Origin: Nymphaea colorata | Lineage: Eukaryota > Streptophyta > Magnoliopsida > Nymphaeales > Nymphaeaceae | DNA length: 64,000 nt | NCBI RefSeq assembly: GCF_008831285.2 | Contig: NC_045151.1 | Location: forward strand, 124,001-188,000 | Direction: 5' to 3' | Shown here: positions 1 to 64,000 of the stretch, in pieces | Numbering within the stretch: the first letter of the stretch is position 1 | Layout: every line of letters starts with the position of its first letter | The notes under the pieces: generated by a model | The model's database searches: none | What the model was told of the DNA's origin: nothing | Seen by the model: only the letters and a program-made list of their open reading frames with translations | Made by a program: the position numbers and the translations under genes

Positions 1-898
1 TTAAATAATATTGCGTAAACGTACATACATGTTGTTAACCATTTAGTCTTTCGGTCTTGCTCCGGAGGGTCCCATTCCTGAAGTCATTTTAAATTAATTT
101 CATAACAAGTAAAGAACAATAAATGAAGAACAACATTAAATATATCATATTAAGAGATCTTCAAAGCATGCAGAGAAATCTCAAATTTAAACTTAAACTT
201 AGAACTTAAATTTCCCTTTGCTTTTCAAATATATTTTTCGAACCCTTTTTCGATAGTTTAATAAGCCTAAAGGTACCAGTACATAATTGTATATAAAACC
301 TTGGTTTTCGGCAAAAATTGCAAAAGTTTTCCATGAACCCTGTTTTAGCAATTTATAATAAATATGAGGGCATTCCCACGAAATTTCATATAAAGTTCAC
401 AGTTGTTGCTGAACTTTTGGCAGCTTTAACTTTCAATAAATTGGACAGACTTTTTCAAAACAGGCAAAAAATGTGGACTTTTTAGTAATTTTTAATTTTG
501 GGTATAAATTTAGTTCAACCGTTTTTCTTCCTCATGTTGTCCGCACGATTTCTCTCTCTTCTCTCGAACTTTTTCCGTTAGGATTTCAGCCGACCCTCGT
601 TCTTCCTCTTCGCTCAAACAGCGTCCGATCCTCATTCTTCCTCTTCGCTCATGCCTTTGCTGCTAGTGTGTGGAGGATGACGCGCGGTTACAAGATGATC
701 CCACTTCTCTCTCCCGCGTGCGCTGTTTCTCCCCCATATCATTATTTCTCGTTTTGCAAGAAAGCATCCATTCGATCGCATGACGGAGGCCAGTGAAACG
801 TCAACGAGAAGTAACCCGTAGGAGGAAAGGCCAAGGAAACACCGACGGTGAATACCATTGGGAGAGAACACCCACAGTAATGATCGAGACTCGACTGA
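1..898. other. AT-rich flank, no gene recognised
   Basis: This stretch is mostly AT-rich with one GC-richer patch (about 540-900) that holds short open frames on both strands with no recognisable domain. It may include upstream parts of the POLA2-like fragment that follows, but I could not align it to that protein. Confidence 0.4.
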
Positions 899-969
899 GC
901 CCATGGGCTTGGCAGAGAAGGCTTAGATGAAGCATTTGAGGCTGCGGGTGGTACGCATGAAGCGTCAAT
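899..969 (+). pseudogene. POLA2-like exon fragment, interrupted by a copia element
   Basis: Once the copia insertion and one copy of its 5-bp target duplication are removed, this piece continues at 5869-5879 and ends in AAG followed by a GTGAGC splice donor at 5880. The frame reads GGTHEASIAPQ and would join, by similarity to plant DNA polymerase alpha subunit B (expected pattern like VASQE-x-F-x-VG), to the exon at 5970. The join as it stands creates a TAA stop because the downstream exon starts with AATAAC, which suggests a one-base insertion. The protein is the accessory B subunit of the nuclear polymerase alpha-primase complex. A stop codon at 896-898 closes the frame upstream. This exon is short, so its identity rests mainly on the better-matched exons downstream. 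Confidence 0.4.
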
Positions 970-1338
970 TGAAAGAAATCAAAATGAAGAAATAATTAAA
1001 GGGACATAAATTTTTAAAGTGGTTCAGCCAATAGGCCTACGTCCACTACTCTATCATTTCTTGTTTGCCTTCCTTTGGTGGAGAGGCTCATTTATGAAGA
1101 GGAGTTACATAAGGGGTCTCTAGTTCTCAAGAGACATGACTTTTCATCTTTCAACATACATGACTTTTCATCCCTTAAGAGACATGACTTTTCATCTTTC
1201 AAGAGACATGTCGTTTCATTTCCTAAGAGACATGACTGTTCATCTTCCAACAGATATGACTTTTCATCTCTCAAGAGATATGACTTTTCATCTCCCAAGT
1301 AATACACATTGAGAGCCTTCTTGGTGTTTCTGTTAACA
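970..1338 (-). repeat. 3' LTR of the first copia element
   Basis: This is 369 bp with TG/CA ends, matching 5495-5863 in direct orientation. As seen on the coding strand it begins with TGTTAACA. It contains a 24-bp minisatellite, and the pol reading frame runs into it before stopping at 1092-1094. Confidence 0.93.
1126..1299 (-). repeat. 24-bp minisatellite inside the LTR (also at 5651-5824)
   Basis: Seven tandem 24-bp units of the type CTCAAGAGACATGACTTTTC plus ATCT fill the middle of each LTR. Because 24 is a multiple of 3, the frame stays open on the minus strand and encodes an eight-residue repeat of the form RDEKSCLL, present in both LTRs. The repeat lies in the U3 part, where copia promoters usually sit, so it could be a reiterated promoter or enhancer motif. 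That role is inference. Confidence 0.85.
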
Positions 1339-1349
1339 TCCCCCCGCAA
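1339..1349 (-). promoter_or_regulatory. Polypurine tract of the first copia element
   Basis: On the minus strand the bases just before the 3' LTR read TTGCGGGGGGA. This G-run next to the TG end is the expected plus-strand primer site. Confidence 0.8.
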
Positions 1350-2839
1350 TCTCATTGCTCCAATAATGAGATTGAGCTTGTTAATTATTTGATAATGGTG
1401 CTGCTTACTAAGTGGCTTAGTTAAAATATCAGCAACCTGATCTTTGGAAGAGATGTACTGAATTTTTAAATCTCCTTTAGCCAATTTTTCTCGAACAAAA
1501 TGAAGGTCAATCTCTATGTGTTTGCTACGACTATGATACACAGGATGAGCTGCAAGATAGGCTGCGCCGATGTTGTCGCACCATAATATGGGAGGTTGTG
1601 ATTGATCAACACAAATTTCTTTTAATAAAAATTGTAACCACATGATTTCAGCAGTAGTATTGGCAATGGATCGATACTCAGCCTCAGTGTTAGAACGAGA
1701 GACAACTAACTGCTTTTTAACACTCCATGAAACTAGATTGGATCCAATAAACACTGCATATCCACCTGTAGAACGTCTATCATCAAGACATCCTGCCCAA
1801 TCTGCATCACTATAAGCATTAATATTTAAAACTGAACTAGGTCTAATAACAAGGCCATAATTAATAGTGTGCTTCAAATATCTTAGGATTCTCTTTACGG
1901 CATCCCAATGGGCATCAGTAGGATGATGCATGTATTGACAAACTTTGTTGACAGCATAAGAGATGTCTGGACGAGTCACAGTAGAGTATTGAAGAGAGCC
2001 AACAATGCTGCGATAAAGAGTTGGATCATAAAAATTTGATCCAATTTGAGCAGATAAAGCAGGGGAGCATGCCATGGGACTTGAAACTCCCTTAGCTCCA
2101 AGCATATTTGTTCTTTGAGAAGCTCGAATATGTACTTCCTTTGAGACAATATTAGCTTATTGTCAACTCTTTCTGCTTTTATGCCCAAAAAGAAATGAAG
2201 CTGACCCAGATCTTTAATGGCAAACTCACTTTTGAATTGATAAATAATTTTATGAATATATTCTTGTGAGCTTCCTGTTATGATCATGTCATCCATGTAT
2301 ACCAAAACATATAGAAGTATTTCTCTTTTTCTCAAAACAAAAAGAGATGAATCTGTTTGAGCCCCTTTAAAACCAAGATTTTGGAGGAATAGATTAAGAC
2401 AGGCAAACCATGCCCTAGGAGCCTGTTTTAAACCATATAAAGCACGTTCAAGCTTGCATACATGATTTGGGAAAGAATGATTTTGAAATGCAGATGGTTG
2501 AGCCATATAAACTTTTTCTGAAATAGATTCATATAGGAATGTATTTTGAATATCCAGCTGATGCATTTTCCATTTGTGACTAATAGAAATAGTCAATACT
2601 GTCCGAATTGTAGTAGGCTTCACAACAGGGCTGAAGGTTTCAGTATAGTCAATTCATTCTTTTTTACTATATCCCTTGGCGATGAGTCTAGCCTTGTATC
2701 TTTCCAATGATCCATCTGCCTTTCGCTTGATTTTGAACACTCATTTACATCCTACAATGTGTTTGGCTTCTTCCTTTGGAACAAGTTCCCAAGTATTGTT
2801 TCGAATAAGAGCATCATATTCTTCTTGCATGGCCTTCCT

Positions 2840-4020
2840 TCAATTTTCATCTTCATATGTTTTCTTGAAACTTGAGGGTTCTTTGTCTTCAAGAAGTGTG
2901 GAGACAAGAGCTATTGGAAGAGAGTGTTTGCTAGAAAAATATGTATGGAACTCATTGTATTTAGAATTAGGTTTGAAGATTCCCACTTGAGATCTAGTAG
3001 TCATAGGATTGACTCGTTCTTGATTTGGTTCATTTTCATTGGATTGGGTAGGCTCCTCATTTCCAAGAGTTTCAGGTTGAGATTCACTATTTGTTTCAGA
3101 CTGAAGTAAGGGTTCCTCTGAAGTTGTGGAGGTACTAGATGATGGTATTGTAGGGTTTGAGAACTGATATTCATGAGGGGAGGTTAAAATTATAGCTTGG
3201 TTTTGAGTTTCTAGATCTTGACTTCTAGTTTTTTGAGTATCAATAAAAGGAATTTTTTTCTCATTAAATTGGACATGTATCGAAATATAGATTTTACAGG
3301 TTCGTACATCCAAACAATAATATCCTTTATGTTGAGGAGCATAACCCAAGAAAACACATCTTTCAGAATGGTAATCTAATTTATTTTTCTGATAAGCTCT
3401 TAAACAAGGAAAGCATTCACATCCAAATATTTTGAGGAAGCCATAGTGAGGTTTCTCTTTGAACAATTTTTTCAAAGGAGAAGCAAAATCAAGAATCTTG
3501 GTTGGCATTCGGTTAATCAAATATACAACAATACAAAAAGCATATGACCAAAAGTTCTTGGGAATATTACCTTCTGCCATTAGAGATAAACCTGTTTCAA
3601 CAATATGTTTATGTCTCCTTTCAGCTGCTCCATTTTGTTCAGGGGTATGAGGACATGATATTCTATGTCCAATCCCATTATTGACAACATATGATTAAAG
3701 CCCTTAAAATTCTCCTCCCCAATCTGAGTGAAAATATTTTATCTTGTGCCCAGTGAGATTTTCAGAAAGTGCCTTAAAAGCTTTAAAAACATTATTGACA
3801 TCTGATTTTTTTTTCATCAAATAAAAATCACATAGTATTTAAAACCATTCATACTCTTCACTGGGGCTGGACCCCATACATCAGAATAAATGAGTTCAAA
3901 TGGGCGTCTCACCTTACTTGAAATAGCATTAAATGGAAGTTTATGACTCTTAGCTTTTTGACAAACTTCACACAAATAATTTAAACAATCATCATAATAA
4001 GACAAATCACACTTGTTCAA
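2840..4020 (-). pseudogene. copia GAG-pre-integrase and integrase, broken
   Basis: The piece at 3817-4020 holds the pre-integrase zinc region and the start of the integrase core (C-E-V-C-Q-K-A-K-S-H-K, then SDVWGPAPV). Between about 3,580 and 3,817 the frame is broken by stops and shifts, although core-like residues can still be followed. The piece at 2840-3580 carries the C-terminal part (NFWSYAF, INRMPTKIL, FGCECFPCLR, LGYAPQHKGYYCLD) and a low-complexity Ser/Thr/Glu-rich linker toward the reverse transcriptase. Integrase would insert the cDNA. This copy cannot give one continuous protein. Confidence 0.85.
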
Positions 4021-4124
4021 AACCTTCTTAACAATGGAAAATGAAGGGTGACCAAGTCTTTTGTGCCACTGCTCAATAGTATGTCTTTCTCCAAGTTGTG
4101 CTTCCTTTTTTCTGCTACTAAGGT

Positions 4125-5414
4125 CTATCTTATATAGCCCATCACTGCTCGTTCCTTATGAAGAATTTTTCTCGTTCCCTGCTGCTTAACATAGCACATA
4201 TTAGGATGAAACTCAAAATAGATTTCATTATCCTTAGAAAAACGTTGTACAGATAACAAGTTTCTTCTTATTTTGGGCACATGAAGGAGATCATTTAAAA
4301 CTAAATTTTGAGATGTCTTTGAAGAGACAATATGAAAAATTCTCAAACCTGATCCATCTCTGATTTTTACTACATCTCCACCTTTGTATTTGGCATGAAT
4401 GGACAAGTTATTGATATCATTGGTGATGTGATGAGTCGCACCGGAGTCAGGATACCAATTCTCATCTTCATTGTCTTGATTCAGAGTTGCTAAAAGAAAC
4501 TGCATGATATGCTTGAGGAGGCGTTGTCTTTTTTTTTTTAAGCAAGTTAGTATTGCAATATGACCAACTTTTCCACATATTTGGCACACAAAATGATCAC
4601 CTTTGTATTGATCACTTTTCCGGACTCCTCCTCTAGATTGATAGTTGTTTTTACCATGACCTCTGTAGTTGGTTTGCTTGTTGTAAACTTGTTTTGAGGC
4701 AATATTTGCAGCCGACATAATAGATTCAAAAGTTTGAGAATCATTTTCTTTTAAGTTGGCTTCTTGTATGAGAAGAAGTCCATGAAGTTCGTTCAAAGAG
4801 ACAGGGTCCTTTCGAGTTTCCATACTGACTTTAAAAGCAAGATATTCACTTGGCAATCCTCTAAAAATTTGAAGAACAAGATCATCTTCATCAATAGGTT
4901 TGGATGCAATGGCTAATTGATGAGCAATAGATTTTGCTTTGTTTATATAAACATCCATAGAACTAGACCCCTTTTTCAAATCTTGAAACTGTGATTTTAA
5001 CTGCATTATTCGAGCCCTAGATTGAGTGGCATATGACTGCTTAAGAGCGCTCCAAACCTCTAGAGAGGTTTTTAAACCAATAATTTGGGTATGTATTGCT
5101 TCAGATAGAGAGGACTTAATCCAACTCAAAAGTAGTTGATCATTTTTCAACCATTCAATATATTCTGAACTAATTTCAGTTGTTCCACTTCTAAACATTG
5201 ACGGAGCAGGTTTGCTTCCATCAATATATCCCATAAGACCAAATGAGATCAAAACTGAAGTGAATTGTGATTCCCAAATAAGATAATTTTCAGCATTTAA
5301 CTTGATGGTGAGGAAATGCTGTAAATTGCTTGGGCATTAAAGAGGATAAGCAAGAAAATTCATACCCGTATCAGAGTTGACTCCTGTATTGGATGATGCT
5401 TCTTGATTTGCCAT
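4125..5414 (-). pseudogene. copia gag and protease with a premature stop
   Basis: The main frame 4125-5252 has a gag of the UBN2/retrotran-gag type, a zinc knuckle beginning CQICGKVGH, and the protease motif DSGATHH. Reading upstream in the same frame reaches a plausible start at 5414 (MANQEASSN), but one TAA stop at about 5337-5339 interrupts it. The zinc knuckle has five instead of the usual four residues between His and the last Cys, a further sign of decay. Gag would form the particle and the aspartic protease would cleave the polyprotein. Confidence 0.85.
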
Positions 5415-5482
5415 GAGAATGAAATGCGGCAACACAAGATGTAATCCTTAGGATCTAGCAGCAACACTAACAAGGACCAGTG

Positions 5483-5494
5483 GCTCTGATACCA
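5483..5494 (-). promoter_or_regulatory. Primer-binding site, initiator tRNA-Met
   Basis: On the minus strand this reads TGGTATCAGAGC and directly abuts the 5' LTR. This is the standard plant copia site complementary to the 3' end of initiator-Met tRNA. Confidence 0.92.
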
Positions 5495-5863
5495 TGAAAG
5501 AAATCAAAATGAATAAATAATTAAAGAGACATAAATTTTTAAAGTGGTTCAACCAATAGGCCTACGTCCACTACTCTATCATTTCTTGCTTGCATTCCTT
5601 TGGTGGAGAGACTCATTTATATAGAGGAGTTACATAAGGGGTCTCTAGTTCTCAAGAGACATGACTTTTCATCTTTCAACATACATGACTTTTCATCCCT
5701 CAAGAGACATGACTTTTCATCTCTCAAGAGACATGTCATTTCATTTCTTAAGAGACATGACTGTTCATCTTCCAACAGACATGACTTTTTATCTTTCAAG
5801 AGATATGACTTTTCATCTCCCAAGTAATACACATTGAGAGCCTTCTTGGTGTTTCTGTTAACA
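5495..5863 (-). repeat. 5' LTR of the first copia element
   Basis: This is a 369-bp partner of 970-1338 with the same TG/CA ends, and it is followed by the target duplication TCAAT. It contains the same 24-bp minisatellite, with the minus frame still open. Confidence 0.93.
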
Positions 5864-5969
5864 TCAATTGCCCCCCAAGGTGAGCTCCATATATTTATCA
5901 AACTGACGTGTCTCTTTATCTGTTGTAAGCTTGAGTGATTTGACACAATCTGATATCAATTAATTTCAG

Positions 5970-6049
5970 AATAACTTGTTTAGTGTTGGAATGGTCTGCT
6001 GCGATGGTGATGGTCGTTTAAATGAGAAGTCAACCATATTACAGTGCAG
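5970..6049 (+). pseudogene. DNA polymerase alpha subunit B (POLA2)-like exon
   Basis: The exon starts after TTTCAG and ends before GTATGT. Its frame reads NNLFSVGMVCCDGDGRLNEK and continues STILQC, which closely resembles the start of the conserved OB/phosphoesterase region of plant POLA2 (F-x-VG-x-ICC-x-x-E/D-GRLNEK). The last two bases plus the first base of the next exon form the Ser codon of the LLQ-C/S-S-VEH motif, so the splice phase is right. POLA2 tethers polymerase alpha to primase and the replisome in the nucleus. Only a small internal part of the roughly 600-residue protein is seen, so this is a fragment. Confidence 0.75.
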
Positions 6050-6170
6050 GTATGTAACTGCTGTGCTTTTTCTCACCTTGGGTTGCAGACCCAGAAAGTT
6101 TTCATCTTCATTAAACAAGTACTAAAGATTGGGCACTTGAGATTTTAATTTTATTTTGCTTATTTAATAG

Positions 6171-6549
6171 TGTCGAACATTTTGGAGGGTGCCGTGTTAG
6201 TCTTGACCTACATAAATTAGTTCAGTATTCACTATTTCCTGGTCAGTATTCACTGGCAATCGTGAACGAGAACATGAAGGGCCGAAAAATTGAAGAATGT
6301 GAAATTTATGCTCCCAACCAGAAAACGTTCAAGGGAAAGGTGGTGAACTTTAGATTGAGAAGGGTTCCACTTAACTCGAAGGAAACTGCCATTATCGTCA
6401 ACAAGGAGTTGGGGGTCAACAATGCAAGACTGATAAACCATACATTAACATACTTACATTATTTGGGAACTTATAAAAGTGAATTACAAGAACTCACCTC
6501 AAGCTTATTTAGTGAGCTATCACTCAAGTACAAAACGTCCTTACACTGA
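6171..6549 (+). pseudogene. POLA2-like exon running on into an unrelated open frame
   Basis: After a TTTAATAG acceptor the frame reads VEHFGGCRVSLDLHKLVQYS then LFPGQ, matching the POLA2 block that normally continues VVGIEG. Instead of a splice donor after FPGQ at 6245, the same frame stays open for about 100 more codons (AIVNENMKGRKIEEC ... SELQELTSS) and stops at 6549. The extra part has no domain I recognise. The join at FPGQ is a likely breakpoint of a captured gene fragment. If transcribed, it would make a chimeric protein. Confidence 0.65.
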
Positions 6550-6555
6550 AACTCT

Positions 6556-6661
6556 CACACTCCAGCTCAGGAAGTGCGCACACTAACTCACTAAACTCTT
6601 GCTCAAAACACACTCCAGCTCAGGAAGTGTGCACACTAACTCACTAAACTCTTGCTCAGAA
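6556..6661. repeat. 53-bp tandem duplication
   Basis: There are two nearly identical 53-bp units containing TCCAGCTCAGGAAGTG, starting about 6,561 and 6,614. They lie between the POLA2-like and choline-kinase-like fragments and may mark the junction. Confidence 0.8.
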
Positions 6662-6839
6662 CAGTCACCATGTGCTAGACACCAAGGTCAGTACAGTGGA
6701 TGGTAGATGAATCCACCATAGCCATGAAAGATACAGTTGAAACTGCCACCATAGCCATGAAGTTAACGAACAGAGTAAAGAAAGAAACTTCAGATTCCAA
6801 ACAGGGAAAGATATTTGCAGAAGGAAGATCATGGCATAC

Positions 6840-7060
6840 CCTTGCATGAATGAACTCCTCAACCCGGCCGTTGGGGAAATGGCCGAGCAGCCTTGGCCCC
6901 TGCCCATGCTTCGACATGCACTCGAAGGTTCCGATCTCGTCCTCACGATCGAAGAAGACATCGACGCCTTCGTCGTAAATTCGAAGCAGTACCTCTCTGT
7001 CTACCACCTCCTTCTTGGACACCCAAACACACTGGAGCACACGTCGTTGGTCATGGCCAG
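6840..7060 (-). pseudogene. Choline/ethanolamine kinase exon 1 fragment
   Basis: The minus frame contains [19 protein letters not shown], then the [20 protein letters not shown] block and EEFIHAR, and it ends exactly at an AGG|GTATGC splice donor. This is the N-lobe of plant choline kinase, the first enzyme of the CDP-choline route to phosphatidylcholine. The first recognisable residues are MTND; a small indel shifts the frame just after them, and everything upstream is unrelated. Downstream of the donor I found no second exon, only a short duplicated stretch. It is a shorter, more decayed relative of the copy at 55.6-56.6 kb and lies on the same strand. Confidence 0.85.
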
Positions 7061-7140
7061 TGGCGGCGGAGGAAGCTTCTCATTGGAATACAGCCTACTT
7101 TCTTTTGCTTTCTCAACCAGTTTTTCGCTTTTAGCATGAC

Positions 7141-7559
7141 TACTTTTTTATGATCGATTTTATTAGAACTGTTATTTCAGTTAATGTAATACAGACAAAT
7201 GCAAGTGACATGTCTACATCACCGTCCATCTGAATGACGCGGCGGTTTAGGTCTAGCTCGAAGAGTGTTGGGTTTATCTGGACCACCAGTTTCGGTATCC
7301 CTACAGTGTGCGCTTTAATCTTGCCCGAGACGTCTGTACGCACCTTTATCATTGGCAGGTAAAGTCGGGTGATTAACCTCAAAAAGTAAGTTAAGCACGA
7401 AAATTTCTTTGGAAGTCCCGTTGTCTCGCGTAATTCTCAAGGAAGTGACATGAGCAACATTTTTCGAAAGGTCGCTGACTCATTTGTCATGAAAATAAAA
7501 AGAAACCTTAATCGGTTGGATCAATAAAATACAAAAGCTACTTTCGAAACATCATAAAA
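7141..7559. other. No gene recognised
   Basis: This is non-repetitive sequence with only short open frames. Nothing matched a family I know. Confidence 0.4.
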
Positions 7560-7667
7560 GTTGCTTGGACGACTTACCATTGGCTTACATATATATATAT
7601 ATATATATATATTTCACCAAAGCTAGTCTGAAACATTGTCAAAGTTGCTTGAATGATTCACCATTAG

Positions 7668-7704
<37 letters not shown>

Positions 7705-7785
7705 CACGAAAGCTAGTCTGAAACATTGTCAAAGTTGCTTGGACGATTCACCATTAGCTTATATATATATATATATATTCAGACC
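7560..7785. repeat. 84-90 bp minisatellite with embedded (TA)n
   Basis: Three units begin with TTGCTTGGACGA or close variants at 7,561, 7,645 and 7,735. Each contains a (TA)n run of varying length followed by TTTCACCAAAGCTAGTCTG. Length differences between units come from the TA run. Confidence 0.88.
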
Positions 7786-8080
7786 TTATATAGACGCCAA
7801 AATCGGTTTAGCTTTTTAACATAATTTATGTCTAACATAAAAATTTCCGATTTATTCGTGTCCAAGAAATTGCATGCTGACCCAATTAAATCTGATTTAG
7901 GGACTATGTGTAAAAGATACTAACCCATGATAAGGGGAATTACTTTCGCATGGTTAAAAACTGGTTTGTATAGGATTTTCGATATATATAAAGCCGAGTA
8001 TACACGACAACTATTAAGCCAACTACCAACTGAGGGATATGTTACAAGTGTCGAATATTAGTGACATGTTGGACTAGTTG

Positions 8081-8081
<1 letters not shown>

Positions 8082-8130
<49 letters not shown>
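8082..8130. repeat. (TA)n microsatellite
   Basis: This is an uninterrupted run of about 24 TA units. Confidence 0.97.
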
Positions 8131-8133
<3 letters not shown>

Positions 8134-9141
8134 ATAACATCATTGTGCTAAAATAAACAAAATACCAAAGCCACAACATATGAGGGATAGATCATGCATA
8201 AGTTCAGAAGACCCAAAAAGACGGGCTTTTTCTACAACTCACTTTTTCATAATACACGGGCACTTCGTCAAACACAATATTAATAGTCAGATGTTGTGGA
8301 AAACCCGGGTAAAGCGATGGTTCTTAATTGTTTGGATGTTTGGTTATATCCAGCAGTCGGCTAATCTCAATTACCTTAATTAAAGTTCATATTCAAATTC
8401 TTCTATCCCACATCAGGTTTGCCAATATAAAATAATCAAGTTTAACCTAAGATCTTTAGCTTGACGCACCACCATCAATCTTTTGCCACCTAAAAGTTTG
8501 AGACTGTAAGATAATTGGTAATCAAACATGCCCTTGCACACAAATTAAGCTCTAGAAGTCAGGTCGGAGTTTTATGTACTTTGTCACACGACCAAAACAT
8601 TATCAAGAAAATACAGATTCATTTATAGAACCGCAATAGTAAGACAAAATCAGAATAGAGCATTATAACAAGGAGCTCTTATTTAAGAAATTTGGCACAT
8701 CCAAAAATACTTGGTGCTATTAGCCACGGTTGGGGAAAAAATGGGAGCCCTACCCCAACATGACTTTTATCATATTTTGGCCACTTTGAGGAAATAAGCT
8801 GCAACTCTCCGAGGCAAAGATGCACCTCACAAATCGCAAATTAACTCATTCCCACAAATATTATTTACGAGATTTAAACAGCGTGTTTTTCATCTCATAT
8901 AATACTGCAAAGTTGTTTTTTTATGAAAACCTTCAGAAATCTTCGCAAATTTTAAAAAATAAAAAACTCTTAAAAATAATGCATTTTATGTGACAATGGT
9001 TTAACTGCATATATGAGATATTTAGATGTAGTATAGATCTGTCACATCCTTGGAAGGTGCTTCAGGGTTCTGTTCGTAGGCCTTGAAGCAAGACAAATTG
9101 TTCTTAGATTTGCACAAGTTCAAGACCCCACTTGCATAAAC
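8131..9141. other. No gene recognised
   Basis: This is AT-rich sequence with short open frames only. A GC-richer piece at 9,040-9,130, just before the next LTR, could be a bit of host gene but is too short to identify. Confidence 0.4.
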
Positions 9142-9434
9142 TGTTATGAACAACACACAATAAACTTTCCTCTCGCACTCTCAAGAGGGGGTTAGAAGCA
9201 ACAAGGAAGAAGACAACGATTTCTGTGGTTCAGAGCAATAATCTCCTACGTCCACGGTCGCACAGATCTCTTGTATTCTCTCTCTGCTATGAACACACAG
9301 AACAGGCACTCACAAGCAGCGGCCATCCTCAAAACATAAGGATTAGGGCAAACCCGCATTAGTACAAAATGACATATATGCCCTTACATAAAGAAAATGA
9401 GTGTCCAGTATGGATCAACTTCCATACACCAACA
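9142..9434 (-). repeat. 3' LTR of the Tork-like element
   Basis: This is 293 bp running from TGTTATGAAC to CACCAACA, matching 13,375-13,510 over its first ~135 bp. Confidence 0.85.
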
Positions 9435-9447
9435 ATCTCCCACTTGG
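9435..9447 (-). promoter_or_regulatory. Polypurine tract of the Tork-like element
   Basis: On the minus strand this reads CCAAGTGGGAGAT directly before the LTR start TGTTGG, which is the form commonly seen in TNT1-like elements. Confidence 0.85.
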
Positions 9448-9515
9448 AATTTGATCAATCCAAGTGCTTGTACATCACATACTCAACCTGTGCAACGTCT
9501 CCTCATCAATCAACC

Positions 9516-10559
9516 TTAGAGACCAACTGAGGTTAAACATAACCTCAACTTCTCAGCAGTCACTGGCTTTGTCAACATGTCTGCAGGATTCTCTGTTCCA
9601 CGAATCTTTTCAAGAGATAGTATCTTCTCTTCCAACAAATCTCTAATGAAATGATACTTCAATTCAATATGCTTTGTTCTAGCATGGAACACTGGATTCT
9701 TGGCTAAATGAATTGCACTTTGACTGTCACAAGAGAGAACACTCTTATTTTCCTTTACATGCAATTCTTTTAGAATAGTCTTTAGCCAAATCATCTCTTT
9801 GTTGGCTTCTGTAACTGCAATATATTAAGCTTCTGTGGTAGACAACGCAACAACTTTTTGAAGCTCTGAAACCCAACTAACACAGGTTCCTCCTATGGTG
9901 TAAATGTACCTGGTAGTACTTCTCCTACTGTCAAGATCACCACCCAAATCTGCATCCACAAAGCCATGCAAAAGTAATTCGTTTTTCTTAAAACAAAGGC
10001 TCATACCTGAAGTTTCTTTCAAATAACGTAATATCCACTTCACAGCCTCCCAATGTTTCTTTCCAGGTTCAGCAATGTATCTGCTCACTGCTCCCACTGC
10101 TTGTGCTATGTCTGGTCTAGTGCATACCATAGCATACATCAAGCTACCCACTGCTGAAGCATATAGAATCTTTGACATTTCTTCATGTTCTTCATCTGTC
10201 TTGGGTGACAAATCCTTGGACAGTTTGAAATGACTAGCAAGAGGCGTACTAACAGGTTTAGCATCTTGCATCTTAAACCTGCACAAGATCTTCTCAATAT
10301 AATTTTGTTGAGACAAATTTAAAGTACCTGTCTTACTGTCCCTACTAATTCTCATCCCAAGGATTTGTTTCGCGATGCCTAGATCTTTCATTTCAAACTC
10401 ATTTGATAGTTGTTCTTTCAGAGAATTAATCTCTTGCAAATTTGAGCTTGCAATAAGCATATCATTCACATATAACAGTAAAATGATATAACAACTATCA
10501 AGGTTCTTAAAATAGCAACAGTGATCCATATCACACTTCTTAAAAGCATTTCTCTCCAT
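9516..10559 (-). pseudogene. copia reverse transcriptase C-part and RNase H
   Basis: The frame 9825-10559 carries the palm motif as LLLYVNDMLIAS (Asn in place of the first Asp of YxDD), GMRISRD, the TRPDIAQAVG block, AVKWILRYLK and VDADLGGD. A GAA-to-TAA change inside the motif STTEAEY stops the frame near 9,825. The rest of RNase H (CDSQSAIHLAKNP, RTKHIELKYHF, TENPADMLTKP) lies at 9516-9794. Near 10,531-10,605 a 50-bp duplication of TCACACTTCTTAAAAGCATT disrupts the join to the upstream reverse-transcriptase part. Confidence 0.88.
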
Positions 10560-10623
10560 GAAGTTATCAAACTTTTTGTATCACACTTCTTAAAAGCATT
10601 TCTTTTCCTAATACTTGAAAGCC

Positions 10624-12030
10624 TTAAGGTTGCACCATATAAATATCTTCCTCCAAATCCCCATGAAGGAATGCAGTCTTTACATCCAGTTGCTTTAAAT
10701 ATATATTTTCAGCTGCAACTAAGCTCAATATAAATCTTATAGTAGTTAGTTTTACAACAAGAGAGAAAATTTCTGTATAATCTATACCTTCTTTCTGTTG
10801 AAAACCTTTCACTACTAACCTTGCTTTATACCTTTTTCTTCCATCTGCTTCTTCTTTAATCCTGTATACCCATTTGTTTTGCAATGTCTTCTTCCCACAA
10901 GGAAGCTCAGTTAATTTCCACGTTCTGTTAGCATGTAGAGAGTCCATCTCCTCTTTCATAGCTAACTCCCACTCAACAGAATCTGTAACCTGCATTGCTT
11001 CATCAAAACACTCGGGTTCTCCAGCATCAGTTAACAACAAGTAATGTAAGTAAGGAGAATACATTCGATTTGGTTTTGACCTTCTACTTGATCTCCTCAA
11101 TGGAGGTTGGGATGTGCTTGGCTCTTTTTTCATCTGACTGTTTCTAACTTGAGTTTTAACTGCAACATCATCTTCAGAGACATCTTGAAGTTCTACAATG
11201 TGTTCACTTGTGTCATGATGTTCATTCTTCTCAGACATAAGACTATCCTTGCCTTTGTACAGAGCCATGTCATTGAACACTACATCATTATGTCTAACAA
11301 TTTTCTTCGCTTTATCATCCCAAAAACGATACCCAAACTCATCATTTCCATAACCAATGAAATAAAATTTTCTGGACTTAGAATTTAGTTTATCCCTTTT
11401 ATCTGAGTCTATATGTATGTAAGAGATACAACCGAAGACTCTTAAGTTTGCAAGATTTACCTCCTTGTCAGTCCAGGCTTCTTCAGGTATCCCATAATCC
11501 AAAAGAACAGAAGGCCCACAATTTATCAAGTATGCAGCGGTACTGATTGCGTCAGCCCAAAAAGTCTTTGGCAAGCCTGAATGCAGTCTCATGCTCCTTG
11601 CTCTCTCACAAAGAGTTCTGTTCATTCTTTCAGCAACCCCATTTTGTCGTGGCTTTTTAGGGATCGTCCTTTGTGTTCGAATCCCATGATCTGCACAAAA
11701 AACTTTAAACTCTTTGCTGTCATACTCACCTCCATTATCTGACCGCAAGCATTTAATCTTCTTTCCAGTCTGATTTTCTACTTCTGCTTTCCACCTTTTG
11801 AAAACAGTAAACACGTCAGATTTAAGTTTGAGAAAGTAGACCCATACCTTTCTTGTACAATCATCAATGAATGTGACATAGTATAGGGATCCTCCAAGAG
11901 AACGAACTGGAGCTGGTCCCCAAACATCAGTATGCACGAACTCTAGCTTTTCCTTCTTTGGAGGCCGTCCAACTTTGGAGAAAGTAACCATTTTCTGTTT
12001 TTCTGAATACACAGTCTTCAGATAGCCCAA
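10624..12030 (-). pseudogene. copia integrase and reverse transcriptase N-part
   Basis: This long frame holds the integrase core (HTDVWGPAPV, FIDDCTRKVWVYFLK, RSDNGGEY with the DDE Asp residues, RQNGVAERMNRT), the C-terminal integrase region (FGCISYIHI, FIGYG), a linker, and the start of reverse transcriptase (WKLTELPCGKK, WVYRIKEE, LDVKTAFLHGDLEEDIYM). The catalytic Asp and Glu residues are present by eye. It is cut from the protease frame upstream by a frameshift near 12,000 and from the rest of reverse transcriptase by the 50-bp duplication. Confidence 0.88.
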
Positions 12031-12532
12031 TGTCTACAGATTTCAAGTCATGCAACTTGTTATTTGTTGTCATGATCTTCATTCCCTTCTCACTCATATG
12101 TCCAAGCCTGTAATGCCACAATAATGATTTATTCTCACATTTCGCCATAGCCACTGTGTCTTTCACATCTGCACTCATGTACAAAGTGCCAAGTTTGTGA
12201 CCTCGTGCAATAACCATAGCACCTTTAGTTATCTTCCAAGATCCGCCAACAAAGGTAGTAACATAGCCTTCGTCATCTAACTGTCCGACCGAGATGATAT
12301 TCCTCTTCAACCCTGGGACATGTCTAACATCTTTTAACTTCCATACATGTCCATTCTGCATTTTAATGTGAACCTCACCTTTCCCTACAATATCCAGAGG
12401 TTCATCATCTGCAAGGTATATTCTGCCAAATTTTCCTGCAACATAGTTATGCATACTTTCATTAGAATACGTTGAATGGAAAGATGCACCCGAGTCTAAA
12501 ATCCAAGACTCTATAGAGCTGTGTACACTCAA
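11927..12532 (-). pseudogene. copia protease and GAG-pre-integrase
   Basis: The frame begins with the aspartic protease motif WILDSGASFHST and runs through the conserved copia protease fold region (VPGLKRNIISVGQL) to the pre-integrase HYRLGHMSEKG. A frameshift near 12,000 separates it from the integrase core. Confidence 0.87.
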
Positions 12533-12575
12533 GGCAAGTGCATCAGCTATATCTTCTGTTGCTGCATTTGCTGAA

Positions 12576-13337
12576 TCATCTTGGGTTCTTCTTCTTCAAC
12601 AACCTGCAATCTCTTTTCCGATGTCCTGGCTTACCACAGTTCCAACAGCCATCACTTCGAGGTTTGGATTGACTCCTTCCCTTAGATTTGGACCTTCCAT
12701 GCTCTTGGTAGCGTTGATTAGTTCTGCCCCTATTTTGAACATTTAGGGCAGAACCGAGGGGTTCTCCTGCCTCTCTTCTGCGAATGTCCTCACTAAGTAT
12801 TAAATCTCGAACACCACTGAACTTCAATTTGCTTGACCCCGATGAACTACTCACGGCAGTTACAGTGGCACTCCAACTCTCCAGTAGAGATGACAGTAAA
12901 ATTAAAGCTTGAACCTCATCATCAAACTTAATATCCACAGAACATAATTGAGAAGTAATAACATTGAACTCATTTATGTGATCCGTAATAGAGGCACCTT
13001 CAGCCATTTTCAAATTAAATAATCGATGCATCAGATATACCTTATTCGAAGCAGAGGGTTTTTCGTACATATCTGTTAGCGTCTTCATCAGACTTGCTGT
13101 CGTCTTCTCATTAACAATGTTGAAGGCGACGTTTCTGGCCAGCATCAACCGGATGACTCCAAGGGCTTGTCTATCCAGCAATTGCCAATCTGCATCGGCC
13201 ATTGTTGCGGGTTTCGCTTCCATGAGCGGTTCATGCAGTTTCTTCTGATACAAGTAGTCCTCGATCTGCATCTTCCAGAATCCGAAGTCTTTACCATCGA
13301 ACTTCTCGATTCTGACCTTTCCTTCTTCCAACGCCAT
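12576..13337 (-). CDS. copia gag, 253 residues
   Basis: The frame starts MALEEGKVRIEKFDGKDFGF and ends after a CCHC zinc knuckle CWNCGKPGHRKRDC (C-x2-C-x4-H-x4-C intact). The UBN2-type gag region includes LLDRQALGVIRL and YEKPSASNKV. The start lies just downstream of the primer site, as expected. This is the best preserved domain of the element; a frame change after it disconnects it from the protease. In active relatives gag packages the RNA into cytoplasmic virus-like particles. Confidence 0.88.
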   Translation of the reverse strand: MALEEGKVRIEKFDGKDFGFWKMQIEDYLYQKKLHEPLMEAKPATMADADWQLLDRQALGVIRLMLARNVAFNIVNEKTTASLMKTLTDMYEKPSASNKVYLMHRLFNLKMAEGASITDHINEFNVITSQLCSVDIKFDDEVQALILLSSLLESWSATVTAVSSSSGSSKLKFSGVRDLILSEDIRRREAGEPLGSALNVQNRGRTNQRYQEHGRSKSKGRSQSKPRSDGCWNCGKPGHRKRDCRLLKKKNPR

Positions 13338-13360
13338 TGTTCCTACCTCGAACGAACCGA

Positions 13361-13372
13361 GCTCTGATACCA
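13361..13372 (-). promoter_or_regulatory. Primer-binding site, initiator tRNA-Met
   Basis: The minus strand reads TGGTATCAGAGC two bases away from the LTR end, the standard copia primer site. Confidence 0.9.
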
Positions 13373-13374
13373 GT

Positions 13375-13510
13375 TGTTAGGAACAACACACAATAAACTC
13401 TCTTCTCGCACTCTCAAGAGGGGGTTAGAAGCAACAAGGAAGAAGACAACGATTTACGTGGTTCAGAGCAATAATCTCCTACGTCCACGGTCGCATAATT
13501 ATCTCTTATG
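13375..13510 (-). repeat. Truncated 5' LTR of the Tork-like element
   Basis: This matches the first ~135 bp of 9142-9434 (R/U5 side) and then loses similarity at about 13,500-13,510. Confidence 0.82.
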
Positions 13511-15354
13511 AACGAAATATTTGACGGGCTTGACTCACGAAGGAGAGCCAAAGTGAACTCCAACCACCATATAGTAGGGTCGGGCAGAATGTTGCCTTCT
13601 GATCGGAACTTCCCTCGTACTAAAAGCATAAATGTGTTGTGGACAAGGATCCTTCAAACAAGGTTTAGAAGGATCCTATGCTTTCATTTAACAGGAAAAT
13701 TAATGTTTTATTACTTATTTAATGTTTTATTTTGGGCACTGAAATTGGTGAGTTACTTACTGCCCCTTCACGAAAAGTAGTAGTATTATTAGAACTTTCC
13801 AAAGGCAATACCAAAAGAAAGCTAGAGTTGATCTGATCCCTTACATTTACAGACCACAACCTATTCATTCATATCGCTTTTGATTATCTTCAAAATAGTT
13901 TCAAAGCTACCTAAAGTTCATAATTTGCCAAAACTAGACAAAAAAAAGGAAGGTTTGATACTGTGGGATAGTTTCTGACTTTGTGTAGAAAGTAGAGATA
14001 GAAAGGTACCTGTGAGCAACGTATGAAAGATTGGTCGTGTTCATTCCCATTCTGAACAGGCCAAGACACGACGTTACTAGACCCCCCTACTTCTCAACTG
14101 AGGATTCAAGAATTCGTTAGCAAATGAATAAAGAAAGGCTGCACCAATCAAACAATGCCATGCATTTTTCTCAAAATATGGATAAACAGCTTAAGTAAAA
14201 CAACATATGGCATTCCTTAATTTTCCATTGAATGGAACTGGTTACTGCCAAAGTCAATTTGAATCAGCTTATGGAGGCCCATTCATGCCAATTATCTTCT
14301 CGAGTTAAACGAAGCATTAACAAAAAACGTCAGTAACGTTCATTTAAGCTGGCTCTAAGTAACAACATTGGTCAGTAAAACTCACAAAGTATTTTTAAAA
14401 AAAATAAAAAACCTAAGTCTCACATCTGAGACCATGTTCAAAAAAGGCAGTCTACACTAAATTTTCCTCAAAAAAGGCAGTCTCATAACTAAAGAGGTTT
14501 TAAAGTGCATTTTTTCACATAAATTGGAAAACATCAATTTTATCCTGATTATGCAAAAACGATGTCAAGACTCATCTCAGCTTCTCAACTAGTTTAAACT
14601 AGTGATTGAATGTTAGTAAAAGAAAAAGGGTAAAAACTGCTGGGTAAATTACCTTTGGCTGACGAGGATCTTGGACCCCAACTAGGGGCTGTCAGGCCAA
14701 TAGCTTTGAACAGCATCTTGGTCTGTTCTCGGTGGTCAAAAATTCTTGGACAATAAAGGATTTTCTCAAAAGAAAACTACACTATGAAATTCAATAAATT
14801 ATGTGGTGTGCGCACACCAAACATGACTCAAGTGCCCTTTAGCCAAAAATATCCTACCTTCGCTACAAAACAAAACAAAAAAAAATCATTGAAAGCCAAC
14901 TACAGATGCTTGTGTGTGTCTTATATGAATGGTTTGATGATCCAATATGAATGATTTACGATCAATTGAGTTTGAATTTACGTACGAGTGTGGGGGAGAC
15001 AGAGATAGCTGCTTTGCACATTTCATGTTGCATCTCCTTCCCAACTGCTATAATAATCTTATGTCCTCTTAGCTCTTGAGCCAATTAAATCATAAGGTAT
15101 GTTCGGACTGGGCCTATCACTCGACTGCCTTAAAACCTTGTCATACAGTTTCAAAAACACAAAAAGCAGATATTCAAAAGGCACCTACATTTTCAATATA
15201 GTTAAAAAACACAAGTTTTTCTAATATCCATTAAAAGTCGATAAGAGCATTTTTTATCAAAATGATTGTTAAATCAATAACGTTTTAGTATTTTCCTTTA
15301 TAAAAATTGACCTGAAAAAGAAAATAAGTACGTGAATAAATATAAGGGTTCCTT
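13511..15354. other. No gene recognised
   Basis: Only short open frames occur. One (13,508-13,780, +) begins MNEIFDGLDSRRRAKV but shows no domain. The rest is AT-rich non-coding sequence. Confidence 0.4.
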
Positions 15355-16450
15355 ACCTTTTAAGAATTAACAAAGAAGTTCCAAAAATTTATGAAGAATT
15401 TTATAACTTGATTTTTACTCAATATGGAATTAAAAGAAAAAAACTTCAGCCTGACAATGGTGGAAAATATATGAACAAAACATTAAAATAGTTCATGGAG
15501 AAGCAGGGAATTCAACCAAAAAACTCTTGTGCTGGAACTCTGCAACAAAACAGAGTAGCGGAACACAAAAATCAGCAATTCCTTAATATTGTCCGTTCTC
15601 TTATGATACATATGAACGTACCCCAACAGTTTTGGACTGACATTATTGGGACTCTGTGCTACCTTGCCAAAAGAATTTCGAGTTCTAGTATTGGCTACAA
15701 ATTCCCTCTTGAAAGTTTGATAAACCGAAAAATAGGTGTTTGGATGCATGTATTTTATTCATATACAAGCTGGTTTTCAAAATAAACTAGATAAAAGAGC
15801 TCTTAAGTGCATGTTCTTCAGTTATTCTAGTAGAAAAAACAGATATAAATGTTATGAACCTTATTTGAAAAATATCTTGCGACCCAAGACATCAATTTTT
15901 TTTAAGAAGAGCCATATTATAATTTTTCTGGACAAAAAGACAAATTCTACAAAAGTCGACATCGCTAATAGTCAGCTACTTGAATTTTTTAATGAAATTC
16001 ATGGATCTCATCATTCTACTCCTGAGTCTCCCATCAATGAAAATGCCCCTGATGAAGATCAAAACCAAAACCTTTTTGAGCAAAGCTTACTCCTCAACCT
16101 GAACCTATTATTCAATCAAACCAACCTGAGGCAAACCAATAACCAAGTCAACCTGAATCCACTTCTACCACCAGCGAATATCCTAAGAGATATTCAAATG
16201 AAAAAAAAAACCTCCATCTAAGCTTAGTGACTACTACACTTACCTATCCACCCACAACTCTCGCTCCATTGACAAATACATTACCTTCAACAACCTATCT
16301 AAATCCTGCAAAGATTATATCCTAAATTGCTACTCTATCCAAGAACCTACAAACTTGAAGAGGCTAGTGAGAATAAGCAGTAGAGAAATGCCATGTAAGA
16401 GCTTGAAAGTGCTTGAAGGAGTGTGAATACTGAAAACATCAACCACTTTC
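15355..16450 (+). pseudogene. Decayed copia pol fragment
   Basis: The plus-strand frames carry integrase remnants: PDNGGKYM, then after a stop MEKQGIQPKNSCAGTLQQNR with VAEHKNQQFLN and NVPQQFWTDI, then in another frame KLDKRALKCMFFSYSSRKNR and YKCYEPYLKN. A degenerate linker leads into a region (to about 16,450) that still resembles the copia stretch before reverse transcriptase. Frames change several times and no LTR was found beside it. It runs opposite to the two larger copia elements. Confidence 0.8.
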
Positions 16451-16979
16451 AAATAGAAAATTTTGTCAATTTGAAGGCAATGTAAATGGAGAACTGGTCT
16501 TCATTTCAAGTGGCCCACTACAACACCTTCGCTACAACAATCCCCTAATCACGTACTTTGCCTTCAAGGTTGCAGAAAAAGTATCAACTGATTAGTAATG
16601 GAGGTGTGCCTTAAGGGAGGTATCAACCTTATTAGTTTCTCTCTTAAGGAAGTGAATGAGCCTAACTGAAGATGTCAAAATTTAGAGTTATTTATTGTGA
16701 TAGTGGCTGATCCGGTTCACACCAAGTTGCGGCGGGTAGTTCCGACACGTTTAATTTTAAGCATCACTACAACAATCCCCTAATTCAATCTGGTTTTCAA
16801 TGTTTTCCTGTTTTGTCAATTAACTGACTTGAAAACTATCACAAATGCAAAAGACAAGAGACAGAGGGGGAAAACAAAGAGAGAAATACTCAAGCCTTTG
16901 CAGTATATTTTTACATTTTACTTTTTTTCTAAAAAATGAGCAATCAAATATTACAAGGTGCAATCCACATGATTAAGAC

Positions 16980-17100
16980 TGGGCACCAGGCCAGCCTGGC
17001 CCTACCTGATCCGATAAGGAGTTGGGCTGAGGCCAGCCCAACACCCGAAACCTAGGCTCAAGCCCGACCCGGGCCGGGCCTGACCCAGCCTGCTTTTGGA
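16980..17100. repeat. GC-rich GGGCC repeat, transposon-terminus-like
   Basis: This patch is dense in GGCCCGG-type words (GGCCAGCCTGGCCC, CCCGGGCCGGGCC). Similar patches occur at about 46,360-46,450 and 63,140-63,260. In plants such sequence often forms the subterminal parts of hAT-type DNA transposons. No bounded element could be drawn here. Confidence 0.4.
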
Positions 17101-17225
17101 GTGCTCCAGAAAAATGAGTTTTTTGTTTTGAAATAGGAAAGAAAGGGATTCGCCCATCGGTACGAGGGTCGACCGTTCCCGCTGCCTTTATCGGGGGTAA
17201 TCAACCCAATGGCTATGTTTATTAT

Positions 17226-19835
17226 TGATGCATTTCATTTTAACTTGAACATCTCTTTGATTCTATATGTGATGTAGAAAAATATTGAAAGTTTGATGTT
17301 TCAAACTTTCGAAAATGTTCTTAAAGAGTTGCTTGATAATGTGAAACATTTTGATGAAAACTAGAGTTGGGAAATCTTTTAAATATCATTTGAAAAGCTT
17401 GGGGAAACACTTTAAAGTCATTTTAGTGTTCTCTTAAGACTTTAAGTAGGCTTCAGATTTTGCTCTAATTCGGTTACCACCTAGTTAGTGCTCAATCTCA
17501 TCTTGCTTAAACTCTTTTAGAGATGTGTTTGTGCTCATTTGTGATATTGAGTGAGTGAAAATGAATGGGTGCATTGATACTATATGATTGAAAGGGAAAA
17601 TCATTTATTCCTACCATAACATTCATCTAAATGCATTCCTACCATAACATACATCTATGATTTTTGTTTTTGTAAATATCATATATATGAATGAAAAGTT
17701 TTTGAAAATGGATTGGGATTATAGACCATCAAGCATGAAGCTAATATTGGGTCATTACTTGGTTTGTGGTCTTGATAAAGTTGACAAATGAAAAATTAAA
17801 ATCTTAAATGGTAAGATATTGAAAGAATAGAAAAGATGAAGGACTACATCCCAAGAGGGATATAGGAAAAGAAAAAGATCTTGAAAATCATAAAATCATA
17901 TGTTTTGAAAAAGAAAGATATGTATTTATATACATATATGAAAGCTTATGAAAATGATATTTATATCAAGTAGAGAAGAAGATATCATTTTAGAAAAAAG
18001 AAGAGAAATTTTAAAATGGAATACATGTACATATATATATATATTTATATATACGTATACGAGAGTTTATAAAAGTATGTTAAATCATAAAAAGAGAAAC
18101 AACAAATAAAGATATTCATGTATATGCATACATATATAACGTGTATATACGCATACGTTTTCATGAATATGAAAATCAAGGAATGATTTGAAAATAGTCG
18201 ACTTCAAATTTTGATATAGGCCGGAAGGGAGCTTGAACTCATGCAAGAGCCTTAGCTAAGTGTCCAAGGCCGCATTAGAGAGATTTCTTTTGAAAATGTT
18301 TTGGAAAATATGATTTATATAAAAACATAAAACGTTATGATTTAGTTTGCTACAAGGATATATTTCTTCCACCGTTGGGTATGGAAAAAAACAAATCATA
18401 CAATAAGATACTCATTAGGGTTCCTAATGGGATGATTAAAAGAAACTAACACGAAATGTCATGCGAATGCATATTAACATGTACATATTCATGAGGGTTT
18501 CCCCAGGTTGGACAAGTCCCAACCTCAAAAATCAATATGAAAATAAAGAATCCCCAAACCACACTCTCATTCTCACCATACATTTATATATAAATAGAAA
18601 GCCAAACAACTATGCATGGATAATATAAAGACAATATTCAAGGAAGGAAAGAGAGAGAGAAAGAGAGAGATGGAAAGAGAAAGATTCAACTAGGAGGGAG
18701 GGCATGAAGTAACTATGAAATGAAAGATCATCTCATCTTTCCATGCTCCCAGTGCACTTGAGCACAACCTCTTGTCTCTAAAAAAAAGAGATTGAGTGTT
18801 ATATCCTTTGGCCATGGGGAGATGAAGATGAGAAGAAAATGAGGAAAACAAAAGAAGTCTATATTCAAGAAAGGAAAGAGCAACAACAACAAGATTATAT
18901 TTAAGAAAATAAATAACATGATTTAATCGTAGAATGAAAGATTATCTCATCTTCTCATGCTCCCAGTGCTCTCGAGCATAGCCTCTTGACTCTAAAATAA
19001 AGGGTGAGAGCCATCTCATATGGCCATGGAGAGACGAAGAAGAGAGGAAAGAAAATAAAGAATGTAGTGAGGTTTGGATTACATACTTTTAAATGGCTTA
19101 GAGAAAATGAACACCTTTGCTTAAAGATCCCCTTGAGTGAAGCTCCAAGATGATGCCTCCAAGAGGGTTATGGCTTGCTCCAAGTTGGAGAGAAATGAAA
19201 AGAGGAAGAGGGAGAGAGAGAGAGAGCTCAAGAGAAACTTTAAGTCTTCAAGTGAGAATACACTATAGTTTCTCCCAAGGACCAATCTTACTCAAAAGGG
19301 GGGAAGTGGGGGCATTTATAGAGGATTTTGGAGCCAAAACCTAAAATTTAATTTTTTTTTTGTGAAAGACCAAAATCACCCTCTAAAAGGAGGTTCTTTG
19401 TCAAAAAGGATGGACAGATGAGTCTAGTTTACAAAAAAAACAAAATTGTCCTCTAAAAGGAGGGGCAAATGGGTCTTGTTTATAAGAAAGACCAAAATTA
19501 CCCTCTAAAAGGAAGTTCTTTATAAAAAAGAATGAGCAAATGAGTCTTGTTTACCAAAAAGACCAAAATTACCCTCTAAAAAGAGGTTCTTTGTAAAAAA
19601 TGAGGGGCAAATAGGTCTTGTTTACCAAAAAGACCAAAAATCGCCCTCTAAAAGGATGCTTTTTTGTTAAAAGGAAGGACAAATGGGTCTCAAATACTTG
19701 ATTTGGATTTGAACCTGAGTTTTTGGACATAATTTGGATTTGGATTGTGGCTTTCGACCAATTTAGATCCAAAAATTGGTTTTGTATTTTGAATAAAAGA
19801 AGACATTCTTTTTGAAAAAATTTGGGGTGATTACA
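17226..19835. repeat. LTR-like repeat, copy 1 (2.6 kb)
   Basis: This aligns collinearly with 58,417-60,779. Shared blocks include TGATGCATTTCATTTT at the left, GACAAGTCC-AACCTCAAAAATC and the ATGGCCATGGGGAG region in the middle, and a right end reading GGGTGATTACA. Both copies start TG and end CA, as LTRs do. No matching target duplication was found (ATTAT versus CCTAG), and the similarity extends about 20 bp to the left of the TG. It may be a solo LTR of a gypsy-type element or a piece of a larger repeat. Confidence 0.5.
19364..19690. repeat. ~71-bp tandem repeat within the LTR-like copy 1
   Basis: Four to five units carry ACCAAAAT-ACCCTCTAAAAGGAGG and GCAAATGGGTCTTGTTTA. Most spacings are about 71 bp and one unit is shorter. 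Copy 2 of the LTR-like repeat has only weak traces of it at the same place. Confidence 0.75.
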
Positions 19836-22380
19836 CCTAGTTTTACATAAATGATGTCGTGCCTAAAACATATGCCTCAGGCTCGAAGGGCGTTTGAGGA
19901 CAAACTTATGCGCTTCGCACCCGTGAGGCGCATGCTTGTGGGAAAGTTTGCCTCACCTATATGCCTCAAGGTGTTTTAATGAAAAGACGGCCCAAGGCAT
20001 AAGGCTGGAAGCATGAAGCGCACTTGTTACTGTAAGGAATGTTTGCTCACACAATTTCCAAGAGTCATATTTCACGTGCAACCTTTTTGTTCCCGAGCGT
20101 CTTCACCATTCTTAGAGATGTTCATAGGCGGCGTTAAACCTATTAATGTGAACATTTCCACTGTATACTTTTTTGATATTGCCTGTTTTGTATTGTTTCT
20201 TAGATATTATTTGCTCAACCTTTTCTTTGCTTTGGATTTCTTAAGGATTAGTGTTTTAGTTTCTTTCTCATGCATAAAATGGATTAGCATATGCATTGTC
20301 TTATGATGGAAGAAGAACTTGTGTTGTACTTTTTTTTGCTTGGCTCGGGTGATCTCAAGGATGGAGTCAAAAATTTTTCATGAGGTGGGCCAAATTAAAG
20401 TTTCTAAATTTTGACAGGAGCTAAATATCATTTGTCAAAATTTTTATATAGGACAAGTCAAATTTTCTAAAATTTAGATGTAATGTAGGTGATATGAAGC
20501 ATTAGTTGCTTTGTTGTTTTGGTGTATTAGATACGCACTTGTTGCTTTGTACCATTGGAAATACAACCGTAACAAAATTTATAAGTGGTAATTTTTCTTG
20601 TGCAACAAACACAAAGTTTTTTTTCTAGAAAAAAACTTCCAAGCCGTCAAACATGGCCTGTTTTTGGAAAAGCAAAATTTCACCCTCCGTAGACTTTTTC
20701 TGGAATTTATTTAATGGAAAGCTTACCTCCAAAAGATATACCCTGCCATCAAACGATACCTAAAGGTTTAGGTATTGAAGGTGGTTACAGCGCAGGTTGG
20801 TGAATTTTTTTTTTTTTGCACCAATATGATTAATAACCAAAAAGCCTTCGTTAATAAAAAAATCTTTTTGTAGAGACAAAAAAAATAAAAAAAAAAGACT
20901 GGAAACGTCATTTGTTTTTAAATAATCTCTAAAATACCCCAACTCCTGCTCTGCTTTTGTTGGCAGATATGTCTTGCGTGCACCGTAGTGCATGCAACTG
21001 ACTTTCCATGTGTGCACATTATTGTATTGAGTGTCTGCACATTTATCATGCAAGCACTCAGGATCAGAAGACCAGATAGATTCATTCAACGCAAAAAGAC
21101 CTGCTCATGTATTTGTGCCACTGACACTTTTTTAAATGATCAGGCAAGATAGTTCAGGCTATTGAATGATCACAGGACGTTAATGGCTTGTCACAGTTAA
21201 ATAATAGTTTGATTCTTTAAGGAAATTTATTTTTGATGCAAAATAATGTCGCAATTTAAGTGTTACAGGCTTATCGCAAGCTTTGCTTGTTAACAGGTTT
21301 TCCATATATATATATATATATATATTGTAATATACTTTCCATAGCCACTGCCCAAATCAGTAGGAAGGAGGAAGAACCAAGCTGGCTGGGACGTTTCAAT
21401 CAAGTAATGAAGAATTTAGGAAGAAATTTTAGGTCGTCCGGTGACCCTACATGCATTTTTGTATAAAAGAAGATTGCTGACATACCATGTACTCATAGTC
21501 TTTATATGCGGCTGTATTCTTTATTGAGGATAAGAATGAAGAATATGTATTATGTTCAATCCTTTCACCACCATCTTATATGCAAAGAAATGGCTACGGT
21601 AGTTCCTTTCAAGGTGGGCACTGGCCAGGTGCTAGAAGAAAAACAGGTCTGCAGTTGGTTGGAAATTAAATTGAGGCGCCAATTTTCATGGAGAATCTCG
21701 CCCATCTAATGAACAAACAAGATGGGCATGAGCCTCTCAAGGTTTTAAAAAATAAAATTTTAAATATTGTTTTTGTTTAGAAATTTTAATTTGGCTACCA
21801 AAGCAATTTTGGAAAATACAATTGGCTCCCACAAAGTAGGTTGAAACTGGTCATTGCACACTGTTGCTGCATGTGCACACTGTTGCTGCATGGGGGTTCA
21901 AAGGAGTTCAAGCAGTGCCAACAAAATAGGTTGAAACTGGTTATGTGCACACTTTTGCTGCATGGGGGTGTATAATGACCAAAATACCATTGAATGTTAA
22001 ATAAAGTGAAAAGAGAACTTTTACTGAAAGGTCCATTTTTTATAAAAAAATTCTAAAATTCCCAAACCTCCATCCTTTTTCCTCTGGAATATCTCTATCT
22101 CTAAGGGTGGTGGCCTTTTTAAAATAAGTCTGCCATCACCCATTGATTTGTCCCTTGTACATTGTACTTGCCCATATGGCTTTGGCATTTCTGGCAACTC
22201 AATTTCTCTGATGGTGAAAATGAGCATGGAAGGATCGGTTTTCGTCCTTTGACTTAAATGGTTTATCAATGCGGTAACATGGAAGATGATCAGCCATTCA
22301 AGACCAGTCCTTGGACTTCCACTGTTTATGTTTCTGTAATTATTTTTGTCACTAAAAATTAATTTTTGTGAATTTGTTTG

Positions 22381-22383
<3 letters not shown>
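19836..22383. other. No gene recognised; short repeat remnants
   Basis: At 19,870-20,010 there is a patch rich in GCCTCAAGG and GCGCTTCGCACC words, of a kind common in plant dispersed repeats. A short duplication of GCACACTGTTGCTGCATG lies at 21,860-21,980. The remaining open frames are short and unmatched. Confidence 0.4.

Positions 22384-22473
<90 letters not shown>
22384..22473. repeat. Compound (CT)n(AT)n microsatellite
   Basis: A (CT)n run of about 15 units passes directly into (AT)n of about 30 units. Confidence 0.97.
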
Positions 22474-22477
<4 letters not shown>

Positions 22478-23199
22478 TGAAACTGTTGCTAAAACTTCAA
22501 AACTGTGCCTAAAAGTTTTCTAAGTGCGGAGATATTAGCAACCAAAACAATTGCTAAATGAAGCACTCTTAGCAACTATTTTGGCTGCTACAGCTTTTGA
22601 GATTTAGTGATGGTATTAAGCCAATGCTCAATTAAAAGGCATTTTCTCGTTGTAAAGTTGTGATTCAAATAAATTGGAGTTTCTTTTTCTTCAAGTATCA
22701 TTATGAGGCCACTTGAATTTGTTTACGGAAACATAAAGTCCAAATTCTCAAAGATCTTTAACTAGCGTACATTATTCTTTGACCTTTTGTATTGAATAAT
22801 TCATAGTCAAGAAGAAAATAGATTTATTTTGTGCAAAATAAATAAGAAACGTAAGGACATCTTACTTTTTTCAGTTTAATAAATGCACGTATGACATGAA
22901 AAACACAAGTTAAAGCTCTTAGAAGAAGCAGTAAGATAAATTTTTTACTTCAATGATGTAAGATGCAACACCTTTCGGCTCATCATGGTGTTGTCCATTA
23001 GTATACTTCTGATGCTATGTGCAAGCAAAATGTGCTTGTCTAGGAGACAATTTGAGGATAGAGCATGGAAATAAGTGTTCTCTAATGGTACGCATATGAA
23101 AGGCCATAAAGTCTATAATTTAGGAAAACATGAAATTTCTACAAAGTTGAATGGTTTTTGTCAATGAAAGTGTCTTTCCATTTCATAATGGGGGAGGGC
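22474..23199. other. No gene recognised
   Basis: This is AT-rich sequence with no supported feature. Confidence 0.4.
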
Positions 23200-23965
23200 G
23201 TTGGGTTTTTCTCACGAACTCTATTCTGTCAAATGAAGTACAGACATAAATTAGGGAAATTTAAATACAAAGACTCACCCTTTAGAATGTATAGTTGTTA
23301 ACATTATATGTGGGCAGCATTGGATGTCAGCATTTATATGAAAACTTAAAATGTCCATCTTTGTTATCAGATATATGCATCAAAAGACAGGCTTCTTTAT
23401 TTATCCTGCAACTCTAAAAATTAAACCAATTGCTTCTGGCTTTAGTGCTATATCTCTCATTTTTCATCCAAGTCTTCAAACAATGGTAGATAAGGGGGTC
23501 TTTCTAGCAACTCTACTCCCCCAGATAAAACACAAGCTACAATTAGGAAAACTTTAATTCATACATTGAGACTGGAATACACAACCGTTGGTGCCAATTT
23601 AAAAGGCATTGAATGCCAATATTAAAAATGAAACCTAAAATTTCCATGTTTATTATGGACGGCATCAAGACACACACTTTTTTTACTTATGTAACTTCCA
23701 AATTTGAATTATTACTATATCTCCAATTTTATGCCTAGGACATCCAAGTTTTCAAACAATAGTGCATACATGGGGTATTTCCACCTATTATATCCTCTCA
23801 AATAAAGCACGAACTTAAGTTTGGAAAACTTAGATATTTGTATCCGATTGGAACCTACATCTGGTAGAGCTAAATGTTATGATGGCATCCAATGTCAAGA
23901 ATAATATTAAAAGCTACAATTGCCATCCAAGTTATTGATACATCGAGAAATGAGCTCTTTTACTT
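23200..23965. repeat. ~285-bp degenerate tandem repeat, about 2.5 copies
   Basis: Repeated landmarks are TCTACTC...ATAAA-CACAA, GCATCAAGACACAC-like and TCCAAGTCTTCAAACAAT. They recur about every 280-290 bp. Relatives lie at 45,950-46,195 (inverted) and 51,840-52,746 (direct). Confidence 0.65.
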
Positions 23966-24514
23966 ATGTGTCTAGTGTTGCCCAAAATGTTGTTTTCTGG
24001 TGTTATTCATGTACACACATAGTTTTTCTTTAAATTTGTTTGTTGAAGGACAGATCCCTGTGTCCTAAAATATTTTTTTTCACTTGTTTTCCTAAAGATT
24101 TATCTGTATATTGCCTTTTGCTTGATATGTGACTTTTACTGTGATTTTATTTGTGTACTCTCTTTTATAATTGGGCTATTTGAAATGAGAATTTTTGAAA
24201 CAGGGGCTGTAGCTTCCAAGGTGACATCTTTTTCAAGATTTTACTTCAATCCAAAACATCGGATTCTTGAAGTTTAGACATAAGGAAGAGGATCCATTTG
24301 CTTTGCAAACACTACTTCTTTGTTTTTTTTAAAAAAATTCTCATAGACATAACTATTTTCCTTTGACACTTCTGACGCCCCATGTAACTGTGTCACTTTA
24401 CTCTTGCCAACTTTGGGAAAGTATAAGCCCTTAGCGATGTTGGCTCCAAAATTCCCTTTTTTTGTAAGCCAGAAATAGCTTTTTTGGATTTCAAAAAGGG
24501 TGCCTCACAAGTTT

Positions 24515-27500
24515 ATTGACGGGTTGATTCATATTGCAATGACACTCAACAACATCACCATCACATCTCCATGACTAAAATCCTCTCCACCGTCCACTCC
24601 TTTGCGCGCACAATGTCATCTTCCATTTCATTGCCACCGAAGATGATAGCGAGAATGACGAACCTTGTTGCACACATTTTCCCACCGAGGCAATGTAGCT
24701 CGGCTTTCTCGCTATAATCATAGGTGACGATCAATGGAGACAATGTTGCTCGGCCTTCCAATTTTCTCTAAACATTTTATATATATATATATATAGTGTC
24801 CTTCAAACACTACTATCACAGAGATTAAAATTTTAAATATACAGGTAAAGTTGTATTGAATTCACTTGGCAATTCAAAGCCACTGAATATGGATCCAGAT
24901 TTTACAGGTCCAATTTCGAGAGACCATTATCGCCCTGTCCGAACCGTTCATTAGCTCAATCCACAGAGAAGCCTTCCTGGACCAGGAAGGCCACCTCAAC
25001 TCCTCAACTTAAAAACCAGAGCGGCCCCTCTCCATTTCTTCTGGTCATCGTTCTTCTTCTTCCTTTCGACGCCATTGTTCTATGGCAACTACCTCTCTCC
25101 CCTGCTCCGTTCCTCCGTCTGCCTCCGTCTGTTGGGCCAAGGAGCAGATGGAGGAACGGAGGAGGGGAGAGAGATAGTTGCCATAGAACAATGGCGTCGA
25201 AAGGAAGAAGAAGAACGATGACCAGAAGAAATGGAGAGGGGCCGCTCTGGTTTTTAAGCTGAGGAATTGAGGTGGCCTTCCTGGTCCAGGAAGGCTTCTC
25301 TGTGGATTGAGCTAATGAACGGTTCGGACAGGGCGATAATGGTCTCTCGAGATTGGACCTGTAAAATCTGGATCCATATTCAGTGGCTTTGAATTGCCAA
25401 GTGAATTCAATACAACTTTACCAGTATATTTAAAATTTTAACCTCTGTGATAGTAGTGTTTGAAGGACACTATATATATATATATATATGTATAAGATGT
25501 TTAGAGAAAATTGGAAGGCCAAGCTACATTTTCCCATGTAACTATGTCACTTTACTCTTGACATCAAAATGACACTCAATGATATCACCATTACTATTCC
25601 ATGGTCCATAACATCTCAAGCAATCCCTTGCTCGGACAACGTCATCTTCCATTTTATTGTCATTGATGCTGATAGCAAGGAGCACGAACATTGCCAGACA
25701 ACTATCTCCATGTTTCCCCACCTAGGTGGTGGAGATCGGTCTTCTCACTATAGTCATTAGTGCCAACGAAATGGAAGATGATGTTCTCCGGGCAAGGGAG
25801 TGCTCTCAAAAATATCTATGATGATGGGTTGATTCACATTGCAATGACACTCAACAACATCACCATCCCAGATCGGTGATTGAGATCCTCTCCATCGTCC
25901 ACTTCTTTGCCCCCACAACATCGTGTTCCATTTCATTGCCACCGAAGATGATAGCGAGAATAACGAACTTTGTTGCACACATTTTCCCACATAGGCAATA
26001 TTGCTCGGCCTTCTCGCTATAATCATAGGTGCTGATGAAATGGAAGACAATGTTCACTGGGCAAGGGATTCCAGGCTATATCTATGATGATGGGTTGATG
26101 CACATGAAATGACACTCAATGGTATCACTGTTACTATTCCATGGTCGAGATCATCTCTATTGTCAAGCACTCCCTTGCCCAGACAACATCGTCTTCCATT
26201 TTATTGTCACTGATGCTTATAGTGAGAAGCACAAACTTTGCACACAACTATCTCCTTGTTTCCCCACCTAGGTGGTGGAGCTCGGCCTTCTCGCTATAGT
26301 CATCAGTGGCAATGAAATAGAAGATGTTTTCCGGGCAACGGTATGCTCACCAAAATATTTATGATGATGGGTTGATTCACATTAAAATGAGACCCAACAA
26401 CATCATGATCGCAGATCCATGACTAAGATCCTCTCCATCGTCCACTCCTTCGCCCAAACAACATCGTCTTCCATTCCATTGTCACCGAAAATGATAGTGA
26501 AAACGACGAACTCTGTTGTAGACATTTTCCCACTTAGGCAATGGAGCTCGACCTTTTCATTGTAGTCATAAGAGACGATGAAATGGAAGATGACGTTCTC
26601 TCGGCAGGGGATTCCTGGTGATATCTATGATGATAGGTTGATGCACATCAAAATGATACTCAATGACATCACCATTACTATTCCATGGTCGAGAACATCT
26701 CTATTGACAAGCAATCCCTTTCTTGGACAACATCATCTTCCATTTTATTGTCAATGATGCAGATAGCGAGAAGCACGAACTTTGCCACCGAACTATACCC
26801 ATGTTTCCCCACCTAGGTGGTGGAGCTTGGCCTGCTCACAATAGTCATCAGTGGTAATGAAATGGAAGATGATGTTCTCCGGGCAAGGGTGTGCTCACAA
26901 AAATATTTATGATGATGGGTTGATTCACATTAAAATGACACTCAACAGTATCACCATCGTGGCTACATGACTGAGATCCTCACCAGTGTCCACTCCTTCG
27001 CCCAAACAACATCGTCTTCCATTCGATTGTCACTGAAGATGAAAGCGAAATTGACGAACTCTGTTGCGGACATTTTCCCACCTAGGCAATGGAGCTCGGC
27101 CTTCTTGCTATAATCATAGGAGACGATGAAATGGAAGATGACGTTCTCCGGGCAGGGGATTCCTGGTGATATCTATGATGATGGGTTGATGCACATCAAA
27201 ATGACACTCAATGATATAACCATTACTATTCCATGGTCGAGAACATCTCCACTGTCAAGCAATCCCTTGTTCCGACAACATCATCTTCCATTTCATTGTC
27301 ACCGATGCTAATAGGAAGAAGCATGAACTTTGCCACACAACTATCTCCATGTTTCCCCACCTTGGTGGTGGAGTTCAGCCTTCTCGCTATAGTCATCAAC
27401 GGCAATGAAATGGAAGATGATGTTCTTCGGGCAAGGGAGTGGTCGCAAAAATATTTATGATGGTGGGTTGATTCACATTAAAATGACACTCAACTACATA

Positions 27501-28600
27501 ACCATGTGGCACCATGACTGAGATTCTCTCCATCATCCACTCATTCGCCTGAACAATATCGTCTTCCTTTTCATTGCCGCCGAAGATGATAGTGAGAATG
27601 ACAAACTCTGTTGCACACATTTTCCCACTAAGGTGATGGAGCTCGGCCTTCTCGCTATAATCATAGGTGACGATCAAATGGAAGACAACGCTCTCCGGGT
27701 AGGGGATTCCTGGTGATACCTATGATGATGGGTCGATGTGCATCAAAATGATACTCAATAACATCAGCATTACTATTCCATTGTCGAGAACATCTTTATT
27801 GTCAAGCAATCCCTTGATCGGACAACGTCATATTCCATTTTATTGACACCGACGCTGATAGTGAGAAGCATGAACTTGGCCGCACAACTATCTCCATGTT
27901 TCCCCACCTAGGTGGTGGAGCTCGGCCTTCTCGGCATAGTCATTAGTGGCAATGAAATGGAAGATGATGTTGTCCAGGCAAGAGAGTGCTTGCAAAAATA
28001 TCTATGATGATGGGTTGATTCACATTGCAATGACACTCAACAACATCACCATTGCAGATCCATGATTTAGATCTTCTCCATCGTCCACTACTTTGCCCAG
28101 ACAACATCGCCTTCCATTTCATTACCACCGAAGATGACAATGAGAATCACGAACTTTGTTGCACACATTTTCCCACTTGGGCAATGGAGCTCCGCCTTCT
28201 CGCTATAGTCGTAGGTAGAGACGAAATGGAAGACAACGTTCTCCAGGCAGGGGATTCCTGGCAATAACTATGAAGATGGGTTGATATACATCGCAATGAC
28301 ACTTGATGATATCACTATTACTATTCCATGGTCGAGATCATCTCTATTGTCAAGCACTCCCTTGCCCGGACAACATCGTCTTCCATTTTATTGTCACCAT
28401 TGCTGATAGGTGGAAGCACGAATTCTGCCACACAACTATCTCCATGTTTCCGCACCTAGGTGGTGGAGCTCGGCCTTCTCGCTATAGTCATCAGTGGCAA
28501 TGAAATTGAAGATGATGTTCTCCGGGCAAGGAAGTGCTCGCAAAAATATTTATGATGATGGGTTTATTCACATTAAAATGACACTAAAAAATATTTATGA
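24515..28600. repeat. Satellite-like array with a ~546-bp dimer period
   Basis: Two alternating monomers of about 270 bp build this array. The A monomer starts ATGACACTCAACAACATCACC-like (24,540; 25,843; 26,383; 26,931; 27,480; 28,027). The B monomer starts ATGACACTCAATGATATCACC-like followed by ATTACTATTCCATGG (25,566; 26,104; 26,650; 27,198; 27,744; 28,293). B-to-B spacing is 538-549 bp. A and B are themselves related, sharing for example GGAGCTCGGCCTTCTCGCTA, so the unit arose by duplication and was then amplified as a dimer. Short open frames are frequent but not conserved between copies, so I do not call a gene. A palindrome interrupts the first A unit. Confidence 0.9.
24747..25524. repeat. 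Near-perfect 0.78-kb palindrome with a transit-peptide-like start in each arm
   Basis: The arms (about 24,747-25,120 and 25,145-25,524) are inverted copies with a loop of at most about 30 bp centred near 25,133. By eye only scattered substitutions separate them. The outermost matching bases are GCTCGGCCTTCC against GGAAGGCCAAGC. Each arm holds a (TA)n run, a unique-looking stretch, and an ATG (25,082 on +, 25,184 on -) preceded by a UTR-like pyrimidine-rich leader and followed by a Ser/Pro-rich frame: MATTSLPCSVPPSA on + and MATISLPSSVPPSA on -. That composition resembles a chloroplast transit peptide. A transcript through this site would fold into a very long hairpin. It could be a foldback element that captured a gene 5' end, or an inverted duplication of a host gene start. 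Confidence 0.88.
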
Positions 28601-28609
28601 TGATGGTGG

Positions 28610-29770
28610 AAGACATCTACATGATGCAACCATAAGACTTTTAGGTACATAAACAAGAAAGTCTTGTATGCAAATTGGAAAAGAGTTTGGTTGAAACATG
28701 CACCAAGGCAGTGATATAATAAGTTTGATAGCTTCACAAAAAGAAATGAATTAAAGAGATGTGATATGAATCATTATTGTTACTTTAAGAGACTTGATAG
28801 TTCCTATATTATTTTGCTCTTGTATGTGAATGATATGTTTGTTGCAGGTTCTAATCTACATGAGATCAATATGTCAAAACAACAGTTATCAAGGAATTTG
28901 CAATGAAGGACTGATGTGCTGCGAAACAAATTCTTGGAATAAGAATAATGAGAGACATAAAGACAAGTACTTTAAAATTATCTCAAGAAACTTATATTGA
29001 GAAAATCTTGTACATGTTCAAAATGCAAGATGAAAAAGCTGTCACCCCTCCCTTGTCATGTCATTTTCAAATTTCAAAGGACTTATCACCCAAGACACAA
29101 GAAGATCACGAAGCTATGTCCAAGATCCCTTATCCATCTGCCGTAGGAAGTCTGCTACGGTTTGCACTAGGCCAAACATTGCACATGTAGTGGCAGCAAT
29201 GAGTAGATACATGTCCAATCAGGGTGGAAAGCATATGGAAGCTGTTAAGCTGATCTTGAGATATTTGAAGGGAACTTCAGGGTTGTCATTTTGCTTCAGA
29301 AAAAATGATTTATCTTTACAAGACATGTGGATGTAGATTTAGGAGGTGACATTGACAATAGAACGAGTGCTACTGGATATGCCTACAGTTTTGGTGAAAC
29401 ATGTGCTAGTTGGTTATATAAATTTCAGAAGATCGTTGCAGTATCTACCACTAAGGCAGAATATGTTGCCATTACAGAAGCAAGTAAAGATGTTATTTGG
29501 CTGAAGAACCCTTTAAGGAGTTGGACAGAAAAATAGGTGGAAGTGTTCTTTTCTGTGATAGCCAAAGTACTATTCATTGAGCAAAAAATCTTGTGTTCTA
29601 GGCAATGACAAAACATATACAGCTGAAGTATCACTTTATTCATGACTTGTTGGAAGGTAATGTGTTGTCACTTGAGAAGATTTGTGGAGTAGAGAATCGA
29701 GTAGACATGTTGACAAAGTCTGTGATTGCTAAAAAATTGAGGCTATGTATGACCTCATTTGGCCTCTAAG
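28610..29770 (+). pseudogene. copia reverse transcriptase/RNase H fragment, left-arm copy
   Basis: Recognisable blocks are LLLYVNDMFVAGSNL (palm motif with Asn for the first Asp), LSQETYIEKILYMFKMQDEK, MSKIPYPSAVGSL, AAMSRYMSNQGGKHMEAVKL, VDVDLGGDIDNR, STTKAEYVAI and KHIQLKYHFIHDLLEG. Stops and frame changes occur throughout. Everything upstream of the late reverse transcriptase is missing, and the fragment starts directly after satellite sequence. It is followed by a purine tract and an LTR. Confidence 0.87.
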
Positions 29771-29854
29771 GTTAATTGTAGAAGAGGTGCCACAGAGGCG
29801 ATTTGAAGGATGAGTGCAAGGCTTGAATACTAAATCAGTCTCAAAGTGAGAGAT

Positions 29855-30118
29855 TGTTTGAGTGTGGAGCCTGATCCATACTTGATAGCCTTCCCTTTGC
29901 AGGTTTTGCCCAAATCATATGTTTATGAGGGCACCGATTTGGCTTGTACTTTATAATTTTTCGTGATAGTGAAAACTGCTCTGGGTGGCTGCCATGGATG
30001 TAGGAAAACGTTGTCTTCAAACCACTTAAAATCTTTATGTGTTCTTTCTCTCTTTCTCTTATTTTGATAAAATTCTCTTGGTGCGGTAAGAGAGTGTGAA
30101 AGGGTCGAGTTTCTAACG
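29855..30118 (+). repeat. copia 3' LTR, left-arm copy
   Basis: This follows the purine tract CAAAGTGAGAGAT, begins TGTTTGAGTGTGGAGCC and ends near TTTCTAACG. The matching right-arm copy is 42,396-42,659 (264 bp), where the corresponding start is TGTTGGAGTG. Confidence 0.78.
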
Positions 30119-30593
30119 TGCGATGCAAGGTAGTTCTCCATCAAGCTGATGTCTTTCAGCTTTGGGGTTTTACTTTTTTGAGATCGTGTCTACTGAAAGG
30201 AATTCTTCCTTCAATCAACCTGGACCTTGTGCAATATGTAAGTCAAGATTATACAAATTGTTCTCTGTTTCACAAATAAATGCGAGTAAGGAGGCTTTTA
30301 GAGATTGACATGTAGTTGGTGGGTCTGTATTGGTTAGACATAGGGACATTGGAATTTAAGGGGTAAGCACTGTTGGTCTTAAAATATTGTAACAAAAGAA
30401 ATTGACTTCACTTCTTTGCATCAAGAGGAAAGTCAATCTGCTTATGCAAATTCTTGGTTGCTCTTTTGTAGCCTCCTTCTTTCTTCCAGACAATATATTT
30501 CTTCTGTTGTGACTTTCAGGCAGGAAAACAAGGCGCCTTCATTATTACTTGGAAGGCCAGGGTATTAATCCTCTCCTTTTATTTCTTGTGAGC

Positions 30594-31563
30594 AAATGTC
30601 ACCAGGATGCAGCAAAAATGGACCCGCACCCATGTCGACGCGATGCGGGCGCTGATTCGGGTGCGGGTGCGACCTAGATTTGCACCCAAGCCGCACCTGC
30701 TCATGAGCTCACACCCAAATCGCACCGGTAACGAGAGAGGGCGGTAGGGAGAAGGAGAGAGTAAGGGGTGGAATGCGAGAGGAAGAGAAGGCGAGTGAGG
30801 AGTGCGGGAGAAAGGGACATGATTTGGGGAAACGATTTGGGTGATTTGGGGAAACGCTCTGGGGCATTGGGGGAAACGATTTGGGGGAAAGGGAGAGCAA
30901 AGGGTGAGGGGGACTGAACGCAAGAGGAAGAGAGGGCGAGTGAGGAGTGCGGGAGGAAGAGATGTGCAGACAGAGAGGGCTCCAGTGAGGGGGAAATAGA
31001 TGCTCACCTTTGTCGATGCTCACTTGGAAGAGGGCAACGAAGATGGAGATAGAGAGGAAGACAGGGAAGAGGAAGATGCTCACCTGTGTCGATGCTCACC
31101 CGTGCAAGAGGGCAATGAAGAGGGAGATAGAGAGGAAGACGGGGAAGAGGAAGATGAGGAAGGGGAACCCGTCGGGCTTCCTCTCGAGCCATAGAGCTTG
31201 GGTCTGAATTTGAATCCCGATCCAATTAAACCAACCCAAAGCCAAAATCCTTATAGACGACTTATAGGAATACCCTCGTTAGTGAACAACGGAGCACTTC
31301 ACCCCATCCCTCCAACCCCGAACCTAACCTCCTTATTAAGAAAGAAAGGAAGGGGAAAATTGCAATTTTTATTTGGATATTTAATAATTTTGTGATTTAT
31401 AGATAATTTTGTCATATATATTAGTCTTTGTTACTATTATAAATTAATAATAATAATAAATATTCTTGCCGCACCGCCGCACCTAAATTTTTTAAAATGC
31501 GCCGTACCGACACAGGCATCCGCACCCGCGTCTGCACCCGCATCCCGCATCTTGGTGACATAG
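30594..31563. mobile_element. Non-autonomous DNA transposon, left-arm copy
   Basis: The ends are inverted: AAATGTCACCAGGATGC on the left and, reverse-complemented, CTATGTCACCAAGATGC on the right. A 9-bp direct repeat CTTGTGAGC flanks it (30,585-30,593 and 31,564-31,572). The subterminal parts are rich in GCACCCGCACCC-type words and the middle in GAGGAAGA purine runs. No transposase is encoded. The 8-9 bp duplication fits hAT or Mutator-like transposons; the exact class is open. Apparent long Pro/Ser- or Arg/Glu-rich frames inside are low-complexity artefacts. Confidence 0.75.
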
Positions 31564-31620
31564 CTTGTGAGCTTTCAATCTCTCTCTCTCTCTCTCTTTC
31601 TCTCTTTTTTTCATGTTCTA
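31564..31620. repeat. (CT)n tract at the arm-asymmetry junction
   Basis: A pyrimidine run leads into TTTTTTTCATG. In the right arm the equivalent (GA)n run is at 40,951-40,989 and the A-run at 35,937-35,946, and about 5 kb lies between them. The tract thus marks the breakpoint. Confidence 0.8.
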
Positions 31621-32233
31621 TTGGAAATGAGGCTATGTCCTTCCCCAGACTGTTTTTGTTCTAAAAAAAGTTCGTCATTTCTCAGGCCTTGGATTATCAC
31701 TAGAATGTGTTTATCTTGGTTTTCAAATTCATCAACATTTTGGCATAATAAGGGCAGGTGATTTCTTGATTGTTCAAAGGACATTATTTGATGTACAAAA
31801 TTAGAGTATGTTATAATTATATTCTCAAATTTGTAAAATTGGATGTCTTAAAGAAACTCTTTAGTGTGCAGCTCTATGAAATTTTGTATACTATTTTCTA
31901 GTTGCTTTATTAATTAATTAGTTGTGCATTGTATCTTCAATTACAAAGTTTGTCTTGAATGGCATAACTTTTGTTCACAATATAAATCAGAGCTAGTTAT
32001 TGTGTTCTGAAAGAACTACTAATTTGTGTTGAATGGCAAAGTTTTTGTTTTAAGATGTTGCTAATTTTGTTACCGGCTTGATGTTTGACTTACATTTTAG
32101 ACAATTTGTTATATTTGGTCTATTGAAATAGAGAAAACATGAACTTTGATGGAGAATGAAGCTTGATACGTCTTCATGCACTTCCAGTTTTTAGTATTTA
32201 GAAACGATCTATAAGATTTGCTTATTATTGCAG

Positions 32234-32285
32234 GTTTCTCGAAATGATGAGACTAGGAAAAGTCAAGGATCTGGTTATGTTATAA
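32234..32285 (+). pseudogene. Exon-like copy of the gene at 35.2-36.1 kb
   Basis: After a TATTGCAG acceptor the frame reads FLEMMRLGKVKDLVML and then meets TAA, where the right-arm copy has CAA and continues. The upstream partner exon is absent from this arm. Confidence 0.45.
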
Positions 32286-32575
32286 TGGGTTCAAGGGGTA
32301 AAGCTGCACTTTCTGCATTGAATAGAGCTGTGAGTCACGTAATTGTAACCTTGAGATGAATTTTAGGTGTATTTTCTAGTTATTGACATCAAAGGTAATT
32401 CAACAATGTTTGTGGGATCTTGTGTGCTTTTAATTGTTTCATGTCTACGGTAATGTAGTTGGACACGAGTTTGTTTGCTGGATTGTTAGGAAATGAGACA
32501 CTATGCTTCTTATACAAGTAGGAAAACTAAATATTATCTTTGTCTATCTGAATTTTCACACTTCTCTTTCTTTGC

Positions 32576-33632
32576 CCCTAGTTATTTTCAGTTACCTCAA
32601 TACTTGATAGTTAAATTGTTTTGTATATTTTAATGTATTATGAATAATTGTGATATTCGTTTTTTTTAAATAATAAATTTCGTGACACGGTAAGCGCGTT
32701 ACTAAAGACCACCACCTGGGCTTCTGTGACGTGGATTAATGTAATCTCTAACGTTGGATTGAATGTTAGGAAATGTATCATCAGTAAAAAAATCAGCCAC
32801 ATAATGTTTGGTAACGCACATGGCAACGTTTAGGCCACGTTACAAAATATCTAAATCTGTTCTCCAATGTCACTAAATGTGAAATTTCTTGTTGTGTTCG
32901 GACAAGGTCATATGCTTACCAGCATTGTAATGACCACACACATTGTCCTTTAGTAAAGAAGATGATCAAACAATGGTAGTTGTAGCATAAAAAAAATTTT
33001 GCACAAACTGATGAAGAAGAACCCTAATGAAAATATTAATGAATCTAATGAATTGTGAAAGGGAGAAACTACCAAATGCTTTATGCAAAACAAAAAAAAA
33101 AACTTGTTGTGGGTGCTCCAGTAGAAGGAGAAAAAAAAGGGAAAAAGCTTATCGATCGGCTGAAGTGCTTCAACAAGGTCAAAGGTTGATTTGCCGATCT
33201 AGCAAACTGTTCATCTTCCACATAAACCACACAAAATTTTTGGCATATGTGGCACTGCCAATGGCCAAAATTGTTGCCAATAGAATCTCGAGACTGAAGG
33301 TTTGATCAAGGCAACTTCCTTTTTATTCCAACAGCTTGATGGGAGAAGAAGAACCAAGTGCTCAGCCCTCCGCCCACTGACAATACACCAAAAATGGCGT
33401 GGTGGAGCGAGGTAGGGCGATACAGACTATGGCATACAATAACCTTGATAACTTAGATTATACTAAAGTATATATAGATTTCAAATTTAATTATTTATTT
33501 CGTTTTGGGAAGAGAAAAAAAGTTCAAAGAGAAAATTTTCTCTGGCTCAGATATCAATGTCGGCAGATACCTGTAACAATATAACGCCAACCCGAATCTC
33601 GTAGGTGAACAGTAATCCAAACCAACCAGTTC
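32576..33632. other. Spacer of the giant inverted repeat, no gene recognised
   Basis: This unique sequence lies between the arms. It includes an AT-rich part and a short Lys/Arg-rich open frame (33,027-33,305, +) without a domain. The BAHD gene fragment follows. Confidence 0.45.
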
Positions 33633-34532
33633 TCAATAAGAAGGAAGGAGTGCATCCAATAATTCTTCATCCAACTCCAGGGCAGCCATAACATGAGGGA
33701 GAAGGCAGACTTCCAGATCCATGCTGCCACCCTCACCTTTTCCGAGGAAGACTGAAATTCTACCACGAAACTTATTGACACTCCCGCTGAGCACCGCTAA
33801 CCCTTTCCCCCACCCAAAGTTACTCCCATACATCTCTAACCATGGGGAGCTGGCCACCATAACATCATTCGATTCAAACACATTCGCATCATACAATTGT
33901 ATGTTCATGAGCCACTGCCGACCCATGTTGGCTGTTTCCCTCAACACGGTCTCATGCAGCACCCGGGCTGCCCAACCCAGGTTCTGCCCGAGCAGCTCAC
34001 CCACCTTGGCCTCCGTCGACAAGAATAGCATGCAACTGCCGAAGTACTCCCGGGGCAAAGTTGGGTCCAGCCTCTTTCGAAGCCCGGCTGCCAACTTGCA
34101 GGCAGTGATCTGGTTGGCCCGGAGCTTCCGGGCCCATGTTATGGTCCGCCACATGAGCCCAACAAGTGCCTGCAATGACGAGATCTCACCCCTCTGCAGC
34201 TTCGAGTGCTTGTTGGCCTTGGCCTTGATCCGGGATATGGCTTCGGCACTGAAGCAGAAGTGGACTTGGCGGGTTGGAGGACGGTGTTCAGACAGTGGGA
34301 AGTGGACTTGGCGGAGCTCCTTCGGGATCTGGGCTTGCTCCATCAATGGCGGTCGCAATATGGTTTCATGGCCGGCATTGAGCTCGGACCAGGAGTTGAA
34401 GAAGTGCCAGAAGGACTCACCGTCAGCTCCAGTATGGTTGAGGGAGCAGCCTATCAAGACACCGTCCTCCAACTCCGTTACCAGAAATGAATGCATTTCA
34501 TTAGATGCATCGAACTCAAAATTTTGTTTCAT
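33633..34532 (-). pseudogene. BAHD acyltransferase, N-terminally truncated
   Basis: The 299-residue frame matches the C-terminal two thirds of plant BAHD acyltransferases, which move an acyl group from acyl-CoA to an alcohol or amine in specialised metabolism, in the cytosol. The catalytic HxxxD motif is present as HTGAD (residues 33-37) followed by GESFWHFFN. The structural DFGWG motif appears as NFGWG (238-242). The end (GSMDLEVCLLPHVMAALE) is typical of the family. Families usually have 430-460 residues, so about 130-150 N-terminal residues are missing. The sequence upstream of the Met at 34,532 has in-frame stops and no similarity. The closest remembered group is the uncharacterised acetyltransferase clade around Arabidopsis EPS1-like proteins; the substrate is unknown. 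The frame is free of stops, so truncation may be recent, or a first exon lies elsewhere. It is the only gene in the spacer of the giant inverted repeat. Confidence 0.85.
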
Positions 34533-34927
34533 TCTTAAAATTTTGACTCCCAGTAAAACTCATTTTTATATGCCCAAATCCACACCTTCAACTTCTCTTT
34601 CCCAACTTAAAGCCAATCTAGAACCTTAATCTATTTGATTTATGCAACTTATATTGTATTCCATCCTGTTCAACCCCAATGAACCCACTCAATTAAGGTA
34701 CAAGACCTTTATTTTAGCTTGACTGTTTTCTCCTAGGCTGCTCTGATGGGCCCAATTACCGTTAAGGTTGACCTGAATTATAAGGGATTGCTTTAATACA
34801 GTTAATTTCAAAAAATCAAATCATGTCGACTGCAGGAACCATATTATTCCTATTTCAGCTCCACGTAGAAATATTTTGAAAAATTATTCTGACAAGTCAC
34901 AGCCTATGCAATCTTGTCTGAAGGACA

Positions 34928-35945
34928 GCAAAGAAAGAGAAGTGTGAAAATTCAGATAGACAAAGATAATATTTAGTTTTCCTACTTGTATAAGAAGCAT
35001 AATGTCTCATTTCCTAACAATCCAGCAAACAAACTCGTGTCCAACTACATTACCGTAGACATGAAACAATTAAAAGCAAACAAGATCCCACAAACATTGT
35101 TGTATTACCTTTGATGTCAATAACTAGAAAATACACCTAAAATTCACCTCAAGGTTACAATTACGTGACTCACAGCTCTATTCAATGTAGAAAGTGCAGC
35201 TTTACCCCTTGAACCCATTGTAACATAACAAGATCCTTGACTTTTCCTAGTCTCATCATTTCGAAAAACCTGCAATAATAAGCAAATCTTATAGATTGTT
35301 TCTAAATACTAAAAACTGGAAGTGCATGAAGACGTATCAAGCTTCATTCTCCATCAAAGTTCATGTTTTCTCTATTTCAATAGACCAAATATAACAAATT
35401 GTTTAAAATGTAATTCAAACATCAAGCCGGTAACAAAATTAGCAACATCTTGAAACAAAAGCTTTGTCATTCAACACAAATGAGTAGTTCTTTCAGAACA
35501 CAATAACTAGCTCTGATTTATATTGTGAACAAAAGTTCTGCCATTCAAGACAAACTTTGTAACTGAAGATACAATGCACAACTAATTAATTAATAAAGCA
35601 ACTAGAAAATAATATACAAAATTTCATAGAGCTGCACACTAAAGAGTATAATTATAATTCAGAAGATCACAACTCAAATTTGTAAGACATTCAATTTTAC
35701 AAATTTGAGAATATAATTATAACATACTCTAATTTTGTACATCAAATAATGTCCTTTGAACAATCAAGAAATCACAAGCCCTTATTATGCCAAAAGGTTG
35801 ATGAATTTGAAAACCAAGATAACCCAAAGCAAGATAAACACATTCTAGTGATAATCCAAGGCCTGAAAAATGACGAACTTTTTTAGAACAAAAACAGTCT
35901 GGGGAAGGACGTAGCCTCATTTCCAATAGAACATGAAAAAAAAAA
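34928..35945. repeat. Right arm of the giant inverted repeat, inner part
   Basis: Inverted copy of about 31,610-32,575. The inner edge is GCAAAGAAAGAGAAGTGTG. The similarity stops in an A-run at about 35,937-35,946. Confidence 0.92.
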
Positions 35946-36124
35946 CACTTAGAAACAATAATGATATGTACCTGTCCAATTCCATATGCTCAGCCTCAAC
36001 TTGCTGCAAGGAATGATTTATAGCAGCTACAGAGGAGAATCCAAAAGAGTAAAAGTGTGGTGGGGGAACATAACAATTCATAAATGAGAGAGAACTGGCA
36101 AGAAGCATCACAATAATCCATGTC
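35182..36124 (-). CDS. Two-exon 3' end of an unrecognised gene
   Basis: Exon A (36,124-35,972) has a TTTTATAG acceptor and a CAG|GTACAT donor. Its open frame has a hydrophobic stretch (TWIIVMLLASSLSFM) and then AAINHSLQQVEAEHMELD. Exon B starts at 35,269 after TTGCAG. The splice phase (two bases plus one) gives Arg and then FFEMMRLGKVKDLVMLQW and a stop at 35,182-35,184. The join of a helical sequence across a correct phase supports a real gene end, but I do not recognise the family. One possible membrane helix is visible. Exon B is also in the left arm with a stop; exon A is not. A second frame of exon B is open too, so the model is tentative. Confidence 0.4.
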
Positions 36125-38776
36125 CTATAAAAGTAAAACAGAGAATAATGATGAAAATTAGAACTAAGATTATTAAGATGCAAAATGCAAAGTTCCTTTT
36201 GTTTAACCTTCGATTACTCCATGGAAATAGTTGTCTTGCCATCAACATACACCTCTGACCACATCCAAATTGTCCCAAAATAGCTAACGCATCAATAAGT
36301 TAGGAAATTTGTGATGGGCACTATTATAGAGATTGTTCATCTTACTCACATAAAAAATATGAGATTCTGAAAGTAAGTGTAACCAGCTTGACTAGCTGAA
36401 ATCCATCCACTTGATGATAAAAAGAAATAAAGGCTATAAGACAACCTCATTTAAAGGCAAAAAAATATGTTCCATGAAGATTTTCTTGAAACATTCATAG
36501 GGTAGAAGGAATATTGTAAACTAACATTCAAATGTTTCACAAAGGATGACACATTCATCTAAAAGAAAATACTCACTTCAGCATAGAGTGTGGAGGAGGG
36601 TGTCATTGGTAGCATAAATATGTCATATGTACAGAAAACACAAAATCTATGTAACATCCTATCTTTGTAGAGGTCACCACATCCATATGTTTATATATGA
36701 CCTAAAACCAAAATTAAAATCATACAGATATTTATTAAAACAAGAGACTTAGAAATGCACAACCACAAATGGCCTAAATGGGTAACTACCGACCACAAGT
36801 GATTCTCTATTGGACCAAATTTAAGCATAAATAAAGAGGTTTTACCGAGCATATATAAAATGGGGTTGGTAAGATTATAGCCAATTCATGTATTGAAATT
36901 GTAATGTTTGGCGAGTGGGGTAGGTCGGGCTGGATTAGGGTCTAGATTTGGACCCGAATCTCACCCGCATGAAGAGGAGGCCTGATGCCGGCTCTCCCTC
37001 TTCATCTCTCTCACTGGCTCGTGCACGACGCAGAAAAGCAGGAGGTGGAAGATAGAGCAACGGTGGTGGAGGTGAAAGGCAGCGGTGGTGCTGAGGTGAG
37101 CCCTCTCGAACTCTCTCTGTCGCTTCTGTCTTCTCCTTCTTCCAAACCCTATATCGCACCTCTGTCCCTCTCCCTCTCCCTCTCGTTGTTCTCTGCCTGT
37201 CTCCCAGTTGTCTCGACTCTTCCACCCTTTTTATTTTCACCTCCCAATTTCTTTCTCTCTCTTATCTCCCTAGGGTTCTTCTGGTCTTGTAGCCATCTCC
37301 CCCTATTTCTCTCTCTTCTCTGTAAGGACGAAAGACGGACACCCCCTCATCTTTAGTGGTTGAAGAATATTGTCGTTTGATGCTGATCTACAGAGCATCT
37401 GATGGTAATTAGATGGTCGATCATTGTTGTTTTTGCCCTGCCCATGCTATTGCTTCCGTAGCAGATGGTCGATCGTTCATGGAGTTCGCAAAGCCACCAG
37501 TGTCTACATCCCTTTCCATTGTTTGGCATCATACATCTTGTAGTCCATTTCTCTCCATTCACTTCCTCATTTTTTTTTCTTCCGTTCTTTCTCTCCATTA
37601 ATTATCTCTTCCGCTTTTAATTTCTTCGTCCTCTCTTTTGTCTTTGTTTGTTGCCAAACCCCATTTCTTGTTGAAGCGCCAGTGGAGCATAACAATATGC
37701 CATGTGCTAGTGATTAGGTGAAGAACCACCAACAGTGATGGCCTTCCTTCTGCAAGAGTTTGTTATGTCTGCTGGTAACTGGGAAGAAACTATAAGTATT
37801 GACTGAGACATCAACTTAAACATATCAACATGGCACAGCACCTTTTTCTTACTAAAAGACTATTAGAGGGAGGCTTAGGATTGGTTTGAAACCAAACCCC
37901 CCCAAAAACACTCAGAGAAATTTCTCTTACAAAAGCAAAGTTCTATATGCCCCCTCATGTATGTAATGTGCATATACCGAATGTAGATCCTACTATGTAT
38001 GCATGTGAAATGACAAATAAGTATGAGACACTGTTCACGAAATAACAAAAGATTGATGAGATAATGAACAGAGGGATGTAAGAGATAACATCAAATATAA
38101 GTATGAGATAATGTTTTTGAGATAATACTAAATTTATGAGATAGTGAGATAACAAATGGATGCATGAAATAACACTTAACATAAGTATGCGACAATAACA
38201 TATTAATGAGATAATGAGATAACACTCTAACCGGGACAAAAAAACGAAAATGTGTTTTAGTGCTTAAAAAGGTATATTGGTCATAACGATATGCATATGC
38301 GGACTGACAAATTTTTTTTTTATCGAATCTCATTGCGGTTTCTGTTTTTATCCCTACACAAAGTTTCTTTTTGTTTTAATTATGTTTTTTTTTTGTCATA
38401 TGCGCTTGAAATTACATACACAGAAGTGGTGTATATAACTAACTTCGCAAATTTTCAGTGCAATGTTGAGTTCTGCTCACCAAGTGGTGTATGCAACAAA
38501 TATGCATCGAAAAGGAAAGGGGTTTTTTAATAAAGAAATACTTTTTAAACTTTTCATTCTTTCATATTCCTTTTTTATCCTTGAAAAAGGGCTCCCTTTT
38601 TACTTAGTCATCAAAACTAGTTTTGGAAAAATTGATATTTCAAATGAAATATCACCGAGTATGTTCTATTGTAAGTATGGAGTCATATTGTAATTATGGG
38701 GTCAGAACATGCCAAAAAAAAAATTCCATGAGCTTCAAGGATATCCTCCTCACGATCATCTTCATAGAACAACTCC
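36125..38776. other. Right-arm-only segment, no gene recognised
   Basis: This is part of the ~5 kb absent from the left arm. At 36,970-37,350 there is a GC-richer, pyrimidine-rich stretch resembling a plant 5' UTR and first exon on the plus strand (MPALPLHLSHWLVHDAEK), without a domain. At 37,990-38,240 a degenerate repeat of TATGAGATAATG words occurs. The upstream exons of the gene at 35.2-36.1 kb should lie here but could not be identified. Confidence 0.4.
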
Positions 38777-39434
38777 TCAAGTGACCACCAAGGTGAATGC
38801 TAATAATTGAGACAACACTAGACTAGTGAAGGCCGATGAAGTTACTCTAACTAAGAGTGAATGTGAACAGGTTATGGCATTTAGCAATGCCAAGTTACCT
38901 ACAATCAACCTTGTTCTTATGTCATCTTCCTTCAAATTTTTGTCGTCATCGTGGATCATATATTCGGGAGCAAGTGATCATATTGTTCGCTTTTCTAAAT
39001 TTCTTAATCGTAGTTCTGATGTTTCAGGTAAATTTCTCTATGTCTCTAGTGCTCATGCCTCTCACCAAGCTGACGTGAAAATCTCAGATTCTTTGTTTTC
39101 AAGAATGTTCTTTGCATATTCCCTCATTCACGTTTGATCTTCTTTCTATTAGTCAATTGACAATAGAACGTGATGGACTGTACACAAAGCAAGCATGATT
39201 GCATTTCCTCTCGGTGCCATTAAAACAACTTGTATATTTGGATTGCTTCAGGTTTATTGGAGGCCAAATTCCTTTGCACATTATTTTTTGAGTATTGTTG
39301 ATTATGACTGTCAATGTTCATGGGTTTATCAAATGTTCCACAAGTCAGAAACACAATATTTACTAAACTTACTTTTCGCTATTGTTCAAAATCAACTTAA
39401 AAAAAATTCAAACTATCATGTCCAACAGATGTAA
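38777..39434 (+). pseudogene. Highly decayed copia gag-pol fragment
   Basis: The plus frame SSSWIIYSGASDHIVRFSKF resembles the copia protease start (WI-x-DSGASDH), with Tyr in place of the catalytic Asp. About 300 bp downstream, YFLSIVDYDCQCSWVYQMFH and KSETQYLL resemble the integrase core block FVDDYSRMTWVYLMKHKSE. Parts in between are lost. No LTR was found. Confidence 0.65.
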
Positions 39435-40950
39435 AATTTTTTCCTCATGATCATATGGGCGATTATTAATTCTTGACAAAGGTGCCAATTCAACAAAATT
39501 GTTGTTCTTGTCCTTAATTGCAGTTGACTCGAATATTCCTTTTTGCGTTGTTGAGCTCGTTATAAATCATAAATGCCTTGCAAATCTAGAGCCAATATTG
39601 ATTTAGATACATATTTTCTTTCAATTTTCTCCAGTATTTCTATTTTCTCCAGAAATGTTGCAATATTTAATTTCTAGTTGGCATATAAGCACCTTTCCTT
39701 TAAATTAAAACCAAATCTTTTTGAAGCAAAAGATTTCACCATCCAGATTTTACATGGCAAGCCAACAACATGTCAGAATTGAAAAGGAAACTATATTCTG
39801 CCCCTGTGGTGCGTTTTCTTCAGTTGGCTTTCTCAAACTTAGTATTATGTGATACAGAACCAACATAGGTTAATTTAATCAAATTTTCTTTCAACAAATT
39901 GTAGAGAAATCTTCTTTCTCAGTCATCCTACTTGATCAAAGCAAGAGATAACATTTTCAATATTGCATTGAATGAATTAAACAGGGACACGGGCTTGGAG
40001 TTTGTGGAGGTGAGGGATGGGACTGGAATTCATGGACCCATTGTTGAGAGAGACATGCCCACCACGTGAACCATTAAAATGTCTGCATATAGGCTTGCTG
40101 TTCAAGAAGATGCTGAAAAAAGACAAACCATGTCTTTTGTTCTTCTCATGCTTGGGGGTGAATCTTTGGCACTTCCGTGCCAATAGAACCTGCATGTTCT
40201 AACCAGAGAACCAAAGATGGGTTCAGCAGATCACAGCCTTATTCAGTAATGGGGTTACAAATACTGAAGCAACTCCAAGATAAAGGTGCCGCTCGACATG
40301 CTAAATTGCAACAATTCAAAGATAATAAACTTAGTTGTGACTTCACTTTATATTAGTTTGACTTTTTTGAATCATATAAGTGAAATTAAGTTATTTTACA
40401 AAAGTTTTATGTCTAAAAGACAAGTTATACATTATTCTTTCTTAAAAAAAGATAACATAACCCCGTGGTCCTAGTGTCCAAGTTGACCCATCGAGTCATG
40501 AGTCAAGAACAGCGGAGTTGAGTCCCAAGTCACTGGGTTTTCAAACATCGATTTGAGAAATTTAGATGTGTTATATATATATAGGACCTGTGCCGAAAAA
40601 GTTTTTTGAACGAAGGCAGCTTATTGTTCCTTATAAACGTACTCCCTCTAACACCTTAATATTCAGTCGGAAATTGTAACTGATTCCGTATTTGATAAAT
40701 TTGGCATTGCATTGACTATGTATCATAGTTATAGTGGGAAAAACTAACTTGTATTGTATCAAATGTGGACTATTGTTTTTTGGATGTTACTACTTACCAT
40801 TTCCCTCTTTATCTGCACTTTCAGAAATTTTTGAAACAGTAGACATTAATTTAAATCTTTGAAATAATACATATTTGTTTAAGCTCGATGCATGTTTGCA
40901 TAGATGAACATGTTCCTATAACCAAATGACACACCAGAACACACACACAG

Positions 40951-40954
<4 letters not shown>
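39435..40954. other. No gene recognised; ends in a (GA)n run
   Basis: This is the remainder of the right-arm-only segment. Open frames are short and unmatched. A (CA)n(GA)n microsatellite at 40,939-40,989 marks its border with the outer part of the right arm. Confidence 0.4.
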
Positions 40955-40987
<33 letters not shown>

Positions 40988-41007
40988 CGAGATTGAAAGC
41001 TCACAAG

Positions 41008-41920
41008 CTATGTCACCAAGATGCGGGAGCAGACGCGGGTGTGGGTGCTGGTGTCGGTATGGCACATCTTAAAAAATTTAGGTGCGGCGGTGCGGCAAGA
41101 CTATTTATTATTATTATTAATTTATAATAGTAACAAAGACTAATATATATGACAAAATTATCTATAAATCACAAAATTATTAAATATCAAAATAAAAATA
41201 AGGAGGTTAGGTTCGGGGTTGGAGGGACGGGGTGAAGCGCTCCATTTTTCACTAACGAGGGTTATTCCTATAAGTCGTCTATAAGGATTTTGGCTTTGGG
41301 TTGGTTCAATTGGATCGGGATTCAAATTCGGACCCGAGCTCTATGGCTCGAGAGGAAGCCCGACGGGTTCCCCTTCCTCATCTTCCTCTTCCCCGTCTTC
41401 CTCTCTATCTCCCTCTTCATTGCCTTCTTGCACGGGTGAGCATCGACACAGGTGAGCATCTTCCTCTTCCCTGTCTTCCTCTCTATCTCCATCTTCGTTG
41501 CCCTCTTCAAGGTGAGCATTGACACAGGTGAGCATCTGTTTCCCCCTCGCTGGAGCCCTCTCTGTCTGCACATCTCTTCCTCCCGCACTCCTCACTCGCC
41601 CTCTCTTCCTCTTGCGTTCAGTCCCCCTCACCCTTTGCTCTCCCTTTCACCCAAATCGTTTCCCCCAATCCCCCAGATCCTTTCCCCAAATCATGTCCCT
41701 TTCTCTCGCACTCCTCACTCGCCTTCTCTTCCTCTCGCGTTCCAGTCCCTTACTCTCTCCTTCTCCCTACCGCCCTCTCTCGTTACCGTTGCAGTTTGGG
41801 TGTGAGCTCATGAGCAGGTGCGGCTTGGGTGCGAATCTGGGTCACACCCGCACCCGAATCAGCACCCGCGTCGCGTCGACGGGGGTGCGGGTCCTTTTTT
41901 GCCGCATCCTGGTGACATTT
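41008..41920. mobile_element. Non-autonomous DNA transposon, right-arm copy
   Basis: This is the same element as 30,594-31,563 in inverse orientation, about 57 bp shorter through internal indels. The 9-bp flanking repeat is GCTCACAAG (40,999-41,007 and 41,921-41,929), the reverse complement of the left-arm one. Shared insertion site and duplication show that it predates the inverted duplication. Confidence 0.75.
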
Positions 41921-42395
41921 GCTCACAAGAAATAAAAGGAGAGGATTGATACCCTGGGCTTCCAAGTAATAATGAAGGTGCCTTGTTTTCCTGCCTAAAA
42001 GTCACAACAGAAGAAATATATTGTCTGGAAGAAAGAAGGAGGCTACAAAAGCGCAACCAAGAATTTGCATAAGCTGATTTACTTTCCTCTTGCTGCAAAG
42101 AAGTGAAGTCAATTTCTTTTGTTACAATATTTTAAGACCAACAGTGCTTACCCCTTAAATTCCAATGTCCCTATGTCTAACCAATACAGACCCACCCACT
42201 GCATGTCAATCTCTAAAAGCCTCCTTACTCACATTTATTTGTGAAACAGAGAACAATTTGTATAATCTTGACTTACATATTGCACAAGGTCCAGGTTGAT
42301 TGAAGGAAGCATTCCTTTCAGTAGACATGATCTCAAAAAAGTAAAACCCCAAAGCTGAAAGACATCGGCTTGATGGAGAACTACCTTGCATCGCA

Positions 42396-42659
42396 CGTTA
42401 GGAACTCGACTCTATCACACTCTCTTACTGCACCAAGCAAATTGAATCAAAAGAAGAGAAAGCGAGAAAGAACACATAAAGATTTTAAGTGGTTTGAAGA
42501 CAACGTTTTCCAACATCCATGGCAGCCACCCAGAGCAGTTTTCACTATCACGAAAAATTATAAAGTACAAGCCAAATCGGTGCCCTCATAAACATAAGAT
42601 TAGGGCAAAACCTGCAAAGGGAAGGCTATCAAGTATGGATCAGGCTCCACACTCCAACA
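42396..42659 (-). repeat. copia 3' LTR, right-arm copy
   Basis: This is 264 bp. Read on the minus strand, it starts TGTTGGAGTGTGGAGCC after the purine tract CAAAGTGAGAGAT and ends CTAACG. Confidence 0.8.
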
Positions 42660-42739
42660 ATCTCTCACTTTGAGACCGATTTCGTATTCAAGCCTTGCAC
42701 TCATCCTTCAAATCGCCTCTGTGGCACCTCTTCTACAAT

Positions 42740-43900
42740 TAACCTCAGAGGCTAACTGAGGTCATACATAGCCTCAATTTTTTAGCAATCACAGACTTTG
42801 TCAACATGTCTACTAGATTCTCTACTCCACAAATCTTCTCAAGTGACAACACATTACCTTCCAACAAGTCATGAATAAAGTGATACTTCAGTTGTATATG
42901 TTTTGTCATTGCCTAGAACACAAGATTTTTTGCTCAATGAATAGTACTTTGGCTATCACAGAAAAGAACACTGCCACCTATTTTTCTGTCCAACTCCTTA
43001 AAGGGTTCTTCAGCCAAATAATGTCCTTACTTGCTTCTGTAATGGCAACATATTCTGCCTTAGTGGTAGATACTGCAACGATCTTCTGAAATTTATATAC
43101 CCAACCAGCACATGTTTCACCAAAACTGTAGGCATATCCAGTAGTACTCCTTCTATTGTCAATGTCACCTCCTAAATCTACATCCACGTGTCTTGTAAAG
43201 ATAAATCATTTTTTCTGAAACAAAGTGACAGCCCTGAAGTTCCCTTTAAATATCTCAAGTTCAACTTAACAGCTTCCATATGCTTTCCATCCGGATTGGA
43301 CATGTATCTACTCATTGCTGCCACTGTATGTGCAATGTTTGGCCTAGTGCAAACCGTAGCAGACTTCCTACCGCAGATGGATAAGGGATCTTGGACATCG
43401 CTTCGTGATCTTCTTGTGTCTTGGGTGATAAGTCCTTTGAAATTTTAAAATGACATGACTAGGGAGTGGTGACAGCTTTTTCATCTTGCATTTTGAACAT
43501 GTATAAGATTTTCTCAATATAAGTTTCTTGAGATAATTTTAAAGTACTTGTCTTTATGTCTCTCATTATTCTTATTCCAAGAATTTGTTTCGCAGCACAT
43601 AAGTCCTTCATTGCAAATTCCTTGATAACTGTTGGTTTAACATATTGATCTCATGTAGATTAGAACCTGCAACAAACATATCATTCACATACAAGAGCAA
43701 AATAATATAGGAACTATCAAGTCTCTTAAAGTAACAACAATGATTTATATCACATCTCTTTAATTCATTTCTTTTCGTGAAGCTATCAAACTTATTATAT
43801 CACTGCCTTGGTGCATGTTTCGGCCAAACTCTTTTCCAATCTGCATACAAGAATTTCTTGTTTATGTACCTAAAAGTCTTATGGTTGCAACATGTAGATG
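42740..43900 (-). pseudogene. copia reverse transcriptase/RNase H fragment, right-arm copy
   Basis: Inverted counterpart of 28,610-29,770. The minus frame keeps VDVDLGGDIDNRRSTTGYAY, then FGETCAGWVYKFQKIVAVST and KAEYVAITEAS. It has stops and frameshifts like the left copy and, like it, YVND at the palm motif. Confidence 0.87.
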
Positions 43901-43997
43901 TCTTCCACCATCATCATAAATATTTTTGAGTGTCATTTTAATGTGAATAAACCCATCATCATAAATATTTTTGCGAGCACTTCCTTGCCCGGAGAAC

Positions 43998-45574
43998 AAA
44001 TGAAAACTCCCTGTATAAGCTGTGTTTCAGTAAAGTGCCCCAATCAAATCAAACAAGCGTATAGACGTCTTGTGTTTTTCCACATACCAGCCCGATTATT
44101 GACAAGTGTGGCTATAGCTTAGGCGTACAGAGATTTTTCTTTTTTGAGGCCTTCTGAATTTTGGTTTGTCGTCAAATCGATCAAAAATTTTGTTAGCCTT
44201 TTTGATCCTTCGTTAGCCATTGCACCATTCTTTTTCTTTACTCTTGCTTTCTTTTGGACCATTCACTTTTGTAAAAGAGCAAGCTTTTTGTTTCCGCTGG
44301 AACTCTAAAAATTTTTGAGCGGCTCTCTGCGGGGACGCGTTTCTTCCGCCATTGGTAGAAATCTAAGTGATCACGGGCGTCGTCGATCGTCCCCTCCCCC
44401 GTTTCCTACCTTTGCCAACTGCCCATTATGACCTGGCCTTCTCTCGAGAAGGGAATGAAAACTTAAAAAATATGATGTCAATGTTCATAGAAGTTGTTAA
44501 GGAAGGAAACAACAGTTCTTTTGGTTCCATATTTGTTGAGGAAAAATCTGCGTATTTCTTCTGCAGGAAGACCCGAAGTAAATAGCATCGAGTCGCTGCG
44601 GAAGATGGTTGAGAAGATGTCAGGTATTGATCAGGGTTTTCCGCAGACCAAGAACCTGAATTAGATGTGGAAACACTTTTAAGATTGTCAATTGCCGAAA
44701 TTGAATGCCTAATGTTCTGGGATAGGTTTCGAACACTAACGAAATATATCATCAAACACTTTCATGATATCTCATGGCACAGTCCCTAAAGCTCAAGTAT
44801 GAATCCGGTGAAACGGAGTTGGTCAGGCGAGATGTCCGAGTCAAAACCCCGTCATTTAAGTCGAGAAGCGCGTTTGGGAGTTCGTGATTATTTAAGTGTT
44901 TCCACATCTAATTCACATTCTTGGTCTGTGGAAAACGCTGATCAATACCTGACATCTTCTCAACCATCTTCCGCACCGACTCGATGCTTTCTACTTCGGG
45001 TCTCCCTGCAGAAGAAATACGCAGATTTTTCCTCAACAAATATGGAATCAAAAGAACTGTTGTTTCCTTCCTTAACAACTTCTATGAACATTGACATCAT
45101 ATTTTTTAAATCTTCATTCCCTTCTCGAAGGAAGACCATGTCATAATGGGCAGTTGGCAAAGGTAGGAAACGGGGGAGGGGACGAACGAAGACGCCCGTG
45201 AACACTTAGATTTCTACCAATGGCCGAAGAAACGCGTCCCAGTAGGAAGGCGCTCAAAAATTTTCAGAGTTCCAGCGGAAACAAAAACCGTGCTCCTTTA
45301 CAAAAGTGAATGGGCCAAAAGAAAGCCAGAGTAAAGAAAAAGAATGGTGCAATGGCTACTGAAGGATCAAAAAGGCGAACAAAATTTTTGATCGTTTTGA
45401 TGACAAACCAAAATTCAGAAGGCCTCAAAAAAGAAAAATCTCTGTACGCCTAAGCTATAGCCACACTTGTCAATAATCGGGCTGGTTTGTAGAAAAACAC
45501 AAGACGTCTGTACTCTTGTTTGATTTGATTGGGGCACTTCACTGAAACACAGCTTATGCATTGAGTTTTCATTT
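43998..45574. repeat. Second inverted repeat, arms ~690 bp, ~200-bp spacer
   Basis: The left arm (43,998-44,685) and right arm (44,891-45,574) are inverted copies, starting AAATGAAAACTC and ending GAGTTTTCATTT. Both arms keep a similar open frame of about 70 residues: RPLPRFLPLPTAHYD, GNENLKNMMSMFIEVVKEGN, SIFVEEKSAYFFC (44,367-44,585 on +, 44,960-45,205 on -). I do not recognise it. The repeat begins at the base after the giant inverted repeat ends. It could be a foldback or long-terminal-inverted-repeat transposon. No target duplication was found. Confidence 0.85.
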
Positions 45575-46893
45575 CCAATTGCTTCATGATAATCAAAGCC
45601 TTGCCACTCAAATCCTCCTGCACGTGTTCACTTCCATCCATATCGGTTACAACTAGAATCGCAAAACAAGAAACGTATATTAAGAAGAGCCATGAACCAC
45701 ATATCATACGACATAAAAGTTCTAAGAAAAACATGTGAATGAAATGCTTTCATCAACTTCCATATACTCGCAAGCCTGTGGTTGACAGGCCTTGAGATCA
45801 CTGTTAGCAAGCTCGGTAGCAATTCGTCCATCAACAATCAAATTTAAAGAAGAATTATATGTGAGCAGCAAAGATACAAGGAATAACATTTCATGCAACA
45901 TTATACGTATAAGTAAAAAGGCTCATGTTTCGACGCATCGGTAACAAGAGTGACAATTTTAGGTTTCAATATTATTATGAAAAGGGTTCGTTTGCCAAAT
46001 ATGTCACACTTGCCCTTGTTGGTTATATATGGCTATCAAGACATAATGTCAACATGATTTGTGGAGATTTTTACTATTATTGTTGACATTGGATGCCACA
46101 TAACATTTAGCACTACGAACTGGAGATTTTAAAGTTTGAGAATTCGTACATAAGTTTTATAAACTTAAGCATGTGTTTTATTTGAGAGGATAGAGTTAGG
46201 CTGAAAGCTGTGAGAGATATTGTGCGTTGAGACGAGCCTGTCCGATAAGTTATCGGAAGTAGTCCAATTAAGCACAATAACTTATATTTAATATTATTTT
46301 ATAATATATAATTATAATTAATTGTATTTTATATTTAAAACATTATTTTCAATGTTAATTGGGCCAAATGGGGCAGGGCCCAGGCTCGGGTTCCAGACAG
46401 TCAGGCCGGGCCCAGGCTGCTCTTATGTGCAGCACCCTGGCCAGGTGTCCAGCTTACCTGAAGTCCCCTTCGTATCCACCATTGTTTGAAAACTTAGATG
46501 TCATAGACAAAAAATGAGAGATATAATGCTCTTCACTGTGGCAGAAAATGACTCAAATTTGGAAGCTATATATAAAAGTAAAAAAGCATGTGCATGATAT
46601 ATCCTATAACAAAGGACAGAAGCTTTAGATTTTAATATCTGTGAAACAAAAATTAATTATTGGTTGTTCTAAGATCATGAATTTGAATGTTTTATATATT
46701 GTGCAACCATTAAACTGAGAAAAAAACAAAATGGCCTTGAGTTTCATATTTATGCTGCAAAACATAAACATATTTTCTTCTTGAATATTAATTGTCCAGT
46801 ACAAAAAGTCCAAGAATAACGTATACTAGTAAAAAAAACTTTGAGAATGTGGCCCTTACATTTTCATGAACAAATTCAAGTGACCTTCTAAAG
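45575..46893. other. No gene recognised; dispersed-repeat pieces
   Basis: At 45,950-46,195 lies an inverted relative of the ~285-bp repeat of 23.2 kb (ATAAAACACATG, CTAAATGTTATGTGGCATCC on the minus strand). At 46,360-46,450 is a GGGCC-rich patch like the ones at 17.0 and 63.1 kb. A minus-strand frame running from the second inverted repeat to 45,734 has a hydrophobic N-terminus (FLIYVSCFAILVV) but no known domain. Confidence 0.45.
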
Positions 46894-47166
46894 TTATATG
46901 CCTGAAGAAAAGGCACTCGAATTCATTTGAATCACGACTTCAGCCTTTTTGGCGACGGCTAGAATCCTGGATTCCACGGCGAGGGGATAGAACATGAGAG
47001 AGAAAGTGAAAAGTTGCAGGTGGACTTGAGGATGTTGCCTAGTGGATACAATTGCAGTCAGAAGCTCAAGGACATCTTCACCATCTGAGCCATTCTTGTC
47101 AGGGTCGGACTTTGACGTTCTTCCTTTATGCAGGTCCTTGAAACCTCTCTCTCTCTCATTTGCTCC
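46894..47166 (-). pseudogene. Exon-like open frame, unrecognised
   Basis: This is a 91-codon stretch without stops on the minus strand, with clearly protein-like composition: GFKDLHKGRTSKSDPDKNG, VLELLTAIVSTRQHPQVHLQ and ILAVAKKAEVVIQMNSS. Just upstream, another frame (KAHAETIMEQMRERE) seems to continue the same protein across a (GA)n run, suggesting a slippage frameshift. It looks helical, but I cannot name a family. It stops at 46,894-46,896. Confidence 0.4.
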
Positions 47167-47509
47167 ATGATTGTTTCAGCATGGGCCTTGCTGCACATCA
47201 CCATGAAGAACGCCTCAAGCCATCTGATCTGGGTGACGCGTCATTGCTTAGTGACGCGCATGCCTCAGGTCGCATATTGAAAACCACTCTCTCTCTTTGA
47301 GTAATCTCTCGGACTGCCGATGAACACCCAGTCCTTTTCCTTTTTCCAACGCCCTTTCTCTCTCTCTCTCTCTCTCTGAAGTGATGGCTGCCTTTCTCGC
47401 CCTTGCGCTCTAGCTCTTTCTCCCTCGCTTTTCACCATTGAAACTTATGAACTTTGCTCGAGAACAGTCGTTCCTACCATACCTAGTTGTAATTTTCAAT
47501 GTGAAATTT

Positions 47510-47793
47510 GATCACAATTTTGATCACTGCAAGGAAGGTGTCCATTTAAATGCAGGTTCTATATTAATTACTTATTCTGGCTGTTTGCAAAAATGTTTAT
47601 GTTACTGTTTATTTCATAAAGTTACACAAAGGTGTCCATTTAAATGCAGGTTCTACATGAACTTCCAAAACACATAGTCTGCAACAGTGTTATTAAAATC
47701 AATTTTATAATAAAATAAATCAACTGCCCAATTCAGGTAAATTGAATTGGAATAACTTAATGAGAATCAGGTGTGAATTGGCAAAAATTAATA

Positions 47794-47830
<37 letters not shown>

Positions 47831-50800
47831 ATTGTAAATAGTAATAAACAAATAAATGATAAACTATGACAGATTGCCTCATCAAATATGCCATGGAATC
47901 AAAGTGATTTGCCTTAAGCTATGAACAACATGTTTTTTACATGTATTTTTATTTTATATACTTGTTATTTTTGCAATTGTTTTTAATGTTGAAAATATTT
48001 TTTATGCATATTATATACTTCGCAGTTTTGGTCATGATGCTTACACTTGTCTATGCTGCAGTCTTCGCCTTGCTCTAGGGACTTAATCCTTCGCTTCAGA
48101 TCATCAAATTTAATGACATCGGAAAGAATATTAACCTTTGCTTAAAACATGAATACTTTTTAGGTGTCGTCCCTTGTGAAGCTAAACAAATATTTAGACC
48201 AATATAGAATTGTAGTTTTAGATCTGGATATACGAATGTAGTGCTGAACAATTGATTTTTAAGTACTTATGGTCATTAGAACCTATTTATGTATCAAAGA
48301 AACATATATTTTCTGTTGATTCTAAGTTAATTAATATTTGATCAAATTTGAACTGATTTTGGCCAGTTTCAATACACGTGTTCTTCATGAATTGTAGCAG
48401 TTTTTCATGTTTTTGGATGAGAAAATATGAATTTTAAGGCTTCAAAATTTAGGGTTTCTGTCAATCATTTAATATTTGAGCAAAAAACACAACACACTCT
48501 ATGCAGATAATTTTTTTTTTTAAACCGGCAGATTTTTCTTCAATTTATTCACATATGTTGTCGTGTTGTTTTTGTTGTTGCTGTCTCATTATATTAGACC
48601 ACTAGTTCTCCAAGTGTGTAATAATGTTGAATGCTTGTTTGCAGAAGAGATTGGAAGCAATTTTAAGTTGTTCAATTCCTTATTCTAGCAGTTTGCAAAA
48701 ATGTTTATGCTGTTGTTTATCTCAAAAAGTTGTACAAAGGTGTCTATTTGAATGTAGCTTCCACATAAACTTCCAAAGTACATGGTTTACAACAATGTAA
48801 TTAAAATTAATTTCATAATCAAATCACTCAGTTGCTTGGTTCAAGTAAATTGAATTGAAAAATAATATATTACCATCAAAATGCAAAATTGAAAAGGAAA
48901 ACTTTAGAAACATAAGTAATAATAATAATTACAAATAGTAACAAACAAATAAATAAATAAGCTACAACACATTGCACCGTTAAATAGGCCATGAAATCAG
49001 TGATTTGCCACAGGCTTTGTTGAACAACGACTAACATGTGCTGAAATTACTATTTTTTTACATATATTTATCTTTTATACATGTCATTTTAAGAGTAGTT
49101 TTTAAGTTTGATATCGTTTTTATCAATATTATATACTTTACAGTTTCCATCCTGATGCTTTGGTTTACCACGCATCAATGTGCTTCTCCTGAGTTCATGG
49201 GTTTGAAGCATTGCTTCTCCTCATCACATTTAACAATATTGGACATAAAGTTTACCTTTGCTTAAAACATTAACTTTTCGGGTGTCATCTTTTGTGAAGC
49301 TAAACAAATATTTGGACTACTAGATAATCATGTTTTCAGTTGTGGATATATGAATGTGGAGCTGGACAGTTGATTTTTAAGTACTCATGATTAGTAGAAC
49401 CTATTTATATATTATAGAAACATATATTTTCTGTTGATTCTAAGTTAGTTATTTGATCAAATTTGAACTGATTTTTGCTGGTTTCCATAGGCACGAGTTC
49501 TTCATGAATTCTTGTAACGTTTCATGGTTTTGAATGAGAAAATATGAGTTTTAAGGCTTAAAAAAATTGAGGGTTTTGCAGCTAACTGATTGAAAGTCGA
49601 GTTAAAACTAAGAATCAAAGAAAAAAATTGAGAAAATTGATCAACATTTGAGCAAAGAACACAATACTCTCTTCACAGATTATTTTTCTTAATATCAGAA
49701 TATTTTTTTTCAATTTATGCACATATGTTTTCTTGTTATTTTTGTTGTTTCTGTCCCATTGTAGTTAGACCACTTGTTCGTCAGGTGCATATTGATGTTC
49801 AACGCTTGGTTCATGAAGAGATTGGAAGTATGCCTTCACTGCTATGAAGGAGCAATTTGAAGTTGTTGCTTATTCTAGCTGCTTGAAAAATGTTTATGCT
49901 AGAAAATTGTACAAAGGTGTCTATTTAAATGCAGTTTTCACATAAACCTCCAAAGCACATAGCCTAAAGCAATGCTATTAAAATCAATTTCATAATCGAA
50001 TGAATCAGCTGTCCAATTCAGGTAAATTGAATTGGAATAACTTAGTAAAAAATCATGTGTGAATTGGTAATCAATAATCATATACATTATAAATAGTACA
50101 TAAACAAATAAGTGAATCAAATAAGACGCATTGCACCATTAAATAAGCCATGAACTAAAAGTGATTTGCCATATGTAATGAACACTTATAAGCACGAGCT
50201 GAACATGTGTTTTTTACATGTATTTTTATTTTACATACTTGTTATTTTGGCATTTGTTTTTAATTTTGACTTTATTTTTATGTATATTATATACTTGACA
50301 ATTTTGGTCCTAATCCTTATTCTTCAATACGCTTTCATTTGCTTCACAGGCTTAATTCTTTGTTTCGCCTCACCACATTTACCAACATTGAAAATAACTT
50401 TAACCTTTTCTTAAAACATGAATACTTGTCAGGTGTCGCCTTTTGTGCAGTTGAACACATGTTTGGACCAACTGAGAATCGTGTTTTTAGAACTCGATAT
50501 ACGAATTCAGAGTTGGACAGTTGATTTTACGTATTAATCAAGTTTGTGTAACCTATTTATACATTAAGAAAACATATATTTTCTGTAGATTTTAAGAAAA
50601 TTATTTGAACAAATTTGAACTGATTTTTACTGGCTTCCACAAGAATGTGTTATTCACTAATTCTAGCAGTGTTTCATGCTTTTCCATGATAAAATATGAT
50701 ATTCAAGCGTTCAAGAACTGGGGGTTATGTTGTCAATCATTTGAGAGTCGCGTTAGAACCAAGAATCAAATAAAAATGAATGACAATTTGATCAACATTT

Positions 50801-51745
50801 GTGCAAAGACACAACACTCTCTGTAGTTCGTTTTTTCTCTAAAACAACATATTTTTCTTCAATTTATTCACATTTGTTTTCTTGTTATTTTCACTGTTGC
50901 TGTCCCATTTTAGTTAGACTACTTGTTCGCCAGGCTCAAACTAATGCTGAATGGCTGGTGGGAGAAAAGATTGGAAGTGTGCCTTCGCAGCTAAAACGAG
51001 TAACTTTAAGCTATTTCATTGCTTATTCTAGCTGTTTGCAGAAATGTTTATTTTATTGTTTATATTTGAATGTAGTACAAAGGTGTGTATTTAAATGCAA
51101 CTTCCACATAAACTTCCAAAGCACATAGTCTGCAACAATGTCATTATAATCAATTTCATAATCAAATCTATCAGCTACCACATTGGGGTAAACTGAAATG
51201 GAATAATTTAATAAGAATTTGGTAGGAATTGATAAAAAATCATAACATACATATATTTGTCTTCAATATGAAAATTAACAAAAGAGAACTTGAGAAACTC
51301 AAATAATCATAATAATTATAAATAGTAATAGACAAATAAATCAATAAACAATGACACATTGCACGATTAAAAAAGCCATGAAATCAAAGTGATTGCCATA
51401 AGCTATGACCAATGATTAACACGAACTGAATATGTTTTTTACTTGTTTATTTTACATACTTATTATGTTATCAGTTGCTTTTAAAAATATTATGAACTTT
51501 GTAGTTTTGGTCTTGATGCTTACGCTTCACTAAGATTCAGTTTGCGTTGCCTAGCTTCACTATGTTAGTGCTTTGCTTCACATCATCACATTTAACAACA
51601 TCGGAAATAACTTTAATTTTTGACTAAAACATGAATACCTTTCAGCTGTCATCCTTCGTGAAGTGAACAAATATTTAGACCAATAAAGAATCATGTTTTT
51701 AGATCAAGAGGTACTAATTTAGAGTGGCACAAATATAATTTTTCA
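47510..51745. repeat. ~1.15-kb tandem repeat, about four copies
   Basis: The landmark TTTGCAAAAATGTTTAT-like occurs at about 47,585, 48,693, 49,885 and 51,036. The landmark CACATTTAACAACATTGGA-like, followed by CTTAAAACATGAATAC, occurs at about 48,100, 49,220, 50,375 and 51,585. Each unit contains a short exon-like stretch after GTTAGACCACTTGTTCGTCA, for example VRLLVRQAQTNAEWLVGEKI in the last copy. A (TA)n run lies in the first unit (47,793-47,827). An inverted partial copy occurs at 57,415-57,800. Confidence 0.85.
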
Positions 51746-51839
51746 AAACTTTTACATAGGGCAATTGAAACTTTTTAAAGAATACATGTAAAAATTTTGT
51801 TTTTGAAATTTTGATAGTGGGGCAAGGCCCTTGCTGCCC

Positions 51840-52746
51840 CCCCTGGCAGCATCTGATGTCAACATTAATATAGAACCTGAAATTTTCATGTTTGTCACCA
51901 AATACATCAGGAGACATATTTTTTACTTCTATATAGAGCCCCCAAATTTTAGTTCTAGAATTTCACATCCAAGTTTTCAAGCAAAGTTAAATATAAGGGG
52001 CCTTTCCAACAATTCTACTCTCTCAATAAAACCACAAATTTAAATTAGAAAATTTTGAATATGGAGATTTTGTCTTTTGGGAGGTACATTGTTAGCCCTA
52101 AATTTGGGTGAAATTCAATGCCAACATTAATATTAAAACCTAATTTATATCCTTTCCATCAACTGCATCAAGAAAAGAGGTTTTTCTATTTATACATATA
52201 GATTTCAAATCTGAATAATTTGCTACCTTAATGCTAGCACTGTATCTCTCATTGTATGTGTCTATGACATCCTAGTTTTCAAACGATATATGTGTGTGTG
52301 TGTTGGGGGGGGGATGGTGTTTCTTTTCGCCAAATCTATTCTCTCAAATAAAGCACAAGTTAGAAAAACAAAGATACAAATACTTGAACTTTGGAACGTA
52401 CAGTTGGTAATACTAAATGTTAGGTGTCATATGAGGCAACTAGTAATATTAAAATATAAAATTATCATAACTGTCATTGTCATTTATGTGTGACTTATAA
52501 TAGATAACTATTACCTTGATTGGGATGAATGTGGTGAAATTTCTTATAAAGCACAAGTTAGGAAAACAAAGATACAAATACTTGAACTTTGGAAGGTACA
52601 GTTGGTAATACTAAATGTTAGGTGTCATATGAGGCAACTAGTAATATTAAAATATAAAATTATCATCACTGTCATTGTCATTTATGTATGACTTATAATA
52701 GACAACTATTACCTTGATTGGGATGAATGTGGCGAAATTTCTTATA
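51840..52746. repeat. Relative of the 285-bp repeat plus a 198-bp tandem duplication
   Basis: 51,840-52,350 resembles the repeat of 23.2-23.97 kb. From 52,351 a 198-bp unit (AAGCACAAGTTAG ... GAAATTTCTTATAA) occurs twice in tandem with very few differences, a recent duplication. Confidence 0.8.
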
Positions 52747-54299
52747 ATATGTGCTTTATGAACATGTATATTGGACAATCGGGGTTTAGAGCTTGGCAGT
52801 TTCTATCTGGTCAAACAAAACTACAAAAAGAGCATATACCAGCTTGGTATCCCATTGGGTGAGACGGTAGAATAGAGGAAGAAATTGAACAAAGAGAGAA
52901 AAGAGATAGAGAAGGGGAGAGAGGTGGAGATTTTTTTTTCCCCTCTTTTTGGTGTGAAAAGATAGAGTGAGGTCGCCCATTGTTGAGGAAATTATAAAGC
53001 AGAGTTTGGTTGGTTTGGTTTGGAAGCTTTAACTATACCAAAAAAAAAACAAAGTCTATAGTTAGAAATTCCATCTTAAGTCAACTTATTTAAAGGGGTC
53101 CTACCAACTAAAGAGAAATACCTTGACACGTTCAGTACAATGCAATAGCTCCGCTCATCTAAGAGATTGAATTTGGTGCATGCCTCTGCGAACATATGCA
53201 CCAAAGGAGGAGATGAGATATTTTAAAAAAAAATTTATAGACATTTTAAACTTTTTCACTTTTTTTCCACTTTTTTTTCATTTTTTTTACCTTTATAAAA
53301 ACTTTGCTTCTTTTTTTAATGGGAGAGTATTTTGGTCACTATATACCCATGTGCACATTTTTTTGTGCACAAGGGTGTACGCATAACCAGCTTTGAATGT
53401 CATTCTTGTTTGCCCTTTGCAGCAAAGACTGAAAGTTAGTTATACAACTAAAACTTAACTCTTTCTACACTTATCAATTATCAATATCATTCTAGGAACT
53501 AAATGCGAAAGACACCCTTATAAATGACCTCAACTATCTCAAAAGCTATGCTCTGCCACCACCCTTGACTTCAATGTTGCATTTGGTTTCCCACCTGAAC
53601 TTGCTTACCTTGTTCACAATAAAACATGAACAAAGTCGAGAATCAATAAGTCTCGCCAAAACAATACCCATTAAAAACTTCACCAACAAAAAGATCAGAT
53701 GTTTGATAGTTGATAAATGTAAAAAGTATAAAGAGTTTTAGTTGTATCAGCAACTTTAGACTTTGCTGCAAAAGACAAGCGAGAATTGGCTGCCATAATG
53801 GCTTCTCAGGTGACGTCCATAAGTAAGTATATATATCAGCTGAGCTATTGGTCCACTGGACGTGTCTTATGAAATTTTCAACAACAATTAACACATTAGG
53901 TAATCAAGATATTCCTACTTAGTTGGTAGAATTTCTTTCTTTCTAGGTGGGTAGGAGATGTGTTTCATCCTACCATCCAAAAAAGAGCAGATGCTGCCAT
54001 CCACACCCTCATCCCCTTAAGGTACGAGGCCTATTTTGGCTGCCTCGGTGGGCCAGCTTCACCATACTTCAATTTGCACGTTAGTGACCCTTCCCCCATC
54101 CCTCCACCATTGTACAATATAAAGAGTTGATGCCTAGAGATTCGAAAATGATAACTGATAACCTAATCTCTAACTATATGACATTGTTTTTTATATAGTT
54201 AAAGCAAGAATCTTCCAAACCCTACCACCCAATCTTTGCTTTATAATTTGCTCAACAACGGGCAACCTTATTATACCTTTCCACATGAAAAAAAGAAAG

Positions 54300-54332
<33 letters not shown>

Positions 54333-54516
54333 CTGTGTGTGGGTGTGTGTGTTGAAGCATCTCTAGTTGTAATCGATATGTGTGTTTTTTTTTTTCTTTT
54401 GTGATTCTAGTTGTATGCTTTCTTGCTATTAGGTTTGAGTTTAAATTCTGGTTTTCACTGTGAGGCTTTAAGCTGTCATATGCCATATGTTTTTCACTTT
54501 GAGTCTTTAATCAACA
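52747..54516. other. No gene recognised; microsatellites
   Basis: Only short open frames are present. A (CT)n(GT)n microsatellite lies at 54,300-54,351, and T-rich runs at 53,260-53,320. Confidence 0.4.
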
Positions 54517-55428
54517 ATATGCCATATGGTTCATGGCTTTTATTTTTCTATTCATTTTTATCCTTGTGAATCGTTATGCACCTCTTTCTTAGCTACTACA
54601 TTTTTTTATGCATGACTTATAGTAAATAGCTAAGATCTTATTAAATTGATATTGTCATATATTTGATGCTAAAAGTTTATTTAGGCCATGTGTGAAGTTA
54701 GAAATGTTATTGCACTGGGATGACAATTCAAATTTTAGCAGCATTCTGATTTGCAGCAAAAAAAATTACCCTGACAGAATTTTTTTTTTGGTAGGTAGCG
54801 TCCTCTAACCTTGCTTCATTAGGTGGAGTAAGGAAAGAGTTTTTTCCAAAATAAAGCCTTTTTTGTTTAATCTGCCCTAATACTGTCAACAAGGTTGCCA
54901 TTCTTTATGATAGGATATGTACATATAACTTGCCCCTACCTAATCTTGAAGTGATCCCATAGTTCTTTCTTTTCTCAATCATCCCAACTTCTCCATTCTC
55001 TAATCTGTTATATGCCATATGGTTCATGGCTTTTATTTTTCTCTGCATTTTTATCCTTGTGAATCGTTATGCACCTCTTTCTTAGATATTACATTTTTTT
55101 ATGCATGTCTTATAGTAAACAGCTAAGATATTATTCAATTGAGATTGTCTTGTATTTGTTTCTAAAAGTTTATTTAGGCCATGTGTGAGGTTAGAAATGT
55201 TATTGCACTGGGATGACAATTCAAATTTTAGCAGCATTTTGATTTGCAGAAAAAAATTTACCCTAACAGAATTTTTTTTTTTTTTTTGGTAGGAAGCGTC
55301 CTCTAACCTTACTTCATTTGGTGGAGTAAGGGAAGAGTTTTTTCCAAAATAAGGCCTTTTTAGTTTAATCTGCCCTAATACTATCAACAAGGTTGCCATT
55401 CTTTATGATGGGATATGTACATATAACT
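54517..55428. repeat. 493-bp-offset tandem duplication
   Basis: A block of about 415 bp starting ATATGCCATATGGTTCATGG (54,518) is repeated at 55,011 after an offset of 493 bp, down to GGATATGTACATATAACT. The copies are highly similar, differing mainly in poly-T lengths. They lie just 3' of the choline-kinase fragment. Confidence 0.88.
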
Positions 55429-55647
55429 AATGCAAAATTAATTAAATAGAGAATGACTGTCACTTGTGAAAAGAGAAAACCAAAGAAGAAAAAGTCGCTA
55501 TTGGCCCTCTAGGCGTGCACTAGCAAAAGAGTGTTGTAGGATTTGCACTCTGAAGGTCATGGTCTATGCACTAAAAACCGAACGCTCCCTTTTCCTCTTC
55601 CTCTTCACCATTATATTATAAATTTGATTTCCTGTAACTACCAAAGA

Positions 55648-56579
55648 TCAACAACGCCAGATGCTACGCAAGCTTTTCTTGCTTGATTCTGCAGATATCT
55701 CTGGGTCACGCAGATCAGCCGCTGAAAGTGTCTGCAACAATATCCGCAAGAAGAAATAAAAAGAGCTTTATAAAATTGCATTACTTGCATGCACCATTAT
55801 AAAAACACAGACGGAAGACAAACCCTAAAAATTTGAATATACTATATATATATATATATATATAAAATAAATTGTATTGATCGACATGAAGTAGGCTTGT
55901 CTAAATTTACATCTATCACCATAGTTCAATGTCCAAGGAGAACATTAAACTTGATTTAGCTCAACTCCTCTAGATTTTGGATAACTATAGGAGAAGAAGT
56001 TGACATGACTCAGATATAAGTATGTCAAATGAAGCAACCAAGAATTCATAATCTAAAAAATTGCACAGAAAGAGGGGAAAATAATGAATAAAAAAATTGC
56101 TAAGACGTGAGAGAAACCGTAGAACATCGATATCAATGGTTGGTTGCTTACTTAACTTATTTAGCATAAATTTAACAATTTGGTGAAGGAGATATAGTCT
56201 AAAAGGAAGTAGAGCATTATGATTCTCGCAATACCCTTGCATGAATAAACTCTTCGATGCGGCCATTAGGGAAACGACCAAGAAGCCGAGGCCCTTGCCC
56301 ATGCCTTGACATGCATTCAAACGTACGTATTTCATCCTTGCGATCGAAGAAGACGTCAACTCCTTCGCCGTATATCCTAACCAGGACCTTCCTGGACAAC
56401 GCGCCCTTCTTCGTCAGCCAATGACACTGGTAAACCTCGTTGGTCATCGCTCCTTTGAGGCGGACCACCTTTAGTTCCTTCTCGTCAACGATATCTTCCC
56501 ATCCCGCTGCCAATGATTGAAGGAGCTTCTGCGCTTCCTTGGGAAGGGAATGCTCCGCTTCTCTGCAATTTGCCACCAT
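55648..56579 (-). pseudogene. Choline/ethanolamine kinase, exons 1-2 only, 3'-truncated
   Basis: Exon 1 (56,579-56,235) starts at a Met giving [17 protein letters not shown] and carries [12 protein letters not shown], then [20 protein letters not shown] and [20 protein letters not shown]. It ends at an AGG|GTATTG donor. Exon 2 begins at 55,731 after TTGTTGCAG in the right phase and reads TLSAADLRDPEISA, as in plant choline kinases. Then the sequence leaves the family, adds ESSKKSLRSIWRC and stops at 55,648. The product would be 142 residues against about 350 for the family. It lacks the Brenner motif and the choline-kinase signature, which carry the catalytic Asp, so it cannot be an active kinase. 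The enzyme normally phosphorylates choline in the cytosol. An open frame continues upstream of the Met to 56,834, but the family start favours 56,579. Confidence 0.85.
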
Positions 56580-56834
56580 GTCGGAAGAAACCAACCGGCT
56601 CACCGAGTAGATCGAGAATTTCTCCAAAGAAGACCTCAAACTCGTCCGGGAAATGCAAATCCTAGAAGCAATTCGGCATCGATATCTCAATTTACGCCGA
56701 CCCAAATCATTCAAACCGTTCAAACTATTTTTCCCAGTAAAGGAACCCAAACGTTCCCCGAGGAAATGCAAATCTTGCATGAAATTCGCGTCCCTTATTG
56801 ACCACTTTTCCTGAAATACCATGTCAAGTATCAT

Positions 56835-57414
56835 ATTTTCTCATTTCTGAAAAGCCGCGAAGGAATGCAAGTCCAAGCGTTTTGCCTTTCCATGCAGATC
56901 ATTTAATTAGAACGTGAAGGGCAGAAGATGGAATATTTGCTTTTTGGAAAATGAAACGTTGGCTTTCTGCTTTGTTATGATAAAAATTGGTTCTTTCGTT
57001 TATTAAGTTAGATTACAGAGTAGCAGAGTTTTTAAAAAATTATTTAGTACTTAGTAAACTTGTAAGATCGTTATCTTTTAATTTAAAAAAGTACTGAATT
57101 TATTTCTGATTGCCACATTTAAAAAGAATAAATCTTGGCCAGGGAAAATCCCATTTGAAAGCAATTTTAGGAAATATAATTTTTTATCATGCAGAAGCTC
57201 AATAAACAACAAAATGTTAATAACATAGGCCATACTGGAATAAGAAATTAACTGGTTAAAAAAACTATTACTATAATATATATATATTCAAGTTATTGTC
57301 AATATTTGACTCATTTAAACGGTGTAACTATTGTACAAATTATGTTCACAAGCTTGTTTAATCTTTAGGTAGAGCCAGACATATATTTCCATCGTGAAAT
57401 CAAAATATTTTTAC
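56835..57414. other. Upstream of the choline-kinase fragment; no gene recognised
   Basis: This is AT-rich sequence that would include the promoter of the choline-kinase fragment. No clear promoter element can be singled out. A short (TA)n run is at 57,276-57,289. Confidence 0.35.
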
Positions 57415-57800
57415 AGCATGTGTTAATCATTGTTCAAAGCATATGGCAAATCACCTTGATTTCAAGGATTATTTAATGGTTCAATGTGTCATAGTTTATT
57501 CATTTACTTGTTTATTACTATTTATAATTAAACAACTTAAAATTGCTCCTTCCAAGCAGTGGAGGCATACTTTCAATCTCTTTTCCAACCAAACATTAAG
57601 CATGGATGCGCACCTGATGAACAAGTGGTCTAACTACAATGAGACATCAACAGCGAAAATAACAAGAAAACAAATGCGAATAAATTGAAGAAAAATATGC
57701 CAATTTTAAGAAAAACTGGTCAACTTGGAGAGCGTTGTGTTCTTTGTTCAATTATTAATCAATTTTCCCAATTTATTTTTTTATATGGAAGTAGTAAAAT
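57415..57800. repeat. Inverted partial copy of the 1.15-kb tandem unit
   Basis: Read on the minus strand, it contains GTTAGACCACTTGTTCATCA followed by TTGGTTGGAAAAGAGATTG and CACTGCTTGGAAGGAGCAAT, matching the exon-like part and flank of the unit at 49.75-50.2 kb. Confidence 0.75.
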
Positions 57801-57809
57801 GTAAAGAAA

Positions 57810-58170
57810 TATGCACTATGAGTATTGAAGCTAGAAAATTATTGGGCTGAATATAAATGAGGGAAAAAGAATGCATGAGTTGAGCCAATAACTAGCTATT
57901 ATGTTTAAGAATATGAGGTTAGACCAATGAATAAATAGGGAATTGACAAAATATGATAAAATGTAGATCTTGAAGTAATTCTGAAAAAAGGATTTGCTGA
58001 ATGACAATATTTGAAAAATCAATGCCATTCAGATAGTATGGTTAAAGCATGAGCTTATGCCATTATCGATTTGAACACTGGATAGAGATGATTAAAGGAG
58101 ACATCGATTTAAATGAGGAAGATGGAGCATAAAAATATTAAATTGACTTAAGATTGTATGAAGATAAGCA
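57810..58170. repeat. Direct repeat, copy 1 (partner 62,412-62,800)
   Basis: It shares long near-identical runs with 62,412-62,800, such as GAGTATTGAAGCTAGAAAAT and GGAGACATCGATTTAAATGA, in the same orientation. A weaker third copy is at about 62,180-62,345. The pair flanks the LTR-like copy 2. Confidence 0.85.
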
Positions 58171-58416
58171 TGCATTCATCATACAATGATAAACATCCAA
58201 CATTTTCAAAAGTCATTTTTATCATGCATATATTCGGAAAAGGAGCATAGGACCCTAATTGAGTTTCATTTGATCAATTATGTTCCATATAAGATATGCC
58301 AATATACCTTAGCCAAGAGGGTTAGTATGAATATAGAATTCTCCATTAGGCAACTAGGGGTAAGGTTTATTTACTTCTTCTTGGACACTCTTCAATCCAA
58401 GGGCTATGCTTATCAT

Positions 58417-60779
58417 TGATGCATTTCATTTTGATTTAAACATCTCTTCATTCTATATGTGGTGTGGTGTTTGAGAAAATGGTAAAGACTTGATATTTGA
58501 AGATTTTGAGAAAGTTTTGAAGAATCATTTGAGAGTGTAAAACATTTTGATTTGGAAAATCTTAGATTGAGAAATCATTACAAATATTATTTGAAAACAT
58601 TTGAAGATCATCTTTTGGAAATCACTTCGGTGTTCTCTTAAGACTTTAAGTAGGTTTGTGGTTTTGCTCTAATTCGGCTGCTACCTCATTAGAGTTCTAT
58701 CTCATCTTGCTTAAGATCTTTTAGAAATGTGTTTGTGATCATTTGTTATATTAAGTAAATGTGGATGAATGAATGCATTGATTCTACATTATTCATTCCT
58801 ACCACAAAATTCATCTAAAGACATTCCTACCATCACATATATCTAAGATTTTTCTAATAAATATTTTTGAGGAAAAGAGAAAAGTTTTTGAAAATGAAAT
58901 GAGGTTGTACACCATCAACCATGATTTCAATATTGGGTCATTACTTTGAGGTTTGGTCTTAGTGAAGTCCATAAATAGAAAAGATCTTGAAAGAAAAATG
59001 TTCAAAAGAATACAAAAGATAATGACTTGATCACAAGAAAAATACAAAGGAGAGAGAGAGAAAGAGATCTTAAAAATCACTCAATCAAATATTTAAAAGA
59101 AAGAGAGATATGTATTCATATACGTATTTATATATACACGTATATATATACATATAGATACGTATATGAAGTCTTGTGAAAATGAGGTTTAAATCAAATA
59201 GAGAAGAGAATATCACTTTAGAGAGAGAGAGTGAGTTATTTGAAAATGGAATACACGTATACATATTCATATATACGTATACGAGACTTTGTAAAAGTAT
59301 GTTAAATCATAAAGAGAGAATGATAAAGAAAGATATTCATGTGCATGTTTACGTATATAACATGTATATACACATATGTGTTCATGAATATTAAAATCAA
59401 GAAATGACTTAAAAATATCTGACTTCAATTTTGATGTAAGCCAAAGGGGAACTTGGGTTCATGCAAGAACTTAAGTTAAGTCTCCAAGGCCACATTAAAG
59501 AGGGTATTTAGCTTTGATAATCTTTTGAAAAACATGCTTCCAAATATGAACATAAAATCATATTATTTATTTCAAGAAAATACATTTCTTCAACCATTGG
59601 GTATATAAGAAAATCAATTACTTATGAAATGGAAAATAACAAAGCACTCATTGGGGTTTTTAATCAGGTGATTGAGAAATAAACTAAGCATAAAAATGAC
59701 ATGAATATTCACTTTAACATGTACAAGTTCGTGAAGGGATTTTCCGGGTTGGACAAGTCCTAACCTCAAAAATCAACACAAGAATGAAGAAATCTCAACC
59801 CCAAGCATTTATTCTCACTGTGGATTTGCTCATCAATTAAGGAAAAATTATAACATCATGCATAAACATCATCTCAAGCATATATGATGAGCAAGACAAT
59901 GTAACAAGCATGTTTTTGGAGATAAATGAAGAAATAGAATTTAGTTCGCCTTGCTCATACTCTCGGTGCACTCAAGAGTAGCTCTTTATTCCAAATAGGA
60001 AATCTTTAGAGTTTTCTTACATGGCCATGGGGAGGTAGCAAGAGGAAATGAAAATATATGAAAATAAAAGGAAAATTACATACCTCGAATATGATAGATT
60101 TAGAAATGAGTCATCCCTCTTGAATGATCTGGCAGTCCCCTTGGATGAAGCTCCAAGATGATGAAAATATCCCTCTAAGAGGTCTTCTTGTGCTCAATTG
60201 AAGAGTTTGAACTTGGAGAGGCTTGCTCCCATGGTTGGAGAATGAGAAGAAGGAGAAGATAAGAAGAGAAAAATGAAAAGAGAGGCAAATCTTCAAGTGA
60301 AGAAGCATTAGAAATCTCCCAAGGGTTACCGATGCCCAAGAGGAAGGATTGTGGGGGTATTTATAGAGATTTTTTTAGCCAAAATTTGAAATTCAAAATT
60401 TAAATTCATGAGCGAAGAGCTTTGGAGCCAAAATTCAAAATTTGAATTTAAGATTGAATTTAAGAGAAAAGAGCTTTGGAGCTAAAATTCAAAATTCAGA
60501 ATTCGGGAGGGAAGACTGTGGGGGTGTTTATAGAATGTTTTGGAATTCTCAATTTGGATCTAAACTTAGATTTTGAATCTAATTTGGATCTGATAATTAG
60601 ATTTTGGATTTGAATATTGCGTATAAGGTAGGGTTTTGAATTTGAATTTTGTGTTTTGGTTTGGACAACGGTTAAGAAAATTCATTTTGGATCAAATAAT
60701 CTCAAATTTGTTTTGAGTTTAAAATTTAAATCCAAATAACAAAATAATAGCCTTTTTCAAAAAATTTAGGGTGATAACA
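58417..60779. repeat. LTR-like repeat, copy 2 (2.4 kb)
   Basis: Collinear with 17,226-19,835. It starts TGATGCATTTCATTTT and ends GGGTGATAACA. Flanks (ATCAT left, GATGT right) show no target duplication. Confidence 0.5.
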
Positions 60780-60917
60780 GATGTCTGTCATTGTTACTAA
60801 GCCAGCATTTGTCATTCTTAAGGGCATAAATAAACACCCCAAATTTTGAGTGATGAAGATTTTGGTTAGAAAGATTAAGATGTTGGAACTGCATTTCAGG
60901 TTTTAACCTCTTATCTA

Positions 60918-61146
60918 CACAGGTTGTTTGAGCTTACATTGCAGTTTAATTCCTTGCCTACGTGGGTTTGCCGATATTGAATTCAGGTTTAACCACCCTC
61001 AATGGATTGCCTTGACTTGCATCGCAAGTTTAACCCCTTACTTGTGTGGGTTGCTTTGGCTTACGTTGCAGGTTGAACTCATTGCCTACATGGGTTGCTC
61101 TTTTTTTCATAATTTCAGTTTTTACTCCTTTCTTAAATGGGTTGCT
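60918..61146. repeat. ~44-bp degenerate minisatellite
   Basis: About five units share GGGTTGC, a GCTTACATTGCAGGTT-like core and CCTTGCCTACGTG. Spacing is 40-47 bp. Confidence 0.65.
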
Positions 61147-62411
61147 CCATAACAAGTGGCAATGTCGGCAAAGAACCCTCATCACCTCGAATACTTTTGT
61201 TGGAGCAATAAATGAGACCATATTGCTCCAACATTAGATGTGACAAGAAGACTTTTTATCACCTCGAGTGCCCTATTGTGAAGTTTTTGTTTTCACCAAA
61301 GGCTAGATTTTGAGCTTGTTTAGTAAAATTCCTCAAACTAGCCCTTGGGTTGAGCTTGCTTTGAAAAAGCTTTTGGCCAAACGGCCAAGTTGTGCTTGCT
61401 TCATAAGATTCCCTTCCTCGCGACCAGGTTCAGATAACTTTAGAAATCTCCTAACCTAGCTGCCGAATTGTGCTTGATCAAATCTTTAGCTTAGTAGCTC
61501 AATCAATTTGATTGAGATATGATCCCCTTTTTATGGACAATGATGATTGTGAAAGAAAAGGATGTGCTGCAAAAGCAATTTAGAAATAACTCGAAGTATT
61601 CATAATAAAAAAAATGCCCCAATATTAGCAATTGCCATGATTGATAATAGATATGATCTGATTCAAAACAGAATGTACGAATGTACGAATGTACTAGGTA
61701 GAATGTAGAAGGTTGATACTTAGATTGAAGCAAAAATAATGGAAAATGCTCCAACGAAAAAAAAGGTATGGACAAAATTATATAAAAAAAATCCGCTAAA
61801 AGGAAAATGAGGGTGCAAGGTAATATCATTTATATGAGGTTTGGTATGAAAGAATTTTTGTTTTGTCTTTAATGAGAAGAAATTGAGACAAAGCTTGTAC
61901 AAAAAAAATTTGTTATAAGAATATGATCGGTAGATGGTGATTCTCATAGCAAGATATTAAGCTAATAATGTAGTAAAACTGAGAGTCTTAGTTTTTAAAT
62001 GATTAAATCTTAAGTAGAGTATAAATATATGAGATTTGATTTAGAAAGATATAGACTTAACATGGGCGAATGAATAAGTCAAAATTAAATGTTTGACAAT
62101 TGATAATATATCGGAGCAAAGCAAAGATTGGTAAAAAATGATAACCCAAAAAAAAATCATGAAAGTAATAAAATAGGAAGAAAAAGATACTATGGGTGTT
62201 GAGGCCAAAAAAAATTATGCATGACCTGAGTCAAGCAAAGTTGGTAATTGAGATAATAGATGGCTATCATGTTCAAGAATATAAGGTCAGGCAAATAAAT
62301 GAGGGATTGACAATATATAATAAAATTTAAATTTCAAAGCAGCTCTAAAAAAATGGACTTGCCAAGGGATAATTGATGACACAATGAAATTAAAGAAGTA
62401 GTAAACTGTGA
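61147..62411. other. No gene recognised
   Basis: This is AT-rich sequence with unmatched short open frames. A weak relative of the 57.8-kb direct repeat lies at 62,180-62,345. Confidence 0.4.
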
Positions 62412-62800
62412 AGAAATGTGCGCTATGAGTATTGAAGCTAGAAAATTATTGGGCTGAATATAAATGTGGGAAAAAGAATGCATGACTTGAGTCAATCAAA
62501 GTTGATATTTGAGCCAATAACTGGCTATCATATTTAAGAATATGAGGTTGAACCAATGAATAAATAGGGGATTGACAAAGTATGATAAAATGTAGATCTT
62601 AAAGTAATTCTGAAAAACGGATTGCTGAATGACAGTATTTGAAAAATCAATGTCATTTAAGTAGTAGGGTTAAAGCATGAGCTTATGGCATAGTCGAGTT
62701 GAAGACTATCTAGAGATGATCAAAGGAGACATCGATTTAAATGAGGAAGATGGAGTGTAAAAATATTAAATTGACCAAAGATTGTATGAAAACATGCATG
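62412..62800. repeat. Direct repeat, copy 2 (partner 57,810-58,170)
   Basis: See 57,810-58,170. This copy carries an extra AGTCAATCAAAGTTGATATT-like piece, so it is slightly longer. Confidence 0.85.
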
Positions 62801-63130
62801 CTATGTCACACAGACACGGCTAAATAGGTCGTGTACCCGTGTCGACTCGCCAACATGGCGATTCTGACACGGGACTCAGCTGGACACCGCTAGGATCGGT
62901 TTTGGGTCATATCTGATCCAAACCCGTTACACGGACCCGACTTTTTAACATTACGCCAAAGTCGAAACCCTCGTCCCTCGCCCTTGACTTCTCTCTTCAC
63001 TTCACTAGCGTGCTGTAGCAGAAGACTTCGGTGACAGCGTCCGGCGATCCACGGCAATGTCCGGTGGTGTTCGGCAGCAGCCGGCGATGGAGAGGTAAGT
63101 GGTTTTTATTTGCCGATTTAGAAGTTTTTT
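62801..63130. mobile_element. Possible DNA-transposon terminus
   Basis: The segment begins CTATGTCACACAGACACGG, much like the CTATGTCACC terminus of the transposon in the giant inverted repeat, and continues with CCGTGTCGAC and CACGGGACTC words typical of plant DNA-transposon subterminal regions. The other end was not found and may be outside the window. Confidence 0.4.
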
Positions 63131-63135
63131 CTAAG

Positions 63136-64000
63136 CCTGGGCACCGGGTCGGGCCACTGCCTCGTACCCGGCCCGACTCGGGCCCTGTCCTGGGCCTTGA
63201 AAAAATGAATTTTGGGCTTACTTATTTGGGCCTAGCCTGGCCGGGTAATTAACGGGCCGGGCTCAAGCCCACGACTGCAATTGTCGAGGCCCCGAAAAGC
63301 CCGACAATTTTTTTTTCAAAAATAAACTTTTATTGGTCTTAAGGGTTTTTTTCGCTCTTTTTTTCGATGTTCTTCTGAAGTCGACGTTGCAGGGAGCGCG
63401 GGCAGAGAGCGGTAGTGCCGGCGAGGAACTCGTCGTCGTGCATAATCTAAGAAATCGGTAGAGACCCTTCACGGCAGCAAAGTCGCTTCTCTGCTGCTGT
63501 GAAGGAGTCTGCTGCCATGAAGGGTCTCCGTTAGGCCACCTTGAAGGGTCTCTACTGTTCTTAGAAAGCAGAGTTGCAGTCCCGGAGGAGGGGGCGCTGG
63601 GCGAGGAGCTCATTGTCGAGGAAGGGCCCGCCCAATTTCATGGTGCTTGCGATGAGGCGCTTGGAGGAGGAGTCTTCTTCATCCGACTTTCTCCTCCTTC
63701 ACGGCAGCAGGAAAAGGGGGTTGAGGGAAAACCTTTCACGGCAACAGCAAATGGGGGCTGAGGGAAAACCTTCCACGGCAACAGCAAATGGGGGCTGAGG
63801 GAAACCCTTCACGACGGCAAGAAAAAGTTAGGAAAAGGTTGAGACTTGAGAGCGACCCTTCACGGCAGTAGCAATCGGGCTGGGCCGGGCCGAGCACTAG
63901 GCATAATCTCAAGCCCGAGGAGCGATACTTCATTGGCCCTACCCGGCCCGATTAGAAACGAGCCGGGTTTTAGGCTAGCCCGATAAACTTAATAGGCTTA
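63136..64000. mobile_element. GC-rich hAT-like element, incomplete
   Basis: The left part reads GGGCACCGGGTCGGGCC ... GGGCCGGGCTCAAGCCC, and the right part near the window end has GGCTGGGCCGGGCCGAGC and CCCGGCCCGATTAG. GGGCC-rich subterminal regions framing a non-coding middle suggest a non-autonomous hAT-type element, but the termini and target duplication are not visible here. Confidence 0.4.
63716..63812. repeat. 36-bp tandem repeat
   Basis: About three units of the form GGGGCTGAGGGAAAACCTTC plus CACGGCAACAGCAAAT occur here. The word CCTTCACGGCAGCA also occurs at several further sites between 63,455 and 63,870. Confidence 0.85.

Follow-up and report, generated by a model that had tools for sequence, protein, structure and literature searches.

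Two inverted copies of an ATG18/PROPPIN gene start form a hairpin in Nymphaea colorata that was probably built by templated break repair

A near-perfect hairpin in the genome of Nymphaea colorata consists of two inverted copies of the upstream region, 5' leader and first codons of an ATG18/PROPPIN gene. It probably arose in one templated break repair with fold-back synthesis, followed by segmental duplication and conversion between arms, and not by transposition. The hairpin lies in the window analysed here, a stretch of 64,000 nucleotides corresponding to C14:124001-188000. Plant MIRNA and hpRNA genes are thought to begin as inverted duplications of their targets, and a 2011 update of this model describes exactly how they originate as unresolved (PMC3237417). 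Since one genome holds the donor gene, a site in the state before insertion, the fillers and the point of turn-round, a break-repair origin is testable base by base. Among the top-ranked open-licence results of a literature search no description of this locus or of an ATG18-derived hairpin was found.

The structure had been noticed in a first-pass annotation as a near-perfect hairpin with arms of about 375 bp and a short loop, which was confirmed. Segments 24778-25122 and 25144-25488 are 98% complementary over 345 ungapped nt and are separated by 21 nt. With gaps allowed the palindrome comprises 24742-25122 and 25144-25530 (95.6% identity, 387 columns), giving arms of ~380 bp that differ by substitution at 10 of 381 aligned bases (K2P 0.027). 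The spacer is the smallest among the 25 inverted-repeat pairs listed of 62. RNA folding of 24739-25533 gave -707.6 kcal/mol, whereas 20 shuffled sequences averaged -211.7 (sd 7.4); since none of these 20 was as low, the hairpin is not a product of chance. The predicted RNA is a single long stem, as an hpRNA would have. The hairpin and its surroundings are made up of the following parts (positions in the window):

24379..24409, plus strand: 31 bp outside the repeat, to the left of the array, which probably served as template for the filler on the right (93.5% identical to 25533-25563)
24496..24747, plus strand: left piece of the interrupted first repeat unit (BLAST matches to other units end at 24747; aligns to the empty site at C14:59 kb)
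24742..24757, plus strand: repeat-derived outer end of the left arm (AATGTTGCTCGGCCTT), joined to CCAATTTTCTC; a similar motif occurs in repeat units
24758..25121, plus strand: left arm, facing inward, with the upstream region and 5' leader of the ATG18/PROPPIN gene and its first 13 codons (aligned to C5:25261492-25261872, minus strand)
25008..25067, plus strand: 60 nt without any difference between the parent and the six arms (mirror copy at 25199-25258 on the other strand)
25082..25084, plus strand: ATG of the left arm
25122..25131, plus strand: extra 10 bp (CCTCCGTCTG) repeating 25112-25121, left of the centre only; present in copy 2 too, absent from copy 3
25132..25140, no strand: centre TTGGGCCAA, matching the near-palindrome TTGGCCCAA of the parent on the other strand
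25132..25514, minus strand: right arm, same gene segment up to 17 codons, facing inward
25182..25184, minus strand: ATG of the right arm
25515..25530, minus strand: repeat-derived outer end of the right arm, inverted copy of 24742-24757
25533..25563, plus strand: 31-bp filler copied from 24379-24409 (93.5% identical), on the right side of all three hairpins
25561..28585, plus strand: repeat array resumes, phase unchanged

Each arm holds ~320 bp of upstream region (340 in the parent), the ATG and 13 codons on the left or 17 on the right. Because the promoter region is present in each arm, there are two copies of it, facing inward. The frames that follow the ATGs read as earlier described, MATTSLPCSVPPSA... 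in the left arm and MATISLPSSVPPSA... in the right one, and each meets a stop after 31 codons. The arm peptide gave eight matches to solved structures, all at chance level (E 0.23 or worse), and the longest open frame of the arm matched no Pfam family. An exact 32-mer of the arm was found in none of the viral contigs, a set that may omit the window's own genome. The arm also contains a perfect 21-bp palindrome GCCTTCCTGGACCAGGAAGGC (24971-24991), which owes its existence to differences from the parent, one specific to copy 1 and two specific to the arms.

The genome searched comprised 407.8 Mb in 783 contigs. This was a first-look search, in which counts for repeats are lower bounds. With the left arm as query, four candidates were obtained and all four were scored, yielding eight matches: the hairpin of the window (copy 1), two more hairpins on C14 (243924-244783, copy 2, and 309435-310215, copy 3) and one single copy on C5. 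The latter, C5:25261492-25261872 on the minus strand, is the sole non-palindromic match and is 92% identical. It sits at the start of a 347-aa stop-to-stop frame containing MATISLPSSVPPSAPWPN, which matches the Pfam PROPPIN family (E 5.8e-23, profile positions 5-219 of 345). The solved structures that it matches include WIPI3 (E 2.1e-60), WIPI4 and ATG18. A downstream frame also matches WD40, at 22.4 bits, under the curated cut-off of 27. A search of the genome for the PROPPIN family identified at least two places, one on C10 and the C5 parent, where the match of this search crosses one TAG just past the 347-aa open frame. By these profile and structure matches the parent is a PROPPIN (ATG18/WIPI), that is, an autophagy gene. 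The hairpin's two arms, adjacent and inverted, are thus similar over an extended length to a protein-coding gene located elsewhere, and the C5 match supports the proposal that it is an inverted duplication of the 5' end of a real gene, whose parent should be found elsewhere in the genome. The first-pass annotation had also read the arm peptide as a plastid transit peptide and the parent as a gene for a plastid protein. The former was interpretation only and was not borne out, and the latter is ruled out by the PROPPIN, WIPI and ATG18 matches.

As had been stated, the hairpin lies within the first unit of a tandem array. The unit is ~547 bp, and repeat homology, by BLAST between units, stops at 24747 to resume at 25561/25562. 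The repeat is local: one unit has at least 82 scored matches (11 scored candidates), all on C14 or in one array on C1, which does not support the status of a genome-wide satellite. Within the units there are inverted repeats of ~60-70 nt. No TTTAGGG/CCCTAAA, which would indicate a subtelomeric position, occurs in the first 3 kb of C14.

Both other hairpins lie within segmental duplications of the same neighbourhood and have collinear flanks. Copy 3 lies in C14:306016-315821, which over 9.9 kb is 95.2% identical to window 21304-31156. For copy 2, C14:244037-247546 matches window 24778-28303 at 92.3% and C14:243544-243972 matches window 24370-24795 at 96.7%, as far as a 5,000-N run; the left edge of this copy (C14:243544), considered as a breakpoint, is instead the edge of this run. 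Independent origin of the three hairpins is ruled out by shared joints, a shared filler and the collinear flanks. The state before insertion can be seen some 90 kb away, in a related array (C14:59.0-59.5 kb) that shares the left flank but has an uninterrupted repeat and no hairpin. Like the parent gene, an empty site is what the inverted-duplication idea had predicted, and it supports that idea. This empty site is a diverged paralogous array (flanks 87-91% alike), not an allele. Compared with it the occupied site has lost ~47 bp of one repeat unit and gained the hairpin with its fillers. The 24379-24409 sequence is also found left of the array at the empty site, with three mismatches to the 27-mer searched, and occurs once in the surrounding 7 kb (C14:56500-63500, up to 4 mismatches). 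In the arrays at C14:34 kb and on C1 the left flank is truncated, which makes them uninformative as empty sites. These two (C14:33734-34966 and C1:32458935-32460168) share the same truncated flanks, apparently by interchromosomal duplication.

The joints are informative on how the hairpin was made. The outer 16 bp of each arm are of the repeat type (AATGTWGCTYGGCCTT) and are joined to the gene's CCAATTTTCTC. The six arms all have this same joint, which the parent lacks; its microhomology was judged by eye at ~1 bp (C). At the other end of the copied segment the parent reads CTCCTTGGCCCAACC. In copy 3 the centre is CTCCTTGGCCAAGGAG, at the near-palindrome of the parent, and the inverted copy turns at TTGGCCAA; in copies 1 and 2 the centre is TTGGGCCAA, preceded by the extra 10 bp repeated from the arm. 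As read from this alignment, the turn-round point sits on a near-palindrome, TTGGCCCAA, already present in the first exon of the gene.

End joining is known to produce templated insertions, among them inverted and patchwork ones, as the pertinent parts of PMC11292364 and PMC11724301 describe for polymerase theta stem-loop synthesis and yeast foldback inversions. The hairpin shares with them a patchwork of pieces copied from nearby, a loss of DNA at the break (here the ~47 bp of the repeat unit) and an inverted copy that turns at an inverted microhomology. It differs in that the inverted copy is ~380 bp and its template lies on another contig. The yeast foldback inversions treated in that part of PMC11724301 involve 2 to ~150 bp of copied sequence, which the stretch copied here exceeds, and longer ones are cited there.

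The sequence of events that we favour would start with a double-strand break in the first unit of the local repeat, at which ~47 bp were lost. Synthesis from the left end would have used as template first a short piece of nearby repeat and next ~380 bp of the ATG18/PROPPIN gene, from the upstream region through the first codons, on another contig. At TTGGCCCAA the new strand would have folded back or switched to its complement; since fold-back there would need a very tight loop, a switch between sister strands may fit better. The segment would then have been copied again in reverse and on into repeat filler, after which 31 bp of nearby non-repeat DNA would have been copied and joined to the right end. 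Later segmental duplication would have given three copies, whose arms exchanged sequence by gene conversion. The joint shared by all six arms, the right-hand filler present in three of three hairpins, the uninterrupted empty site and the near-equal branches described below all count for such a break repair. Points against it are the short microhomology at the joint, the length of the copied stretch, and the low tree support and uneven flank divergence given below.

To compare arms and parent, the TA-repeat block and the outer repeat filler were dropped, and 349 columns were kept (344 ungapped). Among the parent and the six arms 35 of 344 columns vary. Parent and arms differ at 12-15 of these (mean 14.2), left and right arms at 9-15 across copies (mean 13.5) and at 8-12 within copies. 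The parent, left-arm and right-arm branches are thus near equal in a tree with low support (34-80) and no outgroup, and such a near-equal three-way split is expected if both arms arose at once. At site -262 from the ATG all three right arms have G, and the left arms and the parent have A, a pattern which implies that one hairpin predates the segmental duplications. Sites -75 and +22 likewise carry arm-specific variants. Seven other sites are common to both arms of one copy, two in copy 1 only, three in copy 3 only and two in L1, R1 and L2. In simulations without exchange, performed with seven parent-private sites set aside, equal rates at all sites and a fixed tree, at most three such sites occurred in 20,000 trials. 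Gene conversion between arms is therefore likely, as judged from this site pattern. Divergence of the flanks between copies is uneven (K2P 0.018 to 0.049), so the hairpin was left undated.

The origin that competes best, and which we regard as possible but clearly less probable than a single repair, is that a 5' fragment of ATG18 was inserted singly into the repeat, drifted and was later inverted-duplicated by a separate break, for instance by sister-end fusion at TTGGCCCAA. The same repeat-promoter joint on both arms is what would be expected if the joint preceded the duplication, and seven substitutions private to the parent, together with a 4-bp length difference, set it apart from all six arms; without an outgroup, these seven sites could partly predate the inverted duplication of a single-copy insert. 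However, a later duplication should have brought the arms closer to each other, and left-right differences about equal those between parent and arms; nor did the left-arm search find a single-arm insert in this genome.

A foldback or TIR transposon with captured gene sequence, the alternative that had been offered at first, is very improbable and we reject it. Long inverted arms in more than one copy would be compatible with such an element, but the three hairpins have collinear flanks, with both additional ones inside segmental duplications, and dispersed copies with common termini and target duplications were not found. In the first-look search, which may miss repeats, no same-ended copies are seen at unrelated sites, and what matches on C5 is one arm that lacks the outer ends. 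Relative to the empty site ~47 bp were lost, and there is no target-site duplication at the junctions; the only nearby direct repeat (31 bp) does not flank the hairpin's left side. Moreover, the arm ends are repeat of this very array and the 21-nt loop leaves no room for a transposase. Palindromes can come from long-read artefacts, through a missed adapter or a fold-back read, but a sequencing or assembly artefact is hardly credible here, given arms that differ at 10 of 381 bases, different arm variants in the three copies, and ends that bear fillers and run on into the array.

Other palindromic structures are present in the window. A larger palindrome (28516-43998), with arms 28516-31603/40968-43998 (94.3%) and 31605-32575/34928-35942 (93.0%), reads as a single inverted duplication whose right half alone has a 5-kb stretch (35943-40967); a BAHD-type acyltransferase frame (PF02458) is found in the spacer. 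As the 5-kb stretch is inverted at the equivalent of 31.6 kb in two segmental copies, the large palindrome looks copy-specific. The end of the large palindrome falls at almost the same position of the repeat unit as the break of the hairpin's left repeat piece. Adjoining the large palindrome at 43998 is a second hairpin (43998-45574; arms 681 nt, 93.7%, 215-nt spacer). Its relatives are two inverted copies on C6 (24197216-24201061), separated by a spacer of ~2.5 kb in which no open frame reaches 100 aa, and one piece on C10. Homology to C6 extends past the right end of this second hairpin. Two choline-kinase gene fragments (PF01633) lie ~50 kb apart, at 6675-7079 and 56217-56840.

In structure the ATG18-derived hairpin resembles a newborn MIRNA or hpRNA locus. 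Since the promoter-region copies face inward, RNA transcribed across the centre would form a hairpin. If there is transcription, starting in a flank or at an inward promoter region, it would give a near-perfect hairpin RNA that may serve as a DICER-LIKE substrate, and the products would be small RNAs matching the gene's upstream region and 5' leader. It is a tentative and rather unlikely further step that the three hairpins form a young trans-silencer, each carrying the donor promoter region twice and making its own hairpin RNA, with small RNAs that silence or methylate the ATG18 promoter and 5' leader. Equally doubtful is that they are an active hpRNA or proto-MIRNA gene which regulates the ATG18 parent in trans and has been kept for that role. 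In the 795-nt hairpin, 120 of 775 21-mers match the parent exactly on the plus strand and 147 of 775 on the minus strand, and the 60-nt stretch before the ATG that is invariant in the parent and six arms has P of about 0.03 under uniform placing. Selection on this stretch was considered and not retained: the value is weak, an invariant run among the arms alone is not unusual (P about 0.11), and arm-to-arm conversion keeps arms alike without selection. A scan of the whole window against Rfam gave no match at the gathering score, and thus no known structured RNA or MIRNA family.

Precedents for an active role are MIR163 and Mu killer. In the part of PMC1790633 that concerns its origin, MIR163 has arms with extended similarity to a protein-coding gene and arose with its donor promoter duplicated too; the arms of our hairpin are ~380 bp and still nearly perfect, and its origin reads as break repair. 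Mu killer of maize, as the relevant sections of PMC3440606 present it, is likewise a natural inverted duplication in which the promoter-bearing end occurs twice and both gene parts meet mid-way, but it is transposon-derived and acts in trans, by a route to silencing that is disputed in that source, while the present hairpin derives from a host gene. The PAI inverted repeat of Arabidopsis also consists of inverted gene copies that may silence relatives by small RNAs, according to the passage of PMC2289841 on it, but contains whole genes, and only a gene start is found here. Hairpin precursors repressing self-incompatibility genes keep proto-miRNA features and act outside canonical silencing pathways, in the account given in part of PMC13128112, so the silencing route is not readable from structure.

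What is new at this locus is a readable record of a birth, comprising a break, local filler, a distant gene copy, fold-back, a second filler and joining. If the silencing reading is true, the small RNAs of this locus would be directed at a named host gene, and the origin of the locus through templated break repair could be followed base by base. Should small RNAs be found, the locus would test how a newborn hairpin affects its donor, an autophagy gene.
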